From NCBI GenBank assembly GCA_947561715.1, contig OX387199.1:6949001-7013000 (forward strand): a stretch of DNA of 64,000 nt, in the 5' to 3' direction. The position numbers were made by a program, and so were the translations under genes. This document shows, piece by piece, positions 1-64,000 of the stretch (positions are counted from its first letter, which is position 1; each line of letters starts with the position of its first letter). The DNA comes from Ascidia mentula (taxonomy: Eukaryota > Chordata > Ascidiacea > Phlebobranchia > Ascidiidae). The notes under the pieces are model-generated. The model ran no database searches. It worked only from the letters and a program-made list of their open reading frames with translations, and was not told where the DNA came from.

Positions 1-365
1 AATACATACTTTATTTTTGCATAAACATGTGAGAGAAATCTGGGTACATATCTATCACATGAAGAAAAACAAGAAATAAGATATGATTTCTCTGCTATGG
101 AAAATTGTTGCTCAGGATATAATTATTAGTATCATGTTGATGACATTCGTGGCGTGGTTAGTTTTTTACGCAAACGATCGTAATGTGAGCTGCACACAGG
201 TGTATACACTGTTCCGACCTGTAAGGTCTCATCAGTAGAGCTGGTGACTGTGGTACAGCCTAGCTGGCAGACTATCAGGCACACAAATAGTGTGTGCACC
301 TGTCTGTAGCTAATGTATTATGAAAAAATTAACTGGAAAACTGGAACAACAAATGTTTAGCTGAC

Positions 366-1215
366 CTTGGCCCAGCTGCAGGCAACAGCAAAGCACGTGA
401 ACAAGCCAGACGCAAAAGCAAGTGACATGACGGCCGTGACATCGCCAATTTCATAATCGTGGATGCAGCAGTAAAAGAAAATTCCGCACACCATTTCCAA
501 GCCTGAAAATTTGCTTCAGAGTTGGAAAATTAAAGAGTTGTTTTGGAGTCAGTTGCTTTACCTGCAACGAACTTGACGGCACAGGCAGATTTCACGCAGC
601 TGCAGCATTGCAAGAACACGGAGAACAATAAAAGAACTAAGTAACCAATTCCAATGATTGAGAATGCAAGCTGTTCCCGAACCGGTATAACTGGATAAAA
701 GAAGATACGGTGGTGAAAAACATGAAGATTTGGCCACTTACGTTTTTTAAAATTATTGAAATGTGTTTTCATCATCAATTTAAAAAAAATCGTGGTATCC
801 GTAACAAGTTCACTAATTCCTCAATAAATATCACGTTGCTGATACCGTAACCGCAGTTTCATTTAGTAATGGCCGACATGAACATTTAAGCATTTATCTA
901 TACAGGATTTTTCAGTTTATAATTTTTAATTGGATACCTACATGGATCTGTGCGTGCCACGCTCTGCTTAAATATGCCAAACACCAAAAAGAACAAACTT
1001 AATGGTTCGCTGTTTCTCCAGGCTGGTACCACAAATCCAACCAAGATAAGCAGGTAGCTGAAAAACGAAAAGGTGCTGTCCAATATGCCGAAGCATTCAC
1101 CCCGAGACTTGCGGTTTTCCCCTTGTTTTGCTTCTGGTTGCTCGGCGTCACGGTCTGGTTGATTGGCGGGCACGTCTCCATTTGCTTCGTACGCTTGATT
1201 TTCCGGAGCGTGCAT
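366..1215 (-). CDS. M0: 5' three exons of a claudin-like multi-module membrane protein (continues off the left edge)
   Basis: Exons read on the minus strand: 942-1215 (ATG at 1215), 562-690 and 366-502. Phases are 0 to 1, 1 to 1 and 1 to 0, identical to M2 and M4, with equal lengths for the second and third exons (129 and 137 nt). The protein starts with a polar stretch of about 40 residues (MHAPENQAYEANGDV...), then a membrane segment ending VVPAW, a short extracellular loop with FLVFGIF, a second membrane segment (LAFSIIGIGYLVLLLF), and an exon with two more (LEMVCGIFFYCC... and ...GLFTCFAVACSWAK). This is the first four-helix module of the family; the others would lie left of base 1. Its first exon differs clearly from the near-identical M2 and M4 first exons, so it is an older paralogue. 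Splice sites were chosen by phase and by match to the paralogues. Confidence 0.68.
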
Positions 1216-3435
1216 ACTTCATTTAAAAATTGGTTCAGATTTGTTCAAGTGTGTTAATCGCGCGAACGATGGGATTGGAACGAAACTGGCAAATGAAAAA
1301 ACAAATTTTGCAAGTTTTCTCTGGGTTAAAAATTGAATGAAGATATTTTGACATTAACTTTGAATCACACCAGTTCAAGCCTTGGGCCTTTTTATTACAG
1401 AACCTTGTCAAGCTCTTGTCACAGTAATAACAGATCCTCACTACCCTGGCAGTACCCAGTCCAAATTCAATGTTATTTAAATATAAAGGTACATTAATAT
1501 TAACTTCTCCCTACAAAAAACTTGTTGCGCACCCAGACCCTTTCGCCTTGATGTTTGTGGGAAATTACCCCGATAGAAAGGTGGTATTGCAACACATCAG
1601 TGATGCAACCAAGCGTTCATGCGTAACTCGTCTGAAAAGCTGCACTCGTACCTCCACTACCGAAATTGTACGGGTACGTATTATGACACGAACCACATTG
1701 TTAGCAATTTTTTCCAGTAATTTTTTTGATTTGGCGTTCAACCGTGCTGCTGGGGCTTGACACAATGGTATGTGTACGTGGACCTGTTTGTCAACACCGC
1801 GTTCGTTTCTTTGATGACAGACGTAGGTTTAGAAAAATACTAAATCAAAACACCACTTTTACAATCGTTTGCCTTGTAGATGGCAATTTCACCATTATAA
1901 ACACTGATGATATCGTTGTCATAAAACAGATTTTAATGAGAATATATAAACACTTTCACTAGAATTTATCCCATACAAATTTGCCACACATACGTCAAGT
2001 GTTTTTAGGCTCCCTCGATAGGCTGCATTCGCAAAGGAGACAAGCAAAGTTTGGGTGAAAGCAAGCGTTATTATTCATGTCAACTGCGGTCGTCATTACA
2101 GAAATATATGTAACAAAATATATGATATAGAGCATATAAACGAACCGTGTAAACCAAGTCACTGCTCAACTAAAAACTGTAACGCATACAACCACAACAA
2201 ACCTAGTTATAACAACATTAGTAAACACATTTGATCTGTTGACTTGCACGCCAGAAGCTAACGTAATGCGGAACTACCATGGCTCAGGGTAACCAATACC
2301 GACTGAATTTCTCTCGAAGCGTAGGTTGTACCTGGGTAGAAGTGAAATGCTGACGTCTCTTCTTCATTGGCGCGTGAAGCTGAACTATAGGTCCTGGTTT
2401 CGGGCGCTGGAAGCATGCGTGTTTGCTTGTGAGGTCAGACCCACAATATCAGTGACTCGAATTGGCTGTTTGATGCCCTTTGCTATTCTAATAATGTTGC
2501 TTAAACATCATTAGGGTTATGCAAACTTGGAAGATGTTTGATGTTTAGGACATAAATGCACATGTCGACTGTTCCGCTTGTTTTCCAATAACCGTTGATG
2601 GGAGGTTGTGACTCATATAGAGACCAAATATTCTTGAAATTAAAACAAGAACTATTGCAACTGATGGATGGGACAGCACACAGCAATGATTTGTGGAGCC
2701 TCCTGGTGGCTGCTTATCCAATTATTGACATGGGACTCGAAAAAACAAAATATACAGGATCAAGCGATTTTTCTGCAAAATCCAATTGCATTTCATGATA
2801 TAATGTCCTACCCGGGGGAGGATCAAATACCCTAGGGGACAAAAAAGATCCTGTCCTGCGACCAATTTTGACCAGAATGCGTACATGAGGGATGGATTTT
2901 TCAAAACAATACAAATGATTGCGCCTTTGAACGATTCATTTTTGTAAATGCAGCTTGAATTTGAGTTCCGTTTTAAATTAAATTTTATACAACATCCGGC
3001 AAGTACGCTGGTAAAAATGTGGGGTAGTGGCTACCCAAATGTTTGGGTTGTAATGTGCAGAAACCCCTAAAAATTCATTGGGCCGCGACTACCTTTTTTG
3101 TTGGGTAGATTATCGTTTCACCTGATTTGGGTACAAAACTACTTTACCCAATTTAATTGGGTTCCTATGTGCAGAAAGTTGTCTTTTATTAGGGACCTAA
3201 TTTTGGGCAATAACGTTTTTACCTAATCACATGAAGCGCTGTGCAGTAGTACAAAATAATGTTGTAATTGGAATGTGAAACAACAGCCACAAAACACTAA
3301 AGTACAGCAAAACAAACTACAGTGTGAAATATGCGCTGTAGGAAAGAAATTAGAAAACAATACTTTACAACTTCAACATGATTCTGACACCGTTATAGTA
3401 CACCGTTATTATAAAGCTAAACACAGAAGTATTAC

Positions 3436-3576
3436 CATGCTTTCGCAAGGCAGGATCAACCCACTGAGCAGGCCCTTTATATTTGGCGATCTCAGCTCTC
3501 GCATTTTGATCATAAGGTTTACAGGCTTCGCACCCAAGCTGGATCAGCCACTTTTCTCGACAGAACGGAACGAAAT
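3436..3576 (-). other. Orphan exon-like segment, 141 nt, copy 1
   Basis: On the minus strand a good acceptor (TTTTTCAG) precedes an open stretch that ends at a plausible donor (CATG then GTAATA). It is phase 1 to 1 and encodes about 47 residues, including WLIQLGCEACKPYDQNARAE and a later PAQWVDPALRK, a composition that looks like real protein. The 29.8 and 50.9 kb copies keep the frame open with a few substitutions. I do not recognise the domain. It lies upstream of the M0 start codon and could be an alternative upstream exon, part of an unseen gene, or coding sequence carried by a mobile element next to the tRNA-like segment. Confidence 0.35.
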
Positions 3577-3593
3577 CTGAAAAATCAAGCTCC

Positions 3594-3672
3594 CTGTGGG
3601 GGTTTGAACTCACGACCCTGGGCTAACTACAACTGGCCCAACGCTCTACCAAGTGAGCTACGAGGCTCAGTG
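3594..3672 (-). repeat. tRNA-derived SINE-like head, copy 1
   Basis: Read on the minus strand, the segment begins GAGCCTCGTAGCTCACTTGG followed by TAGAGCG, a good A-box and D-arm match, and then has a B-box-like GAGTTCAAACC about 40 nt further on. The anticodon region is over-long and no 3' acceptor strand pairs with the first seven bases, so it is not a functional tRNA gene. It resembles the 5' head of a tRNA-derived SINE. Copies lie at 29929-30003 and 51082-51156. Confidence 0.5.
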
Positions 3673-5717
3673 GTTTCACGGTACAACGCTCTGCCAACTT
3701 ATTGTGGCCAAGGTACACTGATGGTGCGCAAGCGCACAACTTGCCAGGCGACCTTCACATACGTAGGGGACCTCCATAACCGTAATCAGACAACGCTTCG
3801 TTGTTTTAACAGCAGCAGCACTGTGTTTGTATAATATTAACTAATAACAAGTGTCTAACCTGAACCAAACACTTAAAATGAGATTTGGAATTAACAAAAC
3901 AAAACTTAATATTTCGAAACGTGCATGCACACGCCACACCATCTCTGTCTAACAGCAAAGTTTGACTTTTCTCTGCAGTTTTCTCTCCCCGTTGCCCGAT
4001 ACAATGCGTCATTATGAAGTTTGAATATTCAACAAATGAGCGGCGAATATATCCAAGCTGCGGCGGAACAAAAACTGGTCATGGGGTCGGCAACATTTAA
4101 AACGCAGTGTGCTAATGTACAAACTATGCCATTGTTATGGCAATGACTTTGCGTATACCAACCTTTTGGTGTGTAAAACAATGCAAAAGGTTTGGGAAAA
4201 ACTTTGTATTAGTTTTATATGCGATAAAAATAATTTTGACGTGACATGAATCGTTTATCAACCTCTCGTTTTTGTATCAACCTGAACAACGGCAATTTGT
4301 CAAATAACGTTTCTCACCTCATTCCTATCCTTTTCTCTAAGTATGTAAACTAACGCGAAAACACTGGTGTTTATAATTAGGTCTCCAAAGTATCTGAGTA
4401 ATAATATAACACTTACAAGGCCCTTTCATTGGGATTGGTGCAGCACGTGCTTGTCCGTTAGAACAAAAAAAACAAGTTTTCTAACGTTAAAAATATGCAT
4501 GGAAGTAAGCTGTGGAATATCTACAATTTCTTGGCATTACTTTAAAGACAAAAAACATCAAATTTCATATCGCAACAACGATGTGACTCCTCCCTAACAC
4601 GAAGAAAACCTATTTTGCGTTGTGCTTGTTTAAGAAAAATCGTCATTACACAGCATGTACAAGATATCACATATGTTCCATACGTGCCACGCTGACCCGA
4701 ATGGCTCCATCAGATCGGCACGTTGAGAATAGTTTTCCGATTCCAAATCTTCCTTTCACTGCATTTCATTTCCAAAACCAATTTTCAAATACTGGCTCCA
4801 AGGTATCTAAGTCTTCATATATATACAGTTAATGTGTGGAATAACCTCGCGGGTCTTACGATATGTACGTGGATTTGTAACATGTGCAGGAGTTCCACAA
4901 CACTTGTGTTGTTTGACGTCATGTTATGGAGATGGGTGATCACAGCACCACCACATCGGCAAAGATGCTTTTTTTGTAATTAATCACACGATTCGATTCG
5001 TTGACCAACAGACGGAGTGCAGGGAGAATTGGATTTTACAAGATCCCGAATGGTTTGGTACGGAAGCCAAACTTTTCATACCGATATGATATGGTTGCAT
5101 TATTCATCCTTCTTTCCTTCAGCAATAAACCCACCATACACTTGTCTTGTCATAAACTTTGTCGTAAGGGATAGTTTGTGACAATTCGTCTGAAACAGAC
5201 CATTATGTATTTTGATACAGGTTATCGTATTGCTTCCCACCCACAACGATTCGACACAATGGAGTCGTAACAAGTTACGTCGGTGTCCAAACATTCTCAT
5301 TTCCCACATACACAGTGTCCCCACAGCCTGAAAGTCTGAAAGGAGTTTTGGGCGACATAAAACCGTATCTGGCAACCTATATTATTGAAGATGATTCTAA
5401 ACCTTAGATTATAATATTCTGATGTAACTAATGGATTTCAAAATTTTAACACGAGACAGATAAAGCTATAGATGATTTCCTATGATAAGTTTGTTAATTA
5501 AACCACGCACATACTGTATGTATTAACTGTATTGAATAAAAGTTACGCAAAAGAACACTGCACACAAGCAATCACACTAGAGTCACTCGATAAATAAGTA
5601 ATGTCTTAAAGTATTGTGGAATGCAGCAAGTAACAGGTAATATCGCTGACATTGTTCAAAATTACTACTTCTTACGATAGCGGTAATTAGGTGTGCAGAA
5701 AAAAATCGGCCGATCAT

Positions 5718-5723
5718 TATATA
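5718..5723 (+). promoter_or_regulatory. Candidate TATA box of FUT-1
   Basis: TATATA lies about 110 nt upstream of the FUT-1 ATG. The same block, TATATAA in the other two, sits at the same relative place upstream of FUT-2 and FUT-3 but is absent upstream of FUT-4 and FUT-6. Assignment is by position and sequence only. Confidence 0.4.
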
Positions 5724-5833
5724 CTGAACTTTCGGATGATACTTAAGCCGTCGCATGCAGGTTATGCCCTGCGGGTGAATAAAGGTTTTGGTTTGTTTTA
5801 ATCACGTGTTTTGGTCAGTATTGCACCGGCGGT

Positions 5834-8800
5834 ATGGCGTACACAGCAACCTACAAGCTGTGTGGTTTTCTGTTAATTTTCACTTTGTTCACGTCGGCAT
5901 ATTATTCTGTCACCGTGCGTTACCCTGTCATGGATTGGATGCTAGAGAGGAATAATTCAAATACTTCAAGCAGTTTCATGGTGAGTGGATCCTATGTAGT
6001 TTGATTAAAAAACAATATTAAAAACAACTTTTATTCATAATTTTCTGTTAAATTGCCGATTGAAGCGTTATAGTCATTGATACATTTGGCCGTGTTTTCA
6101 TTCCCGAATAAAAATTTATCTTGCATTTTAGTTTAAGACTTTTTAGGTTTATTTCCATGTTGGGACTAGAATGATTCTATGTTCCGTCACAATGTTTAAT
6201 TTTCAAATTTGCAACCATGGTCATGAGGATCAATTGACATCATTGATATATTTGTTGTTAGGAACACAGTTTAGTAATCCGGTAAAAGAAACCCGTGGGA
6301 CTATTGACTGCGTTTTAAATGTAATCAATTTCAAAGGATGCTGCGAGAAAATGCAATTCATGGATTATAAATTTTCACGGTTGTTTTGCTGATGTGAAAT
6401 GATCGCAAAAAGTTTTGCTTTCATATTACTGTGCGGTTAAAAACGCGGCTTGGCCTTCGTATCAAGGCTACATCAAGAATTGTCTGCGTTGTAGCCTCTG
6501 GGCAAACGCATCGCCACTGACGTGTGTGTTGTGGCGTGTCCAGGATTAGGTATTTCTGCCAATTCACCACAAAGTGAAATGGTCTCGGTCTGGCTAATTA
6601 GCCGACAAGACCGTCGTCAGTTACAAGCTGCACTTATGAGACTGGTAGTTCAAAACAGCATGCACAGTTATCTGTGGCTCACTATTGTAATGTTGTTTAC
6701 CGTGAATCCGTGTTTAAGAACAACACCTTTCAAGAACAAAGAATAGCGGTGAAAGTGTGCGAAAAAGGGAGGAGTTTAACTTAAAATAAAATAAAAATGT
6801 TTGCAATTATTTTTCCCTGTTGAACAGTAGCAAAATTGAAACAAGAAATTAGTTTTGCCAAACCTGTTTATTCATTGCCTAAAACTTTGTCCATTTATAA
6901 TAGGAATTTGGAATAGCTACTTTTTTCCAAACATTTTTTCATTTCTACGAAAGTAAGAATTTTTTAAGAAAATTTCAAATTTAACATCTCCTGCATTTGC
7001 AGGAAACAAACGAAATTTTAAAATATTCGACGAATCAAAGTATCCCGGTGAGTTTAGCTAGGTCGTGCCTCCTACAACTATGTGCATAATTACACTCAAC
7101 CTCCTTTTTATCTATTTAGTTATATATTGTTATGTGGTACCCACCGTTAGGAAAGATAAAAGAGGATCGAATCTTGAAGAGCTGCGATGATTGCATCGTC
7201 ACACAAAATCGATCCAAAGTAGATTTTATCGTTATAACATTGATATCAATTTGGCAAATGAGTGTGCTAAGCTCAACTTGACCATTTGCCATGATTAAAA
7301 TAATTCACCTAAATTCTCATTTTTTCTTGTCAGTTACGAAATTTTTATGTGAAACACTGCCACTTGCTGATTCTTTTCTTTTGCTCTATGTGGTGCTACC
7401 TGTTAGTGTTTCACATAAAAATAGCTAGCTGCGAATTGAATAGGACTTTAATCCAAAACATAGGAGCGAAAACACAGTAAAGTTCAAACTATTGCTATAA
7501 TACCGACAAAAGCATATTGTTTTAGGGCAGTTTTACGTTTGTCGTTACAGTTGGATGGAGATGGTGTTAAAATGGTTGTAATGCACTTTGCCCAATATAA
7601 TTCCACCGATCTGCCACAGACAAGGTGATATAATTATGGCGCTGTTGGGTTTTTGAGGTTTTATGTCATAAATATATTAAAAAAGTGTTTTGTAATGTAA
7701 AAAAAAAACATTTAGGTGTAAGCAAGTTATGTAATGGTATCAACTTAATCAAGCTACTCTGGCAGGTTGTCGATCGGGCAAAGTAAAAGTAACGAAATTT
7801 AATTTTCTATGGACAAACCAACAACCTACTATCTGCGGGGATAGATATATTTAAACTTGGCAAACCTATATACACATTTCACATTGAGTAAAATAGTTTA
7901 ATTTCCCAATTTAAGTACATTAATAATATTGATGTCCACATTGATGTTTTTATTGCGGATACATGCGTTCGATAGATTTCCAATCACTCTTTAAAAATAC
8001 TCCTTTTACTTTTAAATTGTTTAGAATTGTTTACTTTTAAACTTGCCGGATTGCCTATTGTTTCCGGTTGTATGATGTGTGGTAAACAGAAAAGTTTTAT
8101 TTTAGAGAGAAAAACCATTTGTACGCTTGGTGGAGTATGGAAAGCTCACTGACTCTGCACAATCGAAAATATTTTGAATCCGAACATGTGGATGGAATAT
8201 TTAATATTTCTTTAACGTACAGGTAAGCGTTTTACTGCTGGGACAATGTTTCTCGCCAAAGAACTTTTTTTTACAGATCGCAATTCACATCTTAATGTAT
8301 TTCAAGCACCAAGTTAGCTGGGTAGTAATTTCAGAAAAACTTGATTTTTTCTTCACCTTACATATTGTTTCTCAAGTTTTGTTCGGTTTGTGTCACGTGA
8401 CTCCTTTCAGGAGGGATTCGGACATCTTTCAGCCATACGGCAGTGTATCATATGTCTACCGACAAATAAACTGTGATAAAACACCAATAAGTGACGAAGA
8501 ATTGGACGCACTCATCAAGGAGAAAACGAACCTCGCTTTATGGGTTGTTTCAAACTGCCACGTAAACCAAGGGGCGGTCGATCGAATGACATACGCGACA
8601 AGAATGATGACAGCCGGCTTCAATCTCACATTCGGTGGAAAATGCAGTGGCAGCGAAGTTCGACAGGAGTTCAACAACACCAAGTTTAAGTTCTACTTGG
8701 CGTTTGAGAACAGCTGGGGGTGTAAGGATTACATCACTGAAAAATTTTGGATTAACTCCCTAGCAGCCAGGACTGTACCTGTTGTGCTCGGTGCTCCAAA

Positions 8801-9125
8801 AGCTGACTACAAAGCTGTGGCTCCTCCTAACTCCTTCATCTACGCTCAGGACTTCCCATCACCTGAAGATCTTGTAAAATATTTGGAATACTTGAACAGA
8901 AACAACAAGGAATATAAAAAGTATCTCAAGTGGATGACTCTGGACATATCGGAAATGTCAGGTTTAAAAAAAGAAACTGTGTTCTGCAAATTATGTTCGT
9001 ATGTAAAGAACCTCAAAAAAAATGACGACGGTACGTTGTTACCAGTCTCCACATCTTTGTCTCGCCATAACTTTTCTGTTCAATCTTGGTTTTTAGGAAA
9101 AGAAAATAAAGCATGTCTTTCTTGA
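5834..9125 (+). CDS. FUT-1: alpha-1,3-fucosyltransferase (GT10), six exons
   Basis: Exons: 5834-5980, 7003-7047, 7120-7218, 7551-7624, 8106-8222 and 8411-9125. All junctions are GT-AG and in phase, giving 1197 nt and 398 aa. Enzymes of this family move fucose from GDP-fucose to N-acetylglucosamine of glycans in the Golgi lumen. Residues 8-27 form a signal-anchor (LCGFLLIFTLFTSAYYSVTV), so this is a type II membrane protein. Next come a short Ser/Asn-rich stem with N-glycosylation sequons, the N-terminal lobe (IVMWYPPLG..., DDCIVTQNRS, MVVMHFAQYNSTDLP, AWWSMESSL, YRRDSDIFQPYG), and the GDP-fucose-binding signature FYLAFENSWGCKDYITEKFW at residues 255-274, followed by VPVVLGAP. Length is normal for the family. 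The exon-3 donor, GTAGAT, is weak but required by frame. The acceptor specificity and exact orthology cannot be told. Confidence 0.93.
6471..6790 (+). other. Conserved block in FUT intron 1
   Basis: A block of about 300 nt inside the first intron is retained in FUT-1, -2, -3, -4 and -6. It contains a reading frame (ISANSPQSEMVSVWLISRQD...) that in FUT-4 stays open for 87 codons and stops next to AATAAA-like words, but in the other copies the frame shifts after about 45 codons. I do not recognise it. It may be a decayed mobile fragment or an intronic regulatory block; it is not needed for the fucosyltransferase frame. Confidence 0.3.
7341..7422. repeat. Intronic hairpin, 18-bp arms
   Basis: ATTTTTATGTGAAACACT (7341-7358) is repeated in inverted orientation as AGTGTTTCACATAAAAAT (7405-7422) around a 46-nt loop, inside FUT intron 3. 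The same hairpin is present in FUT-2, -3, -4 and -6 with small loop changes. It looks like a tiny foldback (MITE-like) insertion older than the array, or an RNA hairpin in the intron. Confidence 0.6.
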
Positions 9126-10124
9126 CCACTGTATGATATATCACCAGTAAAAAAAATAATTTATTTCTTCGCCTCATTCGTCATACTGCATAACTTTTTC
9201 TCAAAAGATAAGCAATGTTTCATCATATTAATTAAATAATTTGCTCTTTTTTTACCAAATTGCAACCTTTTCCATGTTAACACTGTTCAGAATATACGGT
9301 GAGATTCAAGAGCATGGTTTGGAGTTTTATCTGTCTTCGAATTTTATTGACCTGTTTTACAACAACAAAATATAATATAACGTCAGACACCCACAATGTT
9401 TTATACAAACATGTTTTATCGGCTGATCTGATCTTACACGATAACCTAAAAAGCGTTCATGTCAGACACTGGAAGATCGATTGTGATTAGCAAAAATTAT
9501 TTGAACCTGAAATTCTTGTTTCGGGGTTTTGTCTAAAATCTTTATTTGCTTTAGTCATACTAGAACACAGACATAATATAATTGGTGTGAGGATTATTTC
9601 ATTCGCTTAACATACGAACGAAAATTTTGTTCCAGGAATATTTTAATCTTCTTGAAATGATTTTCATTAAGAAAGCAACAAATTTCAATAAAATATGAAC
9701 GCATGTTGATAAGCAAAACTATGTCATGTTTGTCTCTTTATCGACATCCAGTGGTCAATTTGTGCTCGGAACACAATGTTTTTTTCCTGTAATAACTGTG
9801 GTTTCAGGAACACAATTCAAAAACAAAAATGTGTTCGGTCTTTGTCACTGATTGCTTTATTACGTCATCGTTATATTAAAACAGAAAACACAGGTGGGCA
9901 TTTCCCGTCAGCGAAACTTATTTCAATACCATCAGTTTAAAGTTTTGGGTAATAGCGCTACAGTTTGATTTAAAGGCACTGTTGATACTGCAGATAATTG
10001 TGAATATGATTTCGTGACAAATTCACTACCATTTTATTGGCATTTTTTAATCACGGATTGTTAAGATTTTTGATGCTATACCTGAAACGCAGTAAGAAAG
10101 TTTTGCAAGCTTGAAATTTTCAGT
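9126..10124. other. Convergent 3' region between FUT-1 and M1
   Basis: The two genes end tail to tail here. No gene is evident. An AATAAA at 9687-9692 could end a long FUT-1 transcript, but the matching site is lost after FUT-4. Another AATAAA overlaps the last codons of FUT-1 at 9105-9110. A short frame at about 9289-9372 (IYGEIQEHG...FYNNKI, then stop), preceded by a CAG, stays open in the copies examined and may be an alternative terminal exon or chance. Confidence 0.4.
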
Positions 10125-10130
10125 TTTATT
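10125..10130 (-). terminator. Polyadenylation signal of M1
   Basis: AATAAA on the minus strand (TTTATT here), about 235 nt beyond the M1 stop codon. It is conserved after every M copy: 20675-20680, 36956-36961, 42381-42386, 54587-54592 and 59967-59972. Confidence 0.55.
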
Positions 10131-10409
10131 TCACACAAGACAACATATGTAGCAAAACCTGTACAGAACAAGAAAAGGGTACCAAACAGAATTTCACAAC
10201 GGCAAATCGTACAATATAAGGCAATGTACGTGACAGTTTTCCGAAATACAACGATGACCCAAAAAAAATGAAAAATGGTGTTTTCAAATGCAGACCATGA
10301 CACGCTAAAATTGTCATTTTGACCATCTAAATAGGCAAAGAAATGTTTGTCGTATTTCGTAATCAAAAATGTTTGTATTCCTGTAGGCTTTGAGGTTGAC
10401 ATCTCGTTG

Positions 10410-10585
10410 CGGTATCCTGCACAGATGCCTGTCCTTCAACAGATGCCTGTCCTTCGACAAATGCGTCAAATGCCTGTCCTTCATCAAATGCCTGTCCTTC
10501 AACAGATGCCTGTCCTTCGACAAATGCGACAAATGCCTGTCCTTCATCAGATGCCTGTTCTTCGACAGGTGCCTGTTCTTCGACA
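10410..10585 (-). repeat. 18-bp coding minisatellite in the M1 tail
   Basis: An 18-bp unit encoding the hexapeptide pattern V/D-E-G/E-Q-A-S/F is repeated about eight times within the last exon of M1, with two 9-bp part-units (VAF, DAF). Copy number differs between paralogues: about nine units in M2 and M6, six in M4 and four to five in the M3 and M5 remnants. Because the period is divisible by three, other frames are open too, but only the minus-strand frame continues from the membrane exon. Confidence 0.8.
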
Positions 10586-12430
10586 GGTAACTGTACAGAT
10601 TTCTGTGGTGGAACAGAGGCTTCATTTTGCTCTGTGGGCGAGCAACACTTGGCCCTTAACCACTGGAATACAGATTTGCAAACATCCACAACGAAGTCCC
10701 ACAACAGTAGGACAACTAGAGACCCCAAGAAGTAAATAATCGTGGATACGAACGCCAACCAAAACGGGGCGTTCTTCGACCAAGTGCCTGGATCGACTCC
10801 AGTCTCTATGTCCAGCCAGAGTGAAGCAAAAGCGAAGCTGAAGAGACCACCTGCGCAGCATGAATTACGATGAAAACGTATATTGATAAAAGTAACCTTC
10901 GAGAAACATCTAATACTCTATATTAAATCGAAATGTTACTATTTGCACAAATCAGCTCAGGTTTTCAAATGCGGACATTTATATGTAATGGAAAACTATG
11001 TTTTTATGGTAAGTCCAAATATACCGGGGACAAGCGTACTTTTGATTATCTTTAAAACAAAAAGACATGATCGTGCAATATGGGCCTTACAAAATGCCTC
11101 ACCGCTTAACAGGACGAAGAACTTGGATGAAAACTGTACTTCTTTGCATGGCGGAGCGCAAAAACCGAGCACAATGAGCACAAGACTAATGAACCAGCAC
11201 GTCAACCACCCACAAAATATTACTCCTGAAAAGGCGTGCATCGAATGGCAGTGAGCACCTGAACAGGAAAATCAGTTGGAAAAAAACCGTAGAATTATAA
11301 AGTCAAAAACGTAGAAATGTTTTGATAATTTTGGCTTTAACCAGAGGTTTCCAATATATGCATATAGTGCATCGCAATCCATTAGTCCATTGTTTGAATG
11401 TTGTTTGGCCGTCGTAAGCTCACTTGCAAGTTTTGAACGAATTTTATATCTATAACAATCTGTGTGACCTTGTAGCTGTTGCATTAATAAAAAGTGAACA
11501 TCGAAAGCGAATTAGTCCTTACAAAAAGTCTGAAGAATTTCTGTGGTATATTTTGTTGGGGATGAGTACATCACTGGTTCATGAAAGTTCCTCTGCATTA
11601 GACTATTTTCTTCGCTATGAAAACAACGTTTTAACTTACTTCGTTTATACACAGGAATGTCTTCAATTATTTTCCAGCCAGGCAAACACACAGCTATCCA
11701 TTGAAATAGTGAACAAATGACAAAGAAGACGAATCCTGTCCGATTCCGAGCTGCTTCACTATCCGATAAAATTTGAAGAATTTTGTCCCCAACTTTAGTT
11801 TGTTCGCCATTGGCAAGGTCCACGTATCCTCCTGTCTTTTAGACAAATTTGGTTGTTAGGTACACCCACAATGTTTCAGTACATCCAAACAGGAACATTT
11901 TTACCCATGCAAAAACTCTCAATTACAGCGCTTGCTTAATTACAAGTGCACTTTTTTACATTTTTATTAGTTACATTACTTACATTTACCACCTGATACA
12001 GCTCCACGCTGGCTCCAGCAATACAACAGCATGACGCAAACATGGCACATGTTAAGCAGAGTGTCATATCAGCGATGTAAAGGTTGTATACAATCGAATA
12101 TACAATAGTGCAAATGAGGAACAAAAGGCCTGTAAAAAAAGGATCGAGTTAATCGACATTTTTGGATATTTTATGCAGTACATTTATGCGAATAAATAAA
12201 TCCATGTGTATTCTTGTAGGATTTCTAGGGCGATAAGAGAACGCCAATATAACATATACATATGTACGGAACAACTTTGCATAGAATTTGCAATCATAGT
12301 AAAGTATACTGTAACATAATAATTGATAATTAAATTCACAAAAATATAAGTACACAAATTTATATTTTGCAGCAAGTTAATGCAGCGTTGAAGCCACGGC
12401 TACTTATTTCTTTACACTTTTGTGCCAAGC

Positions 12431-12949
12431 AAAGAGGCCATTTTGAAAATAAAAGCCAAAGCTAAAATGCTGTTAATTATTAGTAAACGATTCGAACACT
12501 AACTGGGTTCATCATCAGTACTACAATGAGCGCATGCAAGAAAAGCGTCGGGGTAATAAAGGACTGAGCAGAAGGGAAACAGCACTTTACATCCAACACC
12601 AGCATAAACCAGCACTGAACGTGGATGACAGTTCCAAACCCCTTTACCTATTCTACATCTAGGTCCGTACTGCAGCCTGACACATTGCTAATGATGACGT
12701 CGCTGCTGTGCTTCCATGTTGTTGTCACGTGACATGCCTCTGGCTTGTTGCTCGTTGTTGCTGCTGCTGTTTCCCTTCTGCCTGCTCAGTCCTTTATTAC
12801 CCCGACGCTTTTCTTGCATGCGCTCATTGTAGTACTGATGATGAACCCAGTTAGTGTTCGAAACGTTTACTAATGATTAACAGCAATTTAGCTTTGGCTT
12901 TCATTTTCAAAGTTATCAACTCCAAATATTTTGCACCCAAAGAGGCCAT
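12431..12949. mobile_element. Foldback insertion in an M1 intron, with target-site duplication
   Basis: AAAGAGGCCAT flanks the insert on both sides (12431-12441 and 12939-12949). M4 (near 44640) and M6 (near 62275) have the uninterrupted site with one copy. The insert of about 497 bp has long inverted arms (about 12442-12583 and 12764-12911) around a 180-bp centre, plus a 27-nt unpaired tail on the right. Near the right end CTGATGA...GTTCGAAAC (12835-12864) forms a hairpin resembling a hammerhead core. No coding capacity. The class is uncertain: a foldback DNA transposon or a short terminal derivative of a Penelope-like element are both possible. Confidence 0.7.
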
Positions 12950-14765
12950 GTTCGGTAAATTTGAGGGGTGGAAACTATTTGTTTCACTTTAAGCCGAAGT
13001 GGTTGGAGTTGTTAGAAACTCCCTGTAAAGACCCTCATTCAGGTCACCAACATTTTGTTTACACACTGTGTTCACTTAAACCAACCAGTTGCAATTTTTC
13101 CGATGGAATAGAAACGTTTGGAAGAAAGCAATGTCCACATATTGTTTGTGTTGTTGGGTGCCTGTTTAAATAACAGTTTATCATGTTGAGAGATTACTTC
13201 CATTGGCTAGAGGCAAACATTATTTGGAATACATACTGATAAATATTATAAAATTCCAATTAATTTTGCGTGAAATGACAGTCAAACTTCATTAACCACG
13301 GAGATTAGAATGCTTGATAACGTTGTCCACAGGCATTGAAAAAAATCGTTAAAAAAGCTATTGCTGTGCAATTTAAATATAAGATACCTGTTGCACTACC
13401 GCATTGCCATTCGCGTTTGTTGGCGGACTGTGTATTTCAGCGATTGTTGAACAAAACGCCAGAAGTAATCGAGCAACAAGATAAAAAATGCCAACACCCA
13501 TCGTCATTCGCTTGGCATCTGGTTTTATATCTGTAAAATATATTGCTTAGGTTAAAAGGTGGTTAAAGCTGTTGACTTTGAATGAATTATATGAGTCTTG
13601 CTAGGAAACCTACCATCATTTGGTTCAAAGTTGGTTTCTTGGTAAACTGGTAAATAAGTTGGACAGGCCCCTATACGAGAAAGGGGTCAGGCGTCCGCAA
13701 ATCAGAAGGCTCTGATGTGTAGATGAATATCAAAATGGGCCCATGAACACTTTTGTTATCATTGAAACTTAGGGATTTCTACCGCAAAGTTTTGCAATCT
13801 CACATTATCTCCAAATAAAGTGACTTTAAACCGGCACTTTTTTTTGAAGGCCCCTGAGGTTATTATGAAATAATAGCATGGTAGTGGCTGTAAACACCGT
13901 TGTTGAGTCATCGCGCTTCAATTACAACTGTAACGGATAAACCTCAACAATATACATTTCAAACCCACTCACATTGTCCTGTGGATATGTTGCAGGGTCG
14001 GGTGCCGAACACATTGTAAAACATGCTGACTGGCTCCAAATTACGTCGAATCGGAACAAAGAAAACGGCGATTAGAACTGCTACCTCAGTAACATACAGC
14101 ACGTACCGAAGCAAATCAAACAGGTCCTCATTTGATAAAATTGTCTTAGTCATAAGAACAAGTTGGACAAGCAGAACGGCCCCATATAGACCGGCTGTTA
14201 CCCAGCCAAAGGTTAACGGCAGACCCGGTTGCAATGTGTTTTTGTCAATACCCTTGTATAAATCCGAGGTGAAGGCGGATATGGCGAATATATAGCCGCC
14301 ACCTGTAAAACCAGAAAGAGCTTAAACATCGTAAAAAGTAAAATACAAACGCTTACGAACTTACAGGTCATTATAAGTGTAAACTTGTAAGACCTTCGGA
14401 ACAACAAAGAAAGCCATTCTTTGCAATTACACACACCCTTTTCCCTTAAAATGTTTAGTAAGGCAAGAGCAACACTAACACAGGATAAGATGAACGTAGC
14501 AATCACTATTCCCGAAAATACCCTCGTGGTTTTGCGTTGACTTGCTAAAAAACAAAAGCTCAGTGAATAAGTGGTTAAAACAGAAGCTCAGTTATTGCAA
14601 AAGAATCCACATTTCCTCTTAGAACGCTTACGTTTCACTTCCACATTATTACATGGCAACTTCAGACGTAGTACGTCCTCGTATTATACGAACCTCGTAT
14701 TGTCAGAGCTCTTCTACAAACCAATTTAAAACTTTCTTAGGCGTCTGTTTAAGTTGGTCTGTCTG

Positions 14766-16375
14766 TTACTATCATATTATTAAATACCCACGTTTATTTC
14801 TTCCACTCATGATAAGCTAACCTAAACATAGCATTCTGTTTGGCAATCAAACATTTTTGCCATACCGATAAAATACACGAATCGGTGTTAACAAACTGCC
14901 GGATCCAAATTATCCGGCCGAATTTGATTGATAACTATCCGGATCCGGCCGGGTCGGATAATTTGCAACTGGGAACATCACTACTTACAAGGCCCTTTCA
15001 TAGGGATTGGTGCAGCACGTGCTTGTCTGTTAGAAAAAAAACAAGTTTTCTAACGTTAAAAATATGCATGGGAGTAAGCTGTGTTATAATTTAGGAATGT
15101 CTACAATAAGTTCTTGGCATTACTTTAAGGACAAAAAACATCCAATTTCATATCACAACAACGATGTGACTGCTCCCAAGCACAAAGAAAACCTATTTTG
15201 CGTTGTGCTTGTTCAAGAAAAATCGTCACAACCCAGCATTGTACAAGATATCACATATGTTTTATACGTGCCACGCTCACCCGAATGGCTCCATCAAATC
15301 GGCACGTTGAGAATAGTTTTCCGATTCCGAATCTTCCTTTCACTGCATTTCATTTCCAAACCCAATTTTCAAATACTGGCTCCAAGGTATCTAAGTCTTC
15401 ATATATATACAGTAATTGTGTGGAATAACCTCGCGAGTCTTACGATATGTACGTGGATTTGCAACATGTGCAGAAGTTCCACAACACTTGTGTTGTTTGA
15501 CGTCATGTCATGGAGATTGGTGATCACAGCACCACCACATCGGCAAAGATGCTTTTTTTGTTATTAATCACACGATTCGATTCGTTGACCAACAGACGGA
15601 GTGCAGGGAGAATTGGATTTTACGTGATCCCGAATGGTTTGGTACGGAAGCCAAACTTTTCATACCGATATGATATGGTTGCATTATTCATCCTTCTTTC
15701 CTTCAGCAATAAACCCACCATACACTTGTCTTGTCATAAACTTTGTCGTAAGGGATAGTTTGTGACAATTCGTCTGAAACAGACCATTATGTATTTTGAT
15801 AAAGGTTATCGTATTGCTTCTCACCCACAACGATTCGACACAAGGGAGTCGTAACAAGTTACGTCGGTATCCAAACATTCTCATTTCCCACATACACAGT
15901 GTCCCCACAGCCTGAAAGTCTGAAAGGAGTTTTGGGCGACATAAAACCGTATCTGGCAACCTATATTATTGAAGATGATTCTAAACCTTAGATTATAATA
16001 TTCTGATGTAACTAATGGATTTATACTGTTGGTATTAAACTACATTGAATAAAAGTTGCGCAAAAGAACACTGCACACAAGCAATTACACTAGAGTCAAC
16101 CGATAAATAAGTAATGTCCTAAAGTATTGTGGAATGCAGCAAGTAACAGGTATAATATCGTTGACATTGTTCAAAATTACATTTGTTCAAAAAATTACAC
16201 ATTTGACATTGTTAAAAAAAAAAAGGTATTTAGGTGTGGAGAAAAATTAGACCAATCATTATATAATGAACTTTCGGATGATACTTGAGCCGTCGCATGC
16301 AGCTTATGCCCTGCGGCTGAATAAAGTTTTTGGTTTGTTTTAATCACGTGTTTGTGTCAGTATTGCACCGGCGGT
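14766..16375. other. Deletion scar and FUT-2 upstream region
   Basis: Bases 14766-14985 have no copy elsewhere in the window and join the broken 5' side of M1 to sequence that resumes the FUT upstream block. The scar holds a CCGG-rich, partly palindromic tract (14900-14960, TCCGGATCCGGCCGGGTCGG). From 14986 the sequence parallels 4410-5830. A + frame at 15064-15567 is open for 167 codons, but the full frame is not kept in the other copies, so I do not call a gene. TATATAA lies at 16260-16266. Confidence 0.5.
16260..16266 (+). promoter_or_regulatory. Candidate TATA box of FUT-2
   Basis: TATATAA about 110 nt upstream of the FUT-2 ATG, in the block shared with FUT-1 and FUT-3. Confidence 0.4.
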
Positions 16376-19300
16376 ATGGCGTACACAGCCACCTACAAGC
16401 TGTGTGGTTTTCTGTTAATTTTCACTTTGTTCACGTCGGCATATTATTCTGTTGCCGTGCGTTACCCTGTCATGGATTGGATGCGAGAGAGAAATAACTC
16501 AAATACTTCAAGCAGTTTCATGGTGAGTGGATCCTATGTAGTTTAATTTTATATCAATATTAAAAACAACTTTTATTCATAATTTTCTGTTAAATTGCTG
16601 ATTGAAGCGTTATAGTCATTGATACATTTGGTCATGTTTTCATTCCCGAATAAATATTTATCTTGCTTTTTAGTTAAGACTTTTTAGGTTTGTTTCCATG
16701 TTGGGACTAGAATGATTCTGTGTTCTGTCACAATGTTTAATTTTCAAACTTGCAACCATGGTCATGAGGATCAATTGCCATCATTGATACATTTGTAGGA
16801 ACTCAGTTTAGTAATCCGGTAAGAGAAACCCGTGGGACTATTGACTGCGTTTTTTAATGTAATCAATTTCAAAGGATGCTGCGAGAAAATGAAATTCATG
16901 GTTTATAAATTTCCACGGTTGTTTTGCTGATGCGAAATGATCGCAAAACGTGGCTTGGCCTCGTATCAAGGCTACATCAAGTGGCTTGGCCTCGTATCAA
17001 GGCTACATCAAGAATTGTCTGCGTTGTAGCCTCTGGGCAAACGCATCGCCACTGACGTGTGTGTTGTGGCATGTCCAGGATTAGGTATTTCTGCCAATTC
17101 ACCACAAAGTGAAATGGTCTCTGTCTGGCTAATTAGCCGACAAGACCGTCGTCAGTTACAAGCTGCACTTATGAGACTGGTAGTTCGAAGCAGCATGCAC
17201 AGTTATCTGTGGCTCACTATTGTAATGTTGTTTACCGTGAATCCGTGTTTAAGAACAACACCTTTCAAGAACAAAGAACAGCGGTGAAAGTGTGCGAAAA
17301 AGGGAGGAGTTTAATTTAAAATAAAATAAAAATGTTTGCAATTATTTTTCCCTGTTGAACAGTAGCAAAATTGAAACAAGAAATTAGTTTTGCCAAACCT
17401 GTTTATTCATTGCCCAAAACCTTGTCCATTTATAATTGGAATTTGGAATAGTTACTTTTTTCCAAAAATTTTTTCATTACTACGAAAGCAAGAATTTTTT
17501 AAGAAAATTTCAAATTTAACATCTCCTGCATTTGCAGGAAACAAACGAAATTTTAAAATATTCGACGAATCAAAGTAACCCGGTGAGTTTAGCTAAGTCG
17601 TGCCTCCTACAACTATGTGCATTATTACACTCAGTCTCCTTTTTATCTATTTAGGTATATATTGTTATGTGGTACCCACTGTTTGGAATGAAAAAAGAGG
17701 ATCGAACCTTGAAGCACTGCGGTGATTGCATCGTCACACAAAATCGATCCAAAGTAGATTTTACCGTTATAACATTGATATTAATTTGGCAAATGAGTGT
17801 GCTATGCTCAACTTGACCCTTTGCCATGATTAAAATAATTCACCTAAATTCTCATTTTTTCTTGTCAGTTACGAAATTTTTATGTGAAACACTGCCACTT
17901 GCTAATTCTTTTCTTTTGCTCTATGTGGTGCTACCTGTTAGTGTTTCACATAAAAATAGCTGGCTGCGAATTGAATAGGACTTTAATCCAAAACATAGGA
18001 GCGAAAACACAGTAAAGTTCAAACTATTGCTATAATACCGACAAAAGCATATTGTTTTAGGGCAGTTTTTCGTTTGTCGTTACAGTTGGATGGAGATGGT
18101 GTTAAAATGGTTGTAATACACTTTGCCCAATATAATTCCACCGATCTGCCACAGACAAGGTGATATAATTATGGCGCTGTTGCGTGTTTGAGGTTTTATG
18201 TCATAAATATATTAAAAGTGTTTTGTAGGGTAAACTTTCACATTTAGGTGTAAGCAAGTTATGTAATGGTATTTACTTAATCAAGCTACTCTGGCAGGTT
18301 GTCGATCGAACAAAGTAAAAGTAACGAAATTTAATTTTCTATAAACAAACCAACAACCTACTGTCTGCGGGGATAGCTATTTTTAAACTTGGCAAACCTA
18401 TGTACACATTTCATATAGAGTAAAATATCTTACTTTCCTAATTGAAGTGAATTAATGATATTGATGTCCACATTGATGTTTTTATTGCGGATACATGCGA
18501 TCGATAGATTTCCAAAAACTCTTTTAACCCTTTTCACTTTTCAATTGTTCACAATTGTTTACTTTTAAACTTGCCGGATTGTCCATTGTTTCCGGTTGTA
18601 TGATGTGTGGTAAACAGAAAAGTTTTATTTCAGAGAGAAAAACCATTTGTACGCTTGGTGGACTATGGAAAGCTCACTGACTCTGCGCAATCGAAAATAT
18701 TTTGAATCCGAACATGTGGATGGAATATTTAATATTTCTTTAACGTACAGGTAAGCGTTTTACTGGGACAATGTTTCTCGCCTATGAACTTTTTTATACA
18801 GATCGCATTTCACATGTTATTGTATTTCAAGTTTACCAAGTTAGCTGGCTAGTAATTTCAGAAACACTTGATTTTTTCTTCACCTTACATAATGTTTCTC
18901 AATCAAGTTTTGTTCGGTTTGTGTCACGTGACTCTTTTCAGGAGGGATTCGGACATCTTTCAGCCATACGGCAGTGTATCATATGTCTACCGACAAATAA
19001 ACCGTGATAAAACACCTATAAGTGACGAAGAATTGGACGCACTCATCAAGGAGAAAACGAACCTCGCTTTATGGGTTGTTTCAAACTGCCACGTAAACCA
19101 GGGGGCGGTCGATCGAATGACATACGCGACAAGAATGATGACAGCCGGCTTCAATCTCACATTCGGTGGAAAATGCAGTGGCAGCGAAGTTCGACAGGAG
19201 TTCAACAACACCAAGTTTAAGTTCTACTTGGCGTTTGAGAACAGCTGGGGGTGTAAGGATTACATCACTGAAAAATTTTGGATTAACTCCCTAGCAGCCA

Positions 19301-19656
19301 GGACTGTACCTGTTGTGCTCGGTGCTCCAAAAGCTGACTACAAAGCTGAGGCTCCTCCTAACTCCTTCATCTACGCTCAGGACTTCCCATCACCTGAAGA
19401 TCTTGTAAAATATTTGGAATACTTGAACAGAAACAACAAGGAATATAAAAAGTATCTCAAGTGGGTGACTCTGGACATATCGGAAATGTCAGGTTTAAAA
19501 CAAGAAACTAGGTTCTGCAAAATATGTTCGTATGTAAAGAACCTCAAAAAAAATGACGACGGTACATTGTTGCCAGTCTCAACCACCTTGTCTCGCCATA
19601 ACTTTTCTGTTCAATCTTGGTTTTTAGGAAAAGAAAATAAAGCATGTCTTTCTTGA
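16376..19656 (+). CDS. FUT-2: alpha-1,3-fucosyltransferase (GT10), six exons
   Basis: Exons: 16376-16522, 17538-17582, 17655-17753, 18086-18159, 18634-18750 and 18942-19656, with the same lengths and phases as FUT-1 (398 aa). The nucleotide-binding signature and membrane anchor are unchanged. The third exon reads VYIVMWYPLFGMKKEDRTLK. Residue 297 is Glu where the others have Val, just after the signature (YKAEAPP). The end of the last exon carries ...CAACCACCTTG..., shared only with FUT-5, against ...CCACATCTTTG... in the rest, which suggests gene conversion. Intron 1 carries a 31-bp tandem duplication (16950-17011). No disabling change was seen, so it should encode an enzyme like its sisters. 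Confidence 0.92.
16950..17011 (+). repeat. 31-bp tandem duplication in FUT-2 intron 1
   Basis: Two perfect adjacent copies of a 31-bp unit beginning GTGGCTTGGCCTCGTATCAA. The other FUT copies have one unit, so this is a recent local duplication without coding effect. Confidence 0.9.
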
Positions 19657-20674
19657 CCACTGTATGATATATCACCAGTAAAAAAAATAATTTATTTCTT
19701 CGCCTAATTCGTCATACTGCATAACTTTTATCTCAAAAGATAAGCAATGTGACTTGTCATGTGATATGCAATGTTTCAACATATCAATTAAATAATTTGC
19801 TCTTTTTTTACCAAATTGCAACCTTTTCCATGTTAACACTGCTCAGAATATACGGCGAGATTCAAGAGCATGGTTTGGAATTTTATCTGTCTTCGAATTT
19901 TATTGACCACTTTTACAACAACAAAATATAATATAACGTCAGACACCCACAATGTTTTATACAAACATGTTTTATCGGCTGATCTGATCTTACACGATAA
20001 CCTAAAAAGCGTTCATGTCAGACACTGCAAGAGACTGATTGTGATTAGCAAATTTTACTTAAACCTTGAATTCTTGTTTTGAGGTGTTGTCTAAAATCTT
20101 TATTTGCTTTAGTCTTACTAGAACACAGACCCAATATAATTGGTGTGAGGATTATTTCATTCGCTTAACATACGAACGAAAATTTTGTTCCAGGAATATT
20201 TTAATCTTCTTGAAATGATTTTCATTAAGAAAGCAACAAATTACAATAAAATATGAACGCATGTTGATAAGCAAAACTATGTCATGTTTGTCTCTTTATC
20301 GACATCCAGTGGTCAATTTGTGCTCGAAACACAATGTTTTTTTCCGGTAATAACTGTGGTTTCAGGAACACAACTCAAAAACAAAAATGTGTTCGGTGTT
20401 CGTCACTGATTACTTTGTTACATCATCGTTATATTAAAACAGAAAACACAGTTGGGCATTTCCCGCTAGCGAAACTTATTTTAATACCATCAGTTTAAAT
20501 TATTGGTTATTAGCGCTACAGTTTGATTTACTGATACTGCAGTTAATTGTAAATGTGGTTTCATGACAAATTCACTACCATTTTATTGGCATTTTTTAAC
20601 CACGGCTTGTTAAATTTTTGGTGCTATACCTGAAACGCAGTAAGACAGTTTTGCAAGCTTGAAATATTTCAGTT
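19657..20674. other. Convergent 3' region between FUT-2 and M2
   Basis: Parallel to the region after FUT-1. No gene seen. The short open frame ending FYNNKI recurs here and stops at 19929-19931. Confidence 0.4.
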
Positions 20675-20931
20675 TTTATTTCACACAAGACAACATATAT
20701 AGCAAAACCTGTACAGAACAAGAAAAGTGTACCAAACAGAATTTCACAACGGCAAATCGTACAATATAAGGCAATGTACGTGACAGTTTTCCGAAATATA
20801 ACGATGACACAATAAAAAGTCAAAAATGGTGTTTTCAAATGCAGACCATGACACGCAAAAATTGTCATTTTGACCATCTAAATAGGCAAAGAAATGTTTG
20901 TCGTGTTTCGTAATCAAAAAGGTTTGTATTC

Positions 20932-23900
20932 CTAAAGGCTTTGAGGATGACATCTCGTTGCGGTATCCTGGACAGATGTCTGTCCTTCAACAGATGCCTG
21001 TCCTTCGACAAATGCCTGTCCTTCATCAGATACCTGTTTTTCGACAGATGTCTGTCCTTCAACAGATGCCTGTCCTTCGACAAATGCCTGTCCTTCATCA
21101 GATGCCTGTCCTTCAACAGATGCCTGTTCTTCGACAGGTGACTGTACAGATTTCTGTGGTGGAACAGAGGCTTCATTTTGCTCTGTGGGCGAGCAACACT
21201 TGGCCCTTAACCACTGGCATACAGATTTGCAAACATCCACAACGAAGTCCCACAACAGTAGGACAACTAGAGACCCCAAGAAGTAAATAATCGTGGATAC
21301 GAACGCCAACCAAAACGGGGCGTTCTTCGACCAAGTGCCTGGATCGACTCCAGTCTCTATGTCCAGCCAGAGTGAAGCAAAAGCGAAGCTGAAGAGACCA
21401 CCTGCGCAGCATGAATTACGATAAAAACGTATATTGATAAAAGTAACCTTCGAGAAACATCTAATACTCTATATTAAATCGAAATGTTACTATTTGCACA
21501 AATCAGCTCAGGTTTTCAAATGCGGACATTTATATGTAATGGAAAACTATGTTTTTATGGTAAGTCCAAATATACCGGGGACAAGCGTACTTTTGATTAT
21601 CTTTAAAACAAAAAGACATGATCGTGCAATATGGGCCTTACAAAATGCCTCACCGCTTAACAGGACGAAGAACTTGGATGAAAACTGTACTTCTTTGCAT
21701 GGCGGAGCGCAAAAACCGAGCACAATGAGCACAAGACTAATGAACCAGCACGTCAACCACCCACAAAATATTACTCCTGAAAAGGCGTGCATCGAATGGC
21801 AGTGAGCACCTGAACAGGAAAATCAGTTGAAAAAAAACCGTAGAATTATAAAGTCAAAAACGTAGAAATGTTTTGATAATTTTGGCTTTAACCAGAGGTT
21901 TCCAATATATGCATATAGTGCATCGCAATCCATTAGTCCATTGTTTGAATGTTGTTTGGCCGTCGTAAGCTCACTTGCAAGTTTTGAACGAATTTTATAT
22001 CTATAACAATCTGTGTGACCTTGTAGCTGTTGCATTAATAAAAAATGAACATCGAAAGCGAATTAGTCCTTACAAAAAGTCTGAAGAATTTCTGTGGTAT
22101 ATTTTGTTGGGGATGAGTACATCACTGGTTCATGAAAGTTCCTCTGCATTAGACTATTTTCTTCGCTATGAAAACAACGTTTTAACTTACTTCGTTTATA
22201 CACAGGAATGTCTTCAATTATTTTCCAGCCAGGCAAACACACAGCTATCCATTGAAATAGTGAACAAATGACAAAGAAGACGAATCCTGTCCGATTCCGA
22301 GCTGCTTCACTATCCGATAAAATTTGAAGAATTTTGTCTCCAACTTTAGTTTGTTCGCCATTGGCAAGGTCCACGTATCCTCCTGTCTTTTAGACAAATT
22401 TGGTTGTTAGGTACACCCACAATGTTTCAGTACATCCAAACAGGAACATTTTTACCCAAGCAAAAACTCTCAATTACAGCGCTTGCTTAATTACAAGTAC
22501 ACTTTTTTACATTTTTATTAGTTACATTACTTACATTTACCACCTGATACAGCTCCACGCTGGCTCCAGCAATACAACAGCATGACGCAAACATGGCACA
22601 TGTTAAGCAGAGTGTCATATCAGCGATGTAAAGGTTGTATACAATCGAATATACAATAGTGCAAATGAGGAACAAAAGGCCTGTAAAAAAAGGATCGAGT
22701 TAATCGACATTTTTGGATATTTTATGCAGTACATTTATGCGAATAAATAAATCCATGTGTATTCTTGTAGGATTTCTAGGGCGATAAGAGAACGCCAATA
22801 TAACATATACATATGTACGGAACAACTTTGCATAGAGTTTGCAATCATAGTAAAGTATACTGTAACATAATAATTGATAATTAAATTCACAAAAATATAA
22901 GTACACAAATTTATATTTTGCAGCAAGTTAATGCAGCGTTGAAGCCACGGCTACTTATTTCTTTACACTTTTGTGCCAAGCAAAGAGGCCATTTTGAAAA
23001 TAAAAGCCAAAGCTAAAATGCTGTTAATTATTAGTAAACGATTCGAACACTAACTGGGTTCATCATCAGTACTACAATGAGCGCATGCAAGAAAAGCGTC
23101 GGGGTAATAAAGGACTGAGCAGAAGGGAAACAGCACTTTACATCCAACACCAGCATAAACCAGCACTGAACGTGGATGACAGTTCCAAACCCCTTTACCT
23201 ATTCTACATCTAGGTCCGTACTGCAGCCTGACACATTGCTAATGATGACGTCGCTGCTGTGCTTCCATGTTGTTGTCACGTGACATGCCTCTGGCTTGTT
23301 GCTCGTTGTTGCTGCTGCTGTTTCCCTTCTGCCTGCTCAGTCCTTTATTACCCCGACGCTTTTCTTGCATGCGCTCATTGTAGTACTGATGATGAACCCA
23401 GTTAGTGTTCGAAACGTTTACTAATGATTAACAGCAATTTAGCTTTGGCTTTCATTTTCAAAGTTATCAACTCCAAATATTTTGCACCCAAAGAGGCCAT
23501 GTTCGGTAAATTTGAGGGGTGGAAACTATTTGTTTCACTTTAAGCCGAAGTGGTTGGAGTTGTTAGAAACTCCCTGTAAAGACCCTCATTCAGGTCACCA
23601 ACATTTTGTTTACACACTGTGTTCACTTAAACCAACCAGTTGCAATTTTTCCGATGGAATAGAAACGTTTGGAAGAAAGCAATGTCCACATATTGTTTGT
23701 GTTGTTGGGTGCCTGTTTAAATAACAGTTTATCATGTGGAGAGATTACTTCCATTGGCTAGAGGCAAACATTATTTGGAATATATACTGATAAATATTAT
23801 AAAATTCCAATTAATTTTGCGTGAAATGACAGTCAAACTTCATTAACCACGGAGATTAGAATGCTTGATAACGTTGTCCACAGGCATTGAAAAAAATCGT

Positions 23901-26900
23901 TAAAAAAGCTATTGCTGTGCAATTTAAATATAAGATACCTGTTGCACTACCGCATTGCCATTCGCGTTTGTTGGCGGACTGTGTATTTCAGCGATTGTTG
24001 AACAAAACGCCAGAAGTAATCGAGCAACAAGATAAAAAATGCCAACACCCATCGTCATTCGCTTGGCATCTGGTTTTATATCTGTAAAAGATATTGCTTA
24101 GGTTAAAAGGTGGTTAAAGCTGTTGACTTTGAATGAATTATATGAGTCTTGCTAGGAAACCTACCATCATTTGGTTCAAAGTTGGTTTCTTGGTAAACTG
24201 GTAAATAAGTTGGACAGGCCCCTATACGAGAAAGGGGTCAGGCGTCCGCAAATCACAAGGCTCTGATGTGTGGATGAATGTCAAAATGGGCCCATGAACA
24301 CTTTTGTTATCATTGAAACTTAGGGATTTCTACCGCAAAGTTTTGCAATCTCACATTATCTCCAAATAAAGTGGCTTTAAACCGGCACATTTTTTTCAAG
24401 GCCCCTGAGGTTATTATGAAATAATAGCATGGTAGTGGCTGTAAACACCGTTGTTGAGTCATCGCGCTTCAATTGCAACTGCAACGGATAAACCTTAACA
24501 ATATACATTTAAAACCCACTCACATTGTCCTGTGGATATGTTGCAGGGTCGGGTGCCGAACACGTTGTAAAACATGCTAACTGGCTCCAAATTACGTCGA
24601 ATCGGAACGAAGAAAACGGCGATTAAAACTGCTACCTCAGTAACATACAGCACGTACCGAAGCAAATCAAACAAGTCCTCATTTGATAAAATTGTCTTAA
24701 TCATAAGAACAAGTTGGACAAGCAGAACGGCCCCATATAGACCGGCTGTTACCCAGCCAAAGGTTAACGACGGACCCGGTTGCAATGTGTTTTTGTCAAT
24801 ACCCTTGTATAAATCCGAGGTGAAGGCGGATATGGCGAATATATAGCCGCCACCTGTAAAACCAGAAAGAGCTTAAACATCGTAAAAAGTAAAATACAAA
24901 CGCTTACGAACTTACAGGTCATTATAAGTGTAAACTTGTAAGACCTTCGGAACAACAAAGATAGCCATTCTTTGCAATTATACAAACCCTTTTCCCTCAA
25001 AATGTTTAGTAAGGCAAGAGCAACACTAACACAGGATAAGATGAACGTAGCAATCACTATTCCCGAAAATACCCTCGTGGTTTTGCGTTGACTTGCTAAA
25101 AAACAAAAGCTCAGTGAGAAGAGAGTAAAAATAGAAGCTCAGTTATTGCAAAAGAATCCACATTTCCTCTTAGAACGCTTACGTTTCACTTCCACATTAT
25201 CACATGGCAACTTCAGACGTAGTACTTTCTCGTATTATACGAACCTCGTATTGTCAGAGCTATTCTACAAACCAATTTAAAACTTTCTTAGGCGTCTGTT
25301 TAAGTTGGTCTGTCTGTTACTTGAACCTTTCTTCATCGGCATGCACCGATCAGTAGGCAGTGATGTAGCCTACAGCATATCGCGACACAAAACAGAAATA
25401 ACAAATGTTTCAACAAACGTCATTCAAGCAACTTTGCCAAATACCAACACTCTCAAAAGTCGCCATTTCCTACTTCAATAATTAATTGTTTTTATTGTAC
25501 CGCGGAATACTGGGGTAGGATATTATTTTGCTGTACGTCGATGCTCTTAACTTAACTGTAAAGGCGAGCAAAATAATGCAGCTATTCTTCTAACTGATTT
25601 GATTTTTTAAATCTCGCTCCTCGTCAGGAAATAGTGGCTAATCCAGCTATAGGCTGCAATGCCTGGGCTGCGAACCTAATGAAGCCTCTAACTGTTTACC
25701 GTGAGAAATGTGAAAATAAACTCCGACTTACCGACCTCGAATATCCGTGTTTTATTTGTGTTCCACCCAGGCAAGCAACAGGTGATCAAGGAAAAAATTA
25801 GGGAAATGACCAACATTACTAAAGTTGCGATTTCCCATTGTTGCTCCCAGGATTCCACGTATTCAGGAATTATGTCTTTTTGATCTGTGTTATCGAACCT
25901 CTGCCAGATATGAATTTTGTATTAAATAGATTCGACAGATTACCACTACTGATTTGCTTTGGGTGCAAAAAAAATCTTGGCGCATTGAAAAATGCTTTTG
26001 TTGGAAAACCAAATTACTTCAACTTTCAAGTAATTTTGAATTTGGCTGCACAGGAAATTCAAGTTCATGAAAATTGAAATATTGGAAAAACATTAATTAT
26101 AATTGGCCAGAGGCTTATTACCACAAAAATACAAATATACAACACAGTCATTTAATATTGCGAATGTAAGACAATGACAAACCGATGTCCAGATTGTACA
26201 ATAGGATTAAAGGGCAGACCCAACAATAATTGTTACGTTTTTATTGTGCCAGAAGAACAGACTATTAAATTGTAATATAGGTTTGGGCGATACAGCGGCG
26301 TTAAACCCCTTGAAGGTGTATTTATCACAAATCATATGACACTGTCATAGCTTTCAACAGAAAAAAATATGACCCATGCTTACTGCTTGCGAAAACGCGC
26401 AAATACTAACAACACAGCGTTGTAAGTAATGTAATACGAACGTATAGGACGCAATATTTACAACAACAAACTCTGAGGTACAAATGTTTGAATAATTTTT
26501 AAAGCAACCATTACGTCAATAACACAGAACGACTTACCGATGCCCACGTGCAGACCACAGCAAAGCAAGAAAGTAGACCTGATACGAATGACATTCCCAT
26601 GGCAAGGGTGACGTCACCGATGTGAAAGTCGTGGAAGCAGCAGTAAAAGAAAACGCCGCAAACCATTCCAAGGCCTGGAATAAATACAAGTTTAGCTGCT
26701 AATTGGTTTGAAGTTCGTGGATAGCTTTTGGAATGTCGCATTCGAGGACTGCTTTAATCATTACTAATGATTTTTTTCTATTTTCTGTTTGACTTCGTAT
26801 GAATCTCGTCGAACAATGAGATCAATGGAAAACAACGTCTTTATTCATTAACTTTGGTCAGCGGTTGCGCATGCTCGGAGCTGAAACATATTTTTGAAAT

Positions 26901-27570
26901 AGCTGATGTTACTTTGAGGTGCCGATTGTGACTTTTGGGGTCATTTAACTTTTTGAAAAATATACAGGTGCGTTCAAGCGCCAGTCAGAGCAAGCAAACA
27001 ATGCACACCAGCAACCAGTTTCGTCAGGAGTCCAAGTTTCCAACAACGGCACGAACGAAAAATCCATGAGATCGACAGAAGCACAATGTATGATATTCCA
27101 ACTATTGAAAACGCTATTTGATCTTCAATGCGGATGTCTGAAAATAAAATGGGTTGTGAGGATTTTGATAATGTTTGTCGAAATTAAACGTTGCCAAATA
27201 TTGGTATGCGAATAAAACAGGTAATGTCAATTTATTATTGTATTTCTTTATCCCAGCACGTGGAAATAAAAACATTCAACAGATATACAGAACCGTATAC
27301 AGATTACCTTTCAATGAAACACGACTTACATGGATCTTTTCCCGCTGCGCTGTGTTTGAAAATGCCAAACACCATGTAGAACATACTTAGTGGTTCAGTG
27401 CCCTTCCATGACGGAACGAGAAATGCAGAAAGTGCGAAAATATACCCTAAAACGCTAAAAACGGTATCCAAAATACCGAAGCGCTCAGCCAAATTACGGC
27501 TATTCCGTCCGTTTGCAGTTCTATTTCCGTTTTCATTTCCGTTTGCTTCAAGGCCTTGATCTCCAGCCAT
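20932..27570 (-). CDS. M2: claudin-like four-module membrane protein, full set of 12 exons
   Basis: Minus-strand exons: 27330-27570 (ATG), 27009-27137, 26538-26674, 25732-25900, 24916-25095, 24524-24853, 23939-24081, 22535-22680, 22191-22386, 21975-22019, 21642-21809 and 20932-21401. The structure is that of M4 (see there). The seventh exon is 143 nt, not 144, so a transcript containing it changes frame, while one that skips it stays in frame (2211 nt, 736 aa) and loses one membrane segment of module 3. M2 may therefore work only by skipping, use an unseen splice site, or be damaged. The acidic tail has about nine hexapeptide units and the stop comes directly after PQSL. Exons 1-5 are nearly identical to M4; exons 5-12 are nearly identical to M1, so the gene is a mosaic. 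Confidence 0.66.
22982..23500. mobile_element. Foldback insertion in an M2 intron (same event as in M1)
   Basis: Same insert, same AAAGAGGCCAT target duplication and same position relative to the exons as in M1, offset 10551. It was inherited by duplication, not inserted twice. Confidence 0.7.
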
Positions 27571-29769
27571 ATTCCTGCTAAGAGATTCAAACTCTTTGCA
27601 AAACTGTACGCCCCAATAGGTTTAAACTGAGTGTCCTGCTTGTTTAAGCTGTATTGCAGTAACATGTTTAAACTGTGTGTTCTTTGCTCGGTTAGGCCTC
27701 GTACGTATTTTTTTTGGGCCTTTTTATTACAGAACCTTGTCAAGCTCTTGTCACAGTAATAACAGATCCTCACTACCCTGGCAGTACCCAGTCCAAATTC
27801 AATGTTATTTAAATATAAAGGTACATTAATATTAACTTCTCCCTACAAAAAACTTGTTGCGCACCCAGACCCTTTCGCCTTGATGTTTGTGGGAAATTAC
27901 CCCGATAGAAAGGTGGTATTGCAACACATCAGTGATGCAACCAAGCGTTCATGCGTAACTCGTCTGAAAAGCTGCACTCGTACCTCCACTACCGAAATTG
28001 TACGGGTACGTATTATGACACGAACCACATTGTTAGCAATGTTTTCCAGTAATTTTTTTGATTTGGCGTTCAACCGTGCTGCTGGGGCTTGACACAATGG
28101 TATGTGTACGTGGACCTGTTTGTCAACACCGCTTTTTTTGTCAACACCGTTCGTTTCTTTGGTGACAGATGTAGCTTTACAAAAATACTAAATGGAAACA
28201 CCAATTTTACAATCGTTGGCCTTGCAGATGGCAATTTCACCATTATAAACACTGATGATATCGTTGTCATAAAACAGATTTTAATGAGAATATATAAACA
28301 CTTTCACTAGAATTTATCCCATACAAATTTGCCACACATACGTCAAGCGTTTTTAGGCTCCCTCGATAGGCTGCATTCGCAAGGGAGACAAGCAAAGTTT
28401 GGGTAAAAGCAAGCGTTATTATTTCATGTCAACTGCGGTCGTCATTACAGAAATATATGTAACAAAATATATGATATCGAGCATATAAACGAACCGTGTA
28501 AACCAAGTCACTGCTCAACTTAAAACTGTAACGCATACAACCACAACAAATCTAGTTATAACAACATTAGTAAACACATTTGATCTGTTGACTTGCACGC
28601 CAGAAGCTAACGCAATACGGAACTACCATGGCTCAAGGTAACCAATACCGACTGAATTTCACTCGAAGCGTAGGTTGTACCTGGGTAGAAGTGAAATGCT
28701 GACGTCTCTTCTTCATTGGCGCGTGAAGCTGAACTATAGGTCCTGGTTTCGGGCGCTGGAAGCATGCGTGTTTGCTTGTGAGGTCAGACCCACAATATCA
28801 GTGACTCGAATTGGCTGTTTGATGCCCTTTGCTATTCTAATAATGTTGCTTAAACATCATTAGGGTTATGCAAACTTGGAAGATGTTTGATGTTTAGGAC
28901 ATAAATGCACATGTCGACTGTTCCGCTTGTTTTCCAATAACCGTTGATGGCAGGTTGTGACTCATATAGGGACCAAATATTCTTGAAATTAAAAAAAGAA
29001 CTATTGCAACTGATGGATGGGACAGCAATGATTTGTGAAGCCTCCTGGTGGCTGCTTATCCAATTATTGACATGGGACTTATATAAAACCATAATATACA
29101 GGATCAAGCAATTTCTCTGCAAAATCCAATTGCATTTCATGATATAATGTCCTACCCCGGGGAGGATCAAATACCCTAGGGGACAAAACATATCCTGTCC
29201 TGCGACCAATTTTGACCAGAATGCGTACATGAGGGATGGATTTTTCAAAACAACACAAATGATTGCGCCTTTGAACGATTCACTTTTGTAAATGCAGCAT
29301 GAATTTGAGTTCCGTTTTTAATTAAATTTTATACAATATCCGGCAAGTACGCTGGTAAAAATGTGGGTAGTGGCTACCCAAACGTTTGGGTTGTAATGTG
29401 CAGAAACCCCTAAAAATTCATTGGGCTGTGACTACCTATTTTGTTGGGTGGATTATCGTTTCACCTAAATTGGGTACAAAACTACTTCACCAATTTAGTT
29501 GGGCTCCCATGTGCAGAAACCTGTCATTTATTGGGGACCTAATTTTTGGCAATAACGTTTTTACCTAATCACATGAGGCGCTGTGCAGTAGTACAAAATA
29601 ATGTTGTATTTGGAATGGGAAACAACAGCCACAAAACACTGAAGTACAGCAAAACAAACTACAGTGTGAAATATGCGCTGTAGGAAAGAAATTAGAAAAG
29701 AATCCTTTACAACTTCAGCATGATTCTGACACCGTTATAGTATTATAAAGCTAAACACAGAAGTATTAC

Positions 29770-29910
29770 CATACTTTCTCAAGGCAGGATCAACCCACTG
29801 AGCAGGCCCTTTATATTTGGCGATCTCAGCTCTCGCATTTTGATCATAAGGTTTACAGGCTTCGCACCCAAGCTGGATCAGCCACTGTTCTCGACAGAAC
29901 GGAGCGAGAT
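29770..29910 (-). other. Orphan exon-like segment, 141 nt, copy 2
   Basis: Same acceptor, donor, length and open frame as at 3436-3576, with residue changes such as REKW to REQW and LRKH to LRKY. The frame survived several substitutions. Confidence 0.35.
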
Positions 29911-29928
29911 CTGAAAAATCAAGCTCCC

Positions 29929-30003
29929 AGTGTGGTTTGAACTCAGGACACTGGGCTAACTACAACTGGCCCAACGCTCTACCAACTGAGCCACGAGGCT
30001 CAG
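29929..30003 (-). repeat. tRNA-derived SINE-like head, copy 2
   Basis: Minus strand GAGCCTCGTGGCTCAGTTGG followed by TAGAGCG, a cleaner A box than copy 1, then a B-box-like GAGTTCAAACC. Confidence 0.5.
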
Positions 30004-32116
30004 TGGTTTTCACGGTACAACGCTCTACCAACTTATTGTGGCCAAGGTACACTGATGGTGCGCAAGCGCACAACTTGCCAGGCGACCTTCACATACGTAG
30101 GGGCTCCATACCGAAATCAGACAACGCTTCGTGGTTTTAACAGCAGCAGCACTGTGTTTGTATAATATTAACTAATAACAACTGTCTAACCTGAACCAAA
30201 CACTTAAAATGAGAATAATTTTGGAATTAACAAAACAAAACTTAATACATCGAAACGTGCCTGCACACGCCGCACCATCTCTGTCTAACGGCAAAGTTTG
30301 ACTTTTCTCTACAGTTTTCTCTCCCCGTTGCCCGATACAATGCGTCATTATGAAGTTTGAATATTCAACAAATGAACGGCGAGTATATCCAAGCCGCGGC
30401 GGAACAAAACCTGATAACAATATATGGGCATCGTACTCGCAATGTGACATTATATCAACATATACAATGTCTTTATCAGAGGTCGGCAACATTTAAAACG
30501 CAGTGTGCTAATGTACAAACTATGCCATTATAATGGTAATGTCTTTGCATATACCAACCATTTGGTGTGTAAAACAATGTAGAAGGTTTGGGAAAAACTT
30601 TGTATTAGTTTTATATACGATAAAAGCGATTTTGACGTGACATGAATATTCACCTCACGTTTTTGTATCAACCTGAACAACGGCAATTTGTCAAATAACG
30701 TTTCTCACCTCATTCCTATCCTTTTCTCAACCATGTAAACTGAAGCGAAAACACTGGTGTTTATAATAAGGTCTACAAAGTATCTGAGTAATAACATCAC
30801 TTACAAGGTCCTTTCATTGGGATTGGTGCAACACGTGCTTGTCTGTTAGAAAAAAACAAACATGTTTTCTAACCTTAAAAATATGCATAGAGTAAGCTGT
30901 GTTATAATTTAGGAATGTCTACAATTTCTTGGCATTACTTTAAAGACAAAAAATATCAAATTTCATATCGCAACAACGATGTGACTCCTCCCAAGCACAA
31001 AGAAAACCTATTTTGCGTTGTGCTTGTTCAAGAAAAATCGTCACAACCCAGCATTGTACAAGATATCACATATGTTTTATACGTGCCACGCTCACCCGAA
31101 TGACTCCATCAGATCGGCACGTTGAGAATAGTTTTCCGTTTCCGAATCTTCCTTTCACTGCATTTCATTTCCAAACCCAATTTTCAAATACTGGCTCCAA
31201 GGTATCCAAGTCTTCATATATATACAGTTAATGTGTGGGATAACCTCGCGGGTCTTACGATATGTACGTGGATTTGTAACATGTGCAGGAGTTCCACAAC
31301 ACTTGTGTTGTTTGACGTCATGTTATGGAGATTGGTGATCACAGCACCACCACATCGGCAAAGATGCTTTTTTTGTTATTTATCACACGATTCGATTCGT
31401 TGACCAACAGACGGAGTGCAGGGAGAATTGGATTTTACGAGATCCCGAATGGTTTGGTACGGAAGCCAAACTTTTCATACCGATATGATATGGTTGCATT
31501 ATTCATCCTTCTTTCCTTCAGCAATAAACCCACCATACACTTGTCTTGTCATAAACTTTGTCGTAACGGATAGTTTGTGACAATTCGTCTGAAACAGACC
31601 ATTATGTATTTTGATAATGGTTATCGTATTGCTTGCCACCCACAACGATTCGACACAATGGAGTCGTAACAAGTTACGTCGGTATCCAAACATTCTCATT
31701 TCCTACATACACAGTGTCCCCACAGCCTGAAAGTCTGAAAGGAGTTTTGGGCGACATAAAACCGTATCTGGCAACCTATATTATTGAAGATGATTCTAAA
31801 CCTTAGATTATAATATTCTGATGTAACTAATGGATTTCAAAATTTTAACACGAGACAGATAAAGCTATAGATGATTTCCTATGATAAGTTTGTTAATTAA
31901 ACCACGCACATACTGTATGTATTAACTGTATTGAATAAAAGTTACGCAAAAGAACACTGCACACAAGCAATCACACTAGAGTCACTCGATAAATAAGTAA
32001 TGTCTTAAAGTATTGTGGAATGCAGCAAGTAACAGGTACTATCGCTGACATTGTTCAAAATTACTACTTCTTACGATAGCGGTAATTAGGTGTGCAGAAA
32101 AAAATCGACCGATCAT

Positions 32117-32123
32117 TATATAA
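32117..32123 (+). promoter_or_regulatory. Candidate TATA box of FUT-3
   Basis: TATATAA, 110 nt upstream of the FUT-3 ATG, in the shared upstream block. Confidence 0.4.
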
Positions 32124-32232
32124 TGAACTTTCGGATGATACTTAAGCCGTCGCATGCAGGTTATGCCCTGCGGCTGAATAAAGTTTTTGGTTTGTTTTAA
32201 TCACGTGTTTTGGTCAGTATTGCACCGGCGGT

Positions 32233-35200
32233 ATGGCGTACACAGCAACCTACAAGCTGTGTGGTTTTCTGTTAATTTTCACTTTGTTTACGTCGGCATA
32301 TTATTCTGTCACCGTGCGTTACCGTGTCATGGATTGGATGCTAGAGAGGAATAATTCAAATACTTCAAGCAGTTTCATGGTGAGTGGATCCTATGTAGTT
32401 TGATTAAAAAACAATATTAAAAACAACTTTTATTTTTAATTTTATGTTAAATTGCCGATTGAAGCGTTATAGTCATTGATACATTTGGTCGTGTTTTCAT
32501 TCCCGAATAAAAATTTATCTTGCTTTTTAGTTAAGACTTTTTAGGTTTATTTCCATGTTGGGACTAGAATCATTCTGTGTTCTGTCACAATGTTTAATTT
32601 TCAAACTTCCAACCATGGTCATGAGGATCAATTGACATCATTGATATATTTGTTGTTAGGAACACAGTTTAGTAATCTGGTGAAAGAAACCCGTGGGACT
32701 ATTGGCTGCGTTTTTTAATGTAATCAATTTCAAAGGATGCTGCGAGAAAATGCAATTCATGGATTATAAATTTTCACGGTTGTTTTGCTGATGTGAAATG
32801 ATCGCAAAAGTTTTGCTTTCATATTACTGTGCGGTTAAAAACGCGGCTTGGCCTTCGTATCAAGGTTACATCAAGAATTGTCTGCGTTGTAGCCTCTGAG
32901 CAAACGAATCGCCACTGACGTGTGAGTTGTGGCGTGTCCAGCATTGGGTATTTCTGCCAGTTCACCACAAAGTGAAATGGTCTCTGTCTGGCTAATTAGC
33001 CGACAAGACCGTCGTCAGTTACAAACTGCACTTATGAGGCCTGGTAGTTCGAAACAGCATGCACAGTTATCTGTGGCTCACTATTGTGAATCCGTGTTTA
33101 AAAACAACACCTTTTAAGAACAAAGAATAGCGGTGCAAGTGTGCGAAAAAGAGAGGAGTTTTATTTGAAATAAAAAAAAAATGATTGCATTTCCCTGTTG
33201 AACAGTAGCAAAATTTTGAAACAAAAAATTAGTTTTGCCAAACCTGTTTATCCATTGCCTAAAACTTTGTCCAATTACAATTGGAATTTGGAATAGTTAC
33301 TTTTTTCATTTCTACGAAAGTTAGAACAATTGGAATTTTGAAGAAAATTCCAAATTTAACATCTCCTGCATTTGCAGGAAACAAACGAAATTTTAACATA
33401 TTCGACGAATCAAAGTAACCCGGTGAGTTTAGCTAAGTCGTGCCCCCTACAACTATGTGCATAATTACACTCAACCTCCTTTTTATCTATTTAGTTATTT
33501 ATTGTTATGTGGTACCCACCGTTTGGAAAGAAACAAGAGGATGGAATCTTGAAGAACTGCGGTGATTGCATCGTCACACAAAATCGATCCAAAGTAAATT
33601 TACAATTTTAAGGTTATATCATTGATAATAATTTGTCAAATGAGTGTGCTAAGCTCAACTTGACCCTTTGGCATGATTAAATTAATTCACCTAAATTCTC
33701 ATTTTTTCTTGCCATTTACGAAATTTTTATGTGAAACACTGACACTTGCTGATTCTTTTCTTTTGCTCCATGTGATGATACCTGTCAGTGTTTCACATAA
33801 AAACAACCGGTTGCGAATTGAATGTGACTTAGGTGCGGAAACACAGTAAATTTTATTCTATTGCTACAATAACGACGAAGCACATTTTTTATTGCAGTTT
33901 TACGTTTGTCGTTACAGTTGGATGGAGATGGTGTTAAAATGGTTGTAATGCACTTTGCCGAATATAATTCCAACGATCTGCCACAGACAAGGTGATATAA
34001 TTATGGCGCTGTTGGGTTTTTGAGGTTTTATGTCATAAATATATTAAAAAAGTGTTTTGTAATGTAAAAAAAAACATTTAGGTGTAAGCAAGTTATGTAA
34101 TGGTATCAAATTAATCAAGCGACTCTGGTAGGTTGTCGATCGAGCAAAGTAAAAGTAACGAAATTTAATTTTCTATAAACAAACCAACAACCTACTGTCT
34201 GCGGGGATAGCTATTTTTAAACTTGGCAAAACCTATGTACACATTTCACATTACTTACTTTCCTAATTTAAGTACATTAATAATATTAATTAATTTTTGA
34301 TGGTTTTATTGCGGATACACGCGATCGATAAATTTCCATTAACTCTTCGAAACTCTTTTCACTTTTAAATGGTTCACAAATGTTTACTTTTAAACTTGCA
34401 AAATTGCCCATTGTTTCCGGTTGTATGATGTGTGGTAAACAGAAAAGTTTTATTTCAGAGAGAAAAACCATTTGTACGCTTGGTGGACTATGGAAAGCTC
34501 ACTGACTCTGCACAATCGAAAATATTTTGAATCCGAACATGTGGATGGAATATTTAATATTTCTTTAACGTACAGGTAAGCGTTTTACTGCTGGGACAAT
34601 GTTTCTCGCCAAAGAAATTTTTTTTAACAGATCGCAATTCACATCTTATTGTATTTCAATTTTAACAAGCAATGAAATTCCTGTTGCTGCCAGGCGTATT
34701 GCAATTAAAAATGTACTGATCTTCTGGCATAAACGTATTGTATTCTTACGACGTTTCGTCTGCCATGCGGCGAGACTTCATCAGGTATAACGCAACAATT
34801 GAATCACACTGAAACACGCAGGGGAACAAAAGAAAAAAGGGGAACGTTGACACCGCTTGTCAACTCACGTGCTAGAGGAAGAGGCAGCAAACATTGCAGA
34901 AGACACAACAATTACAACAAATTCTTGTAAACTGCTGGAAAGATTGGAAAACGTGAGTTGACAAGCAGTGTCAACGTTCCCCTTTATTCTTTTGTGCCCC
35001 TCCGTGTTTCAGTGTAATTCACTTGTTGCGTTATACCTGATGAAGTCCCGCCGCATGGCAGACGAAACGTCGTAAGAATACCGTACGTTTATGCCAGAAG
35101 ATTAGTACATTTTCAATTTTACCAAGCTAGCTGGCTAGAAATTTCAGAAACACTTATTTCTTCACCTTATATATTGTTTCTCAATCAAATTTTGTTCGGT

Positions 35201-35938
35201 TTGTGTCACGTGACTCCTTTCAGGAGGGATTCGGACATCTTTCAGCCATACAGCAGTGTATCACTTGTCTACCGAAAAATAAACCGTAATAAACCACCTA
35301 TAAGTGACGAAGAATTGGACGCACTCATCAAGGAGAAAACAAACCTCGCTTTATGGGTTGTTTCAAACTGCCACGTAAACCAAGGGGCGGTCGATCGAAT
35401 GACATACGCGACAAGAATGATGACGGCCGGCTTCAATCTCACATTCGGTGGAAAATGCAGTGGCAGCGAAGTTCGACAGGAGTTCAACAACACCAAGTTT
35501 AAGTTCTACTTGGCGTTTGAGAACAGCTGGGGGTGTAAGGATTACATCACTGAAAAATTTTGGATTAACTCCCTAGCAGCCAGGACTGTACCTGTTGTGC
35601 TCGGTGCTCCAAAAGCTGACTACAAAGCTGTGGCTCCTCCTAACTCCTTCATCTACGCTCAGGACTTCCCAACACCTGAAGATCTTGTAAAATATTTGGA
35701 ATACTTGAATAGAAACAACAAGGAATATAAAAAGTATCTCAAGTGGATGACTCTGGACATATCGGAAATGTCAGGTTTAAAACAAGAAACTGGGTTCTGC
35801 AAATTATGTTCGTATGTAAAGAACCTCAAAAAAAATGACGACGGTACGTTGTTGCCAGTCTCCACATCTTTGTCTCGCCATAACTTTTCTGTTCAATCTT
35901 GGTTTTTAGGAAAAGAAAATAAAGCATGTCTTTCTTGA
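32233..35938 (+). CDS. FUT-3: alpha-1,3-fucosyltransferase (GT10), six exons
   Basis: Exons: 32233-32379, 33378-33422, 33495-33593, 33918-33991, 34459-34575 and 35224-35938 (398 aa, same phases as FUT-1). The exon-3 donor is GTAAAT, better than the GTAGAT of the other copies. Residue 31 is Arg in place of the usual Pro, just after the membrane anchor. The start of the last exon differs slightly from FUT-1 (SLVYRKINRNKPPI), a variant shared with FUT-5. Intron 5 is 648 nt against about 190 in the others because a foldback element has inserted (34654-35127). The catalytic signature is intact. Confidence 0.92.
34654..35127. mobile_element. Foldback insertion in FUT-3 intron 5, with target-site duplication
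   Basis: A near-perfect 17-bp duplication (TTTCAATTTTA[A/C]CAAGC, 34654-34670 and 35111-35127) brackets about 440 bp absent from FUT-1, -2, -4 and -6. Long inverted arms surround a centre of about 90 bp (CACGTGCTAGAGGAAGAGGC...). Each arm carries CTGATGA, a GTC...GAC hairpin and GAAACGTCGTA: 35037-35074 on the + strand, 34753-34784 on the - strand. A 38-nt single-copy tail lies outside the left arm, mirroring the one-sided tail of the M1 element. No coding capacity. Confidence 0.72.
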
Positions 35939-36955
35939 CCACTGTATGATATATCACCAGTAAAAAAAATAATTTAGTTCTTCGCCTAATTCGTCATACT
36001 GCATAACTTTTATTTCAAAAGATAAGCAATGTGACTTGTCATGTGATATGCAATGTTTCAACATATTAATTAAATAATTTGCTGTTTTTTTACTAAATTG
36101 CAACCTTTTCCATGTTAACACAGCTCAGAATATACGGCGAGATTCAAGAGCATGGTTTGGTGTTTTATCTGTCTTCGAATTTTATTGACCACTTTTACAA
36201 CAACAAAATATAATATAACGTCAGACACCCACAATGTTTTATACAAACATGTTTTTATCGGCTGATCTGATCTTACACGATAACCTAAAAAGCGTTCATG
36301 TCAGACACTGGAAGATCGATTGTGATTAGCAAAAATTATTTGAACCTGGAATTCTTGTTTCGGGGTTTTGTCTAAAATCTTTATTTGCTTTAGTCATACT
36401 AGAACACAGACCCAATATAATTTGTGTGAGGATTATTTCATTCGCTTAACATACGAACGAAAATTTTGTTCCAGGAATATTTTAATCTTCTTGAAATGAT
36501 TTTCATTAAGAAAGCAACAAATTTCAATAAAATATGAACGCATGTTGATAAGCAAAACTATGTCATGTTTTTCTCTTTATCGACATCCAGTGGTCAATTT
36601 GTGCTCGGAACACAATGTTTTTTTCCGGTAATAATTGTGATTTCAGGAACACAATTCAAAAACAAAAATGTGTTCGGTGTTCGTCACTGATTACTTTATT
36701 ACGTCATCGTTATATTATAACAGAAAACACAGGTGGGCATTTCCCGCCAGCGAAACTTATTTCAATACCATTGGTTTAAATTATTGGTTAATAGCGCAAC
36801 AGTTTGATTTACTGATACTGCAGTTAATTGTAAATGTGGTTTCATGACAAATTCACTACCATTTTATTGGCATTTTTTAACCACCGCTTGTTAAATTTTT
36901 GGTGCTATACCTGAAACGCAGTAAGACAGTTTTGCAAGCTTGAAATATTTCAGTT
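35939..36955. other. Convergent 3' region after FUT-3
   Basis: Parallel to the region after FUT-1; no gene seen. Nearly identical to 53571-54586. Confidence 0.4.
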
Positions 36956-37343
36956 TTTATTTCACACAAGACAACATATATAGCAAAACCTGTACAGAAC
37001 AAGAAAAGTGTACCAAACAGAATTTCACAACGGCAAATCGTAGAATATAAGGCAGTTTACGAGACAGTTTTCCGAAATATACCGATGACACAACAAAAAA
37101 TCGAAAATGGTGTTTTCAAATGCAGACCATGACACGCAAAAATTGTCATCTTGACCAACTAAATAGGCAAAGAAATGTTTGTTGTTTTTCGTAATCAAAA
37201 ATGTTTGTATTCCTAAAGGCTTTGACGTTGACATCTCGTTGCGATATCCTGGACAGATGCCTGTCCTTCAACAGATGCCTGTCCTTCAACAAATGCGACA
37301 AATGCCTGTCGTTCATCAGATGCCTGTTCTTCGACAGGTGCCT
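36956..37343 (-). pseudogene. M3: remnant of the 3' end of a claudin-like gene
   Basis: Only the polyadenylation signal (36956-36961), the 3' untranslated region, a stop codon (37213-37215) and four to five units of the acidic hexapeptide repeat remain (to about 37343). The membrane-coding exons are gone; the sequence changes abruptly to a retroelement fossil inside the repeat. The M5 remnant has the same junction, so it predates that duplication. Confidence 0.75.
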
Positions 37344-37930
37344 AAAACCTGGGACATTTCCGGTACATGCGTGGACAAAACCATCTGAGCGGCCGTCCAA
37401 AAGTCCCGTTTATATTCCAACCGTTGCGGCAGGGACCTGGCCATGAATATAAAACCTCATTTTTAATAGTCTCCTCCGTGGGATAAGCCTTGTCGCCAAG
37501 AGCTATTAAAGCATACACAAAGTCCTTTATGCTTTCCTGTGGCAACTGCCGCCGGCCAAACAACATTGCGCGTGTTTCATGGAGTCGCGAGTGGTCAAAA
37601 GTTGAAAAACATTATTGTCGTTTCCCTGAACTAGCCAGCGGAGGTCATCATCAATTGATGTAAAAAGAAATGACGCTTCACTTCCTCACTAGCTTTCACG
37701 CTCTCACAGTAAGATTCAAACAAGGGAACAAACTGGCCAACACTTACACCAATCATCACTGCTCACGTTTGCCACGCAAGCGTGACTGCTCGGGCGTATA
37801 AAAACGAGTAAAATAGAAATAATTACAAATATATTATAAAAGGTGAGTGTGAAAAAGAAAAACATGTGAGTAAAAGTGAAGGTGAAGTGAAAATACAAAA
37901 AGAAAAAAAGCGTGTGAAAAACAAAACGAA
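37342..37930 (-). mobile_element. Retroelement fossil (gag-like fragment), copy 1
   Basis: Between the M3 remnant and FUT-4 lies foreign sequence. On the minus strand a short open piece (37342-37566; LPQESIKDFVYAL...GDKAYP) resembles capsid (gag) regions of LTR retrotransposons. The rest, to about 37930, has no recognised coding content. It is a broken, partial copy with no identifiable terminal repeats. The identical segment at 54973-55560 shows that it was present before the cassette was duplicated. Family assignment is by motif only. Confidence 0.4.
37797..37804 (+). promoter_or_regulatory. Candidate TATA box of FUT-4, within foreign sequence
   Basis: TATAAAAA, 228 nt upstream of the FUT-4 ATG. 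The normal TATATAA block of FUT-1 to -3 is absent; similarity to their 5' region begins only at CATGCAG near 37939. Confidence 0.35.
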
Positions 37931-38024
37931 CGTTTACACATGCAGCATATGTCCTGCGGCTGAATAAAGTTTTTGGTTTCTTTTAATCACGTGTACACGT
38001 TTGGGTCGGTATTGCAGCGGCGGT

Positions 38025-41000
38025 ATGGCGTGCACAGCAACCTACAAGCTGTTTAGCTTTCTGATAATTTTCATTTTGTTCACGTCGGCATATTACTCTA
38101 TTACCGTGACTTACCCTGTCATGGATTGTATGCTAGATAGGAATAACTCAAATACATCAAGCAGTTTCATGGTGAGTGAATGTAGTTTAATTTTATATCA
38201 ATATTAAAAACAAGTTTTATTCAATGAGAGCTGCAGACAAGTTTTATTCATATTTTTATGTTAAATTGCTCATTGAGGCGTTATAATCATTGATTTGGTC
38301 GTTTTGGTCGTTTTTTCATTCCCGAATAAAAAAATATCTTACTTTTTAATTTGAGACTTTTTAGGTTTGTTTCCATGTTGGGACTAGAATGATTCTATGT
38401 TCTGTCACAATGTTTAATTTTCAAATTTGCAACCATGGTCATGAGGATCAATTGACATCATTGATATATTTGTTGTTAGGAACACAGTTTAGTAACCCGG
38501 TGAAAGAAACCCGTGGGACTAATGGCTGCGTTTTTTAATGTAATCAATTTCAAAGGATATTGCGAGAAAATGCAATTCATGGATTATAAATTTTCACGGT
38601 TGTTTTGCTGATGTGAAATGATCGCAAAAGTTTTGCTTTCATATTACTGTGCGGTTAAAAACGCGGCTTGGCCTTCGTATCAAGGCTACATCAAGAATTG
38701 TCTGCGTTGTAGCCTCTGGGCAAACGCATCGCCACTGACGTGTGTGTTGTGGCGTGTCCAGGATTAGGTATTTCTGCCAATTCACCACAAAGTGAAATGG
38801 TCTCTGTCTGGCTAATTAGCCGACAAGACCGTCGTCAGTTACAAGCTGCACTGACGAGTCCTGGTATTTCAAAACAACATGCACAGTTATCTGTGGCTCA
38901 CTATTGTAATGTTGTTTACCGTGAATCCGTGTTTAAGAACAACACCTTTCAAGAACAAAGAAAAGCGGTGAAAGTGTGCGAAAAAGGAAGGAGTTTAATT
39001 TAAAATAAAATAAAAATGTTTGCAATTATTTTTCCCTGTTGAACAGTAGCAAAATTGAAACAAGAAATTAGTTTTGCCAAACCTGTTTATTCATTGTCTA
39101 AAACTTTGTCCATTTATAATAGGAATTTGGAATAGCTACTTTTTTCCAAACATTTTTTCATTTCTACGAAAGTAAGAATTTTTTAAGAAAATTTCAAATT
39201 TAACATCTCCTGCATTTGCAGGAAACAAACGAAATTTTAAAATATTCGACGAATCAAAGTAACCCGGTGAGTTTAGCTAGGTCGTGCCTCCTACAACTAT
39301 GTGCATAATTACACTCAACCTCCTTTTTATCTATTTAGTTATATATTGTTATGTGGTACCCACCGTTAGGAAAGAAAAAAGAGGATCGAATCTTGAAGAG
39401 CTGCGATGATTGCATCATCACACAAAATCGATCCAAAGTAGATTTTATCGTTATAACATTGATATCAATTTGGCAAATGAGTGTGCTAAGCTCAACTTGA
39501 CCCTTTGGCATGATTAAATTAATCCACCTAAATTCTCATTTTTTCTTGTCAGTTACGAAATTTTTATGTGAAACACTGCCACTTGATTCTTTTCTTTTGC
39601 TCTATGTGGTGCTACCTGTTAGTGTTTCACATAAAAATAGCTAGCTTCGAATTGAATAGGACTTTAATCCAAAACATAGGAGCGAAAACACAGTAAAGTT
39701 CAAACTATTGCTATAATACCGACAAAAGCATATTGTTTTATGGCAGTTTTACGTTTGTCGTTACAGTTGGATGGAGATGGTGTTAAAATGGTTGTAATGC
39801 ACTTTGCCCAATATAATTCCACCGATCTGCCACAGACAAGGTGATATAATTATGGCGCTGTTGTGTGTTTGAGGTTTTATGTCATAAATATATTAAAAAA
39901 GTGTTTTGTAAGGTAAACTTTCAAATTTAGGTGTAAGCAAGTTATGTAATGGTATCAACTTAATCAAGCTACTCTGGCAGGTTGTCGATCGGGCAAAGTA
40001 AAAGTAACGAAATTTAATTTTCTATAGACAAACCAACAGCCTACTATCTGCGGGGATAGATATATTTAAACTTGGCAAACCTATATACACATTTCACATT
40101 AAGTAAAATATTTTAATTTCCCAATTTAAGTACATTAATGATATTGATGTCCACATTGATGTTTTTATTGCGGATAAATGCGTTCGATAGATTTCCAATA
40201 ACTCTTTAAAAATACTCCTTTTACTTTTAAATTGTTTAGAATTGTTTACTTTCAAACTTGCCGGATTGCCTATTGTTTCCGGTTGTATGAAGTGCGGTAA
40301 CAGAAAAGTTTTATTTTAGAGAGAAAAACCATTTGTACGCTTGGTGGAGTATGGAAAGCTCACTGACTCTGCACAATCGAAAATATTTTGAATCCGAACA
40401 TGTGGATGGAATATTTAATATTTCTTTAACGTACAGGTAAGCGTTTTACTGCTGGGACAACGTTTCTCGCCAAAGAACTTTTTTTTAACAGATTGCAATT
40501 CACATCTTAATGTATTTCAAGCACCAAGTTAGCTGGGTAGTAATTTCAGAAAAACTTGCTTTTTTCTACACCTTACATATTGTTTCTCAATCAAGTTTTG
40601 TTCGGTTTGTGTCACGTGACTCCTTTCAGGAGGGATTCGGACATCTTTCAGCCATACGGCAGTGTATCATATGTCTACCGACAAATAAACAGTGATAAAA
40701 CACCTATAAGTGACGAAGAATTGGACGCACTCATCAAGGAGAAAACGAACCTCGCTTTATGGGTTGTTTCAAACTGCCACCTAAACCAGGGGGCGGTCGA
40801 TCGAATGACATACGCGACAAGAATGATGACAGCCGGCTTTAATCTCACATTCGGAGGAAAATGCAGTGGCAGCGAAGTTCGACAGGAGTTCAACAACACC
40901 AAGTTTAAGTTCTACTTGGCGTTTGAGAACAGCTGGGGGTGTAAGGATTACATCACTGAAAAATTTTGGATTAACTCCCTAGCAGCCAGGACTGTACCTG

Positions 41001-41344
41001 TTGTGCTCGGTGCTCCAAAAGCTGACTACAAAGCTGTGGCTCCTCCTAACTCCTTCATCTACGCTCAGGACTTCCCAACACCTGAAGATCTTGTAAAATA
41101 TTTGGAATACTTGAACAGAAACAACAAGGAATATAAAAAGTATCTCAAGTGGATGACTCTGGACATATCGGAAATGCCAGGTTTAAAAAAAGAAACTGGG
41201 TTCTGCAAATTATGTTCGTATGTAAAGAACCTCAAAAAAAATGACGACGGTACGTTGTTGCCAGTCTCCACATCTTTGTCTCGCCATAACTTTTCTGTTC
41301 AATCTTGGTTTTTAGGAAAAGAAAATAAAGCATGTCTTTCTTGA
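38025..41344 (+). CDS. FUT-4: alpha-1,3-fucosyltransferase (GT10), six exons
   Basis: Exons: 38025-38171, 39222-39266, 39339-39437, 39767-39840, 40320-40436 and 40630-41344 (398 aa). The anchor region is the most divergent part (MACTATYKLFSFLIIFILFT), shared with FUT-6, while the catalytic lobe is like the others. Residues that differ include Leu for Val in NCHLNQG and Pro in EMPGLKK. The upstream region is replaced by retroelement-derived sequence, so expression may differ from FUT-1 to -3. No break is seen in the frame. Confidence 0.92.
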
Positions 41345-42380
41345 CCACTGTATGATATATCACCAGTAAAAAAAATAATTTATTTCTTCGCCTGATTCGT
41401 CATACTGCATAACTTTTATCTCAAAAGATAAGCAATGTGACTTGTCATGTGATATGCAATGTTTCAACATATTAATTAAACAATTTGCTCTTTTTTTACT
41501 AAATTGCAACCTTTTCCATGTTAACACAGCTCAGAATATACGGCGAGATTCAAGAGCATGGTTTGGTGTTTTATCTGTCTTCGAATTTTATTGACCACTT
41601 TTACAACAACAAAATATAATATAACGTCAGACACCCACAATGTTTTATACAAACATGTTTTGTCGGCTGATCTGATCTTACACGATAACCTAAAATGCGT
41701 TCATGTCAGACACTGCAAGAGACTGATTGTGATTAGCAAATTTTACTTAAACCTTGAAATCTTGTTTTGAGGTTTTGTCTAAAATCTTTATTTGCTTTAA
41801 TCATACTAGAATACAGACATCAAAAAATTGCTTAATGAATTATTTCATTCGCTTAACATACGAACGAATTTTGTTCCAGAAACGAAAATTCTGTTCCAGA
41901 AATATTTTAATCTTTTTGAAATGATTTTCATTGAGAAAGCAAAAAATTTCAGTAACATGTGAACGCATGTTGATAAGCAAAACTATGTCATATTTGTCAC
42001 TTTATCGACATCCAGTGGTCAATTTGTGCTCGGAACACAATGTTTTTTTCCGGTAATAATTGTGACTTCGGGAACACAATTCAAAAACAAAAATGTGTTC
42101 GGTGTTCGTCACTGATTACTTTATTACGTCATCGTTATATTATAACAGAAAACACAGGTGGGCATTTCCCGCCAGCGAAACTTATTTCAATACCATTAGT
42201 TTAAATTATTGGTTAATAGCGCAACAGTTTGATTTACTGATACTGCAGTTAATTGTAAATGTGGTTTCATGACAAATTCACTACCATTTTATTGGCATTT
42301 TTTAACCACCGCTTGTTAAATTTTTGGTGCTATACCTGAAACGCAGTAAGACAGTTTTGCAAGCTTGAAATATTTCAGTT
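41345..42380. other. Convergent 3' region between FUT-4 and M4
   Basis: As after FUT-1. A small tandem repeat of ACGAAnTTnTGTTCCAGAAA type occurs near 41870. No gene seen. Confidence 0.4.
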
Positions 42381-42386
42381 TTTATT
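42381..42386 (-). terminator. Polyadenylation signal of M4
   Basis: AATAAA on the minus strand, about 235 nt past the M4 stop codon. Confidence 0.55.
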
Positions 42387-42619
42387 TCACACAAGACAAC
42401 ATATATAGCAAAACCTGTACAGAACAAGAAAAGTGTACCAAACAGAATTTCACAACGGCAAATCGTAGAATATAAGGCAATGTACGTGACAGTTTTCCGA
42501 AATATACCGATGACACAACAAAAAATCGAAAATGGTGTTTTCAAATGCAGACCATGACACGCAAAAATTGTCATTTTGACCATCTAAATAGGCAAAGAAA
42601 TGTTTGACGTATTTCCTAA

Positions 42620-45600
42620 TCAAAAATGTTTGTATTCCTGTAGGCTTTGAGGTTGACATCTCGTTGCGGTATCCTGGACAGATGCCTGTCCTTCAACAGA
42701 TGCCTGTCCTTCGACAAATGCGTCAAATGACTGTCCTTCATCAGATGCCTGTCCTTCGACAAATGCCTGTCCTTCATCAGATGCCTGTTCTTCGACAGGT
42801 GACTTTACAGATATCTGTAGTGGAACAGAGGTTTCATTTTGCTCTGTGGGCGAGCAACACTTGGCCCTTAACCACTGGCATACAGATTTGCAAACATCCA
42901 CAACGAAGTCCCACAACAGTAGGACAACTAGAGACCCCAAGAAGTAAATAATCGTGGATACGAACGCCAACCAAAACGGGGCGTTCTTCGACCAAGTGCC
43001 TGGATCGACTCCAGTCTCTATGTCCAGCCAGAGTGAAGCAAAAGCGAAGCTGAAGAGACCACCTGCGCAGCATGAATTACGATAAAAACGTATATTGATA
43101 AAAGTAACCTTCGAGAAACATCTAATACTCTATATTAAATCGAAATGTTATTATTTGCACAAATCACCTCAGGTTTTCACATGCAGACATTTATATGTAA
43201 TGGAAAATTATGTTTTTATGGTAAGTCCAAATATACCGAGGACAAGCCAACTTTTGATTATCTTTAAAACAAAAAGACATGATCGTGCAATATGGGCCTT
43301 ACAAAATGCCTCACCGCTTAACAGGACGAAGAACTTGGATGAAAACTGTACTTCTTTGCATGGCGGAGCGCAAAAACCGAGCACAATAAGCACAAGACTA
43401 ATGAACCAGCACGTCAACCACCCACAAAATATTACTCCTGAAAAGGCGTGCATCGAATGGCAGTGAGCACCTGAACAGGAAAATCAGTTGGAAAAAAACC
43501 GAAGAATTATAAAGTGAAAAACGTAGAAATGTTTTGATAATTTTGGCTTTAACCAGAGGTTTCCAATATATGCATATAGTGCATAGCAATCCATTAGTCC
43601 ATTGTTTGAATGTTGTTTGGCCGTCGTAAGCTCACTTGCAAGGTTTGAACGAATTTTATATCTGTAACAATCTGTGTGACCTTGTAGCTGTTGCATTAAT
43701 AAAAAATAAACATCGAAAGCGAATTAGTCCCTACAAAAAGTTTGAAGAATTTCTGTGGTATGTTTTGTTGGGGATGAGTGCATCACTGGTTCATGAAAGT
43801 TCCTCTGCATTAGACTATTTTCTTCGCTATGAAAACAACGCTTTAACTTACTTCGTTTATGCACAGGGATATCTTCAATCATTTTCCAGCCAGGCAACAA
43901 CACAGCTATCCATTGAAATAGTGAACAAATGACAAAGAAGACAAATCCTGTCCGATTCCGAGCTGCTTCACTATCCGATAAAATTTGAAGAATTTTGTCT
44001 CCAACTTTAGTTTGTTCGTCATTGGCAAGGTCCACGTCTCCATTTGTCTTTCAGACAAATTTGAAAAGTTGTTAGGTACACCCACAATGTTTCAGTACAT
44101 CCAAACAGGAACATTTTTACCCAAGCAAAAACTCTTAATTACAGCGCTTGCTTAATTACAAGTGCACTTTTTTGCATCTCTGTGTGTTACATTACTTACA
44201 TTTACCACCTGATACAGCTCCACGCTGGCTCCAGCAATACAACAACATGCCGCAAACATGGCACATGTTAAGCAGAGTGTCATATCAGCGATGTAAAGAT
44301 TGTATACAATCGAATATACAATAGTGCAAGTGAGGAACAAAAGGCCTGTTGTAAAAGGTTCGAGTTAATCGACATGTTTGGAAAGTTTGTTCAGTACAAT
44401 TATGCGAATAAATAAATCCATGTGTATTCTTGTAGGATTTCTAGGGCGAACGCCAATATAAGATATACATCTGTACGGTACAACGTTGTATAGAATTTGC
44501 AATCATAGTAAAGTATACTGTAACATAATAATTGATAATTAAATGTACACAAATATAAGTGCACAAATTTATATTTTGCAGTAAGTTAATGCAGCGTTGA
44601 AGCCACGGCTACTTATTTCTTTACACTTTTGTGCCAAGCAAAGAGGCCATTTTCGGTAAATTTGAGGGGTGGAAACTATTTTTTTCGCTTTAAGCCGAAG
44701 TGGTTGGAGTTGTTAGAAACTCCCTGTAAAGACCCTCATTAAGGTCACCAACATTTTGTTTACACACTGTGTTCACTTAAACCAACCAGTTAGAATTTTT
44801 CCGATGGAATAGAAACGTTTGGAAGAAAGCAATGTCCACATATTGTTTGTGTTGTTGGGTGCCTGTTTAAGTAACAGTTTAATCATGAGGAGAGATTACT
44901 TCCATTGGCTAGAGGCAAACATTATTGGTAATACATACTGATAAATATTTTAACATTCCAACCAATTTTGCGTGAAATGACAGTCAAACTTCATTAACCA
45001 CGGAGATTAGAATGCTTGATAACGTTGTCCATAGGCATTGAAAAAATCGTTTAAAAAAAGCTATTGCTGCGCAATTTAAATATAAGATACCTGATGCACT
45101 TACCGCATTGCCATTCGCGTTTGTTGGCGGACTGTGTATTTCAGCGATTGTTGAACAAAACGCCAGAAGTAATCGAGTAACAAGATAAAAAATGCCAACA
45201 CCCATCGTCATTCGCTTGGCATCTGGTTTTATATCTGTAAAATATATTGCTTAGGTTAAAAGGTGGTTAAAGCTGTTGATTTTGAATGAATTATATGAAT
45301 CTTGCTAGGAAACCTACCATCATTTGGTTCAAAGTTGATTTCTTGGTAAACTGGTAAATAAGTTGGACAGGCCCCTATACGAGAAAGGCGTCAGGCGTCC
45401 GCAAAGCACAAGGCTCTGATGTGTGGATGAATATCAAAATGGGCCCATGAACACTTTTGTTATCATTGAAACTTAGGGATTTCTACCGCAAAGTTTTGCA
45501 ATCTCACATTATCTCCAAATAAAGTGGCCTTAAACCGGCACATTTTTTCCAAGGCCCCTGAGGTTATTATGTAATATTAGCATGGTAGTGGCTGTAAACA

Positions 45601-48600
45601 CCGTTGTTGAGTCATCGCGCTTCAATTGCAACTTTAACGGATAAACCTTAACAATATACATTTCAAACACACTCACATTGTCCTGTGGATATGTTGCATG
45701 GTCGGGTGCCGAACACATTGTAAAACATGCTGACTGGCTCCAAATTACGTCGAATCGGGACGAAGAAAACGGCGATTAGAACTGCTACCTCGGTAACATA
45801 CAGCACGTACCGAAGCAAATCAAACAAGTCCTCATTTGATAAAATTGTCTTAATCATAAGAACAAGCTGGACAAGCAGAACGGCCCCATATAGACCGGCT
45901 GTTACCCAGCCAAAGGTTAACGACGGACCCGGTTGCAATGTGTTTTTGTCAATACCCTTGTATAAATCCGAGGTGAAGGCGGATATGGCGAATATATAGC
46001 CGCCACCTGTAAAACCAGAAAGAGCTTAAACATCGTAAAAAGTAAAATACAAACGCTTACGAACTTACAGGTCATTATAAGTGTAAACTTGTAAGACCTT
46101 CGGAACAACAAAGAAAGCCATTCTTTGCAATTATACAAACCCTTTTCCCTCAAAATGTTTAGTAAGGCAAGAGCAACACTAACACAGGATAAGATGAACG
46201 TAGCAATCACTATTCCCGAAAATACCCTCGTGGTTTTGCGTTGACTTGCTAAAAAACAAAAGCTCAGTGAGAAGAGAGTAAAAATAGAAGCTCAGTTATT
46301 GCAAAAGAATCCACATTTCCTCTTAGAACGCTTACGTTTCACTTCCACATTATCACATGGCAACTTCAGACGTAGTACTTTCTCGTATTATACGAACCTC
46401 GTATTGTCAGAGCTATTCTACAAACCAATTTAAAACTTTCTTAGGCGTCTGTTTAAGTTGGTCTGTCTGTTACTTGAACCTTTCTTCATCGGCATGCACC
46501 GATCAGTAGGCAGTGATGTAGCCTACAGCATATCGCGACACAAAACAGAAATAACAAATGTTTCAACAAACGTCATTCAAGCAACTTTGCCAAATACCAA
46601 CACTCTCAAAAGTCGCCATTTCCTACTTCAATAATTAATTGTTTTTATTGTACCGCGGAATACTGGGGTAGGATATTATTTTGCTGTACGTCGATGCTCT
46701 TAACTTAACTGTAAAGGCGAGCAAAATAATGCAGCTATTCTTCTAACTGATTTGATTTTTTAAATCTCGCTCCTCGTCAGGAAATAGTGGCTAATCCAGC
46801 TATAGGCTGCAATGCCTGGGCTGCGAACCTAATGAAGCCTCTAACTGTTTACCGTGAGAAATGTGAAAATAAACTCCGACTTACCGACCTCGAATATCCG
46901 TGTTTTATTTGTGTTCCACCCAGGCAAGCAACAGGTGATCAAGGAAAAAATTAGGGAAATGACCAACATTACTAAAGTTGCGATTTCCCATTGTTGCTCC
47001 CAGGATTCCACGTATTCAGGAATTATGTCTTTTTGATCTGTGTTATCGAACCTCTGCCAGATATGAATTTTGTATTAAATAGATTCGACAGATTACCACT
47101 ACTGATTTGCTTTGGGTGCAAAAAAAATCTTGGCGCATTGAAAAATGCTTTTGTTGGAAAACCAAATTACTTCAACTTTCAAGTAATTTTGAATTTGGCT
47201 GCACAGGAAATTCAAGTTCATGAAAATTGAAATATTGGAAAAACATTAATTATAATTGGCCAGAGGCTTATTACCACAAAAATACAAATATACAACACAG
47301 TCATTTAATATTGCGAATGTAAGACAATGACAAACCGATGTCCAGATTGTACAATAGGATTAAAGGGCAGACCCAACAATAATTGTTACGTTTTTATTGT
47401 GCCAGAAGAACAGACTATTAAATTGTAATATAGGTTTGGGCGATACAGCGGCGTTAAACCCCTTGAAGGTGTATTTATCACAAATCATATGACACTGTCA
47501 TAGCTTTCAACAGAAAAAAATATGACCCATGCTTACTGCTTGCGAAAACGCGCAAATACTAACAACACAGCGTTGTAAGTAATGTAATACGAACGTATAG
47601 GACGCAATATTTACAACAACAAACTCTGAGGTACAAATGTTTGAATAATTTTTAAAGCAACCATTACGTCAATAACACAGAACGACTTACCGATGCCCAC
47701 GTGCAGACCACAGCAAAGCAAGAAAGTAGACCTGATACGAATGACATTCCCATGGCAAGGGTGACGTCACCGATGTGAAAGTCGTGGAAGCAGCAGTAAA
47801 AGAAAACGCCGCAAACCATTCCAAGGCCTGGAATAAATACAAGTTTAGCTGCTAATTGGTTTGAAGTTCGTGGATAGCTTTTGGAATGTCGCATTCGAGG
47901 ACTGCTTTAATCATTACTAATGATTTTTTTCTATTTTCTGTTTGACTTCGTATGAATCTCGTCGAACAATGAGATCAATGGAAAACAACGTCTTTATTCA
48001 TTAACTTTGGTCAGCGGTTGCGCATGCTCGGAGCTGAAACATATTTTTGAAATAGCTGATGTTACTTTGAGGTGCCGATTGTGACTTTTGGGGTCATTTA
48101 ACTTTTTGAAAAATATACAGGTGCGTTCAAGCGCCAGTCAGAGCAAGCAAACAATGCACACCAGCAACCAGTTTCGTCAGGAGTCCAAGTTTCCAACAAC
48201 GGCACGAACGAAAAATCCATGAGATCGACAGAAGCACAATGTATGATATTCCAACTATTGAAAACGCTATTTGATCTTCAATGCGGATGTCTGAAAATAA
48301 AATGGGTTGTGAGGATTTTGATAATGTTTGTCGAAATTAAACGTTGCCAAATATTGGTATGCGAATAAAACAGGTAATGTCAATTTATTATTGTATTTCT
48401 TTATCCCAGCACGTGGAAATAAAAACATTCAACAGATATACAGAACCGTATACAGATTACCTTTCAATGAAACACGACTTACATGGATCTTTTCCCGCTG
48501 CGCTGTGTTTGAAAATGCCAAACACCATGTAGAACATACTTAGTGGTTCAGTGCCCTTCCATGACGGAACGAGAAATGCAGAAAGTGCGAAAATATACCC

Positions 48601-48723
48601 TAAAACGCTAAAAACGGTATCCAAAATACCGAAGCGCTCAGCCAAATTACGGCTATTCCGTCCGTTTGCAGTTCTATTTCCGTTTTCATTTCCGTTTGCT
48701 TCAAGGCCTTGATCTCCAGCCAT
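42620..48723 (-). CDS. M4: intact claudin-like four-module membrane protein, 12 exons
   Basis: Minus-strand exons: 48483-48723 (ATG), 48162-48290, 47691-47827, 46885-47053, 46069-46248, 45677-46006, 45091-45234, 44200-44345, 43852-44047, 43636-43680, 43303-43470 and 42620-43062. Total 2328 nt, in frame, 775 aa. I read four claudin/PMP22-like modules of four helices each. Module 1 (residues 32-169) has VPSW after helix 1 and FGIF in the loop. Module 2 (about 193-338) has CCLPGW. Module 3 (about 348-490) has FFVP, then VFGTRPCNISTGQ, close to the claudin loop pattern GLW-x2-C...STGQ. Module 4 (about 526-680) has LLPGW and two loop cysteines. An acidic hexapeptide-repeat tail follows (about 710-775). 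Modules 1/3 and 2/4 align, with matching intron phases. Exon 6 carries the end of module 2 and the start of module 3, so the modules are physically fused. Claudin-type proteins shape cell junctions; the role here is unknown. The weakest calls are the tenth-exon acceptor (CTACAAG) and the second-exon donor (GTGTGC). Confidence 0.72.
42675..42799 (-). repeat. 18-bp coding minisatellite in the M4 tail (about six units)
   Basis: Shortest tail among the full-length copies, with one 9-bp part-unit (DAF). Encodes VEEQAS, DEGQAF, VEGQAS, DEGQSF and similar units. Confidence 0.8.
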
Positions 48724-50922
48724 ATTCCTGCTAAGAGATTCAAACTCTTTGCAAAACTGTACGCCCCAATAGGTTTAAACTGAGTGTCCTGCTTGTTTAA
48801 GCTGTATTGCAGTAACATGTTTAAACTGTGTGTTCTTTGCTCGGTTAGGCCTCGTACGTATTTTTTTTGGGCCTTTTTATTACAGAACCTTGTCAAGCTC
48901 TTGTCACAGTAATAACAGATCCTCACTACCCTGGCAGTACCCAGTCCAAATTCAATGTTATTTAAATATAAAGGTACATTAATATTAACTTCTCCCTACA
49001 AAAAACTTGTTGCGCACCCAGACCCTTTCGCCTTGATGTTTGTGGGAAATTACCCCGATAGAAAGGTGGTATTGCAACACATCAGTGATGCAACCAAGCG
49101 TTCATGCGTAACTCGTCTGAAAAGCTGCACTCGTACCTCCACTACCGAAATTGTACGGGTACGTATTATGACACGAACCACATTGTTAGCAATGTTTTCC
49201 AGTAATTTTTTTGATTTGGCGTTCAACCGTGCTGCTGGGGCTTGACACAATGGTATGTGTACGTGGACCTGTTTGTCAACACCGCTTTTTTTGTCAACAC
49301 CGTTCGTTTCTTTGGTGACAGATGTAGCTTTACAAAAATACTAAATGGAAACACCAATTTTACAATCGTTGGCCTTGCAGATGGCAATTTCACCATTATA
49401 AACACTGATGATATCGTTGTCATAAAACAGATTTTAATGAGAATATATAAACACTTTCACTAGAATTTATCCCATACAAATTTGCCACACATACGTCAAG
49501 CGTTTTTAGGCTCCCTCGATAGGCTGCATTCGCAAGGGAGACAAGCAAAGTTTGGGTAAAAGCAAGCGTTATTATTTCATGTCAACTGCGGTCGTCATTA
49601 CAGAAATATATGTAACAAAATATATGATATCGAGCATATAAACGAACCGTGTAAACCAAGTCACTGCTCAACTTAAAACTGTAACGCATACAACCACAAC
49701 AAATCTAGTTATAACAACATTAGTAAACACATTTGATCTGTTGACTTGCACGCCAGAAGCTAACGCAATACGGAACTACCATGGCTCAAGGTAACCAATA
49801 CCGACTGAATTTCTCTCGAAGCGTAGGTTGTACCTGGGTAGAAGTGAAATGCTGACGTCTCTTCTTCATTGGCGCGTGAAGCTGAACTATAGGTCCTGGT
49901 TTCGGGCGCTGGAAGCATGCGTGTTTGCTTGTGAGGTCAGACCCACAATATCAGTGACTCGAATTGGCTGTTTGATGCCCTTTGCTATTCTAATAATGTT
50001 GCTTAAACATCATTAGGGTTATGCAAACTTGGAAGATGTTTGATGTTTAGGACATAAATGCACATGTCGACTGTTCCGCTTGTTTTCCAATAACCGTTGA
50101 TGGCAGGTTGTGACTCATATAGGGACCAAATATTCTTGAAATTAAAAAAAGAACTATTGCAACTGATGGATGGGACAGCAATGATTTGTGAAGCCTCCTG
50201 GTGGCTGCTTATCCAATTATTGACATGGGACTTATATAAAACCATAATATACAGGATCAAGCAATTTCTCTGCAAAATCCAATTGCATTTCATGATATAA
50301 TGTCCTACCCCGGGGAGGATCAAATACCCTAGGGGACAAAACATATCCTGTCCTGCGACCAATTTTGACCAGAATGCGTACATGAGGGATGGATTTTTCA
50401 AAACAACACAAATGATTGCGCCTTTGAACGATTCACTTTTGTAAATGCAGCATGAATTTGAGTTCCGTTTTTAATTAAATTTTATACAATATCCGGCAAG
50501 TACGCTGGTAAAAATGTGGGTAGTGGCTACCCAAACGTTTGGGTTGTAATGTGCAGAAACCCCTAAAAATTCATTGGGCTGTGACTACCTATTTTGTTGG
50601 GTGGATTATCGTTTCACCTAAATTGGGTACAAAACTACTTCACCAATTTAGTTGGGCTCCCATGTGCAGAAACCTGTCATTTATTGGGGACCTAATTTTT
50701 GGCAATAACGTTTTTACCTAATCACATGAGGCGCTGTGCAGTAGTACAAAATAATGTTGTATTTGGAATGGGAAACAACAGCCACAAAACACTGAAGTAC
50801 AACAAAACAAACTACAGTGTGAAATATGCGCTGTAGGAAAGAAATTAGAAAATAATCCTTTACAACTTCAGCATGATTCTGACACCGTTATAGTATTATA
50901 AAGCTAAACACAGAAGTATTAC

Positions 50923-51063
50923 CATACTTTCTCAAGGCAGGATCAACCCACTGAGCAGGCCCTTTATATTTGGCGATCTCAGCTCTCGCATTTTGATCAT
51001 AAGGTTTACAGGCTTCGCACCCAAGCTGGATCAGCCACTGTTCTCGACAGAACGGAGCGAGAT
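50923..51063 (-). other. Orphan exon-like segment, 141 nt, copy 3
   Basis: Same as copy 2 at 29770-29910, part of the near-identical duplicated block. Confidence 0.35.
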
Positions 51064-51081
51064 CTGAAAAATCAAGCTCCC

Positions 51082-51156
51082 AGTGTGGTTTGAACTCAGG
51101 ACACTGGGCTAACTACAACTGGCCCAACGCTCTACCAACTGAGCCACGAGGCTCAG
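51082..51156 (-). repeat. tRNA-derived SINE-like head, copy 3
   Basis: Same as copy 2 at 29929-30003. Confidence 0.5.
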
Positions 51157-52475
51157 TGGTTTTCACGGTACAACGCTCTACCAACTTATTGTGGCCAAGG
51201 TACACTGATGGTGCGCAAGCGCACAACTTGCCAGGCGACCTTCACATACGTAGGGGCTCCATAGCGTAATCAGACAACGCTTCGTGGTTTTAACAGCAGC
51301 AGCACTGTGTTTGTATAATATTAACTAATTACAACTGTCTAACCTGAACCAAACACTTAAAATGAGAATAATTTTGGAATTAACAAAACAAAACTTAATA
51401 CATCGAAACGTGCCTGCACACGCCACACCATCTCTGTCTAACGGCAAAGTTTGACTTTTCTCTACAGTTTTCTCTCCCCGTTGCCCGATACAATGCGTCA
51501 TTATGAAGTTTGAATATTCAACAAATGAGCGGCGAATATATCCAAGCCGCGGCGGAACAAAAACTGATCATGTGGGGTCGGCAACATTTAAAACGCAGTG
51601 AGCTAATGTACAAACTATGCCATTATAACGGCAATGACTTTGCATATACCAACCATTTGGTGTGTAAAACAATGTAGAAGGTTTGGGAAAAACTTTGTAT
51701 TAGTTTTATATACGATAAAAACGATTTTGACGTGACATGAATATTCACCTCACGTTTTTGTATCAACCTGAACAACGGCAATTTCTCAAATAACGTTTCT
51801 CACCTCATTCCTATCCTTTTCTCCAACCATTATACTAAAGCGAAAACATTGGTGTTTATAATTAGGTCTACAAAGTACCTAAGTAATAACATCACTTACA
51901 AGGCCCTTACATTGGGATTGGTGCAACACGTGCTTGTCCGTTAGAACAAAAAAAACAAGTTTTCTAACGTTAAAAATATGCATGGAAGTAAGCTGTGTTA
52001 TAATTTAGGAATATCTACAATTTCTTGGCATTACTTTAAAGACAAAAAACATCAAATTTCATATCGCAACAACGATGTGACTCCACCCTAGCACGAAGAA
52101 AACCTATTTTGCGTTGTGCTTGTTCAAGAAAAATCGTCATTACCCAGCATGTACAAGATATCACATATGTTTCATACGGGCAACGCTCACCCGAATGGCT
52201 CCATCAGATCGGCACGTTGAGAATAGTTTTCCGATTCCGAATCTTCCTTTCACTGCATTTCATTTCCAAAACCAATTTTCAAATACTGGCTGCAAGGTAT
52301 CTAAGTCTTCATATATATGCAGTTAATGTGTGGGATAACCTCGCGGGTCTTACGATATGTACGTGGATTTGCAACATGTGCAGAAGTTCCACAACACTTG
52401 TGTTGTTTGACGTCATGTTATGGAGATTGGTGATCACAGCACCACCACATCGGCAAAGATGCTTTTTTTGTTATT

Positions 52476-52760
52476 CACGTGCTAGAGGAAGATTACTCAC
52501 GTGCTAGAGGAAGAGGCAGCAAACATTGCAGAAGACACAACAATTACAACAAATTATTGTAAACTGCTGGAAAGATTGGAAAACGTGAGTTGACAAGCAG
52601 TGTCAACGTTCCCCTTTATTCTTTTGTGCCCCTCCGTGTTTCAGTGTAATTCACTTGTTGCGTTATACCTGATGAAGTCCCGCCGCATGGCAGACGAAAC
52701 GTCGTAAGAATACCGTACGTTTATGCCAGAAGATCAGTACATTTTCAATTTTACCAAGCT
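52476..52760. mobile_element. Right half of the foldback element at the FUT-5 deletion junction
   Basis: The centre and right arm of the FUT-3 intron-5 element are present; the left arm is missing. At the junction CACGTGCTAGAGGAAGA occurs twice, separated by a few bases, a pattern typical of template switching during repair. The CTGATGA...GAAACGTCGTA hairpin of the right arm is kept. Confidence 0.65.
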
Positions 52761-52855
52761 AGCTGGCTAGAAATTTCAGAAACACTTATTTCTTCACCTT
52801 ATATATTGTTTCTCAATCAAATTTTGTTCGGTTTGTGTCACGTGACTCCTTTCAG

Positions 52856-53570
52856 GAGGGATTCGGACATCTTTCAGCCATACAGCAGTGCATCACTTGT
52901 CTACCGAAAAATAAACCGCAATAAACCACCTATAAGTGACGAAGAATTGGACGCACTCATCAAGGAGAAAACAAACCTCGCTTTATGGGTTGTTTCAAAC
53001 TGCCACGTAAACCAGGGAGCGGTCGATCGAATGACATACGCGACAAGAATGATGACAGCCGGCTTCAATCTCACATTCGGTGGAAAATGCAGTGGCAGCG
53101 AAGTTCGACAGGAGTTCAACAACACCAAGTTTAAGTTCTACTTGGCGTTTGAGAACAGCTGGGGGTGTAAGGATTACATCACTGAAAAATTTTGGATTAA
53201 CTCCCTAGCAGCCAGGACTGTACCTGTTGTGCTCGGTGCTCCAAAAGCTGACTACAAAGCTGTGGCTCCTCCTAACTCCTTCATCTACGCTCAGGACTTC
53301 CCAACACCTGAAGATCTTGTAAAATATTTGGAATACTTGAATAGAAACAACAAGGAATATAAAAAGTATCTCAAGTGGATGACCCTGGACATCTCGGAAA
53401 TGTCAGGTTTAAAACAAGAAACTGGGTTCTGCAAATTATGTTCGTATGTAAAGAACCTCAAAAAAAATGACGACGGTACGTTGTTGCCAGTCTCAACCAC
53501 CTTGTCTCGCCATAACTTTTCTGTTCAATCTTGGTTTTTAGGAAAAGAAAATAAAGCATGTCTTTCTTGA
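52856..53570 (+). pseudogene. FUT-5: fucosyltransferase copy reduced to its last exon
   Basis: Only the last exon (acceptor TTTCAG at 52850-52855) remains, with an intact frame to the stop codon that includes the nucleotide-binding signature. Exons 1-5, the membrane anchor, the first part of the catalytic domain and the promoter block are deleted: sequence matching 31.4 kb of the FUT-3 locus is joined directly to sequence matching 34.9 kb. There is no in-frame ATG near the start, so a functional enzyme is unlikely unless the exon is spliced onto another transcript. It is closest to FUT-3 overall, but its 3' end carries the variant shared with FUT-2. Confidence 0.88.
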
Positions 53571-54586
53571 CCACTGTATGATATATCACCAGTAAAAAAA
53601 AAAATTTATTTCTTCGCCTAATTCGTCATACTGCATAACTTTTATCTCAAAAGATAAGCAATGTGACTTGTCATGTGATATGCAATGTTTCAACATATTA
53701 ATTAAATAATTTGCTGTTTTTTTGCTAAATTGCAACCTTTTCCATGTTAACACAGCTTAGAACATACGGCGAGATTCAAGAGCATGGTTTGGAGTTTTAT
53801 CTGTCTTCGAATTTTATTGACCACTTTCACAACAACAAAATATAATATAACGTCAGACACCCACAATGTTTTATACAAACATGTTTTTATCGGCTGATCT
53901 GATCCACACGATATCCTAAAAAGCGTTCATGTCAAACACTGGAAGATCGATTGTGATTAGCAAAAATTATTTGAACCTGGAATTCTTGTTTCGGGGTTTT
54001 GTCTAAAATCTTTATTTGCTTTAGTCATACTAGAACACAGACCCAATATAATTTGTGTGAGGATTATTTCATTCGCTTAACATACGAACGAAAATTTTGT
54101 TCCAGGAATATTTTAATCTTCTTGAAATGATTTTCATTAAGAAAGCAACAAATTTCAATAAAATATGAACGCATGTTGATAAGCAAAACTATGTCATGTT
54201 TGTCTCTTTATCGACATCCAGAGGTCAATTTGTGCTCGGAACACAATGTTTTTTTCCGGTAATAATTGTGATTTCAGGAACACAATTCAAAAACAAAAAT
54301 GTGTTCGGTGTTCGTCACTGATTACTTTATTACGTCATCGTTATATTATAACAGAAAACACAGGTGGGCATTTCCCGCCAGCGAAACTTATTTCAATACC
54401 ATTGGTTTAAATTATTGGTTAATAGCGCAACAGTTTGATTTACTGATACTGCAGTTAATTGTAAATGTGGTTTCATGACAAATTCACTACCATTTTATTG
54501 GCATTTTTTAACCACCGCTTGTTAAATTTTTGGTGCTATACCTGAAACGCAGTAAGACAGTTTTGCAAGCTTGAAATATTTCAGTT
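53571..54586. other. Convergent 3' region after FUT-5
   Basis: Nearly identical to the region after FUT-3; no gene seen. Confidence 0.4.
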
Positions 54587-54974
54587 TTTATTTCACACAA
54601 GACAACATATATAGCAAAACCTGTACAGAACAAGAAAAGTGTACCAAACAGAATTTCACAACGGCAAATCGTAGAATATAAGGCAGTTTACGTGACAGTT
54701 TTCCGAAATATACCGATGACACAACAAAAAATCGAAAATGGTGTTTTCAAATGCAGACCATGACACGCAAAAATTGTCATCTTGACCAACTAAATAGGCA
54801 AAGAAATGTTTGTTGTTTTTCGTAATCAAAAATGTTTGTATTCCTAAAGGCTTTGACGTTGACATCTCGTTGCGATATCCTGGACAGATGCCTGTCCTTC
54901 AACAGATGCCTGTCCTTCAACAAATGCGACAAATGCCTGTCGTTCATCAGATGCCTGTTCTTCGACAGGTGCCT
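54587..54974 (-). pseudogene. M5: remnant of the 3' end of a claudin-like gene
   Basis: Copy of the M3 remnant at an offset of 17631, with the same stop codon (54844-54846), the same few repeat units and the same junction to the fossil. Confidence 0.75.
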
Positions 54975-55560
54975 AAAACCTGGGACATTTCCGGTACATG
55001 CGTGGACAAAACCATCTGAGCGGCCGTCCAAAAGTCCCGTTTATATTCCAACCGTTGCGGCAGGGACCTGGCCATGAATATAAAACCTCATTTTTAATAG
55101 TCTCCTCCGTGGGATAAGCCTTGTCGCCAAGAGCTTTTAAAGCATACACAAAGTCCTTTATGCTTTCCTGTGGCAACTGCCGCCGGCCAAACAACATTGC
55201 GCGTGTTTCATGGAGTCGCGAGTGGTCAAAAGTTGAAAAACATTATTGTCGTTTCCCTGAACTAGCCAGCGGAGGTCATCATCAATTGATGTAAAAAAAA
55301 ATGACGCTTCACTTCCTCACTAGCTTTCACGCTCTCACAGTAAGATTCAAACAAGGGAACAAACTGGCCAACACTTACACCAATCATCACTGCCCACGTT
55401 TGCCACGCAAGCGTGACTGCTCGGGCGTATAAAAACGAGTAAAATAGAAATAATTACAAATATATTATAAAAGGTGAGTGTGAAAAAGAAAAACATGTGA
55501 GTAAAAGTGAAGGTGAAGTGAAAATACAAAAAGAAAAAAAGCGTGTGAAAAACAAAACGA
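54973..55560 (-). mobile_element. Retroelement fossil (gag-like fragment), copy 2
   Basis: Duplicate of 37342-37930; the gag-like open piece is at 54973-55197. Broken and partial, with no terminal repeats identified. Confidence 0.4.
55428..55435 (+). promoter_or_regulatory. Candidate TATA box of FUT-6, within foreign sequence
   Basis: TATAAAAA, 228 nt upstream of the FUT-6 ATG, as for FUT-4. Confidence 0.35.
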
Positions 55561-55655
55561 ACGTTTACACATGCAGCATATGTCCTGCGGCTGAATAAAG
55601 TTTTTGGTTTCTTTTAATCACGTGTACACGTTTGGGTCGGTATTGCAGCGGCGGT

Positions 55656-58600
55656 ATGGCGTGCACAGCAACCTACAAGCTGTTTAGCTTTCTGATAATT
55701 TTCATTTTGTTCACGTCGGCATATTACTCTATTACCGTGACTTACCCTGTCATGGATTGTATGCTAGATAGGAATAACTCAAATACATCAAGCAGTTTCA
55801 TGGTGAGTGAATGTAGTTTAATTTTATATCAATATTAAAAACAAGTTTTATTCAATGAGAGCTGCAGACAAGTTTTATTCATATTTTTATGTTAAATTGC
55901 TCATTGAGGCGTTATAATCATTGATTTGGTCGTTTTGGTCGTTTTTTCATTCCCGAATAAAAAAATATCTTACTTTTTAATTTGAGACTTTTTAGGTTTG
56001 TTTCCATGTTGGGACTAGAATGATTCTATGTTCTGTCACAATGTTTAATTTTCAAACTTGCAACCATGGTCATGAGGATCAATTGACATCATTGATATAT
56101 TTGTTGTTAGGAACACAGTTTAGTAACCCGGTGAAAGAAACCCGTGGGACTAATGGCTGCGTTTTTTAATGTAATCAATTTCAAAGGATATTGCGAGAAA
56201 ATGCAATTCATGGATTATAAATTTTCACGGTTGTTTTGCTGATGTGAAATGATCGCAAAAAGTTTTGCTTTCATATTACTGTGCGGTTAAAAACGCGGCT
56301 TGGCCTTCGTATCAAGGCTACATCAAGAATTGTCTGCGTTGTAGCCTCTGGGCAAACGCATCGCCACTGACGTGTGTGTTGTGGCGTGTCCAGGATTAGG
56401 TATTTCTGCCAATTCACCACAAACTGAAATGGTCTCTGTCTGGCTAATTAGCCGACAAGACCGTCGTCGGTTACAAAGCTGCACTGACGAGTCCTGGTAT
56501 TTCGAAGCAGCATGCACAGTTATCTGTGGCTCACTATTGTAATGTTGTTTACCGTGAATCTGTGTTTAAGAACAACACCTTTCAAGAACAAAGAATAGCG
56601 GTGAAAGTGTGCGAAAAAGGGAGGAGTTTAATTTAAAATAAAATAAAAATGTTTGCAATTATTTTTCCCTGTTGAACAGTAGCAAAATTGAAACAAGAAA
56701 TTAGTTTTGCCAAACCTGTTTATTCATTGCCTAAAACTTTGTCCATTTATAATAGGAATTTGGAATAGCTACTTTTTTCCAAACATTTTTTCATTTCTAC
56801 GAAAGTAAGAATTTTTTAAGAAAATTTCAAATTTAACATCTCCTGCATTTGCAGGAAACAAACGAAATTTTAAAATATTCGACGAATCAAAGTAACCCGG
56901 TGAGTTTAGCTAGGTCGTGCCTCCTACAACTATGTGCATAATTACACTCAACCTCCTTTTTATCTATTTAGTTATATATTGTTATGTGGTACCCACCGTT
57001 AGGAAAGAAAAAAGAGGATCGAATCTTGAAGAGCTGCGATGATTGCATCGTCACACAAAATCGATCCAAAGTAGATTTTATCGTTATAACATTGATATCA
57101 ATTTGGCAAATGAGTGTGCTAAGCTCAACTTGACCCTTTGGCATGATTAAATTAATCCACCTAAATTCTCATTTTTTCTTGTCAGTTACGAAATTTTTAT
57201 GTGAAACACTGCCACTTGATTCTTTTCTTTTGCTCTATGTGGTGCTACCTGTTAGTGTTTCACATAAAAATAGCTAGCTTCGAATTGAATAGGACTTTAA
57301 TCCAAAACATAGGAGCGAAAACACAGTAAAGTTCAAACTATTGCTATAATACCGACAAAAGCATATTGTTTTATGGCAGTTTTACGTTTGTCGTTACAGT
57401 TGGATGGAGATGGTGTTAAAATGGTTGTAATGCACTTTGCCCAATATAATTCCACCGATCTGCCACAGACAAGGTGATATAATTATGGCGCTGTTGTGTG
57501 TTTGAGGTTTTATGTCATAAATATATTAAAAAAGTGTTTTGTAGGGTAAACTTTCAAATTTAGGTGTAAGCAAGTTATGTAATGGTATCAACTTAATCAA
57601 GCTACTCTGGCAGGTTGTCGATCGGGCAAAGTAAAAGTAACGAAATTTAATTTTCTATAGACAAACCAACAGCCTACTATCTGCGGGGATAGATATATTT
57701 AAACTTGGCAAACCTATATACACATTTCACATTAAGTAAAATATTTTAATTTCCCAATTTAAGTACATTAATGATATTGATGTCCACATTGATGTTTTTA
57801 TTGCGGATAAATGCGTTCGATAGATTTCCAATAACTCTTTAAAAATACTCCTTTTACTTTTAAATTGTTTAGAATTGTTTACTTTCAAACTTGCCGGATT
57901 GCCTATTGTTTCCGGTTGTATGAAGTGCGGTAACAGAAAAGTTTTATTTTAGAGAGAAAAACCATTTGTACGCTTGGTGGAGTATGGAAAGCTCACTGAC
58001 TCTGCACAATCGAAAATATTTTGAATCCGAACATGTGGATGGAATATTTAATATTTCTTTAACGTACAGGTAAGCGTTTTACTGCTGGGACAACGTTTCT
58101 CGCCAAAGAACTTTTTTTTAACAGATTGCAATTCACATCTTAATGTATTTCAAGCACCAAGTTAGCTGGGTAGTAATTTCAGAAAAACTTGCTTTTTTCT
58201 ACACCTTACATATTGTTTCTCAATCAAGTTTTGTTCGGTTTGTGTCACGTGACTCCTTTCAGGAGGGATTCGGACATCTTTCAGCCATACGGCAGTGTAT
58301 CATATGTCTACCGACAAATAAACCGTGATAAAACACCTATAAGTGACGAAGAATTGGACGCACTCATCAAGGAGAAAACGAACCTCGCTTTATGGGTTGT
58401 TTCAAACTGCCACCTAAACCAGGGAGCGGTCGATCGAATGACATACGCGACAAGAATGATGGCAGCCGGCTTCAATCTCACATTCGGTGGAAAATGCAGT
58501 GGCAGCGAAGTTCGACAGGAGTTCAACAACACCAAGTTTAAGTTCTACTTGGCGTTTGAGAACAGCTGGGGGTGTAAGGATTACATCACTGAAAAATTTT

Positions 58601-58977
58601 GGATTAACTCCCTAGCAGCCAGGACTGTACCTGTTGTGCTCGGTGCTCCAAAAGCTGACTACAAAGCTGTGGCTCCTCCTAACTCCTTCATCTACGCTCA
58701 GGACTTCCCATCACCTGAAGATCTTGTAAAATATTTGGAATACTTGAACAGAAACAACAAGGAATATAAAAAGTATCTCAAGTGGATGACTCTGGACATA
58801 TCGGAAATGTCAGGTTTAAAAAAAGAAACTGTGTTCTGCAAATTATGTTCGTATGTAAAGAACCTCAAAAAAAATGACGACGGTACGTTGTTACCAGTCT
58901 CCACATCTTTGTCTCGCCATAACTTTTCTGTTCAATCTTGGTTTTTAGGAAAAGAAAATAAAGCATGTCTTTCTTGA
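55656..58977 (+). CDS. FUT-6: alpha-1,3-fucosyltransferase (GT10), six exons
   Basis: Exons: 55656-55802, 56855-56899, 56972-57070, 57400-57473, 57953-58069 and 58263-58977 (398 aa). Almost identical to FUT-4 through the first five exons and the upstream region (offset about 17631). The end of its last exon instead matches FUT-1 (SGLKKETVFCKLC and the FUT-1 synonymous pattern), another sign of conversion or unequal exchange. It has one private change, Thr to Ala in MMAAGFNL. Signature and frame are intact. Confidence 0.92.
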
Positions 58978-59966
58978 CCACTGTATGATATATCACCAGT
59001 AAAAAAATAATTTATTTCTTCGCCTGATTCGTTATACTGCATAACTTTTTCTCAAAAGATAAGCAATGTTTCATCATATTAATTAAATAATTTGCTCTTT
59101 TTTTACCAAATTGCAACCTTTTCCATGTTAACACTGCTCAGAATATACGGCGAGATTCAAGAGCATGGTTTGGAGTTTTATCTGTCTTCGAATTTTATTG
59201 ACCACTTTTACAACAACAAAATATAATAAAACGTCAGACACCCACAATGTTTGATACAAACATGTTTTATCGGCTGATCTGATCCACACGATAACCTAAA
59301 AAGCGTTCATGTCAGACACTGGAAGATCGATTGTGATTAGCAAAATTATTTGAACCTGGAATTCTTGTTTCGGGGTTTTGTCTAAAATCTTTATTTGCTT
59401 TAGTCATACTAGAACACAGACCCAATATAATTGGTGTGAGGATTATTTCATTCGCTTAACATACGAACGAAAATTTTGTTCCAGGAATATTTTAATCTTC
59501 TTGAAATGATTTTCATTAAGAAAGCAACAAATTTCAATAAAATATGAACGCATGTTGATAAGCAAAAACTATGTCATGTTTGTCTCTTTATCGACATCCA
59601 GTGGTCAATTTGTGCTCGGAACACAATGTTTTTTTCCTGTAATAACTGTGGTTTCAGGAACACAACTCAAAAACAAAAATGTGTTCGGTCTTTGTCGGTG
59701 ATTACTTTATTACGTCATCGTTATATTATAACAGAAAACACAGTTGGGCATTTCCCGCTAGCGAAACTTATTTCAATACCATCAGTTTAAATTATTGGTT
59801 ATTAGCGCTACAGTTTGATTTACTGATACTGCAGTTAATTGTAAATGTGGTTTCATGACAAATTCACTACCATTTTATTGGCATTTTTTAACCACGGCTT
59901 GTTAAATTTTTGGTGCTATACCTGAAACGCAGTAAGACAGTTTTGCAAGCTTGAAATATTTCAGTT
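58978..59966. other. Convergent 3' region between FUT-6 and M6
   Basis: As after FUT-1, with which it shares small indels in the first 100 nt (both lack the TGACTTGTCATGTGATATGC segment found after FUT-2 to FUT-5). No gene seen. Confidence 0.4.
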
Positions 59967-60223
59967 TTTATTTCACACAAGACAACATATATAGCAAAAC
60001 CTGTACAGAACAAGAAAGGTGTACCAAACAGAATTTCACAACGGCAAATCGTACACTATAAGGCAATGTACGTGACAGTTTTCCGAAATATAACGATGAC
60101 ACAATAAAAAATCAAAAATGGTGTTTTCAAATGCAGACCATGACACGCAAAAATTGTCATTTTGACCATCTAAATAGGCAAAGAAATGTTTGTCGTGTTT
60201 CGTAATCAAAAAGGTTTGTATTC

Positions 60224-63200
60224 CTAAAGGCTTTGAGGATGACATCTCGTTGCGGTATCCTGGACAGATGTCTGTCCTTCAACAGATGCCTGTCCTTCGA
60301 CAAATGCCTGTCCTTCATCAGATGCCTGTTTTTCGACAGATGTCTGTCCTTCAACAGATGCCTGTTTTTCGACAAATGCCTGTCCTTCATCAGATGCCTG
60401 TCCTTCAACAGATGCCTGTTCTTCGACAGGTGACTGTACAGATTTCTGTGGTGGAACAGAGACTTCATTTTGCTCTGTGGGCGAGCAACACTTGTCCCTT
60501 AACCACTGGCATACAGATTCGTAAACATCTACAACCAAGTCCCACAACAGTAGGACAACTAGAGACCCCAAGAAGTAAATAATCGTGGATACGAACGCCA
60601 ACCAAAATGGGGTGTTCTTCGACCAAGTGTCTGGATCGACTCCAGTCTCTATGTCCAGCCAGAGTGAAGCAAAAGCGAAGCTGAAGAGACCACCTGCGCA
60701 GCATGAATTACGATAAAAACGTATATTGATAAATGTAACCTTCGAGAAACATATATTACTCTATATTAAATCGAAATGTTATTATTTGCACAAATCAGCT
60801 CAGAATTTCAAATGCGGACATTTATATGTAATGGAAAATTATGTTTTTTATGGTAAGTCCAAATATACCGGGGACAAGCGTACTTTTGATTATCTTCAAA
60901 ACATAAAGACATGATCGTGCCATATGGGCCCTACAAAATGCCTCACCGCTTAACAGGACGAAGAACTTGGATGAAAACTGTACTTCTTTGCATGGCAGAG
61001 CGCAAAAGCCGAGCACAATAAGCACAAGACTAATGAACCAGCACGTCAACCACCCACAAAATATTACTCCTGAAAAGGCGTGCATCGAATGGCAGTGAGC
61101 ACCTGAAAAGGAAAATCAGTTGAAAAAAACCGTAGAATTATAAAGTCAAAAACGTAGATAATTTTCGATAATTTTGGCTTTAACCAGAGGTTTCCAATAT
61201 ATGCATATAGTGCGTCGCGATCCATTCGTCCATTGTTTGAATGTTGTTTGGCCGTCGTAAGCTCACTTGCAAGTTTTGAACGAATTTTATATCTATAACA
61301 ATCTGTGTGATCTTGTAGCTGTTGCATTAATAAAAAATGAACATCGAAAGCGAATTAGTCCCTACAAAAAGTTTGAAGAATTTCTGTGGTATGTTTTGTT
61401 GGGGATGAGTGCATCACTGGTTCATGAAAGTTCCTCTGCATTAGACTATTTTCTTCGCTATGAAAACAACGCTTTAACTTACTTCGTTTATGCACAGGGA
61501 TATCTTCAATCATTTTCCAGCCAGGCAAACACACAGCTATCCATTGAAATAGTGAACAAATGACAAAGAAGACAAATCCTGTCCGATTCCGAGCTGCTTC
61601 ACTATCCGATAAAATTTGAAGAATTTTGTCTCCAACTTTAGTTTGTTCGTCATTGGCAAGGTCCACGTCTCCATTTGTCTTTCAGACAAATTTGAAAAGT
61701 TGTTAGGTACACCCACAATGTTTCAGTACATCCAAACAGGAAAATTTTTACCCAAGCAAAAACTCTTAATTACAGCGCTTGCTTAATTACAAGTGCACTT
61801 TTTTGCATCTCTGTGTGTTACATTACTTACATTTTCCACCTGATACAGCTCCACGCTGGCTCCAGCAATACAACAACATGCCGCAAACATGGCACATGTT
61901 AAGCAGAGTGTCATATCAGCGATGTAAAGATTGTATACAATCGAATATACAATAGTGCAAATGAGGAACAAAAGGCCTGTTGTAAAAGGTTCGAGTTAAT
62001 CGACATTTTTGGAAAGTTTGTTCAGTACAATTATGCGAATAAATAAATCCATGTGTATTCTTGTAGGATTTCTAGGGCGAACGCCAATATAAGATATACA
62101 TCTGTACGGTACAACGTTGTATATAATTTGCAATCATAGTATAGTATACTGTAACATAATAATTGATAATTAAATGTACAAAAATATAAGTGCACAACTT
62201 TATGTTTTGCAGCAAGTAAATGCAGCGTTGAAGCCACGGCTACTTATTTCTTTACACTTTTGTGCCAAGCAAAGAGGCCATGTTCGGTAAATTTGAGAGG
62301 TGGAAACTATTTTTTTCACTTTAAGCCGAAGTGGTTGGAGTTGTTAGAAACTCCCTGTAAAGACCCTCATTGAGGTCACCAACATTTTGTTTACACACTG
62401 TGTTCACTTAAACCAACCAGTTGCAATTTTTCCGATGGAATAGGAACATTTGGAAGAAAGAAATGTCCATATCTTGTTTGTGTTGTTGGGTGCCTGTTTA
62501 AATAACAGTTTAATCATGAGGAGAGATTACTTCCATTGGCTAGAGGCAAACATTATTTGGAATACATACTGATAAATATTTTAAAATTCCAACCAATTTT
62601 GCGTGAAATGACAGTCAAACTTTATTAAATGCTTGATAACGTTGTCCACAGGCATTGAAAAAAATCGTTAAAAAAAAGCTATTGCTGCGCAATTTAAATA
62701 TAAGATACCTGTTGCACTACCGCATTGCCATTCGCGTTTGTTGGCGGACTGTGTATTTCAGCGATTGTTGAACAAAACGCCAGAGGTAGTCGAGCAACAA
62801 GATAAAAAATTCCAACACACATCGTCATTCGCTTGGCATCTGGTTTTATATCTGTAAAATATATTGCTTAGGTTGAAAGGTGGTTAAAGCTGTTGATTTT
62901 GAATGAATTATATGAATCTTGCTAGGAAACCTACCATCATTTGGTTCAAAGTTTGTTCTTGGTAAACTGGTAAATAAGTTGGACAGGCCCCTATACGAGA
63001 AAGGGGTCAGGCGTCCGCAAAGCACAAGGCTCTGAGGTGTGGATGAATATCAAAATGGGCTCATGAACACTTTTGTTAGCATTGAAACTTAGGGAGTTCT
63101 ACCGCAAAGTTTTGCAATCTCACATTATCTCCAAATGAAGTAGCCTTAAAGCGGCACTTTTTTTTTCAAGGCCCCTGAGGTTATTATGTAATAATAGCAT

Positions 63201-63865
63201 GGTAGTGGCTGTAAACACCGTTGTTGAGTCATCGCGCTTCAATAGCAACTGTAACGGATAAACCTTAACAATATACATTTCAAACCAACTCACATTGTCC
63301 TGTGGATATGTTGCAGGGTCGGTTGCCGAACACGTTGTAAAACATGCTGACTGGCTCCAAATTACGTCGAATCGGAACAAAGAAAACGGCGATTAGAACT
63401 GCTACCTCAGTAACATACAGCACGTACCGAAGCAAATCAAACAAGTCCTCATTTGATAAAATTGTCTTAATCATAAGAACAAGCTGGACAAGCAGAACGG
63501 CCCCATATAGACCGGCTGTTACCCAGCCAAAGGTTAACGGCAGACCCGGTTGCAATGTGTTTTTGTCAATACCCTTGTATAAATCCGAGGTGAAGGCGGA
63601 TATGGCGAATATATAGCCGCCACCTGTAAAACCAGAAAGAGCTTAAACATCGTAAAAAGTAAAATACAAACGCTTACGAACTTACAGGTCATTATAAGTG
63701 TAAACTTGTAAGACCTTCGGAACAACAAAGAAAGCCATTCTTTGCAATTAAACACATCCTTTTCCCTCAAAATGTTTAGTAAGGCAAGAGCAACACTAAC
63801 ACAGGATAAGATGAACGTAGCAATCACTATTCCCGAAAATACCCTCGTGGTTTTGCGTTGACTTG
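60224..63865 (-). CDS. M6: claudin-like multi-module gene, 3' eight exons (cut by window end)
   Basis: Minus-strand exons: 63686-63865, 63294-63623, 62709-62851, 61831-61976, 61483-61678, 61267-61311, 60935-61102 and 60224-60693. Phases match M4. The third of these is 143 nt as in M1 and M2, so including it changes frame and skipping it keeps frame. The intron beyond 63865 reads like M1 rather than M2 or M4, so M6 may also be 5'-truncated just past the window. The tail has about nine hexapeptide units, some with Lys (VEKQAS), and ends PQSL. The donor after 60935 is GTAGGG, weaker than the GTAAGG of the others. Confidence 0.6.
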
Positions 63866-64000
63866 CTAAAAAACAAAAGCTCAGTGAATAAGTGGTTAAA
63901 ACAGAAGCTCAGTTATTGCAAAAGAATCCACATTTCCTCTTAGAACGCTTACGTTTCACTTCCACATTATTACATGGCAACTTCAGACGTAGTACGTCCT

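Follow-up and report, generated by a model that had tools for sequence, protein, structure and literature searches.

A tandemly arrayed Ascidia mentula gene that appears to join four claudin-related membrane modules as a duplicated pair

Does a single gene of the ascidian Ascidia mentula encode four four-helix membrane modules in one chain, and if so, are these modules claudins and what might a chain of them do? Claudins are single four-helix units that need to find each other in order to form strands. The locus lies in a window of 64,000 nucleotides (the whole stretch of DNA analyzed here), on a 23-Mb contig (C52) of a 196-Mb assembly. An Rfam search of the window gave no match. Mitochondrial COX1, on contig C79, reads through with the ascidian code, with AGR codons at human Gly positions in 13 of 16 aligned cases, which marks the host as a tunicate.

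The gene, here copy C, runs on the minus strand from 48723 to 42620 and comprises 11 exons with GT-AG introns and one open frame of 756 amino acids. Its splice sites were set from the reading frame, the GT-AG rule and comparison with paralogs. A donor for exon 2 at 48153 was dropped because it puts copy F out of frame, while 48162 suits copies C, F, and G; the whole-protein Pfam and PDB searches of C used a model with the 48153 donor, three residues longer. A preliminary description had counted 12 exons and 775 amino acids, which the present model replaces, 12 exons being found in relatives I and J. Its estimate of about 16 membrane helices agrees with the hydropathy scan of C, which gives 16 hydrophobic segments. 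The same scan finds 17 segments each in copies G and H, where the extra weak one (1.16 and 1.06, respectively) falls within the first loop of module 1. In C, helix 3 of every module is interrupted by an intron, and the phases after exons 1 to 10 are 1,1,0,1,1,1,1,0,1,1. Judging from the sequence, all exons are probably carried in one message. Modules 1 and 3 are referred to as A type and modules 2 and 4 as B type:

48483 to 48723, minus strand: exon 1, carrying the start codon and, from module 1 (A type), helix 1 with the first loop; phase 1 donor GTAAGT
48162 to 48290, minus strand: exon 2, module 1 from helix 2 to the middle of helix 3; donor taken from the same site in F and G
47691 to 47827, minus strand: exon 3, second half of helix 3 plus helix 4, completing the helices of module 1
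46885 to 47053, minus strand: exon 4, a linker and then, opening module 2 (B type), helix 1 (LPGW) with the beginning of the first loop
46069 to 46248, minus strand: exon 5, module 2 from the remaining part of the first loop through helix 2 to the middle of helix 3
45677 to 46006, minus strand: exon 6, which finishes module 2 (second half of helix 3, second loop, helix 4) and, after a 14-residue linker, starts module 3 with helix 1 and the first loop
45091 to 45234, minus strand: exon 7, module 3 from helix 2 to the middle of helix 3
44200 to 44345, minus strand: exon 8, second half of helix 3 plus helix 4, completing the helices of module 3
43852 to 44047, minus strand: exon 9, a linker and then, opening module 4 (B type), helix 1 (LPGW) with the beginning of the first loop
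43315 to 43470, minus strand: exon 10, module 4 from the remaining part of the first loop through helix 2 to the middle of helix 3
42620 to 43062, minus strand: exon 11, which finishes module 4 (second half of helix 3, second loop with TGVDPGTWS, helix 4) and carries the tail and stop
42678 to 42798, minus strand: 18-bp tandem repeat in the tail, with a six-residue unit like EGQASV; its length varies among copies

A below-threshold match to Cementoin on the tail of C (E = 0.00066; 19.7 bits, cut-off 27) sits on the six-residue repeat.

Each half of the chain is a complete A-B unit, as might be expected if two neighboring A-B genes had been joined in error. Against this reading stands exon 6, which bridges modules 2 and 3 in an in-frame junction visible in the sequence, as the preliminary description had proposed. 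The exon is open over the boundary in each of the 12 places located; 10 come from the search itself, and J (gene model) and K (by eye) complete the set, their search matches having run past the exon into a stop. Whole-genome searches with G and I as queries located it at no fewer than these 12 genomic places, all on C52: two near 4.77 Mb, eight at 6.94 to 7.04 Mb, and two at 7.36 to 7.37 Mb. It measures 330 nt in all 10 copies measured (A, B, C, D, E, F, G, H, I, and J), and a 330-nt open frame arises in 0.28% of 5000 base shuffles. Protein identity over exon 6 is 73% between C and G and 64% between C and H; of all exons, it shows the strongest constraint when C, G, and H are compared (pN 0.18 to 0.25 versus pS 0.59 to 0.73). 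We reject two merged genes on the recurrence of this spanning exon and give an error of joining very little credence. An AlphaFold model of exon 6 alone, made with the four window copies, has three helices at a pLDDT of 50.3.

C is one of eight tandem copies, six of them near-identical and two diverged (G and H). Copies A, B, C, and D lie inside the window, G partly so, and E, F, and H outside. Besides C, the window holds:

20914 to 27570, minus strand: copy B, 11 of 11 exons, frameshift in exon 7
10363 to 14544, minus strand: copy A, exons 5 to 11 only, frameshift in exon 7
60206 to 63865, minus strand: copy D, exons 5 to 11 only, frameshift in exon 7
366 to 1215, minus strand: exons 1 to 3 of copy G, diverged and open; the rest lies beyond the window

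Four of the eight copies are damaged inside the modules. Exon 7 is 1 nt shorter at its end in A, B, D, and E than in C and F, which puts module 3 out of frame; A and D are without exons 1 to 4; and F is open until two stops in its tail. This damage, together with a dN/dS of about 0.5 between the recent copies C and F, is what would be seen if the array consisted mostly of decaying copies and C itself were on its way out. Copies C, G, and H, however, are open along their full length, and the older comparison among the three indicates strong constraint: pN is 0.35 to 0.41 over the whole protein against a pS of 0.73 to 0.78 (near saturation), and pN is below pS in every exon. As C and F have few differences per exon, their ratio indicates that recent constraint is either weaker or not resolvable. 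Decay of C is an alternative that we regard as highly improbable.

The same architecture extends beyond the array. Paralogs I (4.77 Mb) and J (7.37 Mb), both modeled, have four modules in 12 exons each because exon 7 is split, and K (7.36 Mb), whose exons were joined by eye, has the architecture of the modeled paralogs. C, G, H, I, and J share 31 to 46% pairwise protein identity, and the four-module layout of C is kept in the other four. Among the matches listed for G and I protein queries, at tblastn-level sensitivity, there were no one- or two-module relatives, and all matches fell at the three C52 places. The exon phases, the constraint, and the paralogs at 12 or more places uphold the preliminary description of a single gene with four joined four-helix modules.

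The four modules are not equally related to one another. In profile comparisons with six sequences per module, module 1 matched module 3 (E = 1.3e-15) and module 2 matched module 4 (E = 2e-11); modules 1 and 4 also matched (E = 1.4e-4 across 118 columns), and the pairs 1-2, 3-2, and 3-4 were not significant. Pooled A and pooled B profiles matched at E = 4.8e-4, or 0.0014 after K was added. Exon phases 1,1,0,1,1 recur in both halves of C, which 5 of 45 arrangements do by chance, so that the phase repeat is a weak point taken alone. The motifs that had been described as recurring four times do recur, but they are of two kinds, one per module type: VP[SA]W or VPI..EPVSM in modules 1 and 3, and PGW in modules 2 and 4. 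"Four claudin-like modules" is therefore better put as a duplicated pair, A-B-A-B. We propose that a gene for one A-B pair was duplicated head to tail and then fused, so that exon 6 would now carry the end of one pair's B module together with the start of the next pair's A module. That the locus is one gene whose four modules form a duplicated pair is almost certain.

Whether the modules are claudins is a separate question. At the curated cut-off, no Pfam model (PF00822 included) matched the C protein or any of the 20 modules taken from C, G, H, I, and J. Below the cut-off, the unrelated models DUF6442, DUF4231, and T4SS_CagC (E = 0.0015 to 0.0047) ranked above the best claudin-type model, Claudin_3 (E = 0.02). 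PDB searches returned no claudin, and the only matches of the A profile were to SLC37A4 (E = 0.4 or worse). A genome search with PF00822 (60 candidates scored) gave 51 matches with no array exon among them, and Claudin_3 found two weak matches elsewhere; the genome also has ordinary claudin-family genes. The strict claudin signature W-GLW-C-C was present in 0 of 20 modules, as was GLW. A W follows helix 1 in 13 of 20 modules, comprising all 10 B modules, three of five first modules (C, G, and H), and none of the five third modules, and PGW occurs in six of 10 B modules. A relaxed pattern, W, G[LIV][WFY]-x2-C-x(8,10)-C, was found once among the 20, in module 1 of H, where W is followed by G-I-F-x2-C-x9-C; 8 of 2000 shuffles give as many. 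Four of the five paralogs (C, G, H, and I) have GIF at the GLW position of module 1, against 0 of 2000 residue shuffles, a count that is not a probability because the paralogs are related. Module 1 of J has C-x8-C without GIF. The claudin cysteine spacing is C-x9-C, and the remnant in H would fit a claudin disulphide lost in the other paralogs. Claudins end in the PDZ ligand YV, which none of the five chains carries at its C terminus (KHF, NRV, EMQ, NDI, and NDE in C, G, H, I, and J). An ordinary claudin is excluded by signature and Pfam; because no module reaches the Pfam cut-off and strict W-GLW-C-C is absent, the modules are claudin relatives, not claudins.

Evidence for this relationship comes from profile comparison by hhalign, in which single-comparison E values are rough, so that shuffles and other families count for more. 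Some sequences in the main claudin profiles were entered by hand, and a tool-supplied set consists of claudins from tools only. B modules matched across six profile pairs, and wherever shuffles were run, none scored as high (0 of 40, 0 of 150, and 0 of 60). Against claudins, E was 9.5e-6 with five paralogs (score 40.1; 150 shuffles at or below 24.8) and, once a sixth was included, 1.1e-4 (matched by 0 of 60 shuffles); against claudin plus PMP22, 5.1e-4 and, with six paralogs, 1.2e-4 (0 of 60); and against the tool-supplied claudins, 4.5e-5 (without shuffles) and then 9.1e-6 (0 of 60). The alignment is collinear over helices 1 to 4 with the claudin profile and over helices 2 to 4 with the tool-supplied set. 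A modules matched claudin plus PMP22 at E = 6.4e-5 (score 34.8; 150 shuffles at or below 23.7), which weakened to E = 0.0032 (score 24.9; 0 of 60 shuffles as high) after K was added, and a result weakened by extra data was counted against a link between A modules and claudins. The score of 24.9, the best for A with six paralogs, is lower than that of some out-of-register windows. A modules had no significant match to claudins alone (E = 0.036, equaled by 1 of 40 shuffles; then 0.095, by 10 of 60) or to the tool-supplied claudins (E = 0.098; then 0.19, by 15 of 60). Taken singly against claudins alone, modules 1 to 4 gave E values of 0.022 (2 of 40 shuffles as high), 0.0087 (1 of 40), 0.31 (22 of 40), and 0.0028 (0 of 40); against claudin plus PMP22, they gave 8e-4, 4.3e-4, 0.0038, and 0.017, with zero, zero, zero, and one shuffle as high. 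The whole-chain profile was weak, with a best E of 0.0029 against claudin plus PMP22 (its top two placements fall in register with modules 2 and 1, respectively) and of 0.013 against claudins alone (two of the three best placements set helix 1 of a module on claudin helix 1). The earlier label "claudin-like" thus stands for modules 2 and 4, where no shuffle scored as high in the pooled B comparisons, and only weakly for modules 1 and 3. We consider descent from the claudin superfamily very likely for the B modules and probable for the A modules.

The same data bear on an alternative hypothesis, that the chain is an unrelated polytopic transporter or channel whose likeness to claudins is a hydrophobic pattern only. 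A two-fold internal repeat and sixteen helices would be in keeping with a transporter, Pfam and PDB gave no match at cut-off, unrelated Pfam models rank above the claudin ones, and A modules match claudins poorly. However, the B-claudin match runs collinearly from helix 1 to helix 4 above all shuffles. Three other membrane families score low: tetraspanins, connexins, and synaptophysin reach 10 to 16 against A and B (10 to 15 for B, compared to 34 to 40 for claudins), with claudin profiles scoring 20 to 23 against tetraspanins. Six out-of-register four-helix windows of the family score 15.6 to 26.4, compared to 30 to 40 for B modules, and few helix positions are invariant. An unrelated transporter is therefore improbable.

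With an even number of helices in each, all four modules would lie the same way round in the membrane. The sides of the loops were assigned from the helices of C and the claudin orientation, and sums were made by hand. Residues invariant in five paralogs number 59 of 184 in outer loops, 30 of 304 in helices, and seven of 171 in cytosolic loops (tail excluded), and mean identity is 53% in claudin-extracellular loops, 33% in helices, and 24% in cytosolic loops. The contrast in invariant residues between outside and inside has a Fisher P of 1e-12, which is descriptive because neighboring sites are not independent. Of the glycosylation sequons between helices in C, G, and H together, six of seven fall in claudin-extracellular loops (loops reassigned by hand) and one, in H, in a cytosolic loop; three more lie in termini (two in C and one in G). 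Lys plus Arg in C are split nearly evenly across the two sides, so charge does not settle the orientation. By analogy with claudins and from the sequons, we infer this orientation, and with it a location of the chain at the cell surface. Only two cysteines of the outer loops are invariant, a third (Cys591) lying in a cytosolic loop:

45696 to 45698, minus strand: codon of Cys389, first loop of module 3, invariant in five paralogs; position hand-counted
43460 to 43462, minus strand: codon of Cys561, first loop of module 4, invariant in five paralogs; position hand-counted

K also has cysteines at both outer places, by eye.

Our favored reading of the whole is an A-B-A-B, covalently pre-joined, claudin-like tetramer working at its outer face, to which we give about an even chance of being correct. 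Descent from the PMP22/claudin superfamily would apply to the B modules and, with less certainty, to the A modules. With outer loops strongly conserved and cytosolic loops and tail not, the chain would act at the outer face, its business end, and four units set the same way round would fix the neighbors that claudins must find by diffusion. We speculate that a disulphide joins the lone invariant cysteines in the outer loops of modules 3 and 4, replacing the claudins' own; alternating A and B outer faces with such an inter-module bond would be a solution other than the claudin strand. The preliminary description had suggested that the chain may be a pre-assembled junction strand. The first loops of modules 2 and 4 are probably too short for the claudin beta-sheet, and they speak against an ordinary claudin strand. 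As the cysteine pair is mostly absent, the B loops are short, and no PDZ ligand is shared, the chain is probably not a simple copy of that strand.

The chain may act in contact between epithelial cells or with the tunic, although we hold a junctional or contact role only tentatively, and partner binding like that of PMP22 or TARPs fits nearly as well. With the same architecture and ancestry, the protein could be a non-junctional surface chaperone, receptor, or channel partner, whose four modules grip a partner laterally; PMP22, TARP, and GSG1L proteins are models for such a role. The A first loops (36 to 37 residues in C) are nearer to PMP22 length than to claudins, GLW is missing, the cysteine pair is missing in most modules, and the ordinary claudin-family genes of the genome could do the sealing. 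Conservation, in contrast, peaks in the outer loops and not in the helices meant to grip a partner, and we rate a non-junctional partner as rather unlikely. The most specific form of the pre-joined tetramer, a tunicate-lineage A-B-A-B chain stapled by a disulphide between modules 3 and 4, one of a family of outer-face variants, which lays pre-ordered junction or tunic-contact strands in place of free polymerization of single claudins, is unlikely.

Tight junctions are reported in the gut and epidermis of tunicates, which makes tunicates invertebrate chordates with reported tight junctions (excerpts of PMC8618301), and excerpts of PMC11203038 report tunicate claudin orthologs. Claudin strands have been modeled as antiparallel double rows with side-by-side contacts (excerpts of PMC8305272 and PMC9557151). 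Among the matches listed for open-licence PMC text, no multi-claudin protein appeared by title or abstract opening; the phrase "multi-claudin" occurs in PMC13156884 and PMC6801472, and "double claudin" in PMC9411157. If our reading is true, the chain would be a natural four-unit assembly, kept despite strong paralog divergence, in which fixed stoichiometry and order could be studied, and a natural precedent for engineered claudin chains.

Among known systems, claudins (PF00822) share with the chain the four-helix unit and the W after helix 1, present here in all B modules and in module 1 of C, G, and H. A further likeness to their G-x-(A/S)-L-x-x-G-W lies at the end of the second loop and in helix 4 of module 2. 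They differ in having one unit, compared to four per chain here (16 segments in C), and in GLW, absent here; a cysteine pair at claudin spacing is found here only in module 1 of H and J, and the B first loops in C have 25 to 26 residues compared to about 50 in claudins. In first-loop length, the A modules resemble PMP22/EMP proteins more than claudins, and their best score comes from the claudin plus PMP22 profile, with a PMP22-type profile alone giving E = 0.003 for B and 0.0067, then 0.079, for A; four units per chain and a mostly missing cysteine pair set them apart. Clc-like (PF07062) and Claudin_3 (PF06653) proteins have one unit each, and theirs were the only claudin-type Pfam models to appear, far below curated cut-offs (Claudin_3, E = 0.02 at best in two of six B modules; Clc-like, E = 0.37 in one of six B and 4.3 in one of six A modules). 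With internal-repeat transporters, the chain shares sixteen helices and a two-fold internal repeat, but its repeats are four-helix units set the same way round, and conservation lies more in the loops than in the helices.

Six fucosyltransferase-type genes are interspersed among the four-module genes of the array (tandem copies A to H of a gene for a 16-helix chain of claudin-like modules, four of them damaged within the modules) and lie on the opposite strand. They are of GT10 type: the gene at 40544-41344 matches PF00852 (E = 2.4e-47), and the remaining five were assigned from translations closely resembling its own. The array seems to have co-amplified the fucosyltransferase-type and four-module genes.

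Repeated features in the window
8205-9125, plus strand, fucosyltransferase-type gene
18856-19656, plus strand, fucosyltransferase-type gene
35018-35938, plus strand, fucosyltransferase-type gene
40544-41344, plus strand, fucosyltransferase-type gene, PF00852 match
52650-53570, plus strand, fucosyltransferase-type gene
58177-58977, plus strand, fucosyltransferase-type gene
13388-13530, exon 7 of copy A
23939-24081, exon 7 of copy B
62709-62851, exon 7 of copy D
1382-1515, identical segment upstream of G
48867-49000, identical segment upstream of C
42678-42798, minus strand, 18-bp tail repeat of copy C
20971-21145, 18-bp tail repeat within copy B
60263-60437, 18-bp tail repeat within copy D
37253-37323, detached 18-bp repeat fragment
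54884-54954, detached 18-bp repeat fragment

Exon 7 ends with the same 1-nt difference in four array copies, A, B, D and E (the last outside the window), which suggests that this change spread through duplication or gene conversion. A 134-bp segment preceding copy G has a 100% identical counterpart upstream of copy C, whereas the rest of G has diverged from C; the true match may be longer, because the query ended at 49000.

The glutamine- and acid-rich tail of the four-module protein is encoded by an 18-bp repeat; this tail varies in length from copy to copy, and loose pieces of the repeat occur at other points of the array. In the modelled paralogs outside the array, the exon 8 frame of J continues into a long ESGTVVTKE-type repeat, and exons 8 and 9 of I are separated by a long simple repeat stretch.

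Approximately 60 kb past the window end, on the same contig (C52:7073203-7073361 and flanks), lies a claudin-family gene (L029) with GLW-x2-C, the exon's Pfam match being under the cut-off.
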